A DNA stretch of 64,000 bases from Sphingomonas sp. Leaf67. Its GTDB lineage: Bacteria > Pseudomonadota > Alphaproteobacteria > Sphingomonadales > Sphingomonadaceae. The notes beneath the pieces were generated by a model that saw nothing but the letters and a program-made list of their open reading frames with translations, had not been told where the DNA came from and did no database searches. Positions 1 through 64,000 of this stretch are shown in pieces. Positions within the stretch are counted from its first letter, which is position 1; the number at the start of each line of letters is the position of its first letter. The stretch spans positions 496,001-560,000 of the forward strand of contig NZ_LMLP01000001.1 of NCBI RefSeq assembly GCF_001421965.1. The letters are read 5' to 3'. The translations under genes were made by a program, and so were the position numbers.

Positions 1-258
1 GGATTGGTTGCTCGGTGATACATACCCATGTTTGGCGATGAAATAGTCGCTCTCCATCAGCGGCTTGGGCATTTGATTGCGCGCCGGCACCTCATAGGCC
101 GGCTTGCCGTCATACGGATAGCCTTCGATATGCTCGACCATGTGGCCACGGTCGAGCATCAGGACGCGCAGGCCCTTTTCGGTCAATTCCTTGGCGGCGA
201 ACCCGCCGCTGACGCCCGATCCGATGACGATCGCGTCGAACCTGTTGGTGACTGCCAT
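1..258 (-). CDS. GMC-family oxidoreductase, N-terminal part
   Basis: Only the first 86 codons lie in the window; the gene runs off the left edge. The N-terminus carries a dinucleotide-binding motif, IGSGVSGG at about residues 12-19, followed by an acidic-end beta strand, as in FAD-dependent GMC (glucose-methanol-choline) oxidoreductases. The start has a strong GGGAGGGG ribosome site, 23 nt after the preceding stop. There is no signal peptide. In the known gluconate 2-dehydrogenase and FAD-glucose dehydrogenase complexes the GMC subunit is exported together with a Tat-tagged small subunit; the gene at 1112-1681 encodes such a subunit and the one at 3442-3819 a cytochrome c. I infer a periplasmic sugar or glycoside dehydrogenase. 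The substrate and the rest of the protein cannot be seen. Confidence 0.85.
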   Translation of the reverse strand, partial: MAVTNRFDAIVIGSGVSGGFAAKELTEKGLRVLMLDRGHMVEHIEGYPYDGKPAYEVPARNQMPKPLMESDYFIAKHGYVSPSNQS

Positions 259-281
259 AAATCCCCTCCCAGGGTATTGGT

Positions 282-1115
282 TTAGTAACGCAGCGCCTTG
301 AGCGTCCGGAAACTGGTGGTGACGTCGGGCAGATAGGGCGCGGGCGCCTGATCATTCTCGACATAGAAGTGGCGGACGCCGGCACTGCCGCGACGGCGGA
401 ACAGCGCGGCGAAATCGGTCTTGCCGGCGCCGACCGCGGTCATGCTGCCATCGGCGCGCGCGTCCTTGACGTGATACGCGTATAGCCGCGGCCCGAGCCG
501 GTCGATCCATGCGCCGACATCTTCGCCGGCATGGCCGACCCAGTACAGGTCGAGTTCGATCTTCACCAGCGCCGGATCGGTCGCCTTCAGCAACCGCTCG
601 TACAGGCTGACCCCGCCCGGCTTCACCGTGAATTCGAAGTCGTGGTTATGATAGGCGAAACCCAGCCCGGCCTTGCGCAGGTCGCGCGCGAAGCGGTTGA
701 AGTTCGGCATCGCCGCATTCCAGCCGGCTTCGTCGCGATGCTGGTCGACCATGTACGGCAGAACGACCGTATCGGCACCCAGCGTCTTGGCCATTTCGAC
801 CTGCTTGTCGAACGCGCCGAGCAACGCTTCGTACGGCACATGGATCGACGGGGCCTTGAGGCCCAGCCGGTCCATCGTCCGCCGCAGCAGTTTATGATCC
901 ATGGCATCATAGCCGCCACCGCCATATTCGACTTCCTTATAGCCGATACGGGCAAGGTCGCCGAGCGTCTTGACCGGGTCCTTCTGGAACAGCTCGCGCA
1001 CCGTATAGAGCTGGATCCCGACGGCCTTGATCTGGGCTGCCTGTGCGATGCCGGTGACGCCGAGTGCGGCGATGCCGCCTGCACCGGCCAGGACGTGCCT
1101 GCGATTGACGATCAT
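282..1115 (-). CDS. Tat-exported sugar phosphate isomerase/epimerase-like TIM-barrel protein
   Basis: A 277-residue protein opening with a twin-arginine leader (MIVNRRHVLAGAG, then an AQA cleavage-like site near residue 27), so it should fold in the cytoplasm and act in the periplasm. The body matches xylose-isomerase-like TIM barrels: an IQLYTVRELF strand after the leader, HNHDFEF in the middle, ELDLYWVGHAG and a YAYHVKD metal-site strand. This family includes sugar isomerases and also enzymes that act on 3-keto-glycosides. The start overlaps the stop of the upstream subunit-3 gene (ATGA), so translation is probably coupled. It is one of three TIM-barrel genes in this operon. The exact reaction is not predictable from sequence. 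Confidence 0.85.
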   Translation of the reverse strand: MIVNRRHVLAGAGGIAALGVTGIAQAAQIKAVGIQLYTVRELFQKDPVKTLGDLARIGYKEVEYGGGGYDAMDHKLLRRTMDRLGLKAPSIHVPYEALLGAFDKQVEMAKTLGADTVVLPYMVDQHRDEAGWNAAMPNFNRFARDLRKAGLGFAYHNHDFEFTVKPGGVSLYERLLKATDPALVKIELDLYWVGHAGEDVGAWIDRLGPRLYAYHVKDARADGSMTAVGAGKTDFAALFRRRGSAGVRHFYVENDQAPAPYLPDVTTSFRTLKALRY

Positions 1116-1681
1116 GCGCTGTACACCTTGTTGACCTGCGAATAGGGAAAGGCACCGTTATATTCGCCCGGTACCGGCAGATATTCGCGCTCCTGCGTCA
1201 TGCCAATTTCCGACGTATAATAGCCGGCGATGACCAGCTGGCGGAATGCTTCGAAGAAGGTCTTGCCGCCCGGAATCTGGTCCTTCATCGCCAGCGTCAG
1301 CAACGCGTCCTGCTGCGCCGGCGTCGCCTTGGCACCCGTGACCTTGTAATCCGCCATGCTGCGCTTCTCAATCGCATCCAGCCCGGCGACGATCGGCACC
1401 CGCTCGGCCGGATAGGACCAGTCGGCCAGCAGCTTCTCGATATAGGCCGGCACGCCCGCGGCGATCGCGCCCGGCGTATCGGTGGTCGGGATGACGCGTT
1501 CGCTCAAGCCCGTCATCAGCGCGCGTTGCGGCGCGGTGAACACGGCGGCGCTCGGCGGACCATCGCTGATCGTCGGCACGCTTACCGGTCCTTGCGCACC
1601 GACAGCGCGCGCGAGCGGCGCGTACAGCGCGGTGCCGAACATCGCCGCGACACCGGCCAGGGCCGTCCTGCGATCGATCAT
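1112..1681 (-). CDS. gluconate 2-dehydrogenase subunit 3 family protein (Tat-tagged small subunit)
   Basis: A 189-residue protein with a twin-arginine leader (MIDRRTALAGVAAMFG) and the helical body of the gluconate 2-dehydrogenase subunit 3 family. Recognisable parts are the FTAPQRALMTGLSERVIPTT segment at about residues 48-67 and a C-terminal GYYTSEIGMTQE stretch. In characterised FAD-dependent sugar dehydrogenases this gamma subunit carries the Tat signal for the GMC catalytic subunit, which has none, and it is needed for assembly. That division of labour fits here, because the GMC gene two positions downstream lacks a leader. The gene overlaps both neighbours by ATGA. Identification is good; the partner assignment is an inference from context. 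Confidence 0.88.
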   Translation of the reverse strand: MIDRRTALAGVAAMFGTALYAPLARAVGAQGPVSVPTISDGPPSAAVFTAPQRALMTGLSERVIPTTDTPGAIAAGVPAYIEKLLADWSYPAERVPIVAGLDAIEKRSMADYKVTGAKATPAQQDALLTLAMKDQIPGGKTFFEAFRQLVIAGYYTSEIGMTQEREYLPVPGEYNGAFPYSQVNKVYSA

Positions 1682-2511
1682 TTGCTGTTCTCCTTCAGGT
1701 CCTGCGCGATCGCGCTCTCGGGCAGCGGTCGTACCCAGATGTTGCGGAACGACACCGGCGAATCATGATCCTGCAACTGGATCGGCGCGGCGTCGCCATG
1801 CGCCTCGTACTTCGCGATCTGCCGCCAGATCGTCGTGCCGAGCATCGCCTGATGATTTTGTACCACCACCCCGTTCAGGATCGCGGTGACATAGGCCGGT
1901 CGCACCAGCGACCCGTCGGCGGCGAAGCGCGGCCGTTCGAACACGACGTCATAGGTCTGCCATTCGCCGGGTTTGCGCGACGCATTCACCAGCGGCGGCT
2001 TGAAGCCATAGACCGCGCCGACCGTGCCATCGGCATAGGTCGGGTTCTGATAGCCATCGAGGATCTGAACCTCGTAGCGCTGCATGAACCAGATGCCGCT
2101 GTTGCCGCGATCCTGCGACGTCTTGGTCGGCGGATTGGGGCTGCGGAATTCGAGGTGGAGCTGCACGTCGCCGAAGCTCTGCTTCGACACCAAATCGCCG
2201 CCACCTTTGCCACCCGGCCCCCGCGGCGGTACGGTCATCACACCGTCCTTCACCGGCCATGGCGTACCCTTCGGGGACCACGCGTCGGTCGAGCGCCCGT
2301 CGAACAGCACGATCGCATCGGACGGCGCACCGCCCGGCTGTGCCGCCGGCGTCACCACCGTCGGCGTCGGCCGGTCGGCGTCGTGCACCTTCCACTGTCC
2401 GCCCGGCAGTACCGGCGTATCCCTGAAACCCGGCTTGTCCTGCGCGCCGGCCGAGCCCGCCAGCGCCGTCAGCACCGATCCGAGCACCGTTATCGTACGG
2501 AGCCTCATCAT
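1678..2511 (-). CDS. exported DUF1080 (3-keto-disaccharide hydrolase family) protein
   Basis: A protein of about 277 residues with a Sec signal peptide (hydrophobic stretch from residue 7, GSAGAQ cleavage region). The jelly-roll DUF1080 domain shows IVLFDGRSTDAW near the start, RGNSGIWFMQRYEVQILDGY in the middle and QDHDSPVSFRNIWVRPL at the end. Members of this family have been linked to hydrolysis of 3-keto-disaccharides and glycosides. The in-frame ORF extends further upstream, but the first sensible start is the double ATG at 2511/2508, directly behind a GGGGAGGGG site and 10 nt after the upstream stop. Its place beside a probable periplasmic glycoside dehydrogenase supports a role in cleaving oxidised glycosides. 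The substrate is unknown. Confidence 0.87.
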   Translation of the reverse strand: MMRLRTITVLGSVLTALAGSAGAQDKPGFRDTPVLPGGQWKVHDADRPTPTVVTPAAQPGGAPSDAIVLFDGRSTDAWSPKGTPWPVKDGVMTVPPRGPGGKGGGDLVSKQSFGDVQLHLEFRSPNPPTKTSQDRGNSGIWFMQRYEVQILDGYQNPTYADGTVGAVYGFKPPLVNASRKPGEWQTYDVVFERPRFAADGSLVRPAYVTAILNGVVVQNHQAMLGTTIWRQIAKYEAHGDAAPIQLQDHDSPVSFRNIWVRPLPESAIAQDLKENSK

Positions 2512-2521
2512 CCCCTCCCCT

Positions 2522-3445
2522 TCATGCGTGATCGATCCGGCGATAGGCTGCGACCAGCGCATCCTCCCCCGGCCGACCCTTGATCGAATTGCCATGTTCC
2601 ATGCCGATCACGCCGGCATAGCGCTTGTTCCGCAGCCATTTGACGACGGTGGCATAGTTGATTTCGCCGGTACCCGGCTCGTTGCGGCCGGGATTGTCGC
2701 CGAACTGGATATAACCGATCTCGTCCCAGCAGCTGTCGAGCGTCGGGATCAGATTCCCCGACTGGATCTGTTCGTGATACAGATCGGCAAGGACCTTGAC
2801 CCCCGGACTGTTCGCACCGCGCGCGACGGCATAGCCCTGCGCTACGGTCTGCATATAGACGCCGGGATGGTTGGTCCGCGTATTCAGCGGTTCCATGACC
2901 ACGGCGATGTCGTGCGGCGCGACGATATCGCCCGCGCGGCGCATCACGTCGATGACCCGTGCCGTCTGGATGTCCTGCGGCACCTTCGGGTCCATGAACC
3001 CGGTCACCACCGTCATCCGCGTCGCCGACAGCCGCTTGGCGACCTCGATCGACGCGCGGATGTCGTTCAGGAACGCTTCGCGCTCGGCACCGTCGTTCGC
3101 CCCCAGCAGGGGCCGCGACTGCGCCCATTTCGGCATGCTGGCGACGAACACGCCCATCGTCATGCCGCGCTGTTGCAGCGCCTTCGCCATCGCCGTCTGT
3201 TCGGCGATACTGCGCCCGGCCGCCTCATTATCTTCCCACGCCATGAAGCCCTGATCGGCGGCATAGGCGATCTGTTCGATCCGGTCGCCACGGCTGGCGA
3301 AGCTGCCTTCGTGCGGCGCGAATTTCAGCGAGAAGCGAGCAGCGTTGCTGCCACCGCCTTCGCGGCGTTGCGACGCACGTACGCCGGTGGCCAGCGTCGC
3401 GGCGGCGGCCCCTGCGATGACCGTGCGCCGCGACACGCCGCTCAC
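2522..3445 (-). CDS. Tat-exported TIM-barrel isomerase (hydroxypyruvate isomerase-like)
   Basis: A 307-residue protein starting at a GTG that overlaps the cytochrome c stop (GTGA). The longer in-frame reading upstream is only a shadow of the cytochrome gene. The N-terminus is a twin-arginine leader (SRRTVIAGAAAATLATG). The body is a xylose-isomerase-like TIM barrel with a KFAPHEGSF first strand, VVMEPLNTRTNHPG, VLADLYHEQIQSGN and IGMEHGNSIKG, giving the Glu/Asp/His set typical of divalent-metal isomerases. Hydroxypyruvate isomerase-type proteins are the closest recognisable group, but those are usually cytosolic, so an exported member acting on oxidised sugars is more likely here. It is the second exported TIM barrel of the operon. 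Confidence 0.85.
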   Translation of the reverse strand: MSGVSRRTVIAGAAAATLATGVRASQRREGGGSNAARFSLKFAPHEGSFASRGDRIEQIAYAADQGFMAWEDNEAAGRSIAEQTAMAKALQQRGMTMGVFVASMPKWAQSRPLLGANDGAEREAFLNDIRASIEVAKRLSATRMTVVTGFMDPKVPQDIQTARVIDVMRRAGDIVAPHDIAVVMEPLNTRTNHPGVYMQTVAQGYAVARGANSPGVKVLADLYHEQIQSGNLIPTLDSCWDEIGYIQFGDNPGRNEPGTGEINYATVVKWLRNKRYAGVIGMEHGNSIKGRPGEDALVAAYRRIDHA

Positions 3446-3819
3446 TTGGCCGACGTCAGATAGGCGATGATGGCGGCACGCTTCGCCGGATCGGGCGTCG
3501 AGATCGGCATCCGCGTACCCGGCACCTTCTTGGCCGGTGCCGTCAGATACGCGTCGAGCGTCTTGGCGTCCCAGCGCAGCTTCGACGCCTTCATCGCCGG
3601 CGAATAGTTGAAGCCCGGCACCGACGCCGCAGGCCGCCCGACCACGCCGAACAGATTGGGGCCGATGCCATTGCGGCCACCCTTGTTGACCGTGTGGCAC
3701 GCCTTGCAGGCGTTGAACGCGGGCGGTGCCGCGGTCTGGGCGGTGGTTGGCGTCGCCGTGGCGAGCAGCGCGGTCGCACCGGCCGCACCCACGATTGCCA
3801 TACCCGTCAGCAGTTTCAT
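3442..3819 (-). CDS. periplasmic cytochrome c (class I, c2/c552-like)
   Basis: A 125-residue protein with a signal peptide (hydrophobic stretch to about residue 27) and one covalent haem site, C38-K-A-C-H42, followed by NGIGPNLFGVVGRPA and a TRMPIS segment whose Met can be the distal ligand. The start is the ATG at 3819; the reading frame open upstream is the antisense of the Gfo/Idh gene. Lying among a GMC oxidoreductase gene and its subunit-3 gene, it is the probable electron acceptor that passes electrons from the sugar dehydrogenase to the respiratory chain. In related complexes the cytochrome subunit often has three haems. This single-haem version would be a soluble carrier. Confidence 0.9.
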   Translation of the reverse strand: MKLLTGMAIVGAAGATALLATATPTTAQTAAPPAFNACKACHTVNKGGRNGIGPNLFGVVGRPAASVPGFNYSPAMKASKLRWDAKTLDAYLTAPAKKVPGTRMPISTPDPAKRAAIIAYLTSAK

Positions 3820-3821
3820 CT

Positions 3822-4964
3822 TTACTCTCCCGCTTCCACTGGGGTCCATTTTCGGTCGGAGCTCGCATTCGCGATCACCGCCTCGATAAAATTCATCGTC
3901 CGCAGACCATCGGTCAGGCCGGGGACGAAGCGTTCGTCCTGCCCGCGAATCGCCGCCGCAAACCCTTGATACAGATTGGCAAAGGCTTCGATATAGCCCT
4001 CGGGATGGCCCGAAGGCGTACGCAGCATTGCCTGGGTCGATCCGGCCAGCCCCGGCCCGCCCGCCCGCACCACTTCGGCCGGCCGGTCGAGCCAGCGCAG
4101 CGTCAGCGTGTTCGGCTCCATCTGCGCCCATTCGAGCGTGCCGAGCTCGCCCGACACACGCAGTTTCAGGCCATTCTCCTCACCCGCCGCGACCTGACTG
4201 GCCTTCAGCGTACCGCGTGCGCCGCCATCGAAGCGCAGCAGCGCGCTGACATCGTCGTCGAGCCGCCGCCCGGCGACATGCGCGGTCAGGTCGGCCGACA
4301 CCTCGCTCACCCGCACGCCCGAGACGTGCTCGGCAAGGTGAAAGGCATGGGTGCCGATATCGCCCAGACAGCCGCCCAGCCCGGCCTTCGCCGGATCGGT
4401 GCGCCATTCTGCTTGTTTGTTGCCTTGGCCATCGATCGGGGAACTTAGCCACCCTTGCAGATACTCGACCTGAACGAGCCGGATTTTTCCCAGATCGCCG
4501 CGCGCGACGCGGGTGCGCGCCTCTTCGACCAGCGGGTAACCGCTGTACGTGAAGGCCAGCGCGAATTTCGCCCCGCTCTTGCGCGCCGCGGCGGCGATGG
4601 CGCGGGCTTCGTCGCTGCTCATCGCCATCGGTTTTTCGCAGAAGACGTTGATGCCCGCTTCCAGTGCGGCGATCGCCATCGGCGCATGCAGGTGGTTCGG
4701 CGTGACGATCGCCAGCGCGTCGATCCGCTCGCCCTCCGGGAGCGCGCGTTCGGCGGCGATCAGCGCATTCAGATCGCCATGGACGCGCTGCGGATCGAGC
4801 CCGAGCGACACGCCGCTACGTTCGTTGCGCGCGGCGTCGCTGCTGAACGCGCCGGCCACCAACTGCCAGTCGCCGTCCAGCGCCGCCGCCTTGCGGTGGA
4901 TTGCGCCGATGAACGCGCCCTCGCCACCGCCGGCCATGCCCAGCTTCAACGCCTTGCCGCTCAT
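3822..4964 (-). CDS. Gfo/Idh/MocA family NAD(P)-dependent oxidoreductase
   Basis: A 380-residue protein with an N-terminal Rossmann fold (LGMAGGGEGAFIGAIHR), the family signature CEKPMAMSSDEA around residues 104-115 with the conserved EKP, and a C-terminal beta-sheet domain containing GCLGDIGTHAFHLAEHVSG, where the His and Asp complete the usual active site. No signal peptide is present, so it acts in the cytoplasm on NAD(P)-linked sugar or inositol oxidation. The ATG at 4964 overlaps the upstream isomerase stop (ATGA). In the proposed pathway it would interconvert a 3-keto sugar and its reduced form, as 3-keto-glucose reductases of this family do. That role is inferred from the neighbours. 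Confidence 0.88.
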   Translation of the reverse strand: MSGKALKLGMAGGGEGAFIGAIHRKAAALDGDWQLVAGAFSSDAARNERSGVSLGLDPQRVHGDLNALIAAERALPEGERIDALAIVTPNHLHAPMAIAALEAGINVFCEKPMAMSSDEARAIAAAARKSGAKFALAFTYSGYPLVEEARTRVARGDLGKIRLVQVEYLQGWLSSPIDGQGNKQAEWRTDPAKAGLGGCLGDIGTHAFHLAEHVSGVRVSEVSADLTAHVAGRRLDDDVSALLRFDGGARGTLKASQVAAGEENGLKLRVSGELGTLEWAQMEPNTLTLRWLDRPAEVVRAGGPGLAGSTQAMLRTPSGHPEGYIEAFANLYQGFAAAIRGQDERFVPGLTDGLRTMNFIEAVIANASSDRKWTPVEAGE

Positions 4965-6019
4965 TCCGCCGACAATCCCATCAGCTTGCGGATCGCCGCG
5001 CGGTCGACGCCGCTCCTGGCGAAGTCGTCGAAGGCGTGATCGGTCAGCTTGATCATATGCGCCTCGATGAACGGAGCACCTTCGCTGGCACCGTCGTCGG
5101 AATTCTTGAGCGCGCACTCCCATTCGAGCACCGCCCAGCCGTCATAGCCATATTGTGCCATGCGGCTGAACACGCCCGAAAAATCGACCTGCCCATCCCC
5201 CAGCGAGCGGAACCGCCCCGGGCGATCGACCCAATCCTGATAGCCGCCATAGACGCCCGAGCGTCCGGTCGGGTTATATTCGGCATCCTTGACGTGAAAG
5301 CACGAAATCCGGTCGTGATAGCGATCGATGAAGTCGAGATAGTCGAGCTGTTGCAGCACGTAATGCGACGGATCGAACAGCAGCCGCGCGGCATTGTGCC
5401 CCTTCACCGCCTCGAGGAAACGTTCCCATGTCGCCCCGTCGTGCAGGTCTTCGCCGGCATGGACCTCGAACGCGCAATGCACGCCATTGTCCTCGAACAC
5501 GTCGAGTATCGGGGTCCAGCGCCGCGCCAGTTCGGCAAATGCTTCCTCGACCAGCCCGGCGGGCCGCTGCGGCCACGGATAGACATAGGGCCATGCCAGC
5601 GCACCGGAGAAGGTCGCATGCGCCTTCAGCCCGAGGTTCGCGCTGGCCTTCGCCGCCATCTTGACCTGCTCGACCGCCCAGACCTGCCGCTCTGCGGGCT
5701 TGCCATGCACTTCGGGCGGTGCGAAGCCGTCGAACAGCGTGTCATAGGCGGGGTGGACCGCGACCAGCTGCCCCTGCAAATGGGTCGACAGCTCGGTCAC
5801 TTCGATACCGTGCTGCGCCAGCTTGCCGCGCAGATCGTCGCAATAGTCCTTGCTCTCCGACGCGGTCTTCAGGTCGATCAGCCGCGTGTCGCACGGGATC
5901 TGCACGCCGACATAGCCCAAGCCCGCGGCCCATTCGGCCATGTTCTCCAGCGTGTCGAACGGTGCCTTGTCGCCCATGAACTGCGCGAGGAAAATGCCCG
6001 GCCCCTTCATTCCCGTCAT
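4961..6019 (-). CDS. cytosolic sugar phosphate isomerase/epimerase (TIM barrel)
   Basis: A 352-residue TIM-barrel protein with no export signal. Features are a GPGIFLAQFMGD first strand, CAFEVHAGEDLHDG, LLFDPSHYVLQQLDY, SCFHVKDAEYNPTG and GWAVLEWECALKN, matching the Glu-Asp-His-Glu metal site of the xylose isomerase-like family. It is longer than the two exported barrels by an insertion around YNPTGRSGVYGGYQDW. The ATG at 6019 has an AAGGAG site 8 nt upstream and overlaps the permease stop. Its coupling to a permease and a Gfo/Idh/MocA enzyme matches many inositol and keto-sugar catabolic clusters, where the isomerase and dehydrogenase act in sequence. The substrate is not known. Confidence 0.87.
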   Translation of the reverse strand: MTGMKGPGIFLAQFMGDKAPFDTLENMAEWAAGLGYVGVQIPCDTRLIDLKTASESKDYCDDLRGKLAQHGIEVTELSTHLQGQLVAVHPAYDTLFDGFAPPEVHGKPAERQVWAVEQVKMAAKASANLGLKAHATFSGALAWPYVYPWPQRPAGLVEEAFAELARRWTPILDVFEDNGVHCAFEVHAGEDLHDGATWERFLEAVKGHNAARLLFDPSHYVLQQLDYLDFIDRYHDRISCFHVKDAEYNPTGRSGVYGGYQDWVDRPGRFRSLGDGQVDFSGVFSRMAQYGYDGWAVLEWECALKNSDDGASEGAPFIEAHMIKLTDHAFDDFARSGVDRAAIRKLMGLSAE

Positions 6020-7266
6020 GCCAGCGTCTCCTTGCGACGATCGTCGCGGAACGTGAATTGGAACAGCAGCGCGATCGCTGCGGCGGCGACCGCCGGATAG
6101 ATCCACATGCCCTGCCAGTCGGCGATGGTCGGCGTGGCCGGCAACTGCGCATAGATCATCGCGCCGATCTGCGAGCCGAGCAGCATCCCGACGCCATAGG
6201 TGAACAGCGTCAGCATGCCCTGCGCCTGCGCATTGACGCCCTTCGGCGTGGCGATGGTGCCGACATAGATCGCCCCGGCGACGAAGAAGAAGTCGTAGCA
6301 CACGCCGTGCAGCGCGACACCGAGATAGATCGCCCACAGCCCCGACCCGCCGTCACCGATCGCGAACAGCGCATAGCGCAGCGCCCACGCGGCCATGCCG
6401 ACCAGCAGCAGCGGCTTCACGCCGAAGCGGCGATAGAGCCAAGGCATCGAGAACATGAAGACCAGTTCGGACATCTGCCCGATCGCCAGCGTCCCGCTGA
6501 CATTCTCGATCCCCGCCGCGCCGACATAGGGCGAGGCATAGGCGTAATACATCGCCAGCGGCACCGAGATCAGCGTCGCACAGAGGATGAAGATCAGGAA
6601 CGACTTCTGCCGCATCAGCCCGAATGCCTCGACGCAGAAGACCTGCGCCAGCACGCTGCCGCCCTGCGGCTTGTCGGCCTCGACCGCCGGCAGGGTGAAG
6701 CTGTAGACGCCCAGCGCGATCGACACGACCGCCGCGACCCAGAAGATCTTCGGGCTGGCGGACAGTCCCGCCCAGCCGATGATGAGGCCGGCGGCGATCC
6801 AGCCGATCGTGCCGAACGCGCGGACGAACGGGAAATTGTCGGTCCGATCGCCGAAGCTCTTGAGCGCGATCGTGTTCGCAAGGCCGACGGTCGGCATATA
6901 CAGGATCATGTAGCCGAGCAGCAGCCACACGAACGTCCCGCCCTTTTCCGGGGTCAGCAGCGTCGGCAGCAGGTACAGCAGCACGCCGCCGACCAGATGC
7001 AGGATGACCATCAACATGCGCGGCGCGACATAGCGCACCGCGACCATGCCGAGCAGCAGCGACCCGACGATCGACGCGATCGGCCCCATCGAAAACGCGT
7101 TGCCGATCAGATTGCCGATTCCGACCGTCTGCATCACCAGGCCGAGCGTGACCTGCCACGCTCCCCAGATGAAGAACTGCATGAACATCAACGCGCTTAG
7201 CCGCGCGGTCAGACTTCCGTCGACCGATCGATCGGTCACGGGCCCGACACCCTCCGCTATGGCCAT
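6016..7266 (-). CDS. MFS permease, nucleoside:H+ symporter-like
   Basis: A 416-residue inner-membrane protein with about 12 hydrophobic helices. The first helix contains MFMQFFIWGAWQVTLG, the hallmark opening of the nucleoside:proton symporter group (NupG/XapB) of the major facilitator superfamily. It is the first gene of the minus-strand operon, so the promoter should lie in 7267-7426. In sugar-catabolic operons of this kind the NHS-type permease is often annotated for nucleosides, but its context here (dehydrogenase, isomerases, keto-sugar hydrolase) suggests import of a sugar, keto-sugar or polyol released in the periplasm. Family assignment is good; the substrate is inferred. Confidence 0.87.
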   Translation of the reverse strand: MAIAEGVGPVTDRSVDGSLTARLSALMFMQFFIWGAWQVTLGLVMQTVGIGNLIGNAFSMGPIASIVGSLLLGMVAVRYVAPRMLMVILHLVGGVLLYLLPTLLTPEKGGTFVWLLLGYMILYMPTVGLANTIALKSFGDRTDNFPFVRAFGTIGWIAAGLIIGWAGLSASPKIFWVAAVVSIALGVYSFTLPAVEADKPQGGSVLAQVFCVEAFGLMRQKSFLIFILCATLISVPLAMYYAYASPYVGAAGIENVSGTLAIGQMSELVFMFSMPWLYRRFGVKPLLLVGMAAWALRYALFAIGDGGSGLWAIYLGVALHGVCYDFFFVAGAIYVGTIATPKGVNAQAQGMLTLFTYGVGMLLGSQIGAMIYAQLPATPTIADWQGMWIYPAVAAAAIALLFQFTFRDDRRKETLA

Positions 7267-7426
7267 CAGCCACCCCTCCGCAGTATTGTCTGCTAATTCG
7301 TTTGCAACGCTAGGTAGGTCGACGCGCCCTGTAAAGACGCGATATCATCGACTTCCGCAAACCGTCGATTTACAGGCTGTTACATCCGGCGCGTGGGCGC
7401 GCCACGGTTTTGGCAGGCATTTCCAT
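7267..7426. promoter_or_regulatory. divergent promoter region with an interrupted inverted repeat
   Basis: This 160-nt gap separates the sugar operon (minus) from the cupin gene (plus) and must hold the promoters of both. CTGTAAAGACG at 7329-7339 is mirrored by CGTC-GA-TTTACAG at 7363-7375, an inverted repeat broken by two bases and separated by 23 nt. Such spaced dyads can bind a dimeric regulator. No regulator gene adjoins it and no clean -35/-10 pair stands out, so the operator reading is tentative. Confidence 0.4.
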
Positions 7427-8443
7427 ATGACGCGCAGTTTTCAGCCGATCCGTGAATGGCACGACGTCGATCGACTTTGGTTCGAGACGGAGATCGTGCC
7501 GCTGCGCCAGCCCGCGGTCCTTCGCGGCATCGCCGCGTCGTGGCCGGCGGTTCGGGCCGCCCGGCAGTCGGACGAAGCGTTGCGCGACTATATCGAGGCG
7601 ACCGATCTCGGCAAACCGGTCCCCGCCTTTCTGGGGCCGCCACAGATCAACGGCAGATTCTGGTACAGCAACGACCTGCGCGGGCTGAACTATCAGCAGC
7701 GGATCGCCCCGATCGGCGAATTGCTGCGCGCGCTGATGAGCGTGCGGGACGAGGAACAGCCGCCGGCCTTCTATGCAGGCGCGGTGCCGATCGCCGAAAA
7801 CTGCCCCGATTTCGCCCGCGACAATGTGCTGGGCATTACCGGTCCGGGCGCGGTCGCGCGGCTATGGGTCGGCAACCGCGTCACCGTGTCGACCCATTTC
7901 GACATGTCGGAAAACGTCGCGGTGGTGGTCGGCGGACGGCGGCGCTTCACGCTGTTCCCGCCCGAACAAGTCCGCAACCTGTATGTCGGGCCGTTCGACT
8001 TCACCTTTGCCGGGCCGCCGGTCAGCATGGTCGACCTGCGCAATCCCGACCTCGAACGCTATCCGCGCTATGCCGAGGCGCTGGAAACCGCACTGGAGGC
8101 CGAACTCGAACCCGGCGATGCGATCTACATCCCCTATATGTGGTGGCATCAGGTCGAGGGACTGTCGCCGATCAACGTCCTCACCAACTATTGGTGGGCC
8201 CTGACACCGCGCGATTGGCAGGGGTCTCCCTTCCGCACGCTGATGCACGCGGTGATGAGCATCCGCGACCTGCCCGAGCGCGAGCGCGACATATGGCGGA
8301 CGTGGTTCGACCATTATGTCTTCGGTGCGGGCCATGACGCGGTCACCCACCTTCCGGCCGCCGGTCGCGGCGCGCTGGGCGAGATGACGCCCGACAGGGC
8401 GCAGCAGGTGAAGCATTACCTGATCGACGATTTGCGCCGTTAG
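7427..8443 (+). CDS. JmjC-like cupin (cupin_8) protein, probable Fe(II)/2-oxoglutarate oxygenase
   Basis: A 338-residue protein with the cupin_8/JmjC fold. The facial triad is visible as H157-F-D159 (VSTHFDMSENV) and H241 (YMWWHQVEGL), with a GGRRRFTLFPPEQ strand between them that is typical of factor-inhibiting-HIF-like hydroxylases. The ATG at 7427 is the first suitable start, although no strong ribosome site precedes it. The stop overlaps the convergent halogenase stop by 4 nt. Cupin_8 genes often sit beside TonB-receptor/tryptophan-halogenase loci in Caulobacter, Xanthomonas and Sphingomonas relatives. A hydroxylase acting on the same unknown substrate as the halogenases is a reasonable inference. 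Confidence 0.85.
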   Translation: MTRSFQPIREWHDVDRLWFETEIVPLRQPAVLRGIAASWPAVRAARQSDEALRDYIEATDLGKPVPAFLGPPQINGRFWYSNDLRGLNYQQRIAPIGELLRALMSVRDEEQPPAFYAGAVPIAENCPDFARDNVLGITGPGAVARLWVGNRVTVSTHFDMSENVAVVVGGRRRFTLFPPEQVRNLYVGPFDFTFAGPPVSMVDLRNPDLERYPRYAEALETALEAELEPGDAIYIPYMWWHQVEGLSPINVLTNYWWALTPRDWQGSPFRTLMHAVMSIRDLPERERDIWRTWFDHYVFGAGHDAVTHLPAAGRGALGEMTPDRAQQVKHYLIDDLRR

Positions 8444-9951
8444 GACGGGCTGCGGCAGAAGCGGTCGATGAACGCCATATGGTCGGGCATCGCCCGCACC
8501 CCCGCGTCCATCGCCCCGGCGATATGGGTCATGCGGCGATCGAGCTCCTCCGCCGACAAGATGTCGGCGATCGGGTGATGCCGCTTGGGGTGGACATTCT
8601 GCCCGTGCAGCACCGCCAGCCAGCTCGTCTCGCTGAACAGTTCGTTGTCGTGCCGGTACAGCCGCGCATTTTCGCGGAAGATGGCGATGCGTTCTTCCAG
8701 CGAAGCGGGGATCGCCATATCACGGCAGCGACGCCAGAGTGGGCTGTCGTTGCGGGCCGTCGCCTTGTAATGCAGTATCAAGAAGTCGCGGACCTGTTCA
8801 TACTCCAACCGCGTGCGCCGATTGTAATAATCGATATCCGGCTGATTGAACGACCGATCGGGGAAGTTGGTCAGCAGCCGCGCAATCCCGGTCTGGATCA
8901 GATGAATCGACGTCGATTCGAGCGGTTCGAGAAACCCCGCCGCCAGCCCGAGCGCGACGACATTCCGATCCCACGCCTTGCGTCGCACCCCCGCCGTGAA
9001 GCGCAGGAAGTTCGGGTCCGACAGCGGTGCCCCGTCGAGACCGTCGTTCAGCATCGCCAACGCCGTGTCGTCGTCGACATAGTCGGAACAATAGACATGG
9101 CCATTGCCGGTGCGTGACTGGAGCGGGATGCGCCAGCGCCAGCCGACGCTGGTCGCAGTCGCGCGGGTATATGGCGTCGGATCGCCGACGCGGGCGCAGG
9201 GCCGCGCCACCGCCCGGTCGCACGGCAGCCATTCGCGCCAGTCGTCATAGCCCGCGTTCAACGCGCCTTCGATCAACAGCCCGCGAAAGCCCGAGCAGTC
9301 GATGAACATGTCACCCGCGACGCTGCTGCCATCGTCGAGCACGACATGATCGACATGGCCGTTCGCACCGTTCAGCGTGACGTCGACGATCCGCCCCTCG
9401 GTCCGCACCACGCCCGCCGCTTCGGCACGTTCGCGCAAATATTTGGCGTAGAGCGCGGCATCGAACTGAAACGCGTAGCTGATGCCGGCCAGCGGCGATC
9501 CGCGGCGCGACGGATCGGGCCGCATGAACTTGCCCGCCCGCGCCGCACCGACGCCGATGCTGAAGCGATCGAGCGGCAATGTGCCCCCCGCCTGGGCATG
9601 GCGATACCAGAAATGGTGGAAATGGATGCCCTCCATCTCCTGCCCATAGGTGCCGAAGGGGTGGATATAGCGCTCGCCGATCTGCCCCCAATCGACGAAT
9701 TCGATGCCCAGCTTGAACGTCGCGCAGGTCCGGCGGACGAATTCATCCTCGTCGATGCCGAGCAGGCGATTGAAATACTGGATGTGCGGGATCGTCGCCT
9801 CGCCGACGCCGACCGTGCCGATCGCTTCGGATTCGACGACGCGGATCGCCATGCCGCTGCCGGCCAGCATATGCGACAGCGCCGCCGCCGCCATCCATCC
9901 CGCCGTGCCGCCGCCGACGATCACGATGCCGCGGATGTTCGCCTCGCTCAT
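8440..9951 (-). CDS. flavin-dependent tryptophan halogenase family protein (copy 1)
   Basis: A 503-residue protein with all landmarks of the PF04820 flavin-dependent halogenases: the FAD motif IVGGGTAGWM at residues 11-20, VGVGEATIP at 47-55, the catalytic lysine K80 (in ATFKLGIEF, equivalent to PrnA K79), the family motif W271-R-W273-R-I-P, and E345-S346 within GFLEPLESTSIHL, matching PrnA E346/S347. It should use FADH2, O2 and halide to halogenate an electron-rich ring. It is last in the four-gene operon, overlapping the upstream copy by ATGA. No flavin reductase gene is seen in the window. Relatives beside TonB receptors, such as BrvH, act as indole brominases in vitro; the natural substrate here is unknown. 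Confidence 0.92.
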   Translation of the reverse strand: MSEANIRGIVIVGGGTAGWMAAAALSHMLAGSGMAIRVVESEAIGTVGVGEATIPHIQYFNRLLGIDEDEFVRRTCATFKLGIEFVDWGQIGERYIHPFGTYGQEMEGIHFHHFWYRHAQAGGTLPLDRFSIGVGAARAGKFMRPDPSRRGSPLAGISYAFQFDAALYAKYLRERAEAAGVVRTEGRIVDVTLNGANGHVDHVVLDDGSSVAGDMFIDCSGFRGLLIEGALNAGYDDWREWLPCDRAVARPCARVGDPTPYTRATATSVGWRWRIPLQSRTGNGHVYCSDYVDDDTALAMLNDGLDGAPLSDPNFLRFTAGVRRKAWDRNVVALGLAAGFLEPLESTSIHLIQTGIARLLTNFPDRSFNQPDIDYYNRRTRLEYEQVRDFLILHYKATARNDSPLWRRCRDMAIPASLEERIAIFRENARLYRHDNELFSETSWLAVLHGQNVHPKRHHPIADILSAEELDRRMTHIAGAMDAGVRAMPDHMAFIDRFCRSPS

Positions 9952-11462
9952 GCCGCCATCGCCGGTGCCGGGCAGTAGCGGGCGAGGAAGTCGCCATGCG
10001 TCGGCATCCGCGCCACCGCCGCCGCCATCGCGTCTCGCATCGATGCGAGACTGCGCGCGACATCGCGTTCGGGCAGCGTCGCGACGATCGGATCGGACGA
10101 CGTCGGCACGATCCCCTGCCCCAGCATCACGGCGACCCAGCTCGGCCGGGTGAACAGCTCGTCATTGTAACGGAACACGCGTCCGGTTTCGCGGAACAGT
10201 TCGATCTTGTGAAGCAGCGTATCGGGCAGTCGCATGGTGCGGCAATGGTTCCAGAACGGCGTATCGTCGCGCGTGGTCGCTGCATAATGCAGGATGATGA
10301 AGTCGCGTACCTGTTCGAACTCGGTGCGCATATGGCGGTTATATTCGGTGCGCAGGATTTCCGGAATGTCGCCGCGCGGGAACAGCGAGATGAACCGGCT
10401 GATCCCCTCCTGAATCAGATAGATCGACGTCGATTCGAGCGGTTCGAGAAACCCCGCCGCCAGCCCGATCGCGATGCAGTTGCCCGACCAGAAGGTCTCG
10501 CGACATCCCGCCCTGAACCGAATGCGACGCGGATCGGCAAGCGCGGGCGCATCGAGACCGGCCAGCAGCGTCGCGCTCGCCGCTTCCTCGGTCGTGAAGG
10601 CGCTGGCAAAGATATGACCGTTGCCGACCCGTCGCTGCGTCGGGATGCGCCATTGCCAGCCGGCATCGCGCGCGGTCGCGCGGGTATAGGGGGTCGGCGG
10701 CCCGGCATGTTCGCTCGGCACCGCCAGCGCGGTATCGCACGGCAGCCAGTGGCTCCAGTCGACGAACCCGCTGCCCAGCGCCTCGCCCGCGAGCAGCGCC
10801 CGGAACCCGGTGCAGTCGAAGAAGAAATCGCCCGCGACCACGCGTCCGTCGGCGAGGGTCAGGCGGGTGATCGCGCCATCCGCCCCCTGCCCGACCGCAC
10901 CGACGATCCCCTCGATACGAACGACCCCGCGCTTCTCGGCATAGCGGCGCAGGAACCGCGCATAGAGCGTCGCGTCGAAATGATAGGCATAGCGGATCTG
11001 CGACAGCACCGATCGGGGGTTCGGGTCGGGCAGCGCGAACCTGCCAGCCCGTGCCGCTACCGCGCACAGGCTGTATTCCTCGATCGGTTGCGGCGCGCCA
11101 TGCTCGCGGGCGCGCAGCCAATATTGGTGGAAGTCGATCCCCTGCATGTCGACGCCATGCTGGCCGAAGGGATGGACATAGCGATCGCCCCTGGTACCCC
11201 AGTCGACGAATTCGATGCCCAGTTTGAACGTCGCCTGCGTTGCGGCCATGAACTCGGCCTCGTCGACGCCCAGCATCTGGTTGAAGGCGAGGATGTCGGG
11301 GATCGTCGCCTCGCCCACCCCGACCGTGCCGATCGCGTCGGATTCGACCAGCGTGATCGCGACGTCCTTCGGATCGAGCAGGCTCGACAGCGCGGCGGCG
11401 GTCATCCACCCCGCCGATCCGCCGCCGACGATCACGATCCGGCGCAACAGCGGCGCGCTCAT
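9948..11462 (-). CDS. flavin-dependent tryptophan halogenase family protein (copy 2)
   Basis: A 504-residue paralogue of its neighbours. It keeps the FAD-binding IVGGGSAGWM, the VGVGEATIP loop, the catalytic lysine at residue 80 (ATFKLGIEFVDWG), the halogenase signature GWQWRIPTQ and the active-site GFLEPLESTSIYL. It differs from copies 1 and 4 in variable loops, for example the run around WLRAREHGAPQPIEEYS, which would lie near the substrate cavity. This suggests a different substrate or regiochemistry within the same pathway. It overlaps the genes on both sides by 4 nt, so all copies are probably made from one mRNA starting before 14419. Catalytic competence is expected from the motifs but not proven. 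Confidence 0.92.
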   Translation of the reverse strand: MSAPLLRRIVIVGGGSAGWMTAAALSSLLDPKDVAITLVESDAIGTVGVGEATIPDILAFNQMLGVDEAEFMAATQATFKLGIEFVDWGTRGDRYVHPFGQHGVDMQGIDFHQYWLRAREHGAPQPIEEYSLCAVAARAGRFALPDPNPRSVLSQIRYAYHFDATLYARFLRRYAEKRGVVRIEGIVGAVGQGADGAITRLTLADGRVVAGDFFFDCTGFRALLAGEALGSGFVDWSHWLPCDTALAVPSEHAGPPTPYTRATARDAGWQWRIPTQRRVGNGHIFASAFTTEEAASATLLAGLDAPALADPRRIRFRAGCRETFWSGNCIAIGLAAGFLEPLESTSIYLIQEGISRFISLFPRGDIPEILRTEYNRHMRTEFEQVRDFIILHYAATTRDDTPFWNHCRTMRLPDTLLHKIELFRETGRVFRYNDELFTRPSWVAVMLGQGIVPTSSDPIVATLPERDVARSLASMRDAMAAAVARMPTHGDFLARYCPAPAMAA

Positions 11463-12892
11463 ACCATTCCCCGCTTCAGATATTGTTCGAGTTGCGCGCG
11501 ATAGATGCGCGCGGGCGGCAGCTTCGCCACCGCCTGTTCGATGTCGCGCTCCATGGTCGACAGATATTGCCGCACGCGACCCGGATCGGCACGATCGGCC
11601 AGCCGGTCGTGCCGCCGGGGCCGCGATCCCAGCCCGAGATGCAGGATCGTCCAGTCCTCCGGGTGAAAGGGTTCGAGGTCATAGGCAACCAGCACCCCGC
11701 GATCGGCGAACATCGTCAGCTTGCGCGCCAGCTTCTCCGGCACCGGTTCCGCCGTCGCCGCCTGCCAATAGGGGCCGTCGGGCAGTCCTTCAGCGGTGAA
11801 GAACGCCCGCTGGAACAGGTCGGCGTGGTCGTGATCGTCGGCGAACCGGCGATCATATTCGCGAGCTTCTACACCCATGTCAGCCCGCGTCGGGATCAGC
11901 GTCAGCAGCCGTTCGATATCGCGTTCCAGCAGCAGCATCGGTGCCGGCGTCAGCGGTTCCACCACCGCCGCCGCCTGTCCGATGCCGACGCAATTGCCGA
12001 CCCAGCCGTGCGACCGTCGACCGATCGTCGCCGCGACGTCACCGGTACCCGCCGCCGACACCCGCATCCGCCGGACGCGCCCTTTCAACGGGGTCTCGCT
12101 CTGCCAGCCATCGGGCGTCGCCCGCACCGTCCGCAGCGGCGTTTCGTCGGTGCCGGCATCGTCCTCGACCGCCAGCGCGATCCGTCGCGTCCCCTGCCAG
12201 TCCGGCGCAAGTGCCGACAGCAATACCGCCGGCGGGCCGCTGCCATCGACATACAGGTCGGCAGTCAGCAGCCGGCCATCATCCAGCAGCACGCCCGCGA
12301 TCGCACCGTCCGCAACCTCGACACCGACGACCGTACCGCCGACCCGCTCGACCCGCCCCGCCGGCACCGCCGCGACGAACAGCGCGGCATAGTCGACCGG
12401 GTCGAATTGATAGCCATATTCGGCGCGCGCCAGCGGGTGCTGGCCGTCGCCCTCGCGCGGCGGATGCACGAATACGCCGCGCCGCGCCGCCTGTATCCCG
12501 GCGACATAGGGCGTGATCGCGTCCGTTCCGACCAACGCCAGATACTGATGCAGCTGAATCCCGTCGATCACCGGAAACGGCAGCGCAAATCCCTGCATCC
12601 AGCCGCGCCCGCCCCAATCGGCATAGCGCGTCCCCCAGGAAAAGCTCGTATCGCTCGTCACGATCAGTCGCCGCTCATCGACCCCGGCCGACAGGTTGAA
12701 GGCATAGGCCGATGGCGCGGTCACGCTGCCATAGAACAGGTCGCTCCCCCGCTGGTCGCCTGCATCGACGCGCACGATCGCGACCTGCGGCGGCAATTGC
12801 ATCGCCAGCGCCGCCACGGTCATCTCGGCGGCCAGCCCGCTGCCGCACACCATTATGCGTCCGACCGCTGCAGAGGTTTCCAACGCCTGCAT
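11459..12892 (-). CDS. degenerate tryptophan-halogenase homologue (probable pseudo-enzyme)
   Basis: A 477-residue member of the same fold, recognisable from the aligned DWGGRGWMQGFALPF, YGYQFDPVDYAALF, LYVDGSG and GNCVGIGQAAAVVEPL segments, but with its active site eroded. The FAD glycine motif reads GSGLAA instead of GGGTAG, VGVGEATIP is replaced by YGSVTAPSA, the catalytic lysine is S85 (TSFSWG), the WxWxIP motif is WQSETP, and the catalytic E-S pair is T315-P316. The reading frame is intact, with no stop or frameshift, and it sits inside the operon (6 nt after copy 4, ATGA overlap with copy 2). Retention of an open frame suggests a selected role, perhaps as a structural or regulatory partner of the active copies. 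Confidence 0.85.
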   Translation of the reverse strand: MQALETSAAVGRIMVCGSGLAAEMTVAALAMQLPPQVAIVRVDAGDQRGSDLFYGSVTAPSAYAFNLSAGVDERRLIVTSDTSFSWGTRYADWGGRGWMQGFALPFPVIDGIQLHQYLALVGTDAITPYVAGIQAARRGVFVHPPREGDGQHPLARAEYGYQFDPVDYAALFVAAVPAGRVERVGGTVVGVEVADGAIAGVLLDDGRLLTADLYVDGSGPPAVLLSALAPDWQGTRRIALAVEDDAGTDETPLRTVRATPDGWQSETPLKGRVRRMRVSAAGTGDVAATIGRRSHGWVGNCVGIGQAAAVVEPLTPAPMLLLERDIERLLTLIPTRADMGVEAREYDRRFADDHDHADLFQRAFFTAEGLPDGPYWQAATAEPVPEKLARKLTMFADRGVLVAYDLEPFHPEDWTILHLGLGSRPRRHDRLADRADPGRVRQYLSTMERDIEQAVAKLPPARIYRAQLEQYLKRGMV

Positions 12893-12898
12893 CGTGCG

Positions 12899-14419
12899 TC
12901 AGGCCGCCAGACCGGCCGCGGCCGGCGATCGGCGGATATAGTCGGCATGATCGGGCGTGGCCTGCACCGCCTGCGCCACCGCACGCCGCAGCGCCGCCGC
13001 CCGCGCCGCGATCGTCGCATCGCCCTGCGCCAGCACGCGCGGATCATATCCCTTTGGCATCAGCCTCTGCCCCAGCATCACCGCCACCCAGCTGGGCGGC
13101 AGGAACAATCCGAACTGATAGGGTACGACATAGCCGCGCGTCAGCCACGCATCGATCTTCGCCTGCAAGCTGTCGGGCAGGGTCAACGCGCGGAAATGCC
13201 GCCACATCTCGCTGTCCTCGCGCTCGGTCGCGACATAGTGGAGCAACAGGAAGTCGCGCACCCGTTCGAAATGCAGCGCCATCCGCCGGTTATATTCGGC
13301 GATATCGCCCGCATCGAAGCGGCGTGTCGGGAACAGCGCCAGCAATTCGGTGATGCCATCCTGGATCAGATGGATCGACGTCGATTCAAGCGGTTCGAGG
13401 AACCCGCTGGCCAGCCCGATCGCGACGACGTTGCGCTTCCAGAAATCGCGCCGTCGCCCCGTCGTAAAGCGCAGCCGTCGCGGCTCGGCCTGCATCGGCG
13501 CGTCGAGATTGGCGATCAGCTGGTCCTGTGCGTCGTCTTCGGAAATGAAGCTGCTGCAATAGACATGACCGTTGCCGACCCGGTGCTGCAACGGAATCCG
13601 CCACTGCCACCCCGCCGTTCGCGCCGTCGCGCGGGTATAGGGGCCGAGCGGCGAGCAACTGTCGGTCGGTACCGCGACCGCCCGGTTGCACGGCAGCCAG
13701 TTGCTCCAGTCGTCATAGCCCGACTGGAGCGCCCCTTCGATCAGCAGCCCGCGAAACCCCGAACAGTCGACGAACAGATCGGCTTCCAGCACCCGCCCAT
13801 CGGCCAGCGTCACGTTGCGGACGTGACCACTCTCGCCGTGCAGCGCGACGTCGACCACCTTGCCCTCGATCCGCTCGACGCCGCGTGTCTCGGCATAGCG
13901 GCGCAGGAAGCGGGCATAGAGCGAGGCGTCGAACTGATAGGCATAGCCGAAGCTCGATTCGACCTGCCGTACGTCGCTGCCCGGATGGCGGAAGCGGTTG
14001 TGTTCGGCGGCGATCACCGGGAACGAATATTCGTCCAACCGGGTCGCATCGCCCAGTTCGCGCAGTCGCAGCCATTGATGGTAGAACGGGATACTGTCGT
14101 CGGTCGGTCCGTAATTGCCGAACGGATGGATGTAGCGGTCGCCGATTCGACCCCAGTCGCAAAACTCGATGCCCAGCTTGTACGTCGCCTCGGTCGCCCG
14201 CATCAGGTCCGCTTCCGCGATACCGAGCGTCGTATTGAACGCCCGGATGTGCGGCAGCGTCGCTTCGCCGACGCCGACCGTTCCGATTTCGTCCGATTCG
14301 ATCAACTGTACCCGTACGCCCAGCCCCTGCAGCCTGTTCGCAAGCGCAGCGGCGGTCATCCACCCGGCGGTACCGCCACCGACGATACAGACCCGTTCGA
14401 TCTCCTCCCGTCCGCTCAC
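12899..14419 (-). CDS. flavin-dependent tryptophan halogenase family protein (copy 4, first in operon)
   Basis: A 506-residue protein with intact motifs: CIVGGGTAGWM at 11-21, VGVGEATLP, catalytic lysine K81 (ATYKLGIEFCDWG), GWQWRIPLQHRVGNGHVY and GFLEPLESTSIHLIQ. It starts with GTG at 14419; no in-frame ATG lies in the conserved N-terminus and no strong ribosome site is visible, so translation may be modest. It heads the four-gene operon and is divergent from the TonB-dependent receptor across 14420-14776. Overall it resembles copy 1 most closely. As with the other copies, the sequence shows a halogenase chemistry but does not reveal the substrate or which halide is used. Confidence 0.92.
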   Translation of the reverse strand: MSGREEIERVCIVGGGTAGWMTAAALANRLQGLGVRVQLIESDEIGTVGVGEATLPHIRAFNTTLGIAEADLMRATEATYKLGIEFCDWGRIGDRYIHPFGNYGPTDDSIPFYHQWLRLRELGDATRLDEYSFPVIAAEHNRFRHPGSDVRQVESSFGYAYQFDASLYARFLRRYAETRGVERIEGKVVDVALHGESGHVRNVTLADGRVLEADLFVDCSGFRGLLIEGALQSGYDDWSNWLPCNRAVAVPTDSCSPLGPYTRATARTAGWQWRIPLQHRVGNGHVYCSSFISEDDAQDQLIANLDAPMQAEPRRLRFTTGRRRDFWKRNVVAIGLASGFLEPLESTSIHLIQDGITELLALFPTRRFDAGDIAEYNRRMALHFERVRDFLLLHYVATEREDSEMWRHFRALTLPDSLQAKIDAWLTRGYVVPYQFGLFLPPSWVAVMLGQRLMPKGYDPRVLAQGDATIAARAAALRRAVAQAVQATPDHADYIRRSPAAAGLAA

Positions 14420-14776
14420 GCTGCGCCTGACCTGGTTTCCCCGAAATCCGCCATTCTACCGTCCTCTTCAACAGTCACGACACGCCGCACAAGATTTCGC
14501 ACAGTTACCACTGTATTTCGCTGCGATGCAGCACGCATTGTATACGTAATGTTATTCTTATCGACAAAGAAAGCGTCGCTGGCGGACAATTGTCAACGAT
14601 GTCGGCTAAATATGTTACCGCTATCTTGCCGGGGTAAATCGAATCCTTTATGCGTCCGATCGTTGCCCCACCATTGCCAGCCGCGTCGTATCAAGAAACG
14701 ACAACGAGCAGCAAGGATTGGGCACAGGGGACACCAGGCGGCGCGCAAAGACGCCGCACAGGGAGGGGATTGATTG
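14420..14776. promoter_or_regulatory. divergent promoter region between halogenase operon and TonB receptor
   Basis: This 357-nt region is richer in A/T than its flanks and has no coding sequence I can support. It contains a perfect 10-bp palindrome, GACAATTGTC, at 14585-14594. The palindrome overlaps a possible -35 (TTGTCA, 14590-14595) with TATGTT 15 nt further on as a weak -10 for the receptor. ATTGTATACGTAAT at 14537-14550 contains the GTATAC palindrome, a core seen in GntR-type operators. A GGGAGGGG ribosome site ends the region before the receptor ATG. The operator assignments are guesses from symmetry alone. Confidence 0.45.
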
Positions 14777-17700
14777 ATGAAGATGCAGGTACTCGCGTAT
14801 CCGTCGCGCTCGGCTAAACGGTTGCTGATGGCCACCTCGGCGCTGACATTGGCGCTGACACCGGCGGCTGGCTTCGCCCAGACGGCGATCACGCCGCCCG
14901 AAGAGAAGGTTCCCTCGCCGCTGGCAAATGCGCAGGATGCGACGCCCGAGGGTGAAATCGTTGTTACCGGCATCCGCGCCGCGCTCGAATCAGCCAAGGA
15001 AATCAAGCGCCGCTCATCGACCTTCGTCGATTCGATCACCGCATCGGACATTGCGACGCTGCCCGACCTTTCGGTCGCCGAAGCGATCGGTCGTATTCCG
15101 GGCGTGACCATCTCGCGGTTCCCGACCAATGGCGGCAGCCCCGACTTTCCATCCCCCGAAGGCCGCGGCAACCTTGTGCGCGGCCTCGGCTTCGTGCGTT
15201 CGGAATTCAATGGTCGGGACGCCTTCTCCGCCAATGGCGGTCGCTCGCTCGACTTCTCCAGCATTCCGCCCGAGCTGGTCGGCGGCGTCGACGTCTACAA
15301 GAACCAGAGCGCCGACCTGATCGAAGGCGGCATCGGCGGCACGATCAACCTGCGCACGCTAGAACCCTTTGACAGCAAGAAGGACCTGTTCGTCGTCGCG
15401 TTCGACGGCACGTTTTCCGACCTTCGCGAAAAATGGTCGCCGCAGGGGAGCATCACCGCGGGCAAGCGCTGGAAAACCGGCATCGGTGAAATCGGCATCC
15501 TCGGTTCCTATTCGCGCTCGCGGCTCGATTCGCGGATCAACGGCTGGCAGCAGAGCCCGCCGATCCCGCGCGTCCTCGACGCCAACGGCAACGTCCCCGA
15601 AACCGGCAACTTTAACGACGACAACCGGACCAACGAATTCATCGGTGCCGATCCGTCGCGCATCGTCGGCATCACGCCCGGCTTCCAGCTGCGCAACACC
15701 GACTTCGATCGCGACCGCATCAGCTATTACGGCGCAGTGCAGTGGCGCAACGACAGCCTCCAGGCGACGTTCAAGTATATTCGCGTCGAAACCAAGATCA
15801 ACAGCACCGAACGGACGCTGGAATGGTTCCCCGACCATAATGGCGGCGTCCAGATCGGCGTCCAGAACATGCAGCTGAACAAGAACTGGGGTTCCAGCGG
15901 GCTGCCCATGTGCAGCGGCCCCGGCGGTCGTCCGGTCGCCCCCGGCGATTGCGAAACCCTGTATCCGGTACAGGGCGGCCTGATGGAATCGGGCCTCGTC
16001 ACCAGCAACAACGATTCATGGACCGGTGCGCGCGGCCGCGACATCGGCATGCTCGGCGTCGGCAAGCAGGAAGAAGCGACCACCGAAGACTTCAGCCTGA
16101 ACCTGAAATGGACCGCGAGCGAGCGGCTGTTCGTGACCGTGGACGGTCAATATACGAAGGCCGACGCCCGGCAACGGCAGATCTGGGGTGGCATGAACAG
16201 CTACTTCAACTATTCGGTGAAGCCGGACCTCGATCACCCGCGCGTCGAATTCTTCATCGATCCCACGCACCGCTTCAATCCCGGCAATACGCGCTTTTCT
16301 GGCGACCGTGATCCGGTGACCACAAACGGCGTCATCACCACGCCGGGCGTGTTCATTCCGACGCCGACCAGTTCAAGCGACTTTAACGGTGCCAATTTCC
16401 AGTTCGCCGCCGACCAGTTCCAGAACGGCGAAGGCGACCTGTACTCGCTGCGTGGCGACCTGAGCTACGACGTGTCGGGCGCGGACGGCCTTGCCGGCTG
16501 GTTCGACAGCGTGAAGTTCGGTGCCCGTTTCGCCGAACGCAGCCAGGTCAATTCGGAAATGGCGCTGAACTGGGGTGCGATCGCGCCGGCATGGGCCGGC
16601 GGCTATGGCATCGCCGGCACGTTCCAGAACCCGAACAAGGGTTTTGAAGCGGTCAGCTTCAAGGACTTCTTCCGTGGCGACGGCGTCATACAGGGCAGCA
16701 ACACCGACTTCGTCTTCGTGAACCAGAATATCCTCAACGACTATTCCGCGTTTCGCAAATATATCGCCAGCGAACCACAGCTGGCGACACTGGGTAGCTG
16801 GGTCCCGCGCGGCATCGATAACGGCACGCGCTTCGGCCAGGGCGTCTATCGTCCGGAGGATACGTCGGACATCACGGAGCGGACGAAGAACGCCTATGTC
16901 CGCGTCGACTTCAAACATGATTTCGACGGCGGCATGTCGATCGACGGCAATATCGGCGTGCGGTACGTTCGTACCGAACTGCAATCGTCAGGCTTCCAGG
17001 CCTTCCGGCCGTTCAATCCCGATCTGCCGTCCTGCAGCCTTACCGGCGGTCCGGGGCAGCAGAATTGCCAATACACGTTCGACCCGGACACCGGTAAGCG
17101 GCTGCGCACCGACGACGCCGAAAGCCGCGACGACATTCGCGACTTCGCGCCGCAGGCAGTTGCCTATGCAGAGCAGGCCGCGATCCCGACCACGCTCAAC
17201 CTCGTCGACGAACGGTGGCTGCCGTCGTTCAACATGAAGTTCAACCTCAACCGCGAGATGCTGTTCCGCTTCGGCTACAGCAAGGGGCTGAGCCGACCGA
17301 ACGTGCAGGATCTGCGCGCGTCGCAGGAATATGTGGTCACCACCACCACCACCCGGTACGACCAGATCACCGACCGGAACGACCCGCTATTCGGCGTGGA
17401 TCGCGGTGCGCAGGACGTCTCGGCCAGCGAAATCCGCGTCAGCCGCGGCAACCCGTTCCTGAAGCCGACGACCGCCGACAGCTTCGACCTTTCGTACGAA
17501 TGGTATTTCAAGGGCGGCTATCTGTCGGTCGCGGGCTTCTACAAGAGCCTGTCGAACATCATCACCAACGGCGACCTGTCGCTGGGAACGACGACCCTCG
17601 ACGGCAAGACCCTGAACATCGTCTACAACGGCGCGGTCAATCAGGCGAAAGCCAAGGTGAAGGGCGTCGAGGTCGGGTATCAGCAGTTCTTCGACTTCCT

Positions 17701-18178
17701 GCCGGGGCCGTTGAAGCATCTCGGCGTACAGGCGAACTACACCTTCATCGATGCGACCACGACACCGCCGGGCAACGGTGCCGACGCCAATGGCGACGGG
17801 GTGCCGGACGATGTGACGCAGGTGTTCCGCTGGGGCGTCAGCGACCTGCTCGGCCAGTCCAAGCACATCGCCAACGCGGTCGCGATCTATCAGGACAAGG
17901 TGGTCGAGGCGCGTCTCGCCTATAACTGGCGCTCGTCGTATCTGCTGACGTATCGCGACTATGTGACGGGCAACCCGATCTACGCGGAGGACGCCGGCTT
18001 CCTCGACGCGTCGCTGAAGTTCAATATCGGCAACCTTCAGATCCGCGGATCGATCGCCAATATCCTCGACACGAAGAGCAAGGCATATGGCATCATCGAC
18101 ACCGATGGCCAGAGGTACGACCGGTTCAGCTTCCTGAACGATCGCCGTATCGTGGTGGGCGCCCTGTTCCGCATCTGA
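14777..18178 (+). CDS. TonB-dependent receptor (Xanthomonas/Caulobacter type)
   Basis: A 1133-residue outer-membrane receptor. A signal peptide ends near AAGFAQ, then EIVVTGIRAALESAKEIKRR leads into the plug domain with LPDLSVAEAIGRIPGVTISR. The 22-stranded barrel follows and ends in the aromatic RIVVGALFRI, as outer-membrane proteins do. The length and the plug wording match the TonB-Xanth-Caul subfamily, whose members import glycans, peptides and other non-siderophore ligands. The ATG at 14777 lies 8 nt after GGAGGGG; a TTG one codon earlier is less likely. Divergent orientation with four halogenase-like genes suggests that the imported compound, or something derived from it, is halogenated. 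The ligand cannot be predicted. Confidence 0.93.
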   Translation: MKMQVLAYPSRSAKRLLMATSALTLALTPAAGFAQTAITPPEEKVPSPLANAQDATPEGEIVVTGIRAALESAKEIKRRSSTFVDSITASDIATLPDLSVAEAIGRIPGVTISRFPTNGGSPDFPSPEGRGNLVRGLGFVRSEFNGRDAFSANGGRSLDFSSIPPELVGGVDVYKNQSADLIEGGIGGTINLRTLEPFDSKKDLFVVAFDGTFSDLREKWSPQGSITAGKRWKTGIGEIGILGSYSRSRLDSRINGWQQSPPIPRVLDANGNVPETGNFNDDNRTNEFIGADPSRIVGITPGFQLRNTDFDRDRISYYGAVQWRNDSLQATFKYIRVETKINSTERTLEWFPDHNGGVQIGVQNMQLNKNWGSSGLPMCSGPGGRPVAPGDCETLYPVQGGLMESGLVTSNNDSWTGARGRDIGMLGVGKQEEATTEDFSLNLKWTASERLFVTVDGQYTKADARQRQIWGGMNSYFNYSVKPDLDHPRVEFFIDPTHRFNPGNTRFSGDRDPVTTNGVITTPGVFIPTPTSSSDFNGANFQFAADQFQNGEGDLYSLRGDLSYDVSGADGLAGWFDSVKFGARFAERSQVNSEMALNWGAIAPAWAGGYGIAGTFQNPNKGFEAVSFKDFFRGDGVIQGSNTDFVFVNQNILNDYSAFRKYIASEPQLATLGSWVPRGIDNGTRFGQGVYRPEDTSDITERTKNAYVRVDFKHDFDGGMSIDGNIGVRYVRTELQSSGFQAFRPFNPDLPSCSLTGGPGQQNCQYTFDPDTGKRLRTDDAESRDDIRDFAPQAVAYAEQAAIPTTLNLVDERWLPSFNMKFNLNREMLFRFGYSKGLSRPNVQDLRASQEYVVTTTTTRYDQITDRNDPLFGVDRGAQDVSASEIRVSRGNPFLKPTTADSFDLSYEWYFKGGYLSVAGFYKSLSNIITNGDLSLGTTTLDGKTLNIVYNGAVNQAKAKVKGVEVGYQQFFDFLPGPLKHLGVQANYTFIDATTTPPGNGADANGDGVPDDVTQVFRWGVSDLLGQSKHIANAVAIYQDKVVEARLAYNWRSSYLLTYRDYVTGNPIYAEDAGFLDASLKFNIGNLQIRGSIANILDTKSKAYGIIDTDGQRYDRFSFLNDRRIVVGALFRI

Positions 18179-18199
18179 CGCGAACGCCATCAACAAATC

Positions 18200-18232
18200 G
18201 GGGGAGGTGCCACCGGCCCTTCCCCTTTTTTT
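18200..18232 (+). terminator. rho-independent terminator after the TonB receptor
   Basis: GGGGGAGG at 18200-18207 can pair with CCTTCCCC at 18218-18225 (one G-U pair) around a 10-nt loop, followed directly by seven T residues at 18226-18232. It lies 22 nt after the receptor stop. Confidence 0.8.
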
Positions 18233-18252
18233 GCCGCGTCAGGACCGGCCGG

Positions 18253-19764
18253 TCATTCGTCGAGGCCGCTGAACCCGCTGCCGGCATAGTCGCTGAACTT
18301 GGTTATCTGCGGCTCGAACTTCAGCGTGACCTTGCCCGTCGCACCGTGGCGCTGCTTGGCGATGATGAGCTCGGCGAGGCCATAGACCCGTTCCATATCC
18401 ATCGCCCATTTGGCATGGTCCTCAAACACCTTCGCATCGTCGCCGTCGCGCGGGCGCTTCGGTTCCTTGGCCGCGACGTAATAGTCTTCGCGGTACACGA
18501 ACCAGACCATGTCGGCGTCCTGCTCGATCGAGCCGGATTCACGAAGATCGGACAATTGTGGCCGCTTGTCTTCTCGCTGCTCGACGGCGCGCGACAACTG
18601 CGACAATGCCATCACCGGCACGCCGATATCCTTGGCCAGTGTCTTCAATCCGCGCGAAATCTCCGAGATTTCCTGCACGCGGTTGTCGCTGCCCTTGCCC
18701 GATCCCTGCAACAGCTGAAGATAGTCGACCACGACCAGCCCCAGTTCGCCGTCCAGCTTGCGCTGCAACCGGCGGACGCGGGTGTGTAGCCCTGAAATCG
18801 TCAGGCCAGCGGTGTCGTCGATATAGAGCGGCAGCTGTTCGAGATCGGCGGCGGCGTTGGCGAGGCGGGTGAAATCCTCCTTGCGGATCTTGCCCATGCG
18901 CAGCGCTTCGGAACTGATCGACGCCTGCTCCGCCATGATACGCGTCGCCAGCTGATCGGCGGACATTTCTAGCGAGAAGAACGCGACCTTGGCCCCGACC
19001 GACTTGCCCTTTTCCATGCCGGCGCGCTGATCGTCCATGTAGCGCTGCGCTGCGTTGAAGGCGATGTTGGTGGCGAGCGACGTCTTGCCCATGCCGGGGC
19101 GGCCGGCAAGGATGATGAGATCGCTGTGATGCATGCCGCCGATCCGGCCGTTGATCGAATCGAGCCCGGTCGTAACACCCGACAGACCGCCGCCCGAATT
19201 CATCGCGCGTTCGGCCATGCGGACCGCCATCGTCGTCGCCTGCGCGAACGACTTCACCGCATTGGTCGTATTTCCCTCGGCCGCGACCTTGAACAGCGCT
19301 TCCTCGGCAGCCTCGATCTGCTTCTTGGGATCGACCTCGGTCGAGGTGTCGGTGGCGTTTTCGACCAGCGTCCGCCCGACGGTGATCAGCGCGCGCAACT
19401 GGGCAAGGTCGTAGATCTGCTGCGCAAACTGGCGCGCACCGATCAGGCTGGCATTGCTGCCGGTGATCTCGACCAGATATTGGGTGCCGCCGCGCGCCGC
19501 GAGCAATTCGTCATTGTCGAACATCGGACGCAGCGTCACGGGGCTGGCGATCATGCCGGTGCGGCGCACATCGCGGACGCGTTCGAAGATGCGCGCATGG
19601 GCGGGATCATAGAAATGTTCGGTGTCCAGCCGCTCGACCATGTCGTCGGCAAGGCCATTGTCGATCAGCATCGCGCCGAGCAACGCCGCCTCCGCGTCGA
19701 CATTGTGGGGCACGCGTGGTGGTTGCGGGGGAGTACCCCCGCCGATGCTGTGAACAGTGGCCAT
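18253..19764 (-). CDS. dnaB: replicative DNA helicase DnaB
   Basis: A 503-residue hexameric helicase that unwinds DNA at the replication fork. The N-terminal domain (VPHNVDAEAALLGAMLIDN) binds primase. The C-terminal RecA-like motor carries Walker A GRPGMGKTS at about residues 220-228, Walker B LGLVVVDYLQLLQG, and the arginine-finger region ISRGLKTLAKDIGVPVMALSQLSR. The length is slightly above the E. coli protein (471 aa) because of an acidic insertion near the C-terminus (EPKRPRDGDDAKVFEDHAK), as in other alphaproteobacteria. It is a single gene on the minus strand, divergent from the UPF0262 gene by 91 nt. Identification is firm. Confidence 0.97.
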   Translation of the reverse strand: MATVHSIGGGTPPQPPRVPHNVDAEAALLGAMLIDNGLADDMVERLDTEHFYDPAHARIFERVRDVRRTGMIASPVTLRPMFDNDELLAARGGTQYLVEITGSNASLIGARQFAQQIYDLAQLRALITVGRTLVENATDTSTEVDPKKQIEAAEEALFKVAAEGNTTNAVKSFAQATTMAVRMAERAMNSGGGLSGVTTGLDSINGRIGGMHHSDLIILAGRPGMGKTSLATNIAFNAAQRYMDDQRAGMEKGKSVGAKVAFFSLEMSADQLATRIMAEQASISSEALRMGKIRKEDFTRLANAAADLEQLPLYIDDTAGLTISGLHTRVRRLQRKLDGELGLVVVDYLQLLQGSGKGSDNRVQEISEISRGLKTLAKDIGVPVMALSQLSRAVEQREDKRPQLSDLRESGSIEQDADMVWFVYREDYYVAAKEPKRPRDGDDAKVFEDHAKWAMDMERVYGLAELIIAKQRHGATGKVTLKFEPQITKFSDYAGSGFSGLDE

Positions 19765-19855
19765 CGCCCCTTCTCCCAGACCTGAGGCTTACGCTCAACC
19801 GGTTGACAGCGCATTTTGCGGTGGACGCCACGCCACGAAGCGGCGACAGGAGGCC

Positions 19856-20338
19856 ATGGCCGATCCCCGGATCATCGACGTCACCCTCGACGAGCGCACG
19901 ATCCTGTGGCGCAGCGCCGATATCGAGCAGGAACGACGGATCGCGATCTTCGATCTGCTGGAGGCGAATCACTTCGCCCCGGCCCGTGTGTCGCCCGACA
20001 ATTATGCCGGTCCGTATCGCATCGCACTATCGGTGCCCGAAGGGCGACTGGCGATCGATATCGCACGCGAGGACGGCAGCCTGCTCGAGACGCTGGTGCT
20101 GGGCATGGCGCGCCTGCGCCGCCCGATCCGCGATTATTTCGCGATCTGCGACAGCTATTACAAAGCCATTCGACAGGCGACCCCGCACGAGATCGAGACG
20201 ATCGACATGGCCCGGCGCGGCATCCACAACGAAGCGGCCGAGGCGCTGCGCGAGCGGCTGGACGGCAAGGTCGAGATCGATTTCGACACCGCCCGCCGGC
20301 TCTTCACCCTGATCTGCGTGCTGCATATCAAGGGCTGA
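19856..20338 (+). CDS. UPF0262 family protein
   Basis: A 160-residue protein of the UPF0262 family, which is largely confined to alphaproteobacteria and has no assigned function. Recognisable parts are IDVTLDERTILWRSADIEQER near the start, YRIALSVPEGRLAIDI, the strongly conserved RRPIRDYFAICDSYYKAIR, and MARRGIHNEAAEALRERL. The ATG is preceded by CAGGAGG with good spacing. No signal peptide or membrane segment is present, so it is cytosolic. The stop overlaps the next start by one base (TGATG), so it is probably cotranscribed with the GH25-like gene and cdd. Confidence 0.92.
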   Translation: MADPRIIDVTLDERTILWRSADIEQERRIAIFDLLEANHFAPARVSPDNYAGPYRIALSVPEGRLAIDIAREDGSLLETLVLGMARLRRPIRDYFAICDSYYKAIRQATPHEIETIDMARRGIHNEAAEALRERLDGKVEIDFDTARRLFTLICVLHIKG

Positions 20339-21006
20339 TGCGGTTCAAGTCGATTCTCGTCGCGCTGGCGGTGCTGGCGCTCGTCGCGCTGTTCGCGTGG
20401 CGATGGTCGTTCGGCTGGACGCCCGAACGCGCCCGGTTTCCGGTGCAGGGCCTGACGGTCTCGGCGGCGGACGGCACGGTCGACTGGCCGACCGCCCGCG
20501 CGCGCGGGGCGGACTTCGCCTATGTCACGGCATCGCAGGGGACGCAGCGCGATGCGGCGTTCGAGACGAACTGGAACGGCGCGCATTCTGCCGGGCTGCG
20601 ACAGGGCGCGCTGCACGTCTTTTCGCTGTGCGAGCCGACCGCCGATCAGGTCACCGCCTATCTGACCACCGTGCCGCGCGCCGCCGACGCCCTGCCCGCG
20701 ACGCTGGCGCTCGACTTCTCCGAGGACTGCGCCACCCGCCCGACGCGGGCGCAGGTGTTGACCGCGATCCGTGGCTTTCTGGCCCCCGCCGAATATCATG
20801 ACGGCCGGCCGATGATGCTGCGCATTTCGCCGGCGTTCGAGGACGAATATCGCATCAGCGCGGCGATCGTCCGTCCGCTCTGGGCGCAGCGGCGCTTCTT
20901 CGAACCCGCATATCTGGCGCAGCCGTGGCGGATGTGGCAGGCGAACCCGGCACGGCGGTTCGATGGCGTCGCGCGTCCCGTCGCGTGGAGTGTAGCCGCC
21001 CAATGA
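20338..21006 (+). CDS. membrane-anchored GH25-like (lysozyme fold) protein with a non-canonical active site
   Basis: A 222-residue protein with one N-terminal membrane anchor (LVALAVLALVALFAW) and a domain resembling glycoside hydrolase family 25 muramidases: VDWPTARARGADFAYVTASQG, NWNGAHSAGLRQGALHVFS, ALDFSEDC and a C-terminal WAQRRFFEPAYLAQPWRMWQ. In active GH25 enzymes the first strand reads GIDVS, the third carries a Glu (ATEG) and a DxE motif follows. Here these positions read GLTVS, TASQG and DFS, so the usual acids seem to be replaced. It may bind peptidoglycan without cleaving it, or use other residues. It overlaps cdd by ATGA. Confidence 0.75.
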   Translation: MRFKSILVALAVLALVALFAWRWSFGWTPERARFPVQGLTVSAADGTVDWPTARARGADFAYVTASQGTQRDAAFETNWNGAHSAGLRQGALHVFSLCEPTADQVTAYLTTVPRAADALPATLALDFSEDCATRPTRAQVLTAIRGFLAPAEYHDGRPMMLRISPAFEDEYRISAAIVRPLWAQRRFFEPAYLAQPWRMWQANPARRFDGVARPVAWSVAAQ

Positions 21007-21449
21007 CCGATCCCGCCGCCCTGATCGACGCCGCGCGCGCTGCCGCCGCCAACGCGCACGCACCCTATTCGCGCTTTGCGGTGGGGGCAGCGCTGTTGAT
21101 GGACGACGGATCGATCGTCACGGGCGCCAATTTCGAAAATGCCAGCTACGGCCTGTCGCTCTGCGCCGAGACCGTCGCGATCGCAACCGCCTCCGCCGCC
21201 GGCCGCCTGCGCCAGATCGTCGCGATCGGCGTGATCGGCGGGGCGATGGACGCGGACGGCCGCGCCACCGGCACCACGCCGGTCAGCCCGTGCGGCCGCT
21301 GCCGACAGGTCATCAACGAAGCGGCGCAAATGGCCGGCCGCGACCTGCCGGTCCATTGCGGCGCGGCGGAGGGCGATGCGATGCGGACCTACCGCCTATC
21401 GGAGCTATTGCCCGACGCCTTCGGACCGGCCGATCTCGGGATCGACTAA
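21003..21449 (+). CDS. cdd: cytidine deaminase
   Basis: A 148-residue cytosolic enzyme that deaminates cytidine and deoxycytidine to uridine and deoxyuridine for pyrimidine salvage. The zinc site is complete: C-A-E in YGLSLCAETVAIATA at about residues 51-65, and PCGRCRQVINE at 98-108. NFENASYG, which contacts the ribose, is also present. The length is that of the homotetrameric bacterial CDA type. The ATG overlaps the stop of the GH25-like gene. The dCTP deaminase gene follows 84 nt downstream, so two cytosine-nucleotide deaminases lie side by side. Confidence 0.95.
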   Translation: MTDPAALIDAARAAAANAHAPYSRFAVGAALLMDDGSIVTGANFENASYGLSLCAETVAIATASAAGRLRQIVAIGVIGGAMDADGRATGTTPVSPCGRCRQVINEAAQMAGRDLPVHCGAAEGDAMRTYRLSELLPDAFGPADLGID

Positions 21450-21533
21450 ACGCGGTCACCACGTCGGGTATGAAGCCGCTTGCCCTGCCCCCGCGATCCG
21501 GCGATGGAGCAGCCGGCAGCAAGAGGGTATGAT

Positions 21534-22088
21534 ATGACGATCCTGTCGGATCACTGGATTCGCGAAACCGCGCTGGCGACGGGGATGATCGAACCCTTCG
21601 TCGAATCGCAGCGGCGCGAGGGCTGCATCAGCTACGGCCTGTCGTCCTATGGCTATGACGCGCGCGTGTCGGACGAGTTCAAGATCTTCACGAACGTCGA
21701 CTCGGCGGTCGTCGACCCGAAGGACTTTGCGCAGAACAGCTTCGTCGATCGCAAGACCGACGTCTGCATCATTCCGCCCAACAGCTTTGCGCTGGCTCGG
21801 ACCGTCGAATATTTCCGGGTGCCGCGCGACGTGCTGGTCATCTGTCTCGGCAAATCGACCTATGCCCGCTGCGGCATCATCGTCAACGTGACCCCGCTGG
21901 AGCCGGAATGGGAGGGGCATGTCACGCTGGAATTTTCGAACACGACGCCGCTGCCCGCCAAGATCTACGCCAATGAAGGCGCGTGCCAGTTCCTGTTCCT
22001 GAAGGGCGACCAGCCGTGCGGGACCAGCTATGCCGACCGTGCGGGCAAATATATGGGCCAGCGCGGCGTGACGCTGCCCCGGCTCTAA
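21534..22088 (+). CDS. dcd: dCTP deaminase
   Basis: A 184-residue enzyme that converts dCTP to dUTP, the main source of dUMP for thymidylate in Gram-negative bacteria. Characteristic stretches are [21 protein letters not shown], the nucleotide-binding [26 protein letters not shown] with the catalytic Glu at the end of that segment, and the C-terminal [14 protein letters not shown] lid. The length equals that of other alphaproteobacterial Dcd proteins. The ATG follows GAGGG at short distance. The functional pairing with cdd upstream is obvious, although the 84-nt gap may contain a separate promoter. Confidence 0.96.
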
Positions 22089-22090
22089 CG

Positions 22091-22312
22091 ATGATCGGGC
22101 GGAACTGGACCGGGCGGAGCGCCGTCGTGCGATCGGCTGCATTGCTGCCGATCCTCGCGCTGTTCGGCCCGAAGCTGCCGATGCCATGGGCGTTCGTGCT
22201 TGGCGGAATGCTGATCGCGTGGTTCGCCTTCGTCTGCGCGCGCGTCGCGATCAACGATCATCGCAAGGCGTCCGAAACCCCGCCCTTCCGCCCGTTCCGC
22301 CGCTCGCGATAG
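22091..22312 (+). CDS. small hypothetical membrane protein
   Basis: A 73-residue open frame starting 2 nt after the dcd stop. It has a basic N-terminus, two closely spaced hydrophobic segments (AALLPILALFGPKLPMPW and AFVLGGMLIAWFAFVCARVAI) and a basic, proline-rich tail. I do not recognise the family. Its last 55 nt overlap the convergent comEC stop, which makes either this tail or the comEC tail doubtful. Immediate coupling to dcd and the two clean membrane segments favour a real gene. Confidence 0.5.
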   Translation: MIGRNWTGRSAVVRSAALLPILALFGPKLPMPWAFVLGGMLIAWFAFVCARVAINDHRKASETPPFRPFRRSR

Positions 22313-24453
22313 GGCGGACGTGGCGGGGCGATCGTCTGCGGCACCTCCCATGGATGCTGCCCGCCGCCCCGCACCGTCGTCACCCGTGCGTCGGCCAGCG
22401 ATATCGCCACCCCGCCGGTGCGGGCGAGCGTCGTCCGGTCGAGCTTCAGCCAGCGCGGGGTACAGCCGGCGGGCAGACGCCGGTCGCTGACGGCGATGTC
22501 GGCGTGGCGACAGGCGGCGACCAGTTCCGCCCAGGGCACTGAATAGCCGCTGCGGGTGGCCACGATCGTCCAGCGCCGGTCGCCCGCCTGCCGGGTGGCG
22601 ATGCACAGGTCGGCGCTGCATTTGACGCCCGGCTGATCCGATAGCGGCGGCAATTCACCCTCGACACCGCCGCCTTCGCCCAGCGTCGATCGGACATAGT
22701 CGCCCGCCCGGTCGCGCAGGATCGCCATGCCGCCAGCCGGCGTCGCCAGCGCCAAATGCCGTCCGTCGCCGGTCACCAGCAGGTCGGGTGCGGGCGTCGC
22801 CAACGCCCAGAGCGCGCCAATCACCAGCGGCACCAGACCCCAGCGCCGGATGGCCGTGCGCCACAATGCGATCCACAGGCCGCCTGCCACCATCAGCGCG
22901 AACGCACCGTCGGGCATCGCCGGCAATGCGGCGACCGACCCCGGCGCCGCCGCCACCGTCCGGGCGATCCACAGCAGCAGCGCCAGCGACTGCTCGACCG
23001 CCCACCATGCCGGCGCGCCCAGTCCGCCGAGATCGAGCAGCAGCGCCAGCGCCTCCAACGGCATGGTGACGAAGGTCGTCAGCGGGATCGCCACGATATT
23101 GGCGAGCGCGCCGTACAGCCCGGCCTTGTGGAAATGATACAGGCCGATCGGCATCAACGCCGCCTCGACCAGCAGGCCGGTCAGCAGCAGCGATCCGAGA
23201 CTGCGCGCGAACCGCCGCCAGACCGCTTCGTCGCGTTGCAGGAACCAGCGACGGACGCGGGGATGTTCGTGCAGCGCGACGATCGCGGTGACGGCGGCGA
23301 AACTCAGCTGGAAACTCGGACCCGCCAGCGATTCGGGAAGGACCAGCAGCACCAGCAACGCGCCCGTCGCGATCAGCCGCAACGTGATCGCCTCCCGCCC
23401 CAGCGACAGCGCGGCCAGCACCAGCAGCGCGGCGATACACGATCGCACCGTCGGTACGTCCGCGCCCGACAGCCAGGTATAGGCCAGCGCGGCCATGGCC
23501 CCCGCCCCCGCCGCCACGACCGGCAGCCGACACCGCAGCGCGATCGGCGGGAACAACGCAAACAGCTTCAGTACCAGCGTCATCGTACCGACGACCACCG
23601 CCGTCACGTGCAGTCCGCTGATCGACAGCAGATGGGCAAGGCCCGAGCGCCGCATCGCTTCGGCATCGGCTTCGGCGATCGAGCCGCGGTCGCCGGTCAC
23701 GAACGCGGCGGCGATCCCGCCCTCGCTGCCATCGACGCGCGCGACGATATGGCCGGTCAGCGTCGAACGCAGCGCGGCATTGCCCGGATCGCCCGGCGCG
23801 ACGACGCGGATCGGCGTGAAGCCGCGCCCGGTCGCGCCGATCCCCTGAAACCACGCGGTCCGCGCAAAGTCATAGGCACCGGGCAGTGCCGCAGTCGGTG
23901 GCGGCATCAGACGGGCGCGGAGCGATAGCCGGCTCCCCGGTACGACCCCGGGGGGTAGATCATCCTCGGCGATATTCACCCGCACCACCGGCGGCAGTCG
24001 CGCGGCTACGTCCGGACGCAGCGTCAGCCGCACCAGTTCGCGCGCCGGGAGCGGCTCGACCCGCTCGACCCGCGCCTCGAACGCCGCGACGACCGGCCGG
24101 GCCAGTACCGGTGCCGCGACCCGTTCCGCGCGCCACCAGATCAATCCGCAGCCGAGCATCACCAGCAATCCGCCGATGGTAATCGCCCGCGCCGTCCGCA
24201 TCCCCCATGGCAGGACCAGTCCGGCGAGCGCCACCGCCAGCCCGGCCAACAGCACCGCCGCCCACCCCGCCGGCCCCGGCAGCACGAACCACGCCGCGAT
24301 CCCCGCCCCCAGTGCGACCGGCATCCACAGCGGCAATTGCCCCCGCTCGGCCTCGGCAAAGCGTTCCAGCGCGCCGAGGAACCGAGCCCCGACGTGCGTG
24401 GTTTGAAGCAGGCGGGGTGCCATGCTAGGGGCGTTCGCGGCTGAGCTTGCCAT
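22258..24453 (-). CDS. comEC: ComEC/Rec2-type competence channel protein
   Basis: A polytopic inner-membrane protein of about 731 residues. An N-terminal DUF4131 part with membrane segments and an OB-like region is followed by the Competence domain with the signature [16 protein letters not shown] and many helices. ComEC forms the channel through which single-stranded DNA enters during transformation. The C-terminal metallo-beta-lactamase domain of Bacillus ComEC is missing; instead there is a short domain with paired cysteines (KCSADLCIA and ACRHADIAV...AGCTPRW), a form common in alphaproteobacteria. The start is taken at 24453, which has a GGTGGAA-like site, with 24423 as an alternative. 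It is divergent from gltX. Confidence 0.88.
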
Positions 24454-24487
24454 ATCTGTTCCACCCGATTTCTGGGAGCATCCGCGC

Positions 24488-25918
24488 TTGGGCGCAACCA
24501 CTTCCGCGACGCCTGTCGTCACCCGTTTCGCGCCGTCACCGACCGGCTTTCTCCACATCGGCGGCGCACGCACCGCGCTGTTCAACTGGCTCTATGCCCG
24601 TCGCCATGGCGGTCGTTTCCTGCTGCGGATCGAGGATACCGATCGCGCGCGGTCGACCCAGCCGGCGATCGACGCGATCCTTGAGGGGATGCGCTGGCTC
24701 GGCCTCGACTGGGACGGCGACGCCGTGTTCCAGTTTGCACGCGCCGATCGCCATGCCGCCGTCGCACACCAGTTGCTCGACGCCGGCCATGCCTATCGCT
24801 GCTATGCCACCCCCGAGGAACTGACGGCGCTGCGCGAGGAACAGCGCGCCGCCGGCAGGCCGATCCGCTACGACGGCCGTTGGCGCGACCGTGCGCCCGA
24901 GGACGCCCCCGCAGGCGCGCCGTTCGTCGTCCGGCTGAAGGCACCCAAGGAGGGGTCGGTCACGATCGCCGATCAGGTGCAGGGCGACGTCACCGTCGCC
25001 AATGCCGAACTCGACGATTTCGTGCTGCTTCGATCGGACGGTACGCCGACCTATATGCTCGCGGTCGTCGTCGACGATCACGACATGGGCGTGACGCACG
25101 TCATTCGTGGCGACGATCACCTTAACAACGCCTTCCGCCAGCTCGCGCTGATCCGCGCGATGGACGCAGTCGAGGGCGGCTGGCCCGATCCGGTCTATGC
25201 CCATGTGCCGCTGATCCACGGTGCGGACGGTGCCAAGCTGTCGAAGCGGCACGGTGCGCTGGGCGTGGAGGCCTATCGCGACGAACTTGGCGTCCTGCCC
25301 GAGGCGCTGAACAACTATCTGCTGCGTCTCGGCTGGGGCCATGGCGACGAGGAGATCATCAGCCGCGAGCGTGCGACCGAGGTGTTCGACCTGTCGGGCG
25401 TCGGCCGATCGCCGTCCCGTTTCGATACGAAGAAGCTGTTGAACCTGAACGGCCATTACATCCGCGAGGCCGACGATGCCCGCCTGACCGCGCTGGTCGC
25501 GGAGCGGTTGCCCGACGGAATCGACCGCGACCTGTTGCAGCGCGCCATGCCGGTGTTGAAGGTCCGCGCCGCCGAGATCAACGAACTGGCCGCCAATGCC
25601 GCTTTCTTCTTCAGGTCGCGCCCGCTGGCGATGGATGACGGTGCCATCACGCTGCTGACGCCCGAGGCACTGGCGATCCTGACGCAGTTGCACGCCAAGC
25701 TTGACGCACTCGCAGCATGGGATACGGAGACGATCGAAGCTGCGGTACGCGAAGTGGCGGAGGCAGCGGGGTTGAAGCTGGGTGCCGCCGCGCAACCGCT
25801 TCGCGCCGCGCTGACGGGTTCGCGCACCTCACCGGGGATTTTCGACGTGCTCGCCCTGCTGGGCCGCGAAGAGAGCCTCGGCCGCATCGAAGACCAGATG
25901 GCCAAACCGGCCGCATAA
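24488..25918 (+). CDS. gltX: glutamyl-tRNA synthetase
   Basis: A class I aminoacyl-tRNA synthetase that charges tRNA-Glu. The catalytic core shows [21 protein letters not shown] (HIGH-like motif) at the N-terminus and KLSKRHGA (KMSKS-like) in the middle, with the anticodon-binding helical region after about residue 310. The first ATG (24422) would add a 22-residue tail unlike the family and would overlap the comEC start. I prefer the TTG at 24488, which follows GGGAG by 9 nt and gives 476 residues, the usual size. Divergent spacing to comEC is then about 34 nt. The citrate synthase gene follows after 18 nt. Confidence 0.93.
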
Positions 25919-25936
25919 CCTAACAGGAGACGCCAG

Positions 25937-27220
25937 ATGGCCGATAACGCTAAACTGCAGGTCGCGGGCAAGGACGTCGCATTTCCGGTGCGATCGGGCA
26001 CCATCGGCCCCGACGTCGTCGATATCCGCAAGCTGTATGCGCAGACCGGCGCGTTCACCTACGATCCGGGCTTCACGTCGACCGCCAGCTGCGATTCGGC
26101 ACTGACCTATATCGATGGCGACGAAGGCGTGCTGCTGCACCGCGGCTATCCGATCGGGCAGCTGGCCGAAGAATCGTCGTTCATGGAAGTCGCCTATCTG
26201 CTGCTGAACGGCGAACTGCCGTCGGGCGACGAACTGGGTAACTTCACCAACACGATCACTCGCCACACGATGCTGCACGAACAGCTCGCGACCTTCTATC
26301 GCGGGTTCCGTCGGGACGCGCACCCGATGGCGATCATGTGCGGCGTCGTCGGCGCGCTGTCGGCATTCTACCATGATTCGACCGACATCACCGACCCGAC
26401 CCAGCGGACGATCGCGTCGCATCGTCTGATCGCCAAGATGCCGACGATCGCGGCGATGGCGTACAAGTACAGCGTCGGGCAGCCGTTCCAGTATCCCGAC
26501 AATTCGCTCAGCTATACCGGCAACTTCCTGAAGATGACCTTCGGCGTGCCGGCCGAGAAGTATGAAGTGAACCCGGTCGTCGAAAAGGCGCTGGACCGCA
26601 TCTTCATCCTGCATGCCGATCACGAACAGAATGCGTCGACCTCGACCGTGCGTCTGGCCGGTTCGTCGGGGGCCAACCCGTTCGCCTGCATGGCCGCCGG
26701 TATCGCCTGCCTGTGGGGCCCGGCGCATGGCGGAGCCAACGAAGCTGCGCTCAACATGCTGCGCGAGATCGGCACGCCGGAACGCATTCCGGAATATATC
26801 GCCCGGGCCAAGAACAAGGACGATCCATTCCGCCTGATGGGCTTCGGTCACCGCGTCTACAAGAATTACGATCCGCGTGCGACCGTGATGCAGAAGACGG
26901 TGCGCGAAGTGTTCGAATCGCTCGGAGTCAACGATCCGGTCTTCGAAACCGCGCTGCGGCTCGAAGAACTGGCGCTGTCGGACGATTACTTCATCGAAAA
27001 GAAGCTGTTCCCGAACGTCGACTTCTATTCGGGTGTCATCCTCTCGGCAATCGGCTTCCCGACCACCATGTTCACCGCGCTGTTTGCGCTCGCCCGCACC
27101 GTCGGCTGGGTCGCGCAGTGGAACGAGATGATTTCGGACCCCGAACAGAAGATCGGCCGTCCGCGCCAGCTCTACACCGGTCCCGCCCAGCGCGATTACG
27201 TGCCGGTGGGGCAGCGCTGA
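25937..27220 (+). CDS. gltA: citrate synthase
   Basis: A 427-residue enzyme that condenses acetyl-CoA with oxaloacetate at the entry to the TCA cycle. It is the hexameric, NADH-responsive type found in Gram-negative bacteria: a beta-strand N-terminal domain ([18 protein letters not shown]) precedes the helical core. Active-site segments are visible: [20 protein letters not shown] with the first catalytic His, [12 protein letters not shown] with the second, and [13 protein letters not shown] with the substrate-binding Arg, plus the catalytic Asp in PNVDFYSG. A strong AACAGGAGA site precedes the ATG. It lies directly behind gltX and ahead of a tiny membrane protein gene. Confidence 0.97.
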
Positions 27221-27221
27221 G

Positions 27222-27428
27222 ATGCGTATCGTCCGGCGCGTGGTGATGATCGTTGGTGCGATCCTCGCGTTCGTCGGACTATTCTGGCTGGGTCAGGGGA
27301 TGGGCATCATCCGCTGGCCCGCCAGCTCGTTCATGATCGACCAGTATCTCTGGGTCGTCACCGGATCGGTCGTCGCCGCGCTCGGCTTCCTGCTGGTCCT
27401 GATCGCACGGCGGTTGCCCGGCCGATAG
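27222..27428 (+). CDS. small hypothetical two-helix membrane protein
   Basis: A 68-residue open frame whose ATG lies 1 nt after the gltA stop. A basic start (MRIVRRVV) leads into a first helix, MIVGAILAFVGLFWLGQGMG, then a short loop and a second helix, LWVVTGSVVAALGFLLVLIA, ending in basic RRLPGR. The IIRWPASSFMI loop between the helices is distinctive. I do not know its function. Tight coupling to gltA and the textbook membrane topology make it a likely real gene. Confidence 0.7.
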   Translation: MRIVRRVVMIVGAILAFVGLFWLGQGMGIIRWPASSFMIDQYLWVVTGSVVAALGFLLVLIARRLPGR

Positions 27429-27479
27429 GCCGCATCGACTCGGCGCGATGCGCGGCATCCGATCGATCCGCGCCGAATC

Positions 27480-27509
27480 CGAAAAAATCGGCATGTGCGT
27501 ATTTTTTCG
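27480..27509. terminator. bidirectional terminator-like dyad after gltA operon
   Basis: CGAAAAAAT at 27480-27488 is exactly mirrored by ATTTTTTCG at 27501-27509 around a 12-nt spacer, 51 nt after the last stop of the gltA unit. The A-rich and T-rich arms would give a U-tract on either strand, but the stem lacks a long GC part, so strength is uncertain. Confidence 0.4.
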
Positions 27510-27699
27510 TGGATCGATGATCGTTGCCCGCGACGGGCCCGAAACGGCAAGTCACGGACAACCTTACAATTCCGATTTCGACGACCGCGCAAACGTTACC
27601 GTTGGTTAACCGCAAAAGTTACCGTCCGCTCGGGTACTTAAATCGATCTTAATCCCCGTCTGCCAGATGAATCGGCAGCTCTACTGGGGGCAAGATCGA
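27510..27699 (+). promoter_or_regulatory. upstream region of the chemotaxis operon with direct repeats
   Basis: This gap must contain the che promoter. GTTACCGT occurs twice in direct orientation, at 27595-27602 and 27618-27625, 23 nt apart, flanking the perfect palindrome GGTTAACC at 27604-27611. Regular spacing of about two helical turns is what an activator or repressor array might show. No confident -35/-10 is visible. An in-frame ATG at 27667 lacks a ribosome site, so the operon start is placed at 27700. Confidence 0.4.
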
Positions 27700-28011
27700 A
27701 TGACTTCTGCTTTTTGCGTACCCGCCAACTTGTCGATGGCCAATATCGGTGCCGTCGCCGATGAACTGCGCGTTCTTCCGCCGGATGGGGACATCGTCCT
27801 CGATGTTGCCGATCTGGCTGCCCCGGACCTCAGCGTCCTGCAGCTGATCGAAAGCCTGCGTGCGGAGGCCCGGCTGCATGGCGGCACCGTCCGCCTTGCC
27901 GCGCCCGCCAACGACACGCTCACCGCCCTGCTGCGCCGTGCCGGCTTCGCCGACGCACCGATGCCGGCTGCCGACCATGATTTCTGGTTTCACGGAGTAT
28001 CCCTGCAATGA
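27700..28011 (+). CDS. STAS-domain protein of the chemotaxis operon
   Basis: A 103-residue single STAS domain (the anti-sigma-factor-antagonist fold): FCVPANLSMANIGAVADELR, a DGDIVLDVADLAAPDLSVLQLIESL core helix-strand unit at about residues 28-52, and GGTVRLAAPANDTLTALLRRAGF. In many chemotaxis operons a STAS protein precedes cheY and cheA, although its role there is poorly defined; elsewhere it is phosphorylated on a Ser or Thr in the D-L-S/T motif, here DLSVL. The start at 27700 follows a GGGGGCA site. The stop overlaps cheY by ATGA, so it belongs to the same transcript. Confidence 0.85.
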   Translation: MTSAFCVPANLSMANIGAVADELRVLPPDGDIVLDVADLAAPDLSVLQLIESLRAEARLHGGTVRLAAPANDTLTALLRRAGFADAPMPAADHDFWFHGVSLQ

Positions 28012-28376
28012 CCGCCTCGATCCTCGCCGTCGATGATTCCGCCAGCCTGCGCATGGCGATCCGCATCGCCCTGTCCGGCGCCGGCTACACCGTCACCGAG
28101 GCCGGCGACGGTGTGGAAGGCCTGGCCAAGGCGACCGCGACCAAGTTCGACATGATCGTCACCGATCTGAACATGCCGAACATGGACGGGCTGTCGATGA
28201 TCCGCGAACTGCGCAAGCAGCCGGCACAGGCCGGGGTGCCGATCATCTTCCTGACCACCGAATCCGATCCGGAGATGAAGAACCAGGCCAAGGCCGCCGG
28301 TGCCACCGGCTGGTTGGTCAAGCCGTTCGTCCCCGATCAGCTGGTCAAGATTGCCCGCAAGGTGCTGGGCCGGTGA
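28008..28376 (+). CDS. cheY: chemotaxis response regulator CheY
   Basis: A 122-residue stand-alone receiver domain. The acidic pocket D9-D10 (LAVDDSASLR), the phosphorylation site D53 (VTDLNMPNMDG), the switch Thr in FLTTES and the conserved lysine in WLVKPFVPDQL are all present. No output domain is attached, so it acts as a diffusible signal, normally binding the flagellar switch when phosphorylated by CheA. It overlaps the STAS gene before it and is followed at once by cheA (TGATG). No flagellar genes lie in the window, so control of flagella rather than pili is assumed, not shown. Confidence 0.95.
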   Translation: MTASILAVDDSASLRMAIRIALSGAGYTVTEAGDGVEGLAKATATKFDMIVTDLNMPNMDGLSMIRELRKQPAQAGVPIIFLTTESDPEMKNQAKAAGATGWLVKPFVPDQLVKIARKVLGR

Positions 28377-30361
28377 TGGCCGACGATCCGATCGCCGCCT
28401 TCCGCGTGGAGGCCGGCGAGGTGCTCGACCAGGTGGAACAGGGGTTGCTCGACCTCGGCCACCGGCTGGACGACATGGACCTCGTCAACGCCGTGTTTCG
28501 CGGGCTGCACACGCTGAAGGGCTCGGGCGCGATGTTCGGCTTCGACGCGCTCGCCGGCTTCACCCACCACTGCGAAACCGCGTTCGACCGCGTCCGCAAG
28601 GGACAGGTCCCCGCCACCGCCGGACTCGTCTCGGTCATCCTGTCGGCGCAGGACCATATGCGCGCGCTGGTCGAAGGCGATGCGCCCGCTGCCGAGGGCG
28701 ACGCGATCCTCGCCCGCCTGCAACAGGCGATCGACGAAGCGTCGGGCACCGCCCCCGCCCCCGCAAAGACACCCGCCAGAACCGGATGGCAGATCGCGTT
28801 CCGCCTGCCGGTCGATGCGATGGCCAACGGCACCAATCCCCTGATGCTGCTCGACGAACTGCGCGAACTGGGCGACTGCACCATCGTCGCCATGACCGAC
28901 AAGGTCCCGCCGCTGTCGACGCTGGTTCCGACCGAGTGCCATGTCGGCTGGAACGTCACGCTGGTCGGCGACGTCAAGCGCGACGATATCGAGGATGTCT
29001 TCATCTTCGTGATGGACGACATGGAATTGTCGATCGAGCCGCTCGCCGTAGACGACGCCGACGACGCGCCGGCCGAAGCGGCCGCAATCGACGAAGCGCC
29101 GGTCGCCGAGGAGATCGTCGCTATCGCCTCCATGGTCGCCACCGCACCGACCGCCGACAGCCCCGCCGCCCGATCGACCGCAAAGGCGGAGGAAAGTGTG
29201 CGCGTCCCCGCCGGGCGTCTCGATGCGCTGATGGACCGGGTCGGCGAACTGGTCATCGCCCAGAGCCGCCTGTCGCAATGCGCCAACCGGGGTCAGGATC
29301 TGGTGCTGCGCTCGGTTTCCGAAGAAATCGAACGGCTTGCCGGCGAATTGCGCGACACGATGATGGTGATGCGCATGGTACCGGTCGGATCGCTGTTCTC
29401 GCGCTTCCGCCGCCTGATCCACGATCTGGCGCGCGACACCGGCAAGACGATCGAATTCGACACCGCCGGCGAAGCGACCGAGGTCGACAAGACCGTGATC
29501 GAACGCCTGTTCGACCCGATGGTCCATCTGGTCCGCAACAGCTGCGACCACGGCCTCGAAACGCCCGACGACCGGATCGCCGCCGGGAAGCCCGCCGCCG
29601 GTTCGGTCAAGCTCGCCGCGCATCAGGCGGGGGGCGAGGTCGTCATCACCATCCGCGACGACGGCCGCGGCATCAACCGTGCCCGCGTCCGTGCCAAGGC
29701 GGAGGCGAATGGCCTGATCCAGCCCGATCAGGCGCTGAGCGACCACGACCTGCTCCAGATGATCTTCGCGCCCGGTTTCTCGACCGCCGCGACCGTTACC
29801 AGCCTGTCGGGTCGCGGCGTCGGCATGGACGTGGTGAAGCGGACGATCGAAGGCTTACGCGGGTCGATCGACGTGCAGTCGACCGAGGGCGAGGGATCGC
29901 TGATCGCGCTGCGCATTCCGCTGACGCTGGCGATCATCGACGGGCTGCTCGTGCGCGTCGGCACCGGTCGCTACGTCATTCCGCTGACCGCGGTCGAGGA
30001 ATGTATCGAACTGTCGCTGGAGGACGACCTGCGCCATCGTGGTCGCAGCCTCATCACCCTGCGCGAAAAGCTGGTCCCGTTCCTGCGCCTGCGCGAGATG
30101 TTCGCCACCGACACCCGCCCCGATCCGTTTCAGAAGATCGTGGTCGTATCGACGCCGCAGGGCCGGGTCGGCCTCGTCGTCGACCAGATCATCGGCAACC
30201 ATCAGACGGTCATCAAACCGATGTCGGCGCTCCACCGCGACGCCGCCACCTTTGCCGGCGCGACGATCCTCGGCGATGGCGAGGTCGCGCTGATCCTCGA
30301 CATCGCCCAGCTCATCGCGCTCGGCCAGCCTCGTGAGGAGACGCTGCGTGCAGCCGGTTGA
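28376..30361 (+). CDS. cheA: chemotaxis histidine kinase CheA
   Basis: A 661-residue kinase that receives receptor signals and phosphorylates CheY and CheB. Domain order: the P1 phosphotransfer domain with H45 in GLHTLKGSGAMFG; a linker and a P2-like domain around residues 140-225; P3 dimerisation helices (VRVPAGRLDALMDRVGELV); the P4 ATPase with the N box NSCDHGLETPDDR, DDGRGIN and GRGVGMDVVKRTI; and the P5 CheW-like domain at the C-terminus ending in LGQPREETLRAAG. The ATG at 28376 is preferred to the GTG one codon earlier that overlaps the cheY stop. All functional motifs look intact. The end overlaps the GTG start of cheW. Confidence 0.96.
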   Translation: MADDPIAAFRVEAGEVLDQVEQGLLDLGHRLDDMDLVNAVFRGLHTLKGSGAMFGFDALAGFTHHCETAFDRVRKGQVPATAGLVSVILSAQDHMRALVEGDAPAAEGDAILARLQQAIDEASGTAPAPAKTPARTGWQIAFRLPVDAMANGTNPLMLLDELRELGDCTIVAMTDKVPPLSTLVPTECHVGWNVTLVGDVKRDDIEDVFIFVMDDMELSIEPLAVDDADDAPAEAAAIDEAPVAEEIVAIASMVATAPTADSPAARSTAKAEESVRVPAGRLDALMDRVGELVIAQSRLSQCANRGQDLVLRSVSEEIERLAGELRDTMMVMRMVPVGSLFSRFRRLIHDLARDTGKTIEFDTAGEATEVDKTVIERLFDPMVHLVRNSCDHGLETPDDRIAAGKPAAGSVKLAAHQAGGEVVITIRDDGRGINRARVRAKAEANGLIQPDQALSDHDLLQMIFAPGFSTAATVTSLSGRGVGMDVVKRTIEGLRGSIDVQSTEGEGSLIALRIPLTLAIIDGLLVRVGTGRYVIPLTAVEECIELSLEDDLRHRGRSLITLREKLVPFLRLREMFATDTRPDPFQKIVVVSTPQGRVGLVVDQIIGNHQTVIKPMSALHRDAATFAGATILGDGEVALILDIAQLIALGQPREETLRAAG

Positions 30362-30872
30362 GAACCATCAGGCCGGCGGCCTGGTCCCATGGAACAGCGA
30401 CGATCAGCTCGAAGTGCTGGTCTTCGACCTCGGCGGGCAGAGCTTCGCCCTCGAAGCGGTGCTGGTCCGCGAAATCCTCGACATGATGCCCGAAACGCGG
30501 GTGCCGGGTGCGCCGAAGCTGGTCGGCAACGTCATCAACTTCCGCGGGCGGATTATCCCGCTGGCCGACCTGCATCCCGCATTCGGCATGGAAGTATCGG
30601 CCTCGACCAAGGACAGCCGGATCGTCGTCATCGAGATCGAACTCGACGGCGTACCGACGATCATCGGCCTGCGCACCGATAAGGTGCACGAGGTCGCGAC
30701 CTTCGCGGCAACCAGCAGCGAGACTGCGCCGGTCGTCGGCCTGCGCTGGCGGCGCGAACATGTCCGGGCGCTGGTCCGGCATGGCGACGACGATATCGTC
30801 GTGCTGCCCGACCTCGCAGCGATTTTCCAGTCGATCACCCGCGACAACGCCGTCGCTTCCTCCATTCACTGA
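30348..30872 (+). CDS. cheW: chemotaxis adaptor CheW (first copy)
   Basis: A 174-residue CheW adaptor that links receptors to CheA. The conserved pattern is clear: LVFDLGGQSFALEAVLVREI, MPETRVPGAPKLVGNVINFRGRIIPLADLHPAFG and GLRTDKVHEVATF. The GTG start at 30348 lies 7 nt after GAGGAG and inside the end of cheA, so the two genes are translationally coupled; an upstream in-frame start has no such site. A receptor gene follows 19 nt later. A second, shorter CheW is encoded on the other side of that receptor, at 32761. Confidence 0.95.
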   Translation: MQPVENHQAGGLVPWNSDDQLEVLVFDLGGQSFALEAVLVREILDMMPETRVPGAPKLVGNVINFRGRIIPLADLHPAFGMEVSASTKDSRIVVIEIELDGVPTIIGLRTDKVHEVATFAATSSETAPVVGLRWRREHVRALVRHGDDDIVVLPDLAAIFQSITRDNAVASSIH

Positions 30873-30891
30873 TCCCGGGGGGGATAGAATT

Positions 30892-32764
30892 ATGCGTGCA
30901 ACGTTAAAAATGAAGCTCGGCGTCACCTTCGGGGTGATGATCGCCTTGCTGCTGGCGGTGGTTACCATCGGCATTACCAAGATGGCGACGATGAACCAGA
31001 GCTTCGTCGAACTCATCGAAGGTCCGGTATCGCGCCAGAACCGCAACCTGACGATCAAGGTTACGCTCAACGAACTGCTGCGCCTCGAAAAGAACATGGT
31101 GCTGAGCGACGACATGACACTCGTCCGTCAGCTGGATCAGGAATCGCTCGCGAAGGTCGCCCAGCTCGATCAGATGATTGCGGTCGCGATCCAGAATACT
31201 GCCGAACGATCCAAGCCGGACTGGGCAAAGGTCGACGCGAATTGGCAGGAATTTAAGGGCTTCAATGCTCAAATCCGGACGCTCGCACTGGCCAACAACG
31301 ATGCCGACGCGGCCCGTATAACGCTGACGACGTCGCGCGAACTGATGAAGAAGATGTCGGCGTCGCTGGACGTTCTCATTCAGCGCAGCACTGAGAAGAT
31401 GGCCGAATCGCGGGCTGAGACCGAAGCGGCCTACAGCGGCGCGCGCACGATGCTGCTGACCGCGGCGGTGATTGCCGTCCTGATCGCCATCGGTGGCGCG
31501 CTGTGGATCAGCATGATCGTGTCGCGTGGTCTGAAGCGGGTCAGTGTCGCGCTGGACGCGGTTGCTACCGGCGACCTCGACAATGAAGTGACCGTTACCA
31601 GCAACGACGAGATCAAGGATCTGGTCGATACCGTCAATCGCATGACGGTTGCCCTGCGCAAGTCGGCGACGCTGGCCGACACGATCGCCAAGGGCGACCT
31701 GACCGTCGATCACACGCCGCTGTCCGACAAGGACCAGCTGGGCCATGCGATGGTGTCGATGGTCGAGCGGCTGCGCGGCGTGGTCGGCGATGCGAGCGGA
31801 GGACCAGCTGGGCCATGCGATGGTGTCGATGGTCGAGCGGCTGCGCGGCGTGGTCGGCGATGCGAGCGGTGCCGCCGACAATGTCGCGGCGGGCAGCCAG
31901 CAGCTTTCGGCATCGTCGGAACAGGTGAGCCAGGGCGCGACCGAACAGGCGGCGGCGGCCGAGGAAGCATCGGCGTCGATGGAGCAGATGGCGGCCAACA
32001 TCAAACAGAATGCCGACAATGCCGCCCAGACCGAAAAGATCGCGCGCCAGTCGTCGAAGGACGCCGAGGCCAGCGGTGTCGCGGTCGAACGCGCCGTCGG
32101 CGCGATGCGGACCATCGCCCAGAAGATCGGCATCGTGCAGGAAATCGCCCGCCAGACCGACCTGCTGGCGCTGAACGCGGCGGTCGAAGCAGCCCGGGCC
32201 GGCGAGCATGGTCGCGGCTTCGCGGTCGTCGCTTCGGAAGTCCGCAAGCTGGCCGAACGCAGCCAGACCGCGGCGGCCGAGATCAGCGCGGTATCGGGCG
32301 ACACGGTGCAGGCAGCGGCGCAGGCCGGCGAGATGCTGACCAGGCTGGTCCCCGACATCCGCCGGACCGCCGAACTGGTGTCGGAAATCAGCGCGGCGTG
32401 CCGCGAACAGGATATCGGTGCGTCGCAGATCAACCAGGCGCTGCAACAGCTCGATCAGGTGACGCAGCAGAACGCATCGGCCTCCGAACAGATCACCTCG
32501 ACCTCCGAGGAACTCGCCGGACAGGCGGAGGAACTGCAGTCGAGCATCGCCTTCTTCCGGATCGACGATGGTTCGGTCGCGGCGACGAAACGCCCCGCCC
32601 CGGCCAAATCCGCAAAGGCCAAGACGGCACCCGCACCGAAAGCCAAGGCAAAGGCCAAGGCGAACTCGGTCGCCGACCAGCAGGCCCGCGCCCGTGGCTT
32701 CGCGCTCGACCTGATGCAGGGCGGGCCGGACGGGGACGACGCCGCCTTCGGACGCGCGGCATGA
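30892..32764 (+). pseudogene. methyl-accepting chemotaxis protein, frameshifted by a 70-bp tandem duplication
   Basis: The 5' part (frame of 30892) encodes a transmembrane receptor: TM1 (FGVMIALLLAVVTIGI), a four-helix-type periplasmic domain, TM2 (LLTAAVIAVLIAIGGALWI), then HAMP (GDLDNEVTV, EIKDLVDTVNRM). The 3' part, in another frame, encodes the signalling hairpin with the tip [20 protein letters not shown] and a C-terminal tail. The frames are split by a perfect 70-bp duplication (31730-31799/31800-31869), and 70 is not a multiple of three. Without one copy the gene would be one 600-residue receptor. As written, the 5' frame meets no stop and runs through the hairpin region out of frame into cheW at 32761-33240. 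Either the allele is broken or phase-variable, or the assembly is wrong here. Confidence 0.85.
31730..31869. repeat. perfect 70-bp tandem duplication inside mcp
   Basis: Positions 31730-31799 and 31800-31869 are identical over 70 of 70 bases and directly adjacent. Only one copy is needed for an intact receptor frame. The absence of any difference between copies means a very recent event or an assembly artefact. Confidence 0.97.
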
Positions 32765-33240
32765 CCGGCGCGGCACCGGTGCAGGTCGTTACCTTCGGCC
32801 TGGGGGAAGAGGTGTTCGCGGTCTCCGTGACCATGGTCCGCGAAATTCTCGACTATACGCCCGCCTTTCGCGTACCCGGCGGACCGGCTTGGATGCTGGG
32901 CCTGACCGATGTGCGGGGTCAGGGGGTGCCGATGGTCGACCTGCGCACCCGGCTCGGCCTGTCGCCGGTCGAACCGACGCTGGCCACCCGCGTGTTGATC
33001 GTCGACGTCGCTCTGCCCGACCGGACGCTGGCGCTCGGTCTGGTGGTCGACCGGGTGATCGCGGTCGCGACCTTCGAACGCGACCGACTGGAATCCGCAC
33101 CCGATGTCGGGATGCGCTGGCGGTCCGACTATATCCAAGGGGTGGTTCGCGAAGCCGATGGCTTCGTCGTCATCGTCGACACGGCGGAAATTTTTTCCAA
33201 CGACGACCCTGCGATCGCGACCCTCGCCGCCGCAGCCTGA
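32761..33240 (+). CDS. cheW: chemotaxis adaptor CheW (second copy)
   Basis: A 159-residue CheW-like adaptor: [52 protein letters not shown] and [19 protein letters not shown]. The ATG overlaps the receptor stop (ATGA), so it is normally coupled to the mcp gene. Because of the 70-bp duplication upstream, the mcp 5' frame is also continuous with this gene, so a readthrough fusion is formally possible. Divergence from the first CheW suggests that each adaptor may favour different receptors. A strong hairpin follows the stop. Confidence 0.93.
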
Positions 33241-33248
33241 CCCCGGCA

Positions 33249-33281
33249 CCGTGTCGCATCCGAAGGCGGGATGCGACACGG
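33249..33281 (+). terminator. 13-bp perfect stem-loop between cheW and the second mcp
   Basis: CCGTGTCGCATCC (33249-33261) and GGATGCGACACGG (33269-33281) form a perfect 13-bp stem with a 7-nt loop, 8 nt after the cheW stop. No U-tract follows, so it may attenuate, protect or define the end of the upstream mRNA segment rather than act as a classical terminator. Confidence 0.55.
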
Positions 33282-33328
33282 CCGGCGATCTACCCATAAA
33301 CCCGAAAACAGATCAGAGGATGCCCATC

Positions 33329-35260
33329 ATGTCGATGTTCGCGCAGTTCAAGCGTTCCGCCCGGCCCGCCACGGCGATTGCCGAGATCCACGCCCTGACC
33401 CGTTCCATCGCCGCCGGCGACCTGTCGCAACGGCTGCGCGAGGATGCGGCGACGGACGAGGCGCGCGACATGCTGGCGGCGGTCAACGCGTTGCTCGACG
33501 CCGCGCTCGCCCCCGTTTCCCGGCTCGATGCGGCGGTGACGCATGTTCTGGCGGAGCATGATCGCGGCGACATCGACGTGATGCTGATGACCGATGCCTT
33601 TCCCGGCGATGTCGGCCACATCGCGAGCCAGGTGAACCGGCTGGTCGGTGCGCATATCGATACGAAGAAGGCGGCGCTGGGCTGCGTTCGGGAGCTGGCG
33701 AACGGCCATTTCGATGCGCCGTTCGATCGCCTGCCAGGCAAGAAGGCGTTCATCCACGACACGATCGAAACGTTGCGTGGCAATCTGCGCATGCTGATCA
33801 CCGAAATGAACCACATGTCGGCCGAACATGATCGCGGCGACATCGACGTGCAGGTCGCTGCCGAAAAATTCCCCGGCGACTTCCGCACGATGGCGATCGG
33901 CATCAATACCATGGTCGCCGGCCATATCGCGGTGAAGAAAAAGGCGATGGCCTGCCTCAAGGCATTCGGCGAGGGCGATTTCGAAGCGACGCTCGAACCC
34001 TTCCCCGGCAAGAAAGCCTTCATCAACGAAACCATCGAAACGCTGCGCAGCAATTTCAAGGAAATTTCCGGTGAAATCCGTCGCCTGATCGGTGCGGCAA
34101 CCGCCGGCCGGCTGAACGAACGCGGCGACGCCGCGCGGTTTGCCGGGGACTATGCCGCCATCATCGCCGGCATCAACGGGATGCTCGACGCGATCATCCT
34201 GCCGATCGCCGAGGGCAATCGCGTGCTGGACCGGGTCAGCACCGGCGACCTGACCGGCCGGGTCGAGATCGCGTGCGAGGGCGATCATCAGCGGATGAAG
34301 GACGCCATCAACCGTCTGGTCGACAATCTGTCGAAATTCGCGAACGAGGTGGCATCCGCCTCCGATCAGGTCGCGGCGGGCAGCCAGCAGCTTTCGGCAT
34401 CGTCGGAGCAGGTGAGCCAGGGCGCGACCGAACAGGCGGCGGCGGCCGAGGAAGCATCGGCGGCGATGGAAGAGATGGCCGCGAACATCAAACAGAATGC
34501 CGACAATGCCGCCCAGACCGAGAAGATCGCGCGCCAGTCGTCGAAGGATGCCGAGGCCAGCGGCCTTGCCGTCGACCGCGCCGTCTCCGCGATGCGCACC
34601 ATCGCCGAAAAGATCGGCATCGTGCAGGAAATCGCTCGGCAGACCGACCTGCTGGCGCTGAACGCCGCGGTCGAGGCGGCACGGGCCGGCGAACATGGTC
34701 GCGGGTTCGCGGTCGTCGCCTCCGAAGTCCGCAAGCTCGCCGAACGCAGCCAGAGTGCCGCCGCCGAGATCAACGCCGTCTCGTCCGACACGGTCAAGGC
34801 CGCCGGCCAGGCGGGCGAGATGCTGACCAAGCTGGTCCCCGACATCCGTCGCACCGCCGAACTGGTGTCCGAGATCAGCGCGGCGTGCCGCGAACAGGAC
34901 ATCGGCGCGTCGCAGATCAACCAGGCGCTGCAACAGCTCGATCAGGTGACGCAGCAGAACGCATCGGCATCCGACCAGATTTCGTCGACCGCCGACGAAC
35001 TGGCGGGCGAGGCGGAGGAACTGCAGACCAGCATCGCCTTCTTCCAACGGGCCGATGGCCCGGCGAAGGCACCGGCGACCGTGGCGAGCGCGCCCGCACG
35101 CCGCGCACCGGCCAAGGGCAAGGCGAAGGCGCCCAAGGCACCGGTCAAGGCGCGTGCCGGCAACATCGCCGAGCAGCAGTCCCGCGTTCGTGGCTTCGCA
35201 CTCGATCTGTCGCAGGGCGGCAGCGATGCCGAAGACGCCGATTTCAGCCGGGCCGCATAA
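33329..35260 (+). CDS. soluble methyl-accepting chemotaxis protein with tandem HAMP-like repeats
   Basis: A 643-residue receptor without membrane segments. The N-terminal half contains repeats of about 90 residues built around [10 protein letters not shown], a FPGD turn, and GKKAFIxxTIETLR (first near residues 70-155, second near 165-250), then further HAMP-like GDLTGRVEI units. This looks like a poly-HAMP input region. The C-terminal half is a full signalling hairpin with the tip [20 protein letters not shown] and Glu/Gln methylation-type heptads. It ends in an Ala/Lys/Pro linker and the same RGFALDL tail as the first receptor. The ATG at 33329 has AGAGGA 8 nt upstream. A cytoplasmic signal is inferred from the lack of membrane anchors. 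Confidence 0.93.
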
Positions 35261-35339
35261 CCGCCGCCCTGCGCCTTGCCCGCCCCCGGAGCTGACGACG
35301 TGACCGTCGCCGCCACGTCGATCGATTGGAACCTGCCCG

Positions 35340-36188
35340 ATGTCCGCACTGCCCGCCCTGTCTCCCGATCAGGATCGACTGAGCCCGCTTAAATTCGCGC
35401 GGCTGTCGGCGCTGATCTTCGATAAGACGGGGATCAAGATGCCCCCTAGCAAGGCGACCATGTTGCAGGGCCGGTTGCAACGGCGGATGCGCGAGGTCGC
35501 TATCGACACGCTGGATGCCTATTGCGATCATTTGTTCGACGGCAGCGCGCACCCCGACGAGATGACCCACCTCATCAACGCGGTGACGACGAACAAGACC
35601 GACTTCTTCCGCGAACCGGGGCATTTCGACTTTATGGCGCAAACCGCGCTGCCGGCGCTGGCCGATACTGGCCAGCGCCGCATCCGGGCGTGGAGCGCCG
35701 CCTGTTCGACCGGGGCCGAACCGTACACGATGGCAATGGTGCTGGACCAGTTCGCGCAGAAGAGCGGGGTGGATTACGGCATCCTCGCCACCGACATCGA
35801 TACGGCCGTGCTCGAAACCGCGCGGCGCGGCATCTATCCGGCGGAGCTCATCGAACCGGTGCCGGCGGCCCTGCGGCAACGCTATGTCGCCACGTCGCGC
35901 GACCGTCGCTCGAACCAGGCACGGATCGTCCCTGCGCTGCGCTCCGCGATCGGTTTCGCCCGGCTGAACCTGATGGATGCCAGCTACCCGGTCGGTGCGC
36001 CGATGGACATCATCTTCTGTCGCAACGTGCTGATCTATTTCGACAAGGAGACGCAGGAAAAGGTGGTGCGTCGGCTGTGCGACTGCCTGCGTCCCGGCGG
36101 CTACCTGTTCCTTGGCCATTCGGAATCGATCGCCGGCATGGACCTGCCGGTCTCGACCGTTTCCTACACCGTTTTCATGAAGGACTGA
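35340..36188 (+). CDS. cheR: chemotaxis protein methyltransferase CheR
   Basis: A 282-residue enzyme that methylates receptor glutamates with S-adenosylmethionine. The N-terminal helical domain ([31 protein letters not shown]) is followed by [16 protein letters not shown], the SAM-binding [34 protein letters not shown] and [17 protein letters not shown], all diagnostic of CheR. No ribosome site better than TTGGAA is visible before the ATG at 35340. It is followed 2 nt later by cheB, giving the usual methylation/demethylation pair. Both receptor genes lie upstream in the same cluster. Confidence 0.96.
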
Positions 36189-36190
36189 GC

Positions 36191-37267
36191 ATGGCCAAGA
36201 TCCGCGTCCTTGTGATCGACGACAGCGCCAGCGTGCGCCAGGCGATGACCGCCATTCTGAACGAAGACCCCGAGATCGAGGTGATCGCCGCTGCCGCCGA
36301 TCCCTTTGCCGCCGCACGGTATATCCAGGAAGAGATACCCGACGTCATCACCCTCGACGTCGAAATGCCGCGCATGGACGGCGTGACGTTCCTGCGCAAG
36401 CTGATGAGCCAGAAGCCGATCCCGGTGGTGATGTGTTCGTCGCTGGTCGAGGAAGGGTCGGAAACGCTGCTGCACGCGCTGGAAGCAGGTGCGGTCGACG
36501 TGATCCTGAAACCGCGCCTGGGCGTCGCCGACCATCTGAACGATTCCAAGATGCGCATCCGCGACACGGTGAAGGGTGCCGCCCGCGCCCGGCTGCGGTC
36601 ACGCAGCGCATCGGGCCGCATCAGCTCGCCCCCCGAAAAGCTGACCGCCGATGCCGTCCTGCCGCCGCCCACCGGCCGCGCGATGAGCCGTACGACCGAA
36701 ATGGTGGTGTGCATCGGCGCGTCGACCGGCGGGACCGAGGCGCTGCGCGAGGTGCTGGAGGCGCTGCCCGCCAACTCGCCCGGTATCGTCATCGTCCAGC
36801 ATATGCCCGAAAGCTTCACCCGCGCCTTTGCGAAACGGCTGAACGGCCTGTGCCAGGTCGATGTGAAGGAGGCCGAGGACGGCGATACGGTGATGCGCGG
36901 CCATGTGCTGATCGCGCCCGGCGGCCTGCGCCATACCCTGCTCGAACGGCAGGGCGCACGCTATGTCGTGGCGGTCCGCGAAGGGCCGCTGGTCTCGCGC
37001 CATCGCCCGTCGGTCGACGTGCTGTTCCGGTCGGCCGCGCGCAACGCCGGGTCGAACGCGGTCGGGATCATCATGACCGGCATGGGCGACGACGGCGCGC
37101 GCGGCCTGCTCGAAATGAAGCAGGCCGGTGCCCGCACTTTCGCACAGGACGAAGCGACCTCGATCGTGTTCGGCATGCCCAAGGAAGCGATCGCGCGCGG
37201 TGCCGCCGATCGGGTCGTACCGCTTCATAATATTGCCCGCGAATTGCTGATGGCCACGGCGCGATGA
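36191..37267 (+). CDS. cheB: chemotaxis response regulator protein-glutamate methylesterase CheB
   Basis: A 358-residue two-domain protein. The receiver domain carries [12 protein letters not shown], the phospho-acceptor D56 ([11 protein letters not shown]) and a conserved lysine in ILKPRLG. After a basic linker, the methylesterase domain shows the serine nucleophile in [12 protein letters not shown], the histidine in [14 protein letters not shown] and the aspartate in [12 protein letters not shown]. It removes methyl groups from, or deamidates, receptors after phosphorylation by CheA. An AAGGACTGAGC site precedes the ATG, just after the cheR stop. No cheD gene is seen. Confidence 0.96.
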
Positions 37268-37312
37268 TCGCTGCCACCGCCCCCAGCCGCCCTCTCGCCT
37301 AGGACCCACGTG

Positions 37313-39004
37313 ATGCAGCATTTACGGATCGACACGGCTCAGGCGATGACGATCGAGGCAGCCGATCTGAAGCGGATGCTCGCCCTGATGGCGGCGAGCA
37401 TGGACGCGCGCTTCGTTCGCGCCGGCACGACGCTCGCGACCGCGATCGACACGATCGATCGCATCATCACCTCGATCGAGGGGGTAACCGGGGCGCTCGA
37501 CGAAAGCGTCGCGGGTATCGCCGTCACCAGCCTGAAGGACGTCGCCGCACGGCTCGACGCGCTGCCGGCGGTACAGGCCGAACGCGAAGCGGACATGGCG
37601 CGCATCGGCACCGCCTCGCGCGTGCTGCGCGACCATGTGATGGACATGCGGCAGGCGCTGCGCGTGCTGCACATCTATGGCATGAACATCAAGATCGCCG
37701 CCTCGGGCGAGCCCGCGTTCGTCGGCTTCGTCAACGACATGGGCCAGCGGCTGGCGGCGGGCGAGGAACACCTCGAAGGCTTCCTCGCCAAGCTCAAGGA
37801 ATTGTCGGGCAGCGTCGGCAGCGTGCAGCAGGCCGGCCGCCTGCTCGCGACCGAGGCGAAGAAGATCCTGCCGGCCGTGCCCAAGCGGTTGACCCACGAC
37901 GCCGACGCACTGCACGGCCATCTGGGCAATGTCGCCGCCATGGCGCGCGAAGTGGCGTCGATCGCCCGCACCGTGCAGGGCCGCGTTGCGACCATGCTGG
38001 GCGCGTTGCAGGTCGGCGACAGCACCCGCCAGCGGGTGGAACATGTCGTCTCGGCGCTGCAACTGCTCGACGGGCTGACGCTTGCCGAACCGGTGCAGGA
38101 GGAAGTCACCGGCGTCGTCCACCATCTGCTCGCCGCGCTGCTGGAGGCGAGTTCGGTCGATTTCGACCGCGACGCATCGCTGCTGGTCGCGTCGCTCAAG
38201 GCATTGCAGCCCGACACCCACGGGCTGCTGACCCTGATCGAGGACGATGGCGGCAGCAACGGCCGCCCGTTCCTGATGCAGATCGACCAGGCGGTCGGCG
38301 AGATCGCGATCCTCACCGGACAGTTGCAGGAGGCCGACCAGCGTTCGGCATCGATGCTGGGCCTCATCACCGAAACGGTCGACGAACTGACCGGTCGCCT
38401 CGAACATCTTCAGCGCGTCCAGTTCAACGTACAGGACATCGCCACCAACACCCGCCTGCTGTGCCGCCGCCATGGTGATCTGGGCAAGGCGGTGTCGGTC
38501 GTCGCGGGGGAGGTGGACATCTATGCCCATTCGCTCGGCAACGCGATGCGCGGCATCGGCCAGCCGATCCACGAACTGGCCGAGGTCAACGCCGCGCTCG
38601 CCACCAAGCGCGACAATAGCATCGGGGGCGACATGGGCGCCAAGCTGGCCCAGGCGCTGACCGTCATTCGCGAGGGGTGCCAGCGCACCGACATGGCGGT
38701 CCGCGAAGGCGGCGACGATGCCCGGCAGTTGATCGAGCTGTTGACCATCACCGGCGACGAAATCGGTGCCGAACTGGCGCTTGGCGCTACGATGCGACAG
38801 GCGGCGATCGTGCTGTCGGCCAGCACGCTGTCTCCCGACCTGTCCGACGACACGCTGGCCACGCTCGGCACGCTGCTGCCGCAGATCGCCACGCTCTACA
38901 CCATGGCGCAGGAACGCGACATCCACGCCGCCAACGTCCCCCCCGGCTTCGCCGTCGCAAGCGCGGTCATCGAGGAAGACGAGGACGACGACGGGCTGTT
39001 CTAA
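37313..39004 (+). CDS. helical chemotaxis-operon protein with CheZ-like motifs and MCP-like hairpins
   Basis: A 563-residue, almost entirely helical soluble protein, last gene of the che cluster. I see no exact family. Two segments resemble receptor hairpin tips: 115-150 (YGMNIKIAASGEPAFVGFVN) and 371-410 (ATNTRLLCRRHGDLGKAVS, then VVAGEV), the latter matching the [14 protein letters not shown]...FAVVASEV pattern of the nearby receptors. Residues 236-240 read DSTRQ, the DxxxQ arrangement used by CheZ phosphatases, in a helix VGDSTRQRVEHV. The C-terminus, EEDEDDDGLF, recalls the acidic CheY-binding tail of CheZ. No other CheY phosphatase gene is present in the cluster. A CheY-P phosphatase role is inferred. 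The ATG at 37313 lies 8 nt after AGGA. Confidence 0.7.
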   Translation: MQHLRIDTAQAMTIEAADLKRMLALMAASMDARFVRAGTTLATAIDTIDRIITSIEGVTGALDESVAGIAVTSLKDVAARLDALPAVQAEREADMARIGTASRVLRDHVMDMRQALRVLHIYGMNIKIAASGEPAFVGFVNDMGQRLAAGEEHLEGFLAKLKELSGSVGSVQQAGRLLATEAKKILPAVPKRLTHDADALHGHLGNVAAMAREVASIARTVQGRVATMLGALQVGDSTRQRVEHVVSALQLLDGLTLAEPVQEEVTGVVHHLLAALLEASSVDFDRDASLLVASLKALQPDTHGLLTLIEDDGGSNGRPFLMQIDQAVGEIAILTGQLQEADQRSASMLGLITETVDELTGRLEHLQRVQFNVQDIATNTRLLCRRHGDLGKAVSVVAGEVDIYAHSLGNAMRGIGQPIHELAEVNAALATKRDNSIGGDMGAKLAQALTVIREGCQRTDMAVREGGDDARQLIELLTITGDEIGAELALGATMRQAAIVLSASTLSPDLSDDTLATLGTLLPQIATLYTMAQERDIHAANVPPGFAVASAVIEEDEDDDGLF

Positions 39005-39026
39005 GGGACCGTCCGACCGGACACGG

Positions 39027-39047
39027 CCCGCTTCGTACCGAAGCGGG
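39027..39047 (+). terminator. stem-loop at the end of the chemotaxis operon
   Basis: CCCGCTTCG (39027-39035) and CGAAGCGGG (39039-39047) form a perfect 9-bp stem with a 3-nt loop, 22 nt after the last che-cluster stop. No T-run follows. It could end the transcript with help from Rho or stabilise its 3' end. Confidence 0.5.
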
Positions 39048-39086
39048 TCGCTATCCCCGGCGCGGGGAAACCGCTAGAGCGCCCGC

Positions 39087-39665
39087 GTGTCCACCCCCGT
39101 GCCCCCCACCCGATCGCAGCGTCTGAAGGCTGCGACCACCGACCTGCACGACCGGCTCGATGCGCGGATCATGGCGCTCGATCCCTTCGCCGCGCCCGAA
39201 CGCTATATCCGGTTCCTGCGGGTGCAGCAGGCGTTTCATGACGCGCTCGCCCCGCTCCACACCGAACCGGCGCTGCGGGCGCTGATCCCCGATCTGGCCG
39301 AGCATGATCGCTCCGCCGCGATCGCCGCCGATCTGCGCGACGTCGCACTCCCGCCACCCGCGCTGCCCGATGCCGATCCGGTGCCGGCCGACCTGCCCGC
39401 CGCGCTCGGCTGGCTCTACGTCGCCGAAGGATCGTCGCTGGGCGCGGCGTTCCTGATCAAGGCGGCGCAGCGTATAGGCTTCGACTCCGACCATGGCGCG
39501 CGCCATCTTGCCGGCCATCCCGATGGTCGCGCCGCGCACTGGCGACGCTTCACCGCCGTGATCGACGATGCGGCGATGACCGATGCGGAGGAGGCGCGGA
39601 TGATCGATGCCGCCCGTGCCGCCTTCGCACGGTTCCGTGCGCTAACCGAGGCGGCCTTCGCCTGA
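39087..39665 (+). CDS. biliverdin-producing haem oxygenase
   Basis: A 192-residue member of the HemO/BphO group that opens haem to biliverdin, CO and iron. The proximal histidine is in TTDLHDRLDARIMAL near residue 21, and the distal helix reads GWLYVAEGSSLGAAFL, the family signature. The start is a GTG at 39087 with AGAG upstream. Such genes usually accompany a bacteriophytochrome, whose chromophore they supply, or an iron-uptake system. Neither is adjacent here, although a phytochrome could lie elsewhere in the genome. The 3' end overlaps the convergent TetR gene by 24 nt. Confidence 0.9.
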   Translation: MSTPVPPTRSQRLKAATTDLHDRLDARIMALDPFAAPERYIRFLRVQQAFHDALAPLHTEPALRALIPDLAEHDRSAAIAADLRDVALPPPALPDADPVPADLPAALGWLYVAEGSSLGAAFLIKAAQRIGFDSDHGARHLAGHPDGRAAHWRRFTAVIDDAAMTDAEEARMIDAARAAFARFRALTEAAFA

Positions 39666-40250
39666 CGCGATGGCCAGCGTCTCGCGCACGCGGGCCAGCG
39701 CCATCTCGACCGGCTGCGCCTCGCCCATCAGCGCGAAACTGCCGGTCAGGTCGAACATGCAATGGCCGTGGACCGTCGCCACCAGCGAGCGGGCGAGGTG
39801 CGGCACTTCCGGTGCCGTTTCCGCCGGCAGCACCGCCGCGATCTCCCGTATGACGATCCGGGTAAGTTCGCCGCGCTGCCGGTGATCCTCGTCCGGCAAT
39901 ACGAAATCGTCGGGCAGATGATGGTCGTAGATCGCCAGCCACAGATTGCGGTTCGTGCGCGCGAACGCGAAATAGCTTTCGACCAGACAGCGGATGCGGT
40001 CGCCGCCGCTCGCCGCCAGCATCGCCTCCAGATCCCTGGCCCAGATGCCGAAGGTCCGCGTGTTCAGCGCGACGACGAACCGGTCGTAACTGCCGAAGAC
40101 GTTGTAGAGCGTACCGATCGAATAGCCGATCCGTTTGGCGACCTCACGCGCCGAAAACCGTGCGAACCCGACCTCGGCCAGATGCCGGTGCCCCTCGACC
40201 AGCAGCATGCGTTCGATCTCCGCGCGGCTGTGATCCGACCTGCGTCCCAT
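39642..40250 (-). CDS. TetR/AcrR family transcriptional regulator
   Basis: A 202-residue repressor-type protein. The N-terminal helix-turn-helix domain reads MLLVEGHRHLAEVGFARFSA and REVAKRIGYSIGTLYNVFGS, ending in the typical Y-x-x-F. The C-terminal ligand domain contains RNLWLAIYDHHLPDDFVLP and HGHCMFDLTGSFALM, like the WHG-type TetR subgroup. The start at 40250 gives a normal length; the longer frame upstream runs into the palindromic element at 40303-40443. Its own promoter therefore lies against that repeat. No efflux pump or other obvious target adjoins it, so the regulon is unknown. Confidence 0.88.
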   Translation of the reverse strand: MGRRSDHSRAEIERMLLVEGHRHLAEVGFARFSAREVAKRIGYSIGTLYNVFGSYDRFVVALNTRTFGIWARDLEAMLAASGGDRIRCLVESYFAFARTNRNLWLAIYDHHLPDDFVLPDEDHRQRGELTRIVIREIAAVLPAETAPEVPHLARSLVATVHGHCMFDLTGSFALMGEAQPVEMALARVRETLAIASGEGRLG

Positions 40251-40302
40251 GGCGCGGGTGATAGCATCGAACGCGGGCGAAGCGACCGCGAAAGTGGCGG
40301 CT

Positions 40303-40443
40303 GTTTGGAAACGCGCGGTTGCGCGTATTGCGGTGCCGGCCCGCTCCCCCACCCGACCACCCACAGGGTACACTCGATGGGTGGTCGGGTGGGGGAGCGG
40401 GCCGGCACCGCTATGCAACTCGCCCTTTCACGAGTTTCCAAAC
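40303..40443. repeat. 141-bp MITE-like palindromic element with 34-bp perfect inner stem
   Basis: The outer ends are GTTTGGAAAC (40303-40312) and its exact complement GTTTCCAAAC (40434-40443). The core is a perfect 34-bp inverted repeat, 40330-40363 against 40378-40411, around a 14-nt loop; between core and ends the arms match only partly. Terminal inverted repeats around a palindrome without any coding capacity suggest a miniature inverted-repeat element. It fills most of the gap between the TetR start and the histidine-kinase stop and could also act as a terminator for the latter. Confidence 0.75.
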
Positions 40444-40449
40444 GCATTC

Positions 40450-41844
40450 TTACGCCGCCGGCGCGTCGAACCGCCCCGGCAGCACCAGCACGAACCGCGC
40501 ACCCTGTCCCGGCGCACTGTCGACCAGGATGTCGCCGCCCATCGCCCGTGCCAGCCGCCGCGCGATATACAGGCCAAGGCCGCTGCCCCCCGCCTCGGTC
40601 GGGTCGACCCGGCCGAACTTGGCGAAGATGCGCTCGTGATCGGCGGCGGCGATGCCCTTGCCCTGATCGGCGACGATTACGCAGGCATTGTCGCCATCGC
40701 GCTCCAGCCGGATCCACACCGTACCGGTCGGCGGCGAATACCGCACCGCATTGCCGATCAGGTTGACCATCACCTGCAACACCCGACGGAACTCACCATG
40801 CGCGGGCAGCGAATCGTCGAACGAGGGCCGGTCGATGCGGACATTGCCCTGCACCGCCCGCACCGCCAGCAATCCCGCCGCCCGTCGCGCGACATCGGCG
40901 AGGTCGATCGCCTCGTCCGCGACCTCGAAATCGGTCCGCTCGATCGCCGACAGATCCTCCAGATCGTCGACCAACCCCATCAGGTGGCGGCCGGCACTGG
41001 CGATATCGGCGGCATAGGCGACATAGTCGTCGCGCAACGGACCATCGGCCTGCGCCGACATGCTGTCGGCATTGGCGATGATCCGCCCCAGCGGATGGCG
41101 CAGCGCCCGCCCGATCCGCCGGCTGAACCCGTCGGGCAGGTCGGTGTTCGGCTCGTCCGCGGGCGTCGTGAAGGGGGCCGGTGGCGGCGGATCGATCGCA
41201 TGGACCGCGCCGTCGAACCCGGCGAACTGACCGCGCGCGTCGATCCGCGGCACCGCCGACAGCCGGACCCGGTGCCGGGTGCCGCGAATACCCGCTTCCT
41301 GCCCCTCGAACCGCGCCTGCGACGCCAGCGCCCCCAGAATCGGAAACCCGCCCTCGCCATCGTCACTCAGCGAAAACAGGCGCGTGATCGGTTGCCCCAG
41401 CACCGTCTGCGAATCGAACCCGAACCGATCCCCGGCCTGATCCGATACATGGGTCAGGTGCAGCGCCGCATCGGTCGTCCACATCCAGTCGGCATCGGCG
41501 CGCAGGAAATCTGCGGCCCGGCGCGGGGCATGGACCGCTTCCCACGGCGCGCCCGCCTGCCAGCCGCTGACCTCCAGCCGGATGCCGAGCTCGTCGGGTT
41601 CGGCGCGCACCGTCAGCGTAACGTCGTCATCGCCATCGGCAGCGACGATCGCCCGGGTCAGCGGAATGCCCAGCCGCCGGACCAGCCGCACCAGCGCGGC
41701 GATCTGCGGTACCGCGACCGCCCGTCCCTGTCCGCCGCCGGCCCGGCGGTTCAGATCGGCCAGCCGCGGTTCGGCGTCGAGCAACAGCCCGTCCGCCGAC
41801 AGCCGCCCGATGGCGGGCGCCGCGCCTAACCGCATATCGATCAC
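40450..41844 (-). CDS. PAS-domain sensor histidine kinase, soluble
   Basis: A protein of about 464 residues with no membrane segment. A PAS-like sensor occupies the middle (DADWMWTTDAALHLTHVSDQ, GQPITRLFSLSDDG). The transmitter has an unusual H box, RALRHPLGRIIANADSM, then the N box NLIGNAVRYSP, the G1 box DQGKGIA and the G2 box GGSGLGLYIARRLA. All catalytic elements are present. The start is the GTG at 41844, which overlaps the DUF2336 gene stop; an ATG three codons later is an alternative. No response regulator gene adjoins it, so the partner is unknown. It is cotranscribed with the DUF2336 gene. Confidence 0.88.
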   Translation of the reverse strand: MIDMRLGAAPAIGRLSADGLLLDAEPRLADLNRRAGGGQGRAVAVPQIAALVRLVRRLGIPLTRAIVAADGDDDVTLTVRAEPDELGIRLEVSGWQAGAPWEAVHAPRRAADFLRADADWMWTTDAALHLTHVSDQAGDRFGFDSQTVLGQPITRLFSLSDDGEGGFPILGALASQARFEGQEAGIRGTRHRVRLSAVPRIDARGQFAGFDGAVHAIDPPPPAPFTTPADEPNTDLPDGFSRRIGRALRHPLGRIIANADSMSAQADGPLRDDYVAYAADIASAGRHLMGLVDDLEDLSAIERTDFEVADEAIDLADVARRAAGLLAVRAVQGNVRIDRPSFDDSLPAHGEFRRVLQVMVNLIGNAVRYSPPTGTVWIRLERDGDNACVIVADQGKGIAAADHERIFAKFGRVDPTEAGGSGLGLYIARRLARAMGGDILVDSAPGQGARFVLVLPGRFDAPAA

Positions 41845-42935
41845 TCAGCAGATCCCAACGCCAACATCGCGGCATGATATTCCGCATCCAGTGCCATCGG
41901 GGCAAGTGCCACACGCGCCGCTTCGGGCGTTACCGCCATGATACTGTCGATCCGGTCGGCGAATTGTTCGATATCGCGCAGCGGCTCGGCCTCGGTCAGG
42001 GCAAAGCCGATCCGCGCGATCGTCGCCCGATCGGTGGCCAGCGCCCGCAGCACGACCCACAGCCGCGCGCCGTCGGTGTCGATCACCAGATCGCGGACCC
42101 GGTCGAATGCCAGCCCGCTCGCCCGCGCGATGAACGCGACGAACAGCACCAGCCGCCCGTCGCCGATCGCCTCGGTCAACAGCGCGGGCACTTCCTCACC
42201 CTGTGCATCGATCGCCTGCGCCAGCCGCATCGCCGCGATCTCCAGCGGCACCAGTTCGCCCTGCATGTCGATCGCGCGGCGCACCGCTTCGGCCAGCGCG
42301 GCGTCGAGCGCACCGATCGCCTCGCCCGCCGGCACCGATTCGCGCAGCGCCGCCGCGACCCACCATGCGATCCGGGCATGGAGCGGCCGGACCAGATCGA
42401 CTGCCGCGACGCCGCCATCGATCACCGACCCGCGCCGCGCCTGCGCCGCCAGCATCGCGATCGCGGCGGCGGAGACCAGCCGGTCGCTCGCCTGTGCCAG
42501 CCGTGCGATCATCGTCGGCCGGTCCCCGACCTCGATCACCATCGTCGGCAGCGCGCGGGCGATCGTGTCGAGCCGGACGCGGGCGAACAACTCGCCGAAC
42601 AGTGCCGGATCGCGGAACAGCCCGGCCCGCCGGACGCGGCCGAAGGTCGACGGCACCATCCGCAGCCCCTGCGCCACCTCCGCCTGCCCGCGTGAGATGA
42701 GCAGCCTCGCGGCATGGTCGCGGATCTCTGCCTCGACGCTGGCGACGGTCGCGCGCATCGTCGCGTCGAGCCGCGCCGCCGTGCGATCGTCGATCCGGGC
42801 GTCGACGGGCAGGTGAAAATGATCGGCGGCCGCGCGCAATCGGCGATGGCCGGCGCGCTCTGCCGCCGCGACATGGTCGAGCAGATAAGCAGCGGAAGCA
42901 TCGGCATCGCGGGTATCGAGCAGATCGTCGGACAT
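41841..42935 (-). CDS. DUF2336 domain-containing protein
   Basis: A 364-residue helical protein of the alphaproteobacterial DUF2336 family, rich in Ala, Arg and Asp. It resembles HEAT-like repeats, with segments such as LRMVPSTFGRVRRAGLFRDP, FARVRLDTIARALPTMVIE and LRALATDRATIARIGFALTE. Its function is unknown; members often sit beside two-component or motility genes. The ATG at 42935 is chosen because the only upstream alternative is a TTG. It overlaps the histidine kinase gene (GTGA), so the two probably work together, perhaps with the DUF2336 protein modulating the kinase. Confidence 0.82.
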   Translation of the reverse strand: MSDDLLDTRDADASAAYLLDHVAAAERAGHRRLRAAADHFHLPVDARIDDRTAARLDATMRATVASVEAEIRDHAARLLISRGQAEVAQGLRMVPSTFGRVRRAGLFRDPALFGELFARVRLDTIARALPTMVIEVGDRPTMIARLAQASDRLVSAAAIAMLAAQARRGSVIDGGVAAVDLVRPLHARIAWWVAAALRESVPAGEAIGALDAALAEAVRRAIDMQGELVPLEIAAMRLAQAIDAQGEEVPALLTEAIGDGRLVLFVAFIARASGLAFDRVRDLVIDTDGARLWVVLRALATDRATIARIGFALTEAEPLRDIEQFADRIDSIMAVTPEAARVALAPMALDAEYHAAMLALGSAE

Positions 42936-42970
42936 GGTACTCGCATTAACCAATGGCGGTTAAGGCGATC

Positions 42971-44143
42971 CTAAGCCCGACGCCGCAAATGTTCGATAGC
43001 ACTGGCAAGCGTGACGCCTGCATGAACGGCGACCAATGCCAGCCCCGCCGTCACGATTCCAGCCAGTGCGAACGGCGCGACCAGTACCAAAGCCGTCGCC
43101 GCCGTCGCCGCCCAGGGCGGTCGCGATGCCGGAATCCGCCGTGTCAGGATCGTCACGACGACCCCCGTCAGCGCGAGGACCGCCGCCGTCCCCGCCGACA
43201 CGATCAGCGACTGGACCATCCCTATCCCAAGGATTCCCGCTACTCCAAGCACTTCCAGCCCACGTTCCTGCAGGGCGGCATGACCGTCCTCGCCGCGCAG
43301 CCAGCCGAGCAGCGAACCCGCCGACAGCAGCACCATCGCCATGAACAGAAGGACCGCCGCGCCGCCGACGTCCCAAAATGGGATCGCGGCCAATCCGAAA
43401 AGTCCGAGCACGCCGCCGGCGATACCGACCGCGACATCGGGCACCTTGCGCCGGACCAGCAACGGCAGGACCAGCCGCGTGACTGGCGTGAAGACGAACC
43501 GGTCGATCCATCCGGTGCGCTGTTCGGCCAGCGACGCCAGCACGTCCTTGCTGCGCACCTCCAGCGTGCCGGCATCGCGCTCGACGCCATGCCCCGACCG
43601 CGCAGCCTTGGCCGGCAGCAGGACGTGCTTCGCGCGCGCCTGGGTCGCGACGCGCAGCAACGTCGACTGGAAATCATATTCGCGCGGCAGCCGAGCGGCG
43701 TCCTCCAGCCGATCGACCGACAGCGTCGCGACCCCGGCCCAGCAATGCCCCGAATCAACCCGCTCGACCGATGTCGCATCGCCGGTCGGGGTGACCAGCA
43801 GCGTGTCGACCGGTTCGAGCGCCATGTTGGCGACGACCGCATCGGTCGTGACCAGCCCGTCGGCCAGCGCGACGATGACGGCCAGCGGATGCGCCTTCGC
43901 CTTCGCTTCCTCGGCCGATCGCACAATATCGACGGTCGTCCCGCGCCGCCCGATGCGATTGACCGCCGCCGCCAGCGCGGGTGTCATCCGCCCGACCGCG
44001 ACCAGCAATTGCGCCGCGCCCGCCGCGATCAACAGCCGTGCCTGATATTCGATCAGGCTCATACCGCCGAACGGCAGGGTTGCCGCCAGCACGCCCGGCT
44101 GGTGTTCGGCTTCTTCGGTCGCGAAAATCAGGCCGGTGAGCAT
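42971..44143 (-). CDS. membrane protein resembling a degenerate nucleotidyltransferase/CDP-alcohol phosphotransferase fusion
   Basis: A 390-residue protein. Residues 1-165 resemble a nucleotidyltransferase fold (ATLPFGGMSLIEYQARLLIA, ADGLVTTDAVVANMA) but lack a clear GxGxR loop. Residues 200-390 are membrane helices beginning with TGWIDRFVFTPVTRLVLPLL, which recalls the start of the CDP-alcohol phosphatidyltransferase domain in bifunctional inositol-phosphate cytidylyltransferase/DIPP synthases. However, the catalytic DGxxAR...GxxxDxxxD motif is absent. I would call it a non-catalytic relative of such lipid or solute synthases; function unknown. It is followed by DUF2336 on the same strand, 35 nt away. 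Confidence 0.6.
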   Translation of the reverse strand: MLTGLIFATEEAEHQPGVLAATLPFGGMSLIEYQARLLIAAGAAQLLVAVGRMTPALAAAVNRIGRRGTTVDIVRSAEEAKAKAHPLAVIVALADGLVTTDAVVANMALEPVDTLLVTPTGDATSVERVDSGHCWAGVATLSVDRLEDAARLPREYDFQSTLLRVATQARAKHVLLPAKAARSGHGVERDAGTLEVRSKDVLASLAEQRTGWIDRFVFTPVTRLVLPLLVRRKVPDVAVGIAGGVLGLFGLAAIPFWDVGGAAVLLFMAMVLLSAGSLLGWLRGEDGHAALQERGLEVLGVAGILGIGMVQSLIVSAGTAAVLALTGVVVTILTRRIPASRPPWAATAATALVLVAPFALAGIVTAGLALVAVHAGVTLASAIEHLRRRA

Positions 44144-44152
44144 CGCGTCCGG

Positions 44153-45274
44153 TTAGGCGGTCACGACCCGCAACGCCAGCCCCGCCCGCGTTGCCCGGTA
44201 CAGGGTGCCGCCGGTCAGCGGCGCGGGAACCCCCGTCGTCCCCGGAAAGGTGATCGGCAATCCTCTGAGCGACCGCACCGCCAGATACGCGAACCCCTCG
44301 GCCTCCAGTGCGTCGCCGTCCCAGCCATGGGCGTCGCTCGGCTCGACGACGACACCGGCGCGCTCGGCGATCATCCGCAGCATCACCGGATTATGGCGTC
44401 CGCCCCCGCCGACGATCAGCCGCGTCGGTCGTGCCGGCAGCCGGTCGATCGCCTCGGCGACGCAGGCGGCGGTGAACGCGGTCAGCGTCGCCGCCCCGTC
44501 CGCCGCCGATAGTCCCCGCGCGGGCTGGATCGTGAAGTCATGCCGGTCGAGCGATTTCGGGACGGCCAAGTCGAAGAACGGATGGTCGAGCATGGCGGTC
44601 AGCACCGCCGCATCGACCTGTCCCGACGCGGCCAGCGCACCGCCTTCGTCAAAGCGTGCGCCGCTTTCCGCCTCGACCCAGCTATCGACCAGACCATTGG
44701 CCGGACCGGTGTCGAACGCGACCAGGTCGTCGCCGTCGCCGACATAGGTGATGTTGCCGACTCCGCCGAGGTTCAGCACCGCGACCGGCCGCGCCATCCC
44801 CGCCGCCCGCGCGGCATGATAGACCGGCAGCAACGGCGCCCCTTGTCCGCCAGCCCGCACATCGTCGACGCGCAGATCGGCGACGACATCGATCCCGGTC
44901 GCCGCCGCCAGCGCCGCGCCGTCGCCCAGCTGCCACGTCCAGCCCTTGTCGGGACGATGGGCAACCGTCTGGCCATGGAAACCGATCACATCGACCGCCC
45001 GCGCCTCGATCCCCGCCCGCTCCAGCAGCGCGGCGACGGCGGCGGCGTGGGTACGCGTCAGCAACGTCTCCGCCCGCTCGATCAACGGATGCTCGCCCGG
45101 ATCGTTGAACAGCAGCGCCAGCTCGGTCGCAGCGGACAAGGCAGCGCGGTCCTCATCGCTGTACGGCGACCCGACGAACGCCACCGGTCGCACATCGCTC
45201 TCACCATCGGTTTCGAGCAGCGCCGCGTCGATCCCGTCGAGCGAGGTTCCAGACATCAGACCGATCGCAAGCAT
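44153..45274 (-). CDS. anmK: anhydro-N-acetylmuramic acid kinase
   Basis: A 373-residue enzyme that opens and phosphorylates 1,6-anhydro-MurNAc to MurNAc-6-phosphate during peptidoglycan recycling. Diagnostic stretches are [21 protein letters not shown] at the N-terminus, [49 protein letters not shown] and [16 protein letters not shown]. The ATG at 45274 follows GGAGAAG and gives the family length; longer upstream starts lack homology. It is divergent from tyrS by about 113 nt, a pairing of anmK and tyrS that is common in proteobacteria. Confidence 0.95.
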
Positions 45275-45387
45275 GGACTTCTCCGCCAGGCGTTCATCCC
45301 GCCCCATACACGCTTCATACCACCATCCCGGCAAGCGCGAAGTCGAGATCCGTGGACTTTGGTGCGGTGCCGACGCTACACGACCGC

Positions 45388-46614
45388 ATGACCGCATACA
45401 CGTCCGACCTGCTGCGCACCCTGTCCGAACGGGGCTATATCCATCAGCTGACCGATGCCGCCGGCCTCGACGCGCTGGCGAACCGGCAGGTCGTGCCGGG
45501 CTATATCGGCTTCGATCCGACCGCGCCGTCGCTGCACGTCGGCAGCCTCGTGCAGATCATGCTCTTGCGCCGGATGCAGCAGGCCGGGCACAAGCCGATC
45601 GTGCTGATGGGCGGCGGCACCGGCAAGATCGGTGATCCCAGCTTCAAGGACGAAGCGCGCAAGCTGTTGGCCGAGGACGGCATCTCGGCCAACGTCGCGT
45701 CGATCAAGCGCATCTTCGAACGCTTCCTGACCTTCGGCGACGGCGCGTCGGATGCGATGATGGTCGACAATGCCGACTGGCTCGACGCGCTCGAATATAT
45801 CCCGTTCCTGCGCGAGGTCGGGCAGCATTTCTCGGTCAACCGGATGCTGTCGTTCGATTCGGTGAAGTTGCGGCTCGATCGCGAACAGTCGCTGTCGTTC
45901 CTCGAATTCAACTACATGATCCTGCAAGCCTACGACTTCCGCGAATTGTCGCAGCGTCATGGCTGTCGCCTGCAAATGGGCGGCAGCGATCAGTGGGGGA
46001 ACATCGTCAACGGCATCGAACTTGCCCGGCGGATGGACGGCACCGAGGTCTATGGCGTCACGACCCCGCTGATCACCACGGCCGACGGTGGCAAGATGGG
46101 CAAGACCATGTCGGGTGCGGTCTGGCTGCACGAGGACCAGCTGCCGCATTTCGATTACTGGCAATTCTGGCGCAACACCGACGACCGCGATGTCGGCCGC
46201 TTCCTGCGCCTGTTCACCGACCTGCCCCTTGACGAGATCGCCCGGCTGGAAGCGTTGCAGGGTGCCGAGATCAACGAGGCGAAGAAGATCCTCGCCAACG
46301 AAGCGACCGCCATGTGTCGCGGTGCCGATGCCGCGGCCGGTGCCGCCGAAACCGCGCGCCGGACGTTCGAAGAAGGCTTAGCGGGCGACACGCTCCCGAC
46401 CTTCGGCGTCAGCGGCGCGATCAACGTCGTCGATGCGCTGGTCGCGCTGCACCTCGCCGCGTCGAAGGGCGAGGCACGCCGCCTGATCAAGGGCGGCGGC
46501 GCGCGCGTCGATGGCGAGCGGGTCGTCGACGAAGCGCAGGTCATCGCCGTCGACGCACCGGTGCGCGTATCGGCGGGGAAGAAGAACCACGGCCTGCTGA
46601 CCCCGGCGGCCTGA
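45388..46614 (+). CDS. tyrS: tyrosyl-tRNA synthetase
   Basis: A 408-residue class I synthetase that charges tRNA-Tyr. The HIGH-type motif lies in [18 protein letters not shown], tyrosine and ATP contacts in [13 protein letters not shown] and [16 protein letters not shown], and the KMSKS-type loop reads [14 protein letters not shown]. The C-terminal S4 RNA-binding domain includes [19 protein letters not shown]. The ATG at 45388 matches the usual start of the family ([16 protein letters not shown]); a GTG at 45352 would add 12 residues and has a GAGATC site, so it is not excluded. The organism appears to use the standard TyrRS type with a single catalytic unit. Confidence 0.96.
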
Positions 46615-46674
46615 CTTCTCCCCACCCATTCCGTGCTCGAAGCAAACGGATGGGGACCGGATTGCAAAGACCCC

Positions 46675-47115
46675 CTATCCCCGCCGGATCAGCATCGCCC
46701 CCACCAGCACCAGCCCGACTCCGGCCAGCCGTACCGCGCTGATCGGCGTTCGCGGCAGACCAATCAATCCGAAGCGATCGATGACGACCGCCGCGACCAC
46801 CTGCGCCGCGATCATGATCGTCAGCATCGACGCCAGGCCCAGCCGCGGCGCGGCGAACGCCGCCGCCGCGACGAAGAACGCGCCATAGGCTCCGCCCAGA
46901 AACATCCACGGCCGCGCATCGCGCAGGTTCGCCAGCGGCGTCCGGTCGGCCATCAACCACACGCCCGTCAGGATCACCGTCCCGACCGCGAACGACACCA
47001 GCGCCGCCAGCAACACCGACCCGATGCTCCGCCCCAGCGCAGCATTGGTCGACGGCTGCACGGCAAGGCCGATACCGCCGAGCAGGGCAACGATCAGGGG
47101 AGCAAGGGCGTTCAT
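46675..47115 (-). CDS. DMT-superfamily small transporter (DUF606/YdcZ type)
   Basis: A 146-residue protein with five predicted membrane helices, of the DUF606 group within the drug/metabolite transporter superfamily. The conserved signature is PLIVALLGGIGLAVQPSTNA near the N-terminus, with WMFLGGAYGAFFVAAAAFA in the middle and LIGLPRTPISAVRLAGVGLV towards the end. Family members are half-size and probably work as dimers; substrates are largely unknown. The start at 47115 is preferred over an upstream frame. It is convergent with tyrS, 60 nt apart, and its upstream region consists of REP-like palindromes. Confidence 0.85.
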   Translation of the reverse strand: MNALAPLIVALLGGIGLAVQPSTNAALGRSIGSVLLAALVSFAVGTVILTGVWLMADRTPLANLRDARPWMFLGGAYGAFFVAAAAFAAPRLGLASMLTIMIAAQVVAAVVIDRFGLIGLPRTPISAVRLAGVGLVLVGAMLIRRG

Positions 47116-47160
47116 GGCTGCTGCGCTATCGAGTGGAAGCTGCCGACGCAACCAAACCTC

Positions 47161-47391
47161 CCGTCATTCCGGCGAAAGCCGGAATCCACGGCCGCGGTGC
47201 CGTTCCGTCCCCATCGTGACCACCCGACACAATAAATTCTGGCCTGCGCCGGAATGACGAATGTGTAGATGCACACCGCCCGCCCCCCAATCGTCATTCC
47301 CGCGAAGGCGGGAATCCATACGCGCCAACGGCCCGGCTTCACTCGCAACGTCAGCGCATATGGACTCCCGCCTGCGCGGGCGTGACGAATG
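47161..47391. repeat. cluster of four CGTCATTCC-type palindromic repeats
   Basis: Four related units occupy the gap between recG and the DMT gene: CGTCATTCCGGCGAAAGCCG... at 47161-47191 (plus), an inverted copy at 47236-47260, CGTCATTCCCGCGAAGGCGG... at 47292-47320 (plus) and an inverted copy at 47361-47391. Each unit is itself a short hairpin, and alternating orientation makes two composite palindromes, the usual arrangement of REP/BIME-like repeats. Confidence 0.9.
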
Positions 47392-47403
47392 TGCGGGTAG
47401 CCA

Positions 47404-49464
47404 TCACCCCGACCGCAACCGCCCGACCCCCGCATCCCGCTCGAACAGATACAGCGCCACCCGCGCCGCCTGCCCCCTTGGCCCCTCCAGCCCGCCATCC
47501 CGATCGACCAGCAAGCGCGCATCGGCATTGGCGACCGGCAGCAACTCGCCCAGCATCTCAGGGCTGGCCAGCCGGAACATAGCCTCCCCCGATTGCCGCG
47601 TGCCCAGCAACTCGCCGCCACCGCGCAGCCGCAAATCCTCCTCGGCGATGCGAAAGCCGTCATTGCTCTCGCGCATCAGCGCCAGCCGCGCGCGCGACGT
47701 TTCCGACAGCGCATTGCCCCGCAACAACAGGCACACCGACTTGCCGCCGCCCCGCCCGACGCGCCCACGCAACTGGTGCAACTGCGCGAGGCCGAACCGG
47801 TCCGCCGCCTCGATCACGATCAGCGTCGCATTGGGCACATCGACACCGACCTCGATCACGGTCGTCGCCACCAGCACGCCGGCGCGGGCCGCCGAGAACT
47901 CGGCCATCACCGCGTCCTTTTCGAGCGGCTTCATCCGTCCATGGACTAGCGCGACCTTGTCGCCGAACCGCTGCCGCAGCGCCTCCGCGCGCGCTTCGGC
48001 GGCGGCAAGGTCGGACTTCTCGCTCTCCTCGACCAGCGGGCATACCCAATAGGCCTGCTTCCCCGCCGACAGATGCCGCGCAAGGCCGTCGATCACCGCG
48101 TCGAGCTTGTCCTCCGACATCACCACCGTCTCGATCGGCTCGCGCCCCGGCGGCATCTCGTCGAGGCGGCTGACGTCCATCTCGCCATATTGCGCCAGCG
48201 TCAGCGTGCGCGGGATCGGCGTCGCGGTCATCACCAGCAGATGCGGCGGCCGCACCGCCTTCGCCTGCAACATCATCCGCTGCGCCACGCCGAAACGATG
48301 CTGTTCGTCGACCACCACCAGCCCCAGATCGCGATACGCCACCGCCTCCTGAAAGATCGCGTGCGTGCCGACCAATATGTCGATCGACCCGTCGGCCAAC
48401 CCCATCAGCACGCCCTCGCGCACCCGCCCCTTGTCACGGCCCGTCAGCGCGGCGACGGTGACGCCCGTCCCCGCCAACTGCCGCTGCAACGTCGCATAAT
48501 GTTGCCGCGCAAGAATTTCGGTCGGGGCCAGCAGTGCGCCTTGCGCCCCGCCCTCGACCGCGATCAGCAACGCCATCAGCGCGACCAGCGTCTTGCCCGA
48601 CCCGACATCGCCCTGCAGCAGCCGCAGCATCGGCTGGGTCTGCGCCATATCGCCCTCGATCTCACCGATCGTCCGCGACTGCGCACCGGTCGGTTTGTAC
48701 GGCAGGTCGAGCTTTGCCCGCAGCCGCCAGTCGCCGGTCAGCGACCGCCCCTTGCGCGCCCGCGCCTCGCCGCGCACCAGCAACAGCGCCAGCTGGTTGG
48801 CGAACACCTCGTCATAGGCCAGCCGCGCGCGCGCCTTGGCATCGGCCGGATCGGCATGAATGCGTGCCAGTGCCTCCTTCCACGCCGGCCAGCCATGCTT
48901 GGCCAGCAAACTCGGCTCGATCCATTCGGGCAGGTCGGGCGCATGCTCGATCGCCTGCGCCGCCAGCAGCCCGACCCGGCGCGAGGTCAGCCCCTCGGAC
49001 AGCGGATAGATCGCTTCACGCTCGGGCAACGAATCCGCTTCATCGACGGGCAGCACATGGTCGGGATGGACCATCTGCAATTCCTGGCCATACGACTCCA
49101 GCTTGCCCGACACCAGCCGCGTCTCGCCCAGCGGGAACAGCTTCTTCACCCAGCCCGACGATCCGCCGAAATAGGTCAGGTTGACGATGTTGCCATGCTT
49201 GTCCGCCGCATGGACCCGGGTCGGCCCGCGCCCGGCACTGACCCGGTAATCGGTCGCGGTCAGCGAAATCGCGATCACCCGCCCGGCATCCTGCACCATC
49301 AACTCGTCGCGCCGCAGCCGGTCGACCCACCCGGTCGGCAGGTGGAACGCGACATCGACCACGCGCCGCAGCTTCAACCGGTCGAGCGGCTTGGCCAGCG
49401 CCGGCCCCACGCCTTTCAGCGTGATGACTTCGGCAAACAGCGGGTTGAGCAGATCGGGACGCAT
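47404..49464 (-). CDS. recG: ATP-dependent DNA helicase RecG
   Basis: A 686-residue helicase that reverses stalled forks and migrates Holliday junctions. The N-terminal wedge domain (LKGVGPALAKPLDRLKLRRV) has an OB fold. The motor shows Walker A LLQGDVGSGKTLVALMAL, the DEQH box VVVDEQHRFGVAQR, TATPIPRTLTL, and the TRG-region motif QLHQLRGRVGRGG. The length is typical. The recG-sdhE-mfd order, with recG divergent from sdhE, is a conserved alphaproteobacterial arrangement. The ATG at 49464 is clear. The stop is followed by the REP-like cluster at 47161-47391. Confidence 0.97.
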   Translation of the reverse strand: MRPDLLNPLFAEVITLKGVGPALAKPLDRLKLRRVVDVAFHLPTGWVDRLRRDELMVQDAGRVIAISLTATDYRVSAGRGPTRVHAADKHGNIVNLTYFGGSSGWVKKLFPLGETRLVSGKLESYGQELQMVHPDHVLPVDEADSLPEREAIYPLSEGLTSRRVGLLAAQAIEHAPDLPEWIEPSLLAKHGWPAWKEALARIHADPADAKARARLAYDEVFANQLALLLVRGEARARKGRSLTGDWRLRAKLDLPYKPTGAQSRTIGEIEGDMAQTQPMLRLLQGDVGSGKTLVALMALLIAVEGGAQGALLAPTEILARQHYATLQRQLAGTGVTVAALTGRDKGRVREGVLMGLADGSIDILVGTHAIFQEAVAYRDLGLVVVDEQHRFGVAQRMMLQAKAVRPPHLLVMTATPIPRTLTLAQYGEMDVSRLDEMPPGREPIETVVMSEDKLDAVIDGLARHLSAGKQAYWVCPLVEESEKSDLAAAEARAEALRQRFGDKVALVHGRMKPLEKDAVMAEFSAARAGVLVATTVIEVGVDVPNATLIVIEAADRFGLAQLHQLRGRVGRGGGKSVCLLLRGNALSETSRARLALMRESNDGFRIAEEDLRLRGGGELLGTRQSGEAMFRLASPEMLGELLPVANADARLLVDRDGGLEGPRGQAARVALYLFERDAGVGRLRSG

Positions 49465-49534
49465 GACTATCTGGTCCTATATCCGAACCGGCGGCCGCTG
49501 CCAGCGTCCGTCGGTCAATCGCCATTGGAGTCCC

Positions 49535-49801
49535 ATGGACCGCGAGACCCGCCTCAAGCGCCTGAAATTCCGCAGCTGGCATCGCGGCACCCGCGAAGCC
49601 GACCTGATGATCGGCGGCTATTTCGATGCGCACGCCGCGACATGGAGCGACGCGGACATGGACTGGTTCGAGGTCTTTCTCGAGGAACAGGACGTCGACA
49701 TCATGGCATGGGCGATGGGCGTACAGCCCGCGCCGGCGCAGTTCGACCACCCGGTCCTGCACGCGATGCGGAAAATGGATTTCGTGCCGGTATCGCGGTG
49801 A
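49535..49801 (+). CDS. sdhE: succinate dehydrogenase assembly factor 2 (SdhE)
   Basis: An 88-residue helical protein that promotes covalent attachment of FAD to the flavoprotein subunit of succinate dehydrogenase. The diagnostic motif RGTREADLMIGGYFDAH (RGxxExD) lies at residues 17-33, with DMDWFEVFLEEQDVDIMAW after it. The length is right for the SdhE/SDHAF2/YgfY family. The TTGGAG site precedes the ATG by 4 nt. No sdh genes lie in the window. The downstream gap to mfd is filled by G/C-rich palindromes. Confidence 0.94.
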   Translation: MDRETRLKRLKFRSWHRGTREADLMIGGYFDAHAATWSDADMDWFEVFLEEQDVDIMAWAMGVQPAPAQFDHPVLHAMRKMDFVPVSR

Positions 49802-49813
49802 ACTGAACGATCT

Positions 49814-49911
49814 CCCTCTCCCCGCTCGCGGGGAGAGGGCCGGGGAGAGGGGCAGTAACGAAGCGCCGCGCACTCCCCCTCTCCCAACCCTCTCCCCCAT
49901 CGGGGAGAGGG
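49814..49911. repeat. CCCTCTCCCC-type palindromic repeat cluster before mfd
   Basis: A 12-bp stem at 49814-49839 (CCCTCTCCCCGC against GCGGGGAGAGGG, 2-nt loop) and a 10-bp stem at 49888-49911 (loop CATC) enclose a further pairing of GGGGAGAGGGG with CCCCCTCTCCC. This is a REP-like composite palindrome and ends only 14 nt before the mfd start. Confidence 0.85.
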
Positions 49912-49925
49912 CTATTAGGTAGCCG

Positions 49926-52900
49926 ATGCCCGACCTCTCCAAGATCCTGTCCGCCCCCCGCTCGCTGACCCTCTCGGGCGTGCCCGCAGGCTTCCTGCCC
50001 GCCCTGCTCGCCGACCTTGCCCGTGGCAGCAAGGGCGACCTCGTCTACATCGCGCCCGATGAAGCGACGATGCGCGCCATCGCTACCACCGCCCCCTTCT
50101 TCGCCCCCGACCTCTCGGTCCTGCAATTCCCGGCATGGGACTGCCTGCCCTATGACCGCGCTAGCCCGACGCTGCGGTCGATGGCCGAGCGGCTGTCGGC
50201 ACTCCACACGCTCCAGTCTAAGGCGAAGGGCCCCCGCCTGATCGTCACCACCGTCAACGCCGCGACCCAGCGGACGCTGACCCCGTTCCGCATCCGTCAG
50301 CTCGTCGCGCGCCTCGCGCCCGGCGAGCGCATCTCGCTCCCCCGTCTCTCCACGCTGCTGCAAGCCAACGGCTACAACCGCGTCGACACCGTCCACGACG
50401 CCGGCGAGTTCGCGGTGCGCGGCGGTCTAGTCGACCTGTGGCCCTCCGGCTCCGATTCGGGTCTCCGCCTCGACTTCTTCGGCGACGAGATCGAAACCGT
50501 CCGCACTTTCAGCCCCGAGGACCAGCGCACCACCGGCCGCGTCGACGGCTTCACCCTGCTCCCCGCCTCCGAAGCCTTGCTCGACGAAGAGTCGATCAAG
50601 CGCTTCCGCACCCGCTACCGCGAGAAATTCGGCGCGACCGCGACCGGCGACCCGATCTATCAGGCGATCAGCGACGGCCGCCGCCTGTCGGGCATGGAAC
50701 ACTGGCTGCCCTTTTTCGAAGAGCGGCTCGAAACCTTCTTCGACCACCTCTCCCCCGAAGCGGTCATCGTCCGCGACGCGGGCGTGCCGGCCGCCGCCGA
50801 ACAGCGGTTCGAATCGATCGCCGACTATCACACCAACCGCGTCCGCGCGCAGACCAGCGATCCCGGCAGCTACCGCCCGCTGCTCCCCGCGGCGCTCTAT
50901 CTATCGGCCGACGAATGGGTCGAGCGCCTGTCGGACACCGCCGCGCATCAGGTCACGCCCTTCCACGCCCCCGACAGCGCGACCTCGGTCGATTTCGAGG
51001 TCGACGGCCCCCGCGACTTCACCCCCGAACGCACGCAACAGGCGAACATCTACGAAGCGGTCGTCGATCACATCGCGGCGCTTCGCAAACAGGGCCGCAA
51101 ACCGATCCTCGCCAGCTATTCGGAGGGTGCGCGTGAGCGGTTGATGGGCCTGCTCGCCGATCACGACCTGACCGGCGTCTCGACCGTCGAGACGTGGCAG
51201 CAGGCGCTGGGCGGTGCGAAGTCGACCGTGTCGTTCGTCGTCCTGCCGCTCGACCATGGCTTCACCGCCGCCGACGTCGCAGTCCTGACTGAACAGGACA
51301 TGCTCGGCGACCGCCTCGTCCGCCGCGCCAAGCGCCGCAAGAATACCGACGCCTTTCTCCAGGAGCTCGCCACCCTCTCCCCCGGCGACCTTGTCGTCCA
51401 TGCCGATCACGGCATCGGCCGCTATGTCGGACTGACGCAGGTGCCGGTGGCCAAGGCCCCGCACGACTGCGTCCAGCTCGAATATGCCGGCGGCGACAAG
51501 CTCTACGTGCCGGTCGAAAACCTCGAAGTCCTCAGCCGCTACGGCGCGGGCGAGGAAGGCGCATCGCTCGACCGCCTGGGCGGCGAGGCATGGCAGCGGC
51601 GCAAGGCACGGATGAAGGATCGCATCCGCGAGATCGCGGGTGACCTCATCGCCACCGCCGCCAAGCGCGCGATGCGCCCTGCCGACATAGCCGAACCCGA
51701 CAGCGGCGGCTACCCCGCCTTCGTCGACCGTTTCCCCTATCAGGAAACCGACGATCAGGAACGCGCCATCGCCGACGTTCTCGAAGACCTCGGCGCCGGC
51801 CGGCCGATGGACCGCTTGGTCGTCGGCGATGTCGGTTTCGGCAAGACCGAGGTCGCACTGCGCGCCGCCTTCGTCGCCGCCATGGCCGGAATGCAGGTCG
51901 CGATCGTGTGTCCCACGACCCTCCTCGCCCGCCAGCATTACAACAACTTCAAGGCGCGCTTCGAAGGCTTCCCGATCGAAATCGGCCGCCTCTCCCGCCT
52001 CGTCACCGCGACCGAGGCGAAGAAGGTCCGCGACGGCCTGACCGACGGTACGATCGACGTCGTCGTCGGCACCCATGCCGTACTGTCGAAACAGGTCGAT
52101 TTCAAACGTCTCGGCCTCGTCATCGTCGATGAGGAACAGCGCTTCGGCGTGACGCACAAGGAACGGCTGAAGGCGATGAAGGCCGACGTCCACGTCCTGA
52201 CGCTGACCGCCACCCCGATCCCGCGCACGTTGCAGATGGCGATGTCGGGCCTGCGCGAACTCTCGGTGATCCAGACCCCGCCGGTCGATCGCCTCGCGGT
52301 CCGCACCTACATCATGCCATGGGACCCGGTCGTCCTGCGCGAGGCGTTGCTGCGCGAACATTATCGCGGCGGCCAAGCCTATTTCGTCACCCCGCGCATC
52401 GCAGACCTGCCCGATATCGAGAAATTCCTGACGGAAGAAATTCCCGAAATCCGCTACGTCGTCGCCCACGGCCAGATGGCCCCGACCGAGGTCGAGGAAC
52501 GCATGTCGGCCTTTTACGACAAGCGGTACGACCTGCTCGTCTCGACCACCATCGTCGAATCCGGCCTCGACATTCCGTCGGCCAACACCCTCATCATCAA
52601 CCGCGCCGACAAGTTCGGCCTGGCGCAACTCTATCAGCTGCGCGGCCGCGTCGGCCGGTCGAAGACCCGCGCCTATGCGTACATGACCACGCCCCCCGAA
52701 CGGCTGGTCAGCGAGGCGGCGGAAAAGCGGCTAAAGGTCCTGTCCGACCTCGAATCGCTCGGCGCCGGCTTCCAGCTTGCCAGCCATGACCTCGACATTC
52801 GCGGTGCCGGCAACATGCTCGGCGACGAACAATCGGGCCATATCAAGGAAGTCGGCTTCGAACTCTACCAGTCGATGCTTGAGGAGGCTATCCTCGACGC

Positions 52901-53384
52901 CAAGGCCGGCGGCATCCGCGACGACAAGCCCAAGGACTTCTCCCCCGCGATCACCGTCGACGCGCCGATCCTGATCCCGGAGGACTATGTCCCCGACCTC
53001 GACCTGCGCATGGGCCTGTACCGCCGCCTCAACGACGTCGAGGACCGCGCCGGCATCGACGCCTTCGCCACCGAACTGATCGACCGTTTCGGCAAACTGC
53101 CGCTCGCCACCGCCAACCTGCTGCAACTGATCGAGGCGAAGCTGAACGCGAAGAAGGCCTGCGTCGCCAAGATCGACATCGGCGCCAAGGGTGCGATCGT
53201 CAGCTTCCACGAAGACAAGTTCCCGAGCGTCGAAGGGCTGCTCGCCTATGTCGACAAGCTGGCCGGCACCGCCAAGCTGCGCCCCGACATGAAACTGGTC
53301 ATCAGCCGCAGCTTCGGCGACCCGCAAGCCCGCCTGAACGCAGCGCTACAGATTTCGCGGGGGCTGGCGAAGGCGGCTGGGTAG
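49926..53384 (+). CDS. mfd: transcription-repair coupling factor Mfd
   Basis: An 1152-residue translocase that removes stalled RNA polymerase and recruits UvrA. The N-terminal UvrB-like modules include QFPAWDCLPYDRASPTLRSM and LLQANGYNRVDTVHDAGEFA. The RNA polymerase interaction domain contains GDLVVHADHGIGRYVGLTQV. The motor has Walker A LVVGDVGFGKTEVALRA, LVIVDEEQRFGVTHKE, TLTATPIPRTLQMAM and QLRGRVGRSKTRAYAY. The C-terminal TRCF domain begins near LGAGFQLASHDLDIRGAGNM. The length is standard. Its motor is homologous to that of RecG, encoded a few kilobases upstream. Confidence 0.97.
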   Translation: MPDLSKILSAPRSLTLSGVPAGFLPALLADLARGSKGDLVYIAPDEATMRAIATTAPFFAPDLSVLQFPAWDCLPYDRASPTLRSMAERLSALHTLQSKAKGPRLIVTTVNAATQRTLTPFRIRQLVARLAPGERISLPRLSTLLQANGYNRVDTVHDAGEFAVRGGLVDLWPSGSDSGLRLDFFGDEIETVRTFSPEDQRTTGRVDGFTLLPASEALLDEESIKRFRTRYREKFGATATGDPIYQAISDGRRLSGMEHWLPFFEERLETFFDHLSPEAVIVRDAGVPAAAEQRFESIADYHTNRVRAQTSDPGSYRPLLPAALYLSADEWVERLSDTAAHQVTPFHAPDSATSVDFEVDGPRDFTPERTQQANIYEAVVDHIAALRKQGRKPILASYSEGARERLMGLLADHDLTGVSTVETWQQALGGAKSTVSFVVLPLDHGFTAADVAVLTEQDMLGDRLVRRAKRRKNTDAFLQELATLSPGDLVVHADHGIGRYVGLTQVPVAKAPHDCVQLEYAGGDKLYVPVENLEVLSRYGAGEEGASLDRLGGEAWQRRKARMKDRIREIAGDLIATAAKRAMRPADIAEPDSGGYPAFVDRFPYQETDDQERAIADVLEDLGAGRPMDRLVVGDVGFGKTEVALRAAFVAAMAGMQVAIVCPTTLLARQHYNNFKARFEGFPIEIGRLSRLVTATEAKKVRDGLTDGTIDVVVGTHAVLSKQVDFKRLGLVIVDEEQRFGVTHKERLKAMKADVHVLTLTATPIPRTLQMAMSGLRELSVIQTPPVDRLAVRTYIMPWDPVVLREALLREHYRGGQAYFVTPRIADLPDIEKFLTEEIPEIRYVVAHGQMAPTEVEERMSAFYDKRYDLLVSTTIVESGLDIPSANTLIINRADKFGLAQLYQLRGRVGRSKTRAYAYMTTPPERLVSEAAEKRLKVLSDLESLGAGFQLASHDLDIRGAGNMLGDEQSGHIKEVGFELYQSMLEEAILDAKAGGIRDDKPKDFSPAITVDAPILIPEDYVPDLDLRMGLYRRLNDVEDRAGIDAFATELIDRFGKLPLATANLLQLIEAKLNAKKACVAKIDIGAKGAIVSFHEDKFPSVEGLLAYVDKLAGTAKLRPDMKLVISRSFGDPQARLNAALQISRGLAKAAG

Positions 53385-53562
53385 TGGCCGCAGTTCCCGT
53401 TTTTCCGTCAAGATCGGCCATTTCGAAGATGTTCGATCGGGAACAGGTTAGGGAAGGCGAACCCCGCAGGCGTCCGTCAGCCCAATCGGGAAGCCGATAC
53501 AAGGTTGATTGCGATAGGCCGTAATAGAGGGTATCCGTCAACTCATCCTGCGGAGTGTCGAT

Positions 53563-54081
53563 GTGATACCGGACAGCTTTGGCAACATTCCGCTCCAGAA
53601 GTGCTTCGGCTGCGGGGGGCTTTTTCCTGAAGAATCGGGCCCGACGCATAAATACATGCTTTCAACCGCAGGTTGCTGGTCTTCCTACGGCGATCTGCTG
53701 GCACGGGAATATGAAAGCCCGGTTCTTTTCGGGGCTGTTTATAGACTGACGGTTGACGCTTATGCGCTACAGCACCCCGGCGACATTGGTGATCGCCGAG
53801 CAATCCAGTCGGTGTGGGTGCATTATGCTGCCTTATATCTAGCCTTCGAGCAGAAACGTCCGCTCGCAGATATCCCGCCGGTCATGCAGAAGTTGGCTGG
53901 CGGTAGTTTCCTCCCGTTGCCGACAATCCCGGCGCTCTTCGAGGTAACGCACGCCGACGTCATCGCCGGGCCGGTCGCTAGCCATGCCGTTCTGGTGCGT
54001 GATTGGGCGCAATGCGCCTACCACGCCTGGAACGCTTTGCATCAGCCAACCAAGGACCTTCTCAATCGAATAGGGCTCTGA
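53563..54081 (+). CDS. DUF5946 family protein
   Basis: A 172-residue cytosolic protein of unknown function. Residues 14-40 carry a zinc-finger-like pattern, CFGCGGLFPEESGPTHKYM, then GCW, and a later AYALQHPGD plus WVHYAALYLAFEQ helix, which are the traits of the DUF5946 family. The GTG start at 53563 follows GGAG by 7 nt. Codon usage is visibly less GC-biased at third positions than in mfd or the porin gene, and the gene is isolated between 178-nt and 229-nt gaps. Recent acquisition is possible. I cannot name a reaction or partner. Confidence 0.75.
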   Translation: MIPDSFGNIPLQKCFGCGGLFPEESGPTHKYMLSTAGCWSSYGDLLAREYESPVLFGAVYRLTVDAYALQHPGDIGDRRAIQSVWVHYAALYLAFEQKRPLADIPPVMQKLAGGSFLPLPTIPALFEVTHADVIAGPVASHAVLVRDWAQCAYHAWNALHQPTKDLLNRIGL

Positions 54082-54310
54082 TCGGGGAACCGCGCAATAT
54101 TGCCATTTCTCGATCCCTTTCACGAAGGCCGGGCAGCGCATCGACCCACGACCGATGCCTTTTCCCGACTTTCCTACATCACAATAGGCTGCCAGCTTCT
54201 GCGGCACGCCGTATTTGGCCACGCTCTTTGACCCCGCCGCTCCCCAAGTCGCGCAAATAGCGCGCAAGTGTGACCTTTGTGACCTTTGGCGCGCGCCCGC
54301 CCAAAAAAGC

Positions 54311-55693
54311 CTAATAATTCAACTGCAACTGCGTCCGGAACACATCGCCTTCGGCCCGTCCCGATCGCCGCTCGTCCGCCTCGGCGCGTTCCATCCGCGC
54401 ATAGGCCAGCGTCAGTTCCAGCGCCGGCACAGGCTGGAACTCGATGCCCAGTTCGATCTCGTCGGTCTCCAGCCGCGGCGCGTTGACCGCCGCTTTCCAG
54501 CCGCCGCGATAGGTCTGCCAGCGAACATAAGGCATGAACGGCCCGACCGCCGACTGCCGCACTCGCGCGGTGCCCTGTACATAGCCACCGTACAGCGCCT
54601 TGGTCGTGATGCCGCGCAGCACCGGGTCATATTCCGGCCCGCGTCCCCAGTTCCATTCGGCCTGCAACCCGAAGGGCTGCGGATACAGGATCGCGTGCAG
54701 CCCGATGCGATCGTCGGCAAAGGCGACCGGGCTGACCCCGCCGGTGCGGATTTCGGGCTGGACGCGATTGGTGTAGCCGCTCGCCCCGACCTCCAGCACC
54801 TGCTTGCCGCCGATCTCGAACGGCCACGTCGCAAGGGCCACCGCCATCACCGCATCGTTCGCTTCCTCGCGATTGACACCCTGTCCGTTATACACACCGA
54901 TCCCGAATGCGCCGTAATTGCCGAACAGCTTCTGCCCGTCCTTGGTCAATCGTTCCCAGATATCGTCGACCCGCTGCGGCGTATAATAGGCGACGACACC
55001 GATATCGCGCTCGCTCGGCACCCCGCTGTTGATCGCGTCGCTGCGGTCGAGCGTCAGCCGGTTCGACGACGACTGCATATTCTCCCACCCGAACGGCACC
55101 TTCGACTGGCCGAAGCGCAGGCGGAACCGCTTGTCGGTGTCGAGGAACGCATCGAAATAGGCATCGCGCAGTTGCAGGAACCCCTCGCGCCGCTCGCCGA
55201 CCGACTGGTTCGATACGGCGGTCGCGAAATCGGGCTGAAGATAGAAGGACACCCGATCACCCAGATCGCCCTGCAACACCAACCGGATCCGGCGAAAGGT
55301 GAAGCCGGTATCGTCGCCGATGCCGCTGTCGTGGACCGAGCGCAGCCGGGCGATCCCGTCCGGTGCCGTGCGATCGCCGGAGATGATCTCGTTCAGCCGC
55401 AACTGGGTATAGCCGCGCAGCCGGATGCGGTCGTACCATTTCTCGCGCGACGGTCTGGCCGGGGCGGCGGCGACCTGCATCGGGGCGGCAGGCTCGGCCG
55501 CGACCGGAGCCGGCGTCGTCGCGGGCGCAGCGGCCATGACGGGCGGTTTGGCCGCCGTCTGCGCCGCCTTCATCTCGGCGATGACCGCCTTCAGCTCGTC
55601 GATCTGGCGCTGAAGCTCCTGCACCGTCTGCGCCGCAGCGGGCGGTGGGACCATGAAGGATGCGACAAGCGCCGCGGGCAGGAAGGGCTTCAT
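54311..55693 (-). CDS. OprO/OprP-type (phosphate-selective family) porin
   Basis: A 460-residue outer-membrane porin. A signal peptide ends at PPPAAAQ, followed by a short coiled coil (TVQELQRQIDELKAVIAEMK) that is typical of trimerising porins and an Ala/Pro linker. The 16-stranded barrel then starts with RIRLRGYTQLRLNEI and includes GFTFRRIRLVLQGDLGDRVS. It ends in DVFRTQLQLNY with the terminal aromatic expected for outer-membrane insertion. The OprP family transports phosphate or polyphosphate in Pseudomonas; in alphaproteobacteria specificity is mostly unknown. It lies 66 nt downstream of lpd on the same strand and probably has its own promoter. Confidence 0.88.
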   Translation of the reverse strand: MKPFLPAALVASFMVPPPAAAQTVQELQRQIDELKAVIAEMKAAQTAAKPPVMAAAPATTPAPVAAEPAAPMQVAAAPARPSREKWYDRIRLRGYTQLRLNEIISGDRTAPDGIARLRSVHDSGIGDDTGFTFRRIRLVLQGDLGDRVSFYLQPDFATAVSNQSVGERREGFLQLRDAYFDAFLDTDKRFRLRFGQSKVPFGWENMQSSSNRLTLDRSDAINSGVPSERDIGVVAYYTPQRVDDIWERLTKDGQKLFGNYGAFGIGVYNGQGVNREEANDAVMAVALATWPFEIGGKQVLEVGASGYTNRVQPEIRTGGVSPVAFADDRIGLHAILYPQPFGLQAEWNWGRGPEYDPVLRGITTKALYGGYVQGTARVRQSAVGPFMPYVRWQTYRGGWKAAVNAPRLETDEIELGIEFQPVPALELTLAYARMERAEADERRSGRAEGDVFRTQLQLNY

Positions 55694-55759
55694 GGACCCG
55701 CGCCATGCCGCTGCGGCACGACGCGGGTCAAGCGGTGATTATGACGCTTCGATGACGTC

Positions 55760-57172
55760 CTACATATGCAACGTACGACCGTACGCCGCGAGCACCGACT
55801 CGTGCATCGACTCGGAGATCGTCGGATGCGCGAACACCGTCTCGGTCAGCTCCTTCTCGGTCGTCTCGAGCTGGCGGGCGATGACATAGCCCTGGATCAT
55901 CTCGGTCACTTCCGCGCCGACCATGTGCGCGCCCAGCAGCTCGCCGGTCTTGGCGTCGAACACCGTCTTCACAAAGCCTTCGGCCTCGCCCAGCGCGATC
56001 GCCTTGCCATTGCCGATAAACGGGAACTTGCCGACCTTGACGCTATAGCCCGCTTCCTTGGCCTTCGCCTCGGTGAAGCCGACGCTGGCGACCTGCGGCC
56101 GGGCATAGGTGCAACCGGGGATGTTGTTCTTGTCCATCGCGTGCGGATGGACGTCCTTGTTGCCCAGCGCCTTGGCGATGGCTTCGGCAGCGATGACGCC
56201 TTCATGGCTCGCCTTGTGCGCCAGCCACGGTGCGCCGGTCACGTCGCCGATCGCCCAGATGCCCTCGACATTGGTCTTGCCATAGCCATCGGTCTTGATG
56301 TGACCGCGCTCGGCTTCGATCTTCAGTGCTTCCATGCCGATATTCTCGGTGTTGGGCACGATGCCGATCGCGACGATCGCGTGGCTGAACTCGACCTGTT
56401 CAACCTTGCCGTCCGGCCCCTTGATGGCGGCCTTCACCCCTGCCGGGCTCGCTTCGAGCTTTTCGAGGCCCGACTTGGTCTTGATCGTCATGCCCTGCTT
56501 GGTCAGCGCCTTGTGCATGAACTCGCTGACCTCGGCATCCTCGACCGGCATGATCCGGTCGAGCATCTCGACGATCGTCACGTCGGCGCCCATGTCGTTG
56601 TAGAAGCTGGCGAACTCGACACCAATCGCGCCCGACCCGATGACCAGCAGCTTGGTCGGCATTTCGGGCGGCACCATCGCATGGCGATAGGTCCAGATCT
56701 TCGAACCATCCGCCTTGGCAAACGGCAGGTCGCGGGCACGCGCACCGGTCGCGATGATGATATGCTTGGCTTCGAGGTCGGAGGTCTTGTCGCCCTGCTT
56801 GACGCTCAGCTTGCCCTTGGCAGTGATGGTGCCGACGCCTTCATGGACGACGACCTTGTTCTTCTTCATCAGCCCCTTGACGCCGGCATTCAGCTGCCCG
56901 GCGACCTTGCGGCTGCGATCGACGACCTTGGCGAGGTCGAACGCCGGCTTCTCGTTCGACAGACCGTATTGCGCGGCGTGCATCATGTAGTGGTAGATTT
57001 CGGCTGAGCGCAGCAGCGCCTTGGTCGGAATGCAGCCCCAGTTGAGGCAGATCCCGCCCAGCCGCTCGCGCTCGACGATCGCGACCTTCAGGCCAAGCTG
57101 GCTCGCGCGGATCGCCGCGACATAGCCGCCGGGGCCGGAGCCGAGCACGATCAGGTCGTAAGATTCAGCCAT
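55760..57172 (-). CDS. lpd: dihydrolipoyl dehydrogenase (E3)
   Basis: A 470-residue flavoprotein that reoxidises the lipoyl groups of 2-oxoacid dehydrogenase complexes. FAD binds at LIVLGSGPGGYVAAIRASQL; the redox disulphide is GGICLNWGCIPTKALL; the NAD-binding fold starts LLVIGSGAIGVEFASF; the interface domain has the catalytic His-Glu pair in FAHPTISESMHE. The ATG at 57172 follows AAAAGG by 8 nt; the GTG one codon earlier is less likely. It follows the E2 gene and two small genes on the same strand, so it most likely serves pyruvate dehydrogenase. E1 genes are not in the window. Confidence 0.96.
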   Translation of the reverse strand: MAESYDLIVLGSGPGGYVAAIRASQLGLKVAIVERERLGGICLNWGCIPTKALLRSAEIYHYMMHAAQYGLSNEKPAFDLAKVVDRSRKVAGQLNAGVKGLMKKNKVVVHEGVGTITAKGKLSVKQGDKTSDLEAKHIIIATGARARDLPFAKADGSKIWTYRHAMVPPEMPTKLLVIGSGAIGVEFASFYNDMGADVTIVEMLDRIMPVEDAEVSEFMHKALTKQGMTIKTKSGLEKLEASPAGVKAAIKGPDGKVEQVEFSHAIVAIGIVPNTENIGMEALKIEAERGHIKTDGYGKTNVEGIWAIGDVTGAPWLAHKASHEGVIAAEAIAKALGNKDVHPHAMDKNNIPGCTYARPQVASVGFTEAKAKEAGYSVKVGKFPFIGNGKAIALGEAEGFVKTVFDAKTGELLGAHMVGAEVTEMIQGYVIARQLETTEKELTETVFAHPTISESMHESVLAAYGRTLHM

Positions 57173-57238
57173 CACTTTACCTTTTCGCTCGATGCTGCCC
57201 GGTCGAGCAGCCGTAATGATTGCAGGAAGATATCAGGA

Positions 57239-57628
57239 TCAGGCGGCGATCACCCGCGGCTTGCGATCCTCGTCGATCGCGACGAACACGAAACGCGCCT
57301 GCGTCACGCGGTCGACCGCCTCGCCGAACCGGTCGCGACGCCATGCCTCGACCTCGATCGTCATCGACGTGCGCCCGACCTTGACCAGATCGGTATAGAC
57401 CGACACCTCGTCGCCGACCGCGACCGGCGCATAGAATTGCATCGCATCGACGGCGATGGTCACCGCACGCCCCTTGGAATGACGCGCCGCGACCAGTCCC
57501 GCCGCCATGTCCATCTGCGACATGATCCAGCCGCCGAAGATATCGCCGTACGGATTGGTATCGGCGGGCATCGCCGTCACGCGCAGCGCGGGCTGGCCGA
57601 CCGGCGGCACGGCGTTATTCTCGACCAT
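57239..57628 (-). CDS. acyl-CoA thioesterase (hotdog fold, YciA-like)
   Basis: A 129-residue hotdog protein that hydrolyses acyl-CoA to free acid and CoA. The signature NPYGDIFGGWIMSQMDMAAG at about residues 25-44 carries the catalytic Asp in MDMAAG, followed by the central helix and VAVGDEVSVYTDLVKVGRTS strands. The length equals that of the YciA group. It starts inside the end of the upstream small membrane gene (14-nt overlap), placing it between the pyruvate dehydrogenase E2 and E3 genes. A role in releasing CoA when acyl-CoA accumulates is plausible but not shown. Confidence 0.9.
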   Translation of the reverse strand: MVENNAVPPVGQPALRVTAMPADTNPYGDIFGGWIMSQMDMAAGLVAARHSKGRAVTIAVDAMQFYAPVAVGDEVSVYTDLVKVGRTSMTIEVEAWRRDRFGEAVDRVTQARFVFVAIDEDRKPRVIAA

Positions 57629-57839
57629 CCAGCACAGCCCCCTTGGCGCGTTCCTCGGCCATGGCGCGCTGCACCTGCCGAATACCCAGCACGATGACGA
57701 TCGCCATCGCTACCCACGTCACGGTCCAGATATCGCGCCGCCCCAGCGGATAGGACCATGCCGACAGCCAGCCGATCCCCCATGCCGCCACCACCCCGGC
57801 GACGACATGCACGATCTCGGTCAGCAGCCGGGTGCGCAT
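57615..57839 (-). CDS. small hypothetical membrane protein in the pdh operon
   Basis: A 74-residue protein with two hydrophobic helices (IVHVVAGVVAAWGIGWLSAW and DIWTVTWVAMAIVIVLGI) separated by a short basic loop, then a charged tail (RQVQRAMAEERAKGAVLDG). The ATG immediately follows the E2 stop and the end overlaps the thioesterase start, so it is embedded in the operon. I do not recognise the family. Conserved placement, not sequence, is the main argument that it is real. Confidence 0.65.
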   Translation of the reverse strand: MRTRLLTEIVHVVAGVVAAWGIGWLSAWSYPLGRRDIWTVTWVAMAIVIVLGIRQVQRAMAEERAKGAVLDGRE

Positions 57840-59198
57840 TTACGCGATCAGGCCGAGCGGCGACTCCACCAGCGCCTTGAAGAGCTTGAGCATTTCCGCC
57901 CCGTCCGCGCCGTCGATCGCGCGGTGGTCGAAGCTGCCGGTGGCCGTCATGACCGTCGCCACACCCAGCGCATCGTCGACGATGTACGGGCGCTTTTCAC
58001 CGGCACCTACCGCGAGGATCATGCCCTGCGGCGGGTTGATGACCGCTTCGAACTGCTTGATGCCAAACATGCCCATGTTGCTGAGCGACGCGGTACCGCC
58101 TTGATATTCCTCGGGCTTCAGCTTGTTCTCCTTGGCGCGGCCGGCCAGGTCCTTCATCTCGCTGCTGATCTTCGCCACGCCCTTGTTGGCGGCGTCGCGG
58201 ATGATCGGGGTGATGAGACCGGTCGGCGTCGACACCGCCACCGACACGTCGGCACGGCTGTACTGCACCATCTCGTTACCGAGGAAGGTGACGTTGCACT
58301 TCGGGCTGTTTTCCAGCGCGACGCCCAGCGCCTTGATCAGCAGGTCGTTGACCGACAGCTTCACGCCCCGCGCGTCGAGCGACTTGTTCAAATCGCCACG
58401 CAGCTTCAGCAGCGCATCGAGACGGATATCGACCGTCAGATAGATGTGCGGAACCTGCTGCTTCGATTCGGTCAGGCGACGCGCGATCGTCTTGCGGATG
58501 TTCGACAGCTTCTCGACCGTGTGCGGAATCGAATCGTCGAACCACACCGCCGCGGGCTTGGGCGCTTCCGCAACCGGAGCGGGCGCAGCAGCGGCGCTCG
58601 GTGCGGACGCAGCCGATTCGACCTCGGGCGCGCTCGCCGCACCCGGCTTGGCATGCTCGACATCGGCCTTGACGATGCGGCCGTTCGGCCCGCTGCCGGC
58701 GATGCCCGACAGTTCGAGACCCTTGTCGGCGGCGATCCGGCGCGCCAGCGGGCTGGCCTTCACACGACCACCACCGCTCTGCGCGGCGCCGGCACCGGCC
58801 GGACGGCCGTGGTCCGACGTACCCGCAGGCGCCGGCGCGGCTTCGCTGCCGGTCTTGTTCGGATCGGTCGGGTCGGGCTTGCCCTTGAACTGGTCGTCGG
58901 CGGGCTCGGGCGTTTCCGCCTTCGTGGGCGCGGCGTCGATCGCCGACGCATCCTCGCCCTCTTCGAGCAGGATCGCGATGACCGCGCCGACCTTCACATT
59001 GTCGGTACCCTCGGCGATCAGGACCTTGCCGATGGTGCCCTCATCAACGGCTTCGAATTCCATCGTCGCCTTGTCGGTTTCGATTTCCGCCATGATGTCA
59101 CCGGATTTGACGGTGTCACCTTCCTTCACCAGCCATTTGGCCAGCGTCCCCTCTTCCATGGTCGGGGACAGGGCGGGCATCTTGATCTCGATCGGCAT
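57840..59198 (-). CDS. pdhC: pyruvate dehydrogenase E2, dihydrolipoamide acetyltransferase
   Basis: A 452-residue core component that transfers the acetyl group from lipoate to CoA. The single lipoyl domain at residues 1-80 carries the modified lysine in [18 protein letters not shown] long Ala/Pro linker is followed by the E3/E1-binding domain ([20 protein letters not shown]) and a catalytic domain with the active-site motif [17 protein letters not shown] near the C-terminus. The [16 protein letters not shown] opening and single-lipoyl form are those of alphaproteobacterial and mitochondrial PDH rather than the E. coli three-lipoyl type. The E1 genes normally precede it, but here the upstream neighbour is divergent. 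Confidence 0.95.
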
Positions 59199-59326
59199 GG
59201 GGCAGATTGGTCCTCTCAGGCTCGTCGCGCCTCTTCGCTGTCGGGCGCGTCCGGGTCAAGCCCCGGTACAGCTTGCACGACGCCGCCGAACCGGCGCATG
59301 AACGCCGTTCCGGAGCGGAGGACATC

Positions 59327-59782
59327 GTGCGGACATATCTGGTCGTCGTCGACGAAAGCCCCGAAAGCGCCGTTGCGCTCCGTTTTGCTGCCCGTCGCGC
59401 GGTCAAAACCAATGGTGGCGTCGAAGTATTGGCGCTGGTCGAGCCGCAGGAATTCGCCCCATGGGGCGGCGTGCAGGCGACGATCGAGGAGGAAGCGACC
59501 GAACGCGCCGAAGCCTTGGTACAGGCGGCGGCAGGCACGCTGATCGCCGAGTCGGGACTGCAACCGCATCTGACGGTCCGCACCGGCGACGGCCCGCGAA
59601 TCGTGCGCGAGATGATCGCCGCCAATCCCAATATCGCCGCGCTGGTGCTGGGTGCCGCCGCGACCGGATCACCCGGACCGCTGGTCACCCATTTCGCCGG
59701 AACCGACGCCGGCGCCCTGCCGGTCCCGTTGATGATCATCCCCGGCAGCCTCGATCGCGCCGGGATCGACCGCCTGAGCTGA
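59327..59782 (+). CDS. universal stress protein (UspA family)
   Basis: A 151-residue UspA-like protein. It begins TYLVVVDESPESAVALRFAA, has the middle EEEATERAEALVQAAAGTL helix and an IAALVLGAAATGSPGPLVTH strand and loop that resembles the GxxGxxxxxxGS nucleotide-binding pattern in part. The GTG start at 59327 follows GGAGG by 5 nt, giving a normal length; the frame is open further upstream but without homology. It is divergent from pdhC with about 130 nt between starts. A stress-related role is inferred from the family. Confidence 0.88.
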   Translation: MRTYLVVVDESPESAVALRFAARRAVKTNGGVEVLALVEPQEFAPWGGVQATIEEEATERAEALVQAAAGTLIAESGLQPHLTVRTGDGPRIVREMIAANPNIAALVLGAAATGSPGPLVTHFAGTDAGALPVPLMIIPGSLDRAGIDRLS

Positions 59783-59970
59783 CCACCGGACAGCCGGCGT
59801 TCAGCTTGGCAAGACCATGCAATGCTGGGGAATACCGTGCGGGGGAGAGCGTCGCTTGCGAGTCGCGCTCGATCCCCCGCGGGCTGCTGCTGTTCGCCGG
59901 ATGTCCGGCAGCGTCCTCTCTTATTATTCAGCGCAGCGCTGGTGAGGGGCCGTTAGCGCGGAAGCGGCAC

Positions 59971-59998
59971 AAAAAAAAGGGCCGGCAAAGCCGACCCT
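59971..59998 (-). terminator. intrinsic terminator, minus strand
   Basis: A 9-bp stem (one G-U pair) with a TTT loop, followed by eight U in the minus-strand transcript. It faces away from the M28 peptidase gene and towards the stop of the universal stress protein gene. Confidence 0.75.
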
Positions 59999-60048
59999 GT
60001 AAAGTTTTAGGAGAGGATGCCTGAAAGGCACAGTCGTTGTGCACCGCA
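59971..60048 (-). ncRNA. candidate small RNA with intrinsic terminator
   Basis: On the minus strand a terminator hairpin, AGGGTCGGC/GCCGGCCCT with a 3-nt loop (59978-59998), is followed by eight T residues (59971-59978), yet no gene precedes it on that strand. Upstream lies another hairpin (60027-60045) and the single-stranded stretch CCTCTCCTAAAACTTT, whose CU-rich part could pair with ribosome-binding sites. A weak promoter, TTGGTT-17 nt-TAACGG (60055-60083), would give a transcript of about 78 nt. The terminator is the firm part; the RNA ends are estimates. Confidence 0.4.
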
Positions 60049-60190
60049 CCCGGTCCGTTAGCAATTGCAAAAAACGAAACCAAACATTCTATTTAGACAA
60101 TTTAACGATCCGGCCGGTGGGTTTTCGCGCGCAACGGGTATCTGCCGAAACCGGTTGAGCCGCTGCGGATAAGGTTGCATCCTCCCGCAA

Positions 60191-61480
60191 ATGCGCCAGA
60201 TTCTGCTCCTGCCCGCCATGTTGCTCGCCATCGCCGCCCCGGCCCGTGACGCCCCCAAGCCCGATCGGCTGCGCGCCGACGTCGCCAGATTGGTCGGCTT
60301 CGGCACGCGCCATACCGCGTCCGACCCGGATCATCCGACGCGCGGCATCGGCGCGGCGCGGCGGTGGTTCGCCGACGAACTGACCCGGATCGGACGCGAT
60401 TGCGGTGATTGCATCACCGTCGCGAACATCGCGCGCGGCTTTACCGGTCCCCGCGCGCCGCAGGGTGTGAACGTCGTCGACGTGCTCGGCTTCCAGCAGG
60501 GGCGCGATCCCCGCCGAGTCGTCGTCGTCATGGGCCATATCGACAGCCGGGTCAGCGACGTGATGGACGCGACCAGCGACGCGCCGGGCGCGAACGACGA
60601 TGCGTCGGGCGTGGCGCTGGTGCTGGAGGCGGCACGCATCCTGTCGAAGGAGAAATTCGACGCTACCATCGTCTATGCCGCGCTATCGGGCGAGGAACAG
60701 GGGCTGTGGGGGGCGCAACTCCTGGCCGACACCGCCCGCGAAAAGGGCTGGGTGGTGACTGCCGTCCTGAACAACGACATCGTCGGCAACACCATCGGAC
60801 AGGATGGTCGCCGCGTCGCCGACCGGGTGCGCGTCTTTTCGGAAGGCATTCGCGCGTCCGAATCGATCGATCAACAGATCGCCCGCCGCGCTGCGGGTGG
60901 CGAGGATGACGGCCCGTCTCGCGCGCTGGCCAAGACCGTCGATGTCGTGGCGACGACCCTGCCCGGTGGCGTCGACGCGTTTCTCGACCGGCGGCCCGAC
61001 CGCTTCGGCCGGGGCGGCGACCACGAACCCTTTCTGAAGCTGGGCTATCCCGCGATCCGGTTTTCGGTCGGCGTCGAGAATTACGATGCGCAACATCAGG
61101 ACCTGCGCCGCGACGGAACGCGAATCTATGGCGACACGATCGACCGGATGGACTTTCCCTATTTGGCGAAGGTCACCGCACTGAACGTCGCGACGATCGC
61201 CCGACTGGCTACGGCACCGGCCGCCCCCGTGACCGCATCGATCGACGGCGCGCTGTCGACCGACACCACGGTCCGCTGGTCGCCGGTCGCGAACGCGGCC
61301 GGCTATCGCATCCGATGGCGGCGCAACGATGCGCAGGCATGGACCGACCAGCGCGACGTGACCGGCGTCGAAGCGGTGCTGAAGGGCGTCATCGTCGACG
61401 ATCACTTCGTCGCGGTGTCGTCGCTGTCGGCGAACGGCGCGGAGAGCGTACCGACTTTCGCCGGCCGCCCGCCACGCTGA
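60191..61480 (+). CDS. M28-family zinc metallopeptidase, exported
   Basis: A 429-residue protein with a signal peptide (MRQILLLPAMLLAIAAPA). The M28 aminopeptidase core has all zinc ligands: His in VVMGHIDSR, bridging Asp in APGANDDASGVALV, the catalytic and binding Glu pair in AALSGEEQGLWG, Asp in LNNDIVGNT and the last His in YDAQHQDLR. The C-terminal ~85 residues (DTTVRWSPVANAAGYRIRWR) look like a fibronectin-type or purple-acid-type beta domain. It probably trims peptides in the periplasm or at the cell surface. No ribosome site is obvious before the ATG at 60191. Confidence 0.92.
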   Translation: MRQILLLPAMLLAIAAPARDAPKPDRLRADVARLVGFGTRHTASDPDHPTRGIGAARRWFADELTRIGRDCGDCITVANIARGFTGPRAPQGVNVVDVLGFQQGRDPRRVVVVMGHIDSRVSDVMDATSDAPGANDDASGVALVLEAARILSKEKFDATIVYAALSGEEQGLWGAQLLADTAREKGWVVTAVLNNDIVGNTIGQDGRRVADRVRVFSEGIRASESIDQQIARRAAGGEDDGPSRALAKTVDVVATTLPGGVDAFLDRRPDRFGRGGDHEPFLKLGYPAIRFSVGVENYDAQHQDLRRDGTRIYGDTIDRMDFPYLAKVTALNVATIARLATAPAAPVTASIDGALSTDTTVRWSPVANAAGYRIRWRRNDAQAWTDQRDVTGVEAVLKGVIVDDHFVAVSSLSANGAESVPTFAGRPPR

Positions 61481-61487
61481 AACCCGT

Positions 61488-62564
61488 CTACCGCCGCAAC
61501 ATCTTCGACCGATACACCCGCCGCGGCGCAGCCCGCCGCGGTTCATAAATCACGACGTCCTCGGTCGTCGTCGTGACCACCGTCGGATGCTCGACCGTTA
61601 CCGTCGTGACCGTGCGGGGCGGATAGTAATAGCCATCGGCGATATAGCCCGCCGCCGGCCCCTCGGTGGTGGTAGTCGTCGTGGTGTAGCTGCGCGCGAC
61701 GGGTGCCGCACCGACATGCCGCTCGACATAGCGCGTACGGGGCGGCGGAGGCGGTCCGATCGGCTGCACCTGTTCGCGCATCGGGCCGAACACGACCTCC
61801 GGTGCGACGGGCATGTCGTCGAAGCCGTCGTCATAGCGATCGTCGGGCGCGATCGGCACGTCTTCATACGGCAGCGGATACTCCGCCCCGTAACCCGGCT
61901 GCGGCGGTGGCGGCGGAGCCGGAGCGCGGCGATCCTCGGCCCGGTCGATCGCGGTGCCGGCCAGCGCGCCGGCCCCGGCTCCGAGCACCGTACCCCCCAG
62001 CCGGTTGCCGCGCCCGGCGATCACGTTCCCGGCCACTGCGCCCGCGACGCCGCCGATCACGGCCCCGCCGACCCCGTCATCGCGCCGTTCGGCCGCATAG
62101 CGTTCATAGTCGCGATCGTCGCGGACATAGCGCCCGGTATCGCGCGCGTCCCAATCGAGCCCGCTGCGAACGTCATAGACCCGCCCGTCGCGATCGGCGA
62201 GCACGGCATCGTCATAGTACCGATACCAGCCATAGCCCGCCTGCGGCCGGGCCAGTCCATAGCCCGACCAGTCCTGGATGAAGAAGCTCGGCGCGACCCA
62301 GTAGCGAGGCAACACCCAGCCGCGCACCGGCGGGCGATACGCCGCCCATCCGCCCGGCGCATAGGTGCCGCCGACCCAGCGCCCGCGCACTTTCCCGCCC
62401 CAACGCGGTCCGGGCAGGTTCACGCGCGGCGCACCGGCCTGAACCGCCGGCCCGCGGGGCAGCGCCGCAGGTGCCTGCCCCACGCGCTGCGCCTGTGCGA
62501 CACCGATGGTCAGGCCGGAGGTGGCAAGCAGCGCGATAGCGGCGGCGAAGGACGACGTTTGCAT
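61488..62564 (-). CDS. exported RcnB-like/glycine-zipper protein
   Basis: A 358-residue protein with a signal peptide (FAAAIALLATSGLTIGVAQA). A first part rich in aromatic and Gly/Pro residues resembles the RcnB domain, containing WVLPRYWVAPSFFIQDWSGY and DGRVYDVRSGLDWDARD. Then comes a glycine zipper, GGAVIGGVAGAVAGNVIAG and GGTVLGAGAGALAGTAID, which can insert in membranes. The C-terminal third is low-complexity Pro, Thr and Val with TTTTTT and VTTTTEDV runs. RcnB relates to nickel/cobalt tolerance in E. coli, but this combination is common and uncharacterised in sphingomonads. It is convergent with the M28 gene, 7 nt apart. Confidence 0.75.
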   Translation of the reverse strand: MQTSSFAAAIALLATSGLTIGVAQAQRVGQAPAALPRGPAVQAGAPRVNLPGPRWGGKVRGRWVGGTYAPGGWAAYRPPVRGWVLPRYWVAPSFFIQDWSGYGLARPQAGYGWYRYYDDAVLADRDGRVYDVRSGLDWDARDTGRYVRDDRDYERYAAERRDDGVGGAVIGGVAGAVAGNVIAGRGNRLGGTVLGAGAGALAGTAIDRAEDRRAPAPPPPPQPGYGAEYPLPYEDVPIAPDDRYDDGFDDMPVAPEVVFGPMREQVQPIGPPPPPRTRYVERHVGAAPVARSYTTTTTTTEGPAAGYIADGYYYPPRTVTTVTVEHPTVVTTTTEDVVIYEPRRAAPRRVYRSKMLRR

Positions 62565-62667
62565 CGGCCGAAAACTCCCTGAACGGCGAAACAACGGTTC
62601 GACGCCCTATCACGCCGCCCGGTTCCCGGCCAATCCGGTGCCGGTGTGCCGCCCGTCCCGCGCCGGG

Positions 62668-63150
62668 TCAGGCGATCCGTGGCCCCAGCACCGCGACCAG
62701 TGCCTCACATCCCGCCCGATCCGCATCATCGAAGCGTCCCGGCAACGGACTGTCGAGGTCGAGCACCCCGATCAGCCGCTCGCCGACCACGACCGGCACC
62801 ACCAGTTCGCTGCGGCTATCGGCGTCGCAGGCGATGTGACCGGGAAACGCATGGACGTCGGCCACCAGCTGGCTTTCGCGCGAAGCAGCAGCCGTTCCGC
62901 ACACCCCGCGCCCCATCGCGATGCGGATGCACGCCGCCTTGCCCTGAAACGGGCCGAGCACCAGTTCGTCACCGACCAGCCGGTAGAATCCTGCCCAATT
63001 GAGATCGGGCAAATATTGCATCAGCAATGCCGACGCATTGGCCATGTTGGCGATCGCGTCGTTCTCGTCCGCCGTCAGTGCATCGAGCGCGCCGAGCAGG
63101 TCGCGGTACAGGTCGCCCTTGGCGCCGGTGGCAATATCGAACTGGTACAT
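62668..63150 (-). CDS. msrC: free methionine-R-sulfoxide reductase (GAF domain)
   Basis: A 160-residue single GAF-domain enzyme that reduces free methionine-R-sulfoxide. The three catalytic cysteines are C74, C84 and C108 (KAACIRIAMGRGVCGTAA and FPGHIACDADSRSE). Their spacing of 10 and 24 residues equals that of E. coli fRMsr (84, 94, 118). LNWAGFYRLVGDELVLGPFQG and SELVVPVVVGERLIGVLDLD complete the family pattern. The start at 63150 is preferred to an upstream in-frame start inside repetitive sequence. A REP-like element lies 38 nt upstream. Confidence 0.94.
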   Translation of the reverse strand: MYQFDIATGAKGDLYRDLLGALDALTADENDAIANMANASALLMQYLPDLNWAGFYRLVGDELVLGPFQGKAACIRIAMGRGVCGTAAASRESQLVADVHAFPGHIACDADSRSELVVPVVVGERLIGVLDLDSPLPGRFDDADRAGCEALVAVLGPRIA

Positions 63151-63187
63151 GGGGGGCGATGTAGGCGGAAGGCCGCGCCGTTCCAAT

Positions 63188-63235
63188 CCTCCCCGGCACG
63201 GGGAGGGGGACCAGCCGCAGGCTGGTGGAGGGGGA
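63188..63235. repeat. CCTCCCCG-type palindromic repeat
   Basis: CCTCCCCG-GCA-CGGGGAGG (63188-63206) and CCAGCC-GCA-GGCTGG (63211-63225) are consecutive perfect hairpins, followed by GGAGGGGGA. This is a repeat type seen frequently between genes in sphingomonads and other alphaproteobacteria. It lies between msrC and arfB. Confidence 0.75.
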
Positions 63236-63327
63236 TCGCCGCAAACGGACCCATCGGTGGATACGCCCTTCCACCACCACTACACGGCGCCCCCCCTCCT
63301 GCTGCTATCAGAAGAGGATGTGCGCAC

Positions 63328-63753
63328 TCAGTCCTCGCGCACCCGCCCCCGCCCGGCCTTGACCTGCGACCGGCCCTTCTTGGCATCGACCCGGCGCACC
63401 TGCGACGCCTTGGTCGGTTTGGTCGCGCGGCGCTTCTTCGGCACGATCGTCGCCTCGCGGATCAGGTCGAACAGCCGCTCGCGCACCTCGCGCCGGTTCA
63501 TCTCCTGCGATCGCGACCCATCGGCGCGCAGCGTCAGCACCCCTTCCTTGGTGAGTCGCGATCCTGCCAGCACCGCCAACCGGTTCTTGACCGCATCGGG
63601 CAGTCCCGGCGACGCACCCACGTCGAACCGCAACAGGACCGCGCTGTCGGTCGTGTTGACATGCTGTCCGCCCGGACCCGACGCGCGGGTAAAGCTTTCG
63701 ACCAGCTCGCCGCTATCGATCGAGATCGACCGGGTGATCGGGATGCGCGGCAC
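63328..63753 (-). CDS. arfB: alternative ribosome-rescue factor ArfB (peptidyl-tRNA hydrolase)
   Basis: A 141-residue protein that releases stalled ribosomes on non-stop mRNAs. The GGQ motif that triggers peptidyl-tRNA hydrolysis is in RASGPGGQHVNTTDSAVLL at about residues 23-41. The C-terminal basic tail (VPKKRRATKPTKASQVRRVD, then KKGRSQVKAGRGR) is the part that enters the empty mRNA channel, and it distinguishes ArfB from the release factors. The ATG at 63753 directly abuts the stop of the upstream pseudouridine synthase gene, so the two are cotranscribed. Confidence 0.94.
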   Translation of the reverse strand: MPRIPITRSISIDSGELVESFTRASGPGGQHVNTTDSAVLLRFDVGASPGLPDAVKNRLAVLAGSRLTKEGVLTLRADGSRSQEMNRREVRERLFDLIREATIVPKKRRATKPTKASQVRRVDAKKGRSQVKAGRGRVRED

Positions 63754-64000
63754 CTAGATTTCGTCGAACCCCGCCGCGACGAAGCTGTGCGGCCACGGCG
63801 CGGTCACGTCGATCGCAGGCTTGTTGTCGCGCGGCACCATCAGGCCGACGGCGTGGAGCAACATGCCGCTCCGCCCGCCCTGACCATAGACCGGATCGCC
63901 CGCCACCGGACAGCCCAGCCCCTCGGCCATGTGTACGCGGATCTGGTGAGTGCGGCCCGTTTCCGGGAACAATGCGACCAGCGCGCGGTCGCCGACCGTC
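63754..64000 (-). CDS. RluA-family pseudouridine synthase, C-terminal part
   Basis: Only the last 81 codons are in the window; the gene continues beyond the right edge. The sequence [20 protein letters not shown] is the conserved RluA/RsuA-type motif III with its substrate-binding Arg, followed by [13 protein letters not shown] and the [10 protein letters not shown] strand, characteristic of RluA-type 23S rRNA or tRNA pseudouridine synthases. Which RNA position it modifies cannot be told from this end. The next gene, arfB, also serves translation. Confidence 0.88.

Follow-up and report, generated by a model that had tools for sequence, protein, structure and literature searches.

The analysis of the window, the whole 64,000-nucleotide stretch of Sphingomonas sp. 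Leaf67 DNA considered here, reveals a locus in which four tandem halogenase-family genes (8440-14419) are joined by a convergent JmjC/Cupin_8 gene and a divergent TonB-dependent receptor gene. This arrangement had been described in an earlier note on the same DNA and was confirmed by Pfam and TIGR01782 matches, with all four operon genes assigned by Pfam to Trp_halogenase (PF04820). The features are listed below.

12899..14419, minus strand: first operon gene, active-type halogenase, 506 aa, starting at GTG (PF04820, 627 bits)
11459..12892, minus strand: pseudo-halogenase, second in the operon, 477 aa (PF04820, 186 bits, in two stretches)
9948..11462, minus strand: third halogenase, active-type, 504 aa (PF04820, 643 bits; motifs intact)
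8440..9951, minus strand: fourth halogenase, active-type, 503 aa (PF04820, 634 bits; motifs intact)
7427..8443, plus strand, ATG at 7427: predicted Cupin_8/JmjC oxygenase, convergent, 338 aa (Cupin_8, 215 bits, plus JmjC_2)
14777..18178, plus strand: TonB-dependent receptor, divergent, 1133 aa (Plug and TonB_dep_Rec; TIGR01782, 555 bits)
14420..14776: intergenic region of 357 bp separating the divergent operon and receptor gene
282..7266, minus strand: sugar-oxidation cluster, a neighbour probably outside the system (3-keto-disaccharide hydrolase, Gluconate_2-dh3, cytochrome c, three AP_endonuc_2, Gfo/Idh/MocA, Nuc_H_symport)

Overlaps of 4 bp join the fourth and third halogenase genes (8440-9951 with 9948-11462) and the third halogenase and pseudo-halogenase genes (9948-11462 with 11459-12892), 6 bp separate the pseudo-halogenase from the first halogenase (12892 to 12899), and the stops of the cupin gene and the last halogenase gene share a 4-bp overlap. 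PF04820 genes occupy ten places in the genome; at seven of these a TIGR01782 receptor lies no more than 1.5 kb away, and at an eighth (L001) no more than 2 kb away, whereas random placement under the 1.5-kb limit averaged 0.48 such places and never exceeded 5 over 20,000 trials. The closeness of halogenases and receptors in this genome is not due to chance, and the suggested link between receptor, halogenases and JmjC oxygenase finds support and is widespread.

A motif check found GxGxxG, the catalytic Lys and Glu, and WxWxIP in the copies starting at 8440, 9948 and 12899, which are by motif active-type flavin-dependent halogenases. The first halogenase (12899-14419) keeps Lys81, Glu345 and WQWRIP, and its solved relatives are led by BrvH from Brevundimonas (6frl, 490 bits), its closest solved structure, followed by 9luq from Pseudoalteromonas (456 bits) and Xcc4156 (6y1w, 450 bits); BrvH and Xcc4156 carry the same catalytic motifs. 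In the trees this copy falls into the "first" group, the class that pairs with the dead copy, while orthologues of the third (9948) and fourth (8440) halogenases stand at positions 3 and 4, respectively, in L040 and L043.

The copy at 11459-12892, which we call dead by a motif call on divergent sequences, reads SFSWGTR where the other three copies have (F/Y)KLGIEF, EPLTPAP where they have EPLESTS, and WQSETP where they have WxWxIP, and thus lacks the catalytic Lys, the catalytic Glu and WxWxIP, with a PF04820 score of 186 bits against a cut-off of 21. Its AlphaFold2 model (pLDDT 92.4) aligns with 8fov over 452 of 477 residues (2.3 A, Z 43.9) and matches AbeH, Xcc4156 and BrvH at Z 42.9-43.9, the full halogenase fold being retained in the predicted structure. 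Comparison with the orthologue in G091 gave a dN/dS of approximately 0.36, and values below 1 were obtained in all four dead-copy pairs with unsaturated dS; on these codon comparisons, the dead copies are under purifying selection. They evolve faster than active copies, and GxGxxG has been lost in 22 of 28. The earlier remark on an inactive-looking copy is borne out by motif loss, and the copy proves to be one of a conserved family with a fixed position in the array, something that the window sequence by itself could not show.

The position of dead copies was surveyed across 104 PF04820 groups (the window, its own genome and 80 named loci), the loci L040-L119 being the best 80 of at least 587 by likeness to the first halogenase, a selection that enriches arrays. 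Among the 24 arrays of at least three genes lying away from contig ends in this likeness-chosen set, the dead copy is second in 22 (13 AdA, 8 AdAA including the window, and one AdAdA) and lacks the catalytic Glu, mostly together with the Lys; L055 and L090 are arrays of three without a dead copy, and none of the 24 has one at position 1 or last. All 63 single PF04820 genes away from contig ends in the same 104 groups are active-type. These observations were extended to seven whole genomes, where the dead copy lies directly 3' of an active same-strand copy in 12 of 12 motif-checked cases; in the six extra genomes, candidates were low-scoring matches only (below approximately 380 bits), and the motif check covered higher-scoring copies only inside fetched loci. 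Excluded from the candidates were L144, a 369-bit copy with both residues intact, L140, a solitary halogenase-like gene of a different kind, L141, an unrelated flavoprotein, and, in G258, a frame-broken piece with active-type motifs as well as a 21-bit scrap. The edge array L112 has its dead copy last.

One class of active copy precedes the dead copies, and the same "first" class is the active copy retained in the two-gene Ad loci L045, L046, L057 and L081; Cellvibrio L108 carries two A-d pairs. At L119, the receptor, positions 3 and 4 and the cupin gene are present and the first and dead copies are both absent, which may reflect a split rather than a loss, because first-plus-dead pairs sit at two other loci of that genome (L142 and L143). 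The view that four halogenases in a row exceed what is usual stands insofar as singles are commoner in the sample, but the same four-gene operon with a dead second gene recurs in Asticcacaulis, Caulobacter, Sphingomonas, Sphingorhabdus and one gammaproteobacterium. The second tree, which omits the longest branches (seven rows that were long or odd, of which six are dead copies), places the dead copies on one side of a branch (22 rows, support 99.8). The trees were built from pieces of 360 aa or more, with 40 of 65 singles in the first tree, and a single origin of the dead copies is not proven, given the omitted rows and the six dead copies among them.

The receptor, which has both plug and barrel (TIGR01782 cut-off 310 bits), belongs to a subclass with a long plug loop (window variant SPDFPSPEG; plug signature 192.6 bits) and lacks two His and one Trp typical of that subclass. 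A halogenase lies beside 11 of 11 receptors found by the plug signature at a limit of 145 bits set by eye, or 10 of 10 when the lowest is excluded (L151, 147 bits, without most of the subclass-typical residues). Five of these 11 are accompanied by one or two halogenases but by no dead copy, and therefore the active/dead pair is not needed everywhere. No solved near relative was found by sequence at E 0.001, and the fold matches of the receptor model (pLDDT 72) are siderophore, heme, transferrin receptors and the like. Tryptophan counts were 17.2 for receptors of dead-copy arrays (n=23, including one wrongly linked receptor, L045), 11.2 for those of single-halogenase loci (n=48, with the L046 receptor counted again and two subclass-like receptors, L074 and L107) and 10.2 for unlinked receptors (n=15). 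Within the subclass, tryptophan number does not track halogenase number (rho 0.06, p 0.74, 30 receptors, with L149, which lacks a halogenase, and the partial L137 receptor excluded). This argues against one enzyme for each receptor tryptophan, and receptor tryptophans as one-to-one targets were rejected; the corresponding value for receptor length was rho 0.41 (p 0.026, without correction for descent).

The earlier note had the receptor importing an indole- or phenol-containing compound for halogenation, an idea that the gene neighbourhoods do not support. Halogenase-receptor pairs in this genome adjoin alpha-amylase, GH2 and sugar transporter genes, and multi-copy arrays adjoin GH3, GH43, GH10, GH67, GH5, GH9 and LacI genes. 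Glycan-degrading genes lie beside the receptor in many relatives, whereas the window has only the sugar-oxidation cluster beyond the cupin gene, and this cluster was rejected as part of the system, as three tested genes (Gfo/Idh/MocA, one AP_endonuc_2 and the symporter) have no relatives in four related arrays (L040, L043, L119 and L137). Some of the gene calls behind these neighbourhood comparisons came from a home-made codon-based gene caller. Since arrays are tied to one receptor subclass and often sit among glycoside hydrolase genes, the locus is probably a polysaccharide-receptor operon and not an indole importer. Building on the observed gene order, motif loss, predicted fold, selection and receptor association, we read it as a receptor-linked oxidative tailoring operon of the polysaccharide-uptake type with an active/pseudo-halogenase pair at its core, a reading that we regard as nearly an even prospect.

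The alternative that survives best is that the receptor imports an aromatic or aromatic-decorated plant oligosaccharide, such as feruloylated arabinoxylan, whose phenolic part is detoxified or modified in the cytoplasm by the halogenases and the oxygenase. The GH10, GH43, GH67 and GH3 genes near multi-copy arrays encode xylan and beta-glucan breakdown enzymes, a GH43 gene and an arabinofuranosidase domain protein gene lie near the window relatives L040 and L137, respectively, and receptor length is greater at dead-copy arrays (median 1099.5, n=22) than at single-halogenase loci (931, n=45), as for a larger ligand, yet the alpha-amylase and GH2 neighbours of halogenase-receptor pairs in the genome of the window point elsewhere. 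A neighbour tally covering 100 of 103 proteins within length and distance limits (window, L005 and L112 left out), in raw counts without background control, also found no aromatic-ring catabolic family among the 25 commonest of 159 families and MFS transporters at just 5 of 100 proteins, and we consider this alternative unlikely.

Less probable still is that the enzymes produce a small molecule or peptide (a signal or chelator) bearing halogen or hydroxyl groups, with the receptor as its importer. Halogenases are classic tailoring enzymes, and the BrvH site is reported to resemble the site of the peptide halogenase MibH in being open (PMC5945002), but the gap between receptor and operon has no conserved small ORF: its single TTG-started ORF of at least 20 codons is unmatched in four related gaps, and a precursor peptide was rejected on that ground. 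The claim that no biosynthetic core is present likewise held among the neighbours looked at (recurrent neighbour clusters and listed families), and we judge this alternative improbable. That the dead copy is a decaying, hitch-hiking duplicate within an otherwise ordinary series of halogenases with different substrates would suit its faster evolution and lost GxGxxG motifs, but is very improbable for a full-length protein, well folded in prediction and with dN/dS below 1, that forms one clade and occupies an identical position in Alphaproteobacteria and Gammaproteobacteria.

For the receptor-linked tailoring operon, the fact that distant bacteria keep the dead copy second in their related clusters suggests a working partner of the active halogenase and not a broken copy. 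The core unit would comprise two genes, the first for an active flavin-dependent halogenase and the second for a pseudo-halogenase with the fold but without the catalytic residues, their products most likely forming a heteromer in which the dead subunit may hold or select the substrate or support the active subunit. The further active halogenases and the JmjC-type oxygenase would act in the same pathway, presumably in the cytoplasm, with reduced flavin supplied by a reductase elsewhere in the genome; the reported lack of a flavin reductase at the locus holds for PF01613, the sole family checked, whose one match in the whole genome is on another contig. Since the sugars associated with halogenase-receptor loci differ chemically and are mostly non-aromatic, the enzymes probably act not on the sugar taken up but on a substrate connected with the receptor. 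The preferred target would be an aromatic side chain in the receptor polypeptide, or in another uptake-route protein, before export; a glycan-borne phenolic group would come second. In its most specific form, a halogenase and its dead paralogue would constitute a heteromeric protein-modifying enzyme that, with the JmjC-type hydroxylase, alters glycan-receptor side chains (aromatic or other) before export, amounting to a post-translational modification of a TonB-dependent receptor subclass; this we advance very tentatively, as a doubtful reading.

The gene at 7427-8443 is a predicted JmjC/Cupin_8 2-oxoglutarate oxygenase carrying the HxD...H iron triad, with H157, D159 and H241 at least 90% conserved in 19 sequences, window included. 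It shares this triad with the JmjC protein hydroxylases JMJD5 and FIH, its nearest solved chains, but is bacterial and of low similarity to them (65 bits at best). A HxD...H...R motif was also seen in DUF6445, where it is only suggestive because solved structures gave no convincing match (best E 0.16).

PrnA, RebH, PyrH, Thal and AbeH, tryptophan halogenases of secondary metabolism, share fold and motifs with this class, and their fold is also preserved in the dead copy (Z approximately 36 to 44), whereas the window halogenases sit in a receptor and sugar-gene context. Receptor-halogenase neighbourhoods are mentioned elsewhere in the literature, and to our knowledge the natural substrates of this halogenase class are mostly unknown. 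BrvH is described as having an open site, refusing free tryptophan and brominating indole with low activity, with a second halogenase gene adjoining brvH (PMC5945002), and a common dimer is shared by the crystal structures of known halogenases (PMC7336383). "TonB" and "receptor" are absent from the main text of the former paper and "TonB" from that of the latter, and passages of these papers on BrvH and Xcc4156 describe no pseudo-halogenase, whereas the window operon has one. The main text on BrvH thus does not state the location of brvH beside a TonB receptor that the earlier note gives as known. No paper on pseudo-halogenases, or on arrays of halogenases within sugar loci, was found in the open-licence literature, with subscription journals and preprints outside its scope. 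A fixed active-dead pair and one receptor subclass indicate which genes to co-express and where to look, rendering a vague receptor-halogenase association testable, and single-gene halogenase assays may have lacked the dead partner. Prozyme-type pairs (trypanosome AdoMetDC and deoxyhypusine synthase) are reported to keep a dead paralogue as a partner of the active enzyme (PMC5201418, PMC3663545); they differ from the halogenase pair, whose interaction we infer, in both fold and chemistry.

The window locus is real and exemplifies a receptor-halogenase association that is widespread among sugar-uptake loci; the new element is a rule, in which one class of active halogenase is followed by a long-kept dead paralogue and is tied to one receptor subclass. 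The gene set described in the earlier note was borne out when families were assigned by Pfam and NCBIfam, and comprises four PF04820 genes of the flavin-dependent halogenase (FDH) type together with an oxygenase and a receptor gene:

12899-14419, minus strand: FDH1, PF04820, first in transcription order
11459-12892, minus strand: pseudo-FDH (the dead copy), PF04820, second
9948-11462, minus strand: FDH3, PF04820, third
8440-9951, minus strand: FDH4, PF04820, fourth
7427-8443, plus strand: Cupin_8/JmjC gene
14777-18178: TonB-dependent receptor, TIGR01782

Next to these genes, window positions 282-7266 hold a 3-keto-glycoside-type sugar-oxidation cluster (3-keto-disaccharide hydrolase, Gluconate_2-dh3, cytochrome c, AP_endonuc_2 genes, Gfo/Idh/MocA, and symporter), and a GMC oxidoreductase gene lies close to the related array in locus L137.

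The own genome carries 16 PF04820 genes (18 match rows, two genes giving two rows each) at 10 places, and 25 rows of TIGR01782 receptors above the cut-off. Such a receptor lies within 1.5 kb of PF04820 at 7 of the 10 places, versus a chance expectation of 0.48 places on average and 5 at maximum (random placement, 20,000 trials, same limit). At an eighth place (L001), a TIGR01782 receptor is found within 2 kb, with SapC and cupin genes in between, while at the remaining two places the receptor was recognized by Pfam, adjoining in L008 and 2.9 kb distant in L007. These loci account for all Cupin_8 and DUF6445 genes that the genome has (two of each) and for one of its two SapC genes; their neighbors include alpha-amylases, GH2 enzymes, and a sugar transporter. 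L005 on contig C20 has a window-like layout of active, dead, and active copies with a divergent receptor. The other SapC gene (G000:C23:26805-27464, L136) is outside the halogenase loci examined.

The wider sample consisted of the best 80 of at least 587 confirmed loci, obtained with the own-genome alignment as query against named bacterial genomes; profiles built in this analysis served to find the receptors, halogenases, cupins, and DUF6445 in them. Within these loci and the own genome, both catalytic residues are kept in 144 of 179 halogenase sequences, and same-strand neighbors form 104 groups. Off contig ends, all 63 singles are active, pairs are 4 AA and 4 Ad (A, active; d, dead, in transcription order), and the 24 arrays of at least three genes are 13 AdA, 8 AdAA (including the window), 1 AdAdA, and 2 AAA, with no dead copy at the first or last place of these arrays and none standing alone. 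Dead copies of at least 360 aa (n = 28) have lost the catalytic Lys in 24 and the Glu in all 28, and keep WxWxIP in none and GxGxxG in 6; the 144 active copies keep these motifs in 139 and 143, respectively. In a less biased, whole-genome PF04820 check of six array-bearing genomes and the own genome, where the low-scoring rows were inspected, all 12 motif-confirmed dead copies lie directly 3′ of a same-strand active-type copy, and another active-type copy follows in 11. In L153 (10838-18056) and L112, a separate active-dead pair faces two active halogenases and a cupin on the opposite strand, and so can stand apart from other copies. In Aestuariibacter, a lone active copy is followed directly on its 3′ side by an extremely diverged dead copy (L139:3013-4434; 123 bits with our profile).

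Operon positions fall into their own groups (FastTree, 147 sequences), and all four are common to the window, L040 (Asticcacaulis), and L043 (Aestuariibacter, Gammaproteobacteria) in starred clades comprising three or four rows each. With the longest branches left out, a mixture model places 22 dead copies on one side of a branch (99.8). The first and dead copies behave as one unit, since two-gene Ad loci retain the first-class (FDH1-type) copy, Cellvibrio L108 has two A-d pairs, and L119, whose receptor is 63% identical to that of the window, has the third and fourth halogenases plus the cupin but neither the first nor the dead copy at that locus; AdAA and AdA arrays occur elsewhere in the L119 genome. 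For pairs with unsaturated dS, Nei-Gojobori dN/dS is 0.36, 0.45, 0.25, and 0.67 for dead copies versus 0.14 to 0.35 for the active copies in those pairs (excluding the non-orthologous position-3 copies of L044/L067, 0.47); dead copies are therefore retained under selection, less strict than that on active copies.

A further, likewise less biased check started from the receptor: across 190 genomes of the class, the plug-signature search gave 11 receptors above its 145-bit limit, all from 4 genomes (next score, 131), a tally including the window, L005, and L137. All 11 adjoin at least one active-type halogenase (1 to 4 genes each), and 6 also have a dead copy, which in each case comes immediately 3′ of an active gene; for a receptor scoring 115 bits, the 20-kb stretch contained no halogenase. 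Median receptor length is 1099.5 at dead-copy arrays (n = 22, one cut by a contig end) versus 931 at single-halogenase loci (n = 45; P = 2.8e-8, a statistic that ignores descent). Receptors of dead-copy arrays have in common a long plug loop, RFAAxxDPDHFSVEGSG (SPDFPSPEG- or DDFPSPEG-type in the window, L119, L040, and L043), NWGxxSxxW, YNWRSxYLL, and several characteristic Trp and His columns, which may either bind the ligand or be sites of modification; receptor Trp count did not track halogenase number. Import of an indole, one of the options in the earlier note, is the less likely idea. The 100 neighboring proteins tallied at 23 loci with dead-copy arrays include GH3 (8), GH43 (5), GH10, GH67, and GH5 (3 each), and GH9 (2), as well as LacI-type regulators and MFS transporters.

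Of 28 loci, 11 have Cupin_8 and 4 have DUF6445. Conservation of HxD, H, and R, the pattern of iron/2-oxoglutarate oxygenases, in L002:12464-13177, L007:9080-9754, and 9 relatives suggests, by motif reading, that DUF6445 may be a second iron oxygenase family.

The dead-copy model (pLDDT 92.4, pTM 0.92) matches AbeH, Xcc4156, 9luq, and BrvH at Z 42.9-43.9, with some 450 of its 477 residues aligned, and FDH1 aligns with BrvH nearly without gaps. The active site of BrvH is open, and the enzyme does not accept free tryptophan (PMC5945002); one common dimer is reported in all tryptophan halogenase crystals (PMC7336383). Because the dead copy keeps the fold, the BrvH site is open, and those crystals share a dimer, the pairing of an active with a dead subunit in a heteromer would be natural. 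The halogenases are probably cytoplasmic, as the flavin motif begins only 12 to 15 residues from their start and leaves no space for a signal peptide.

Several frames appear damaged. Halogenase-like frames with in-frame TAG stops, two at G089:C1:675051-676505 (L031) and one at G142:C1:541637-543103, are broken genes or sequencing errors; an active-type remnant with a broken frame (L154:1217-1900, G258:C28) lies in the Sphingomonas genome of L119; and an own-genome TIGR01782 receptor (G000:C19:225531-228211), split in two pieces of which one holds two TAG stops, is probably broken.
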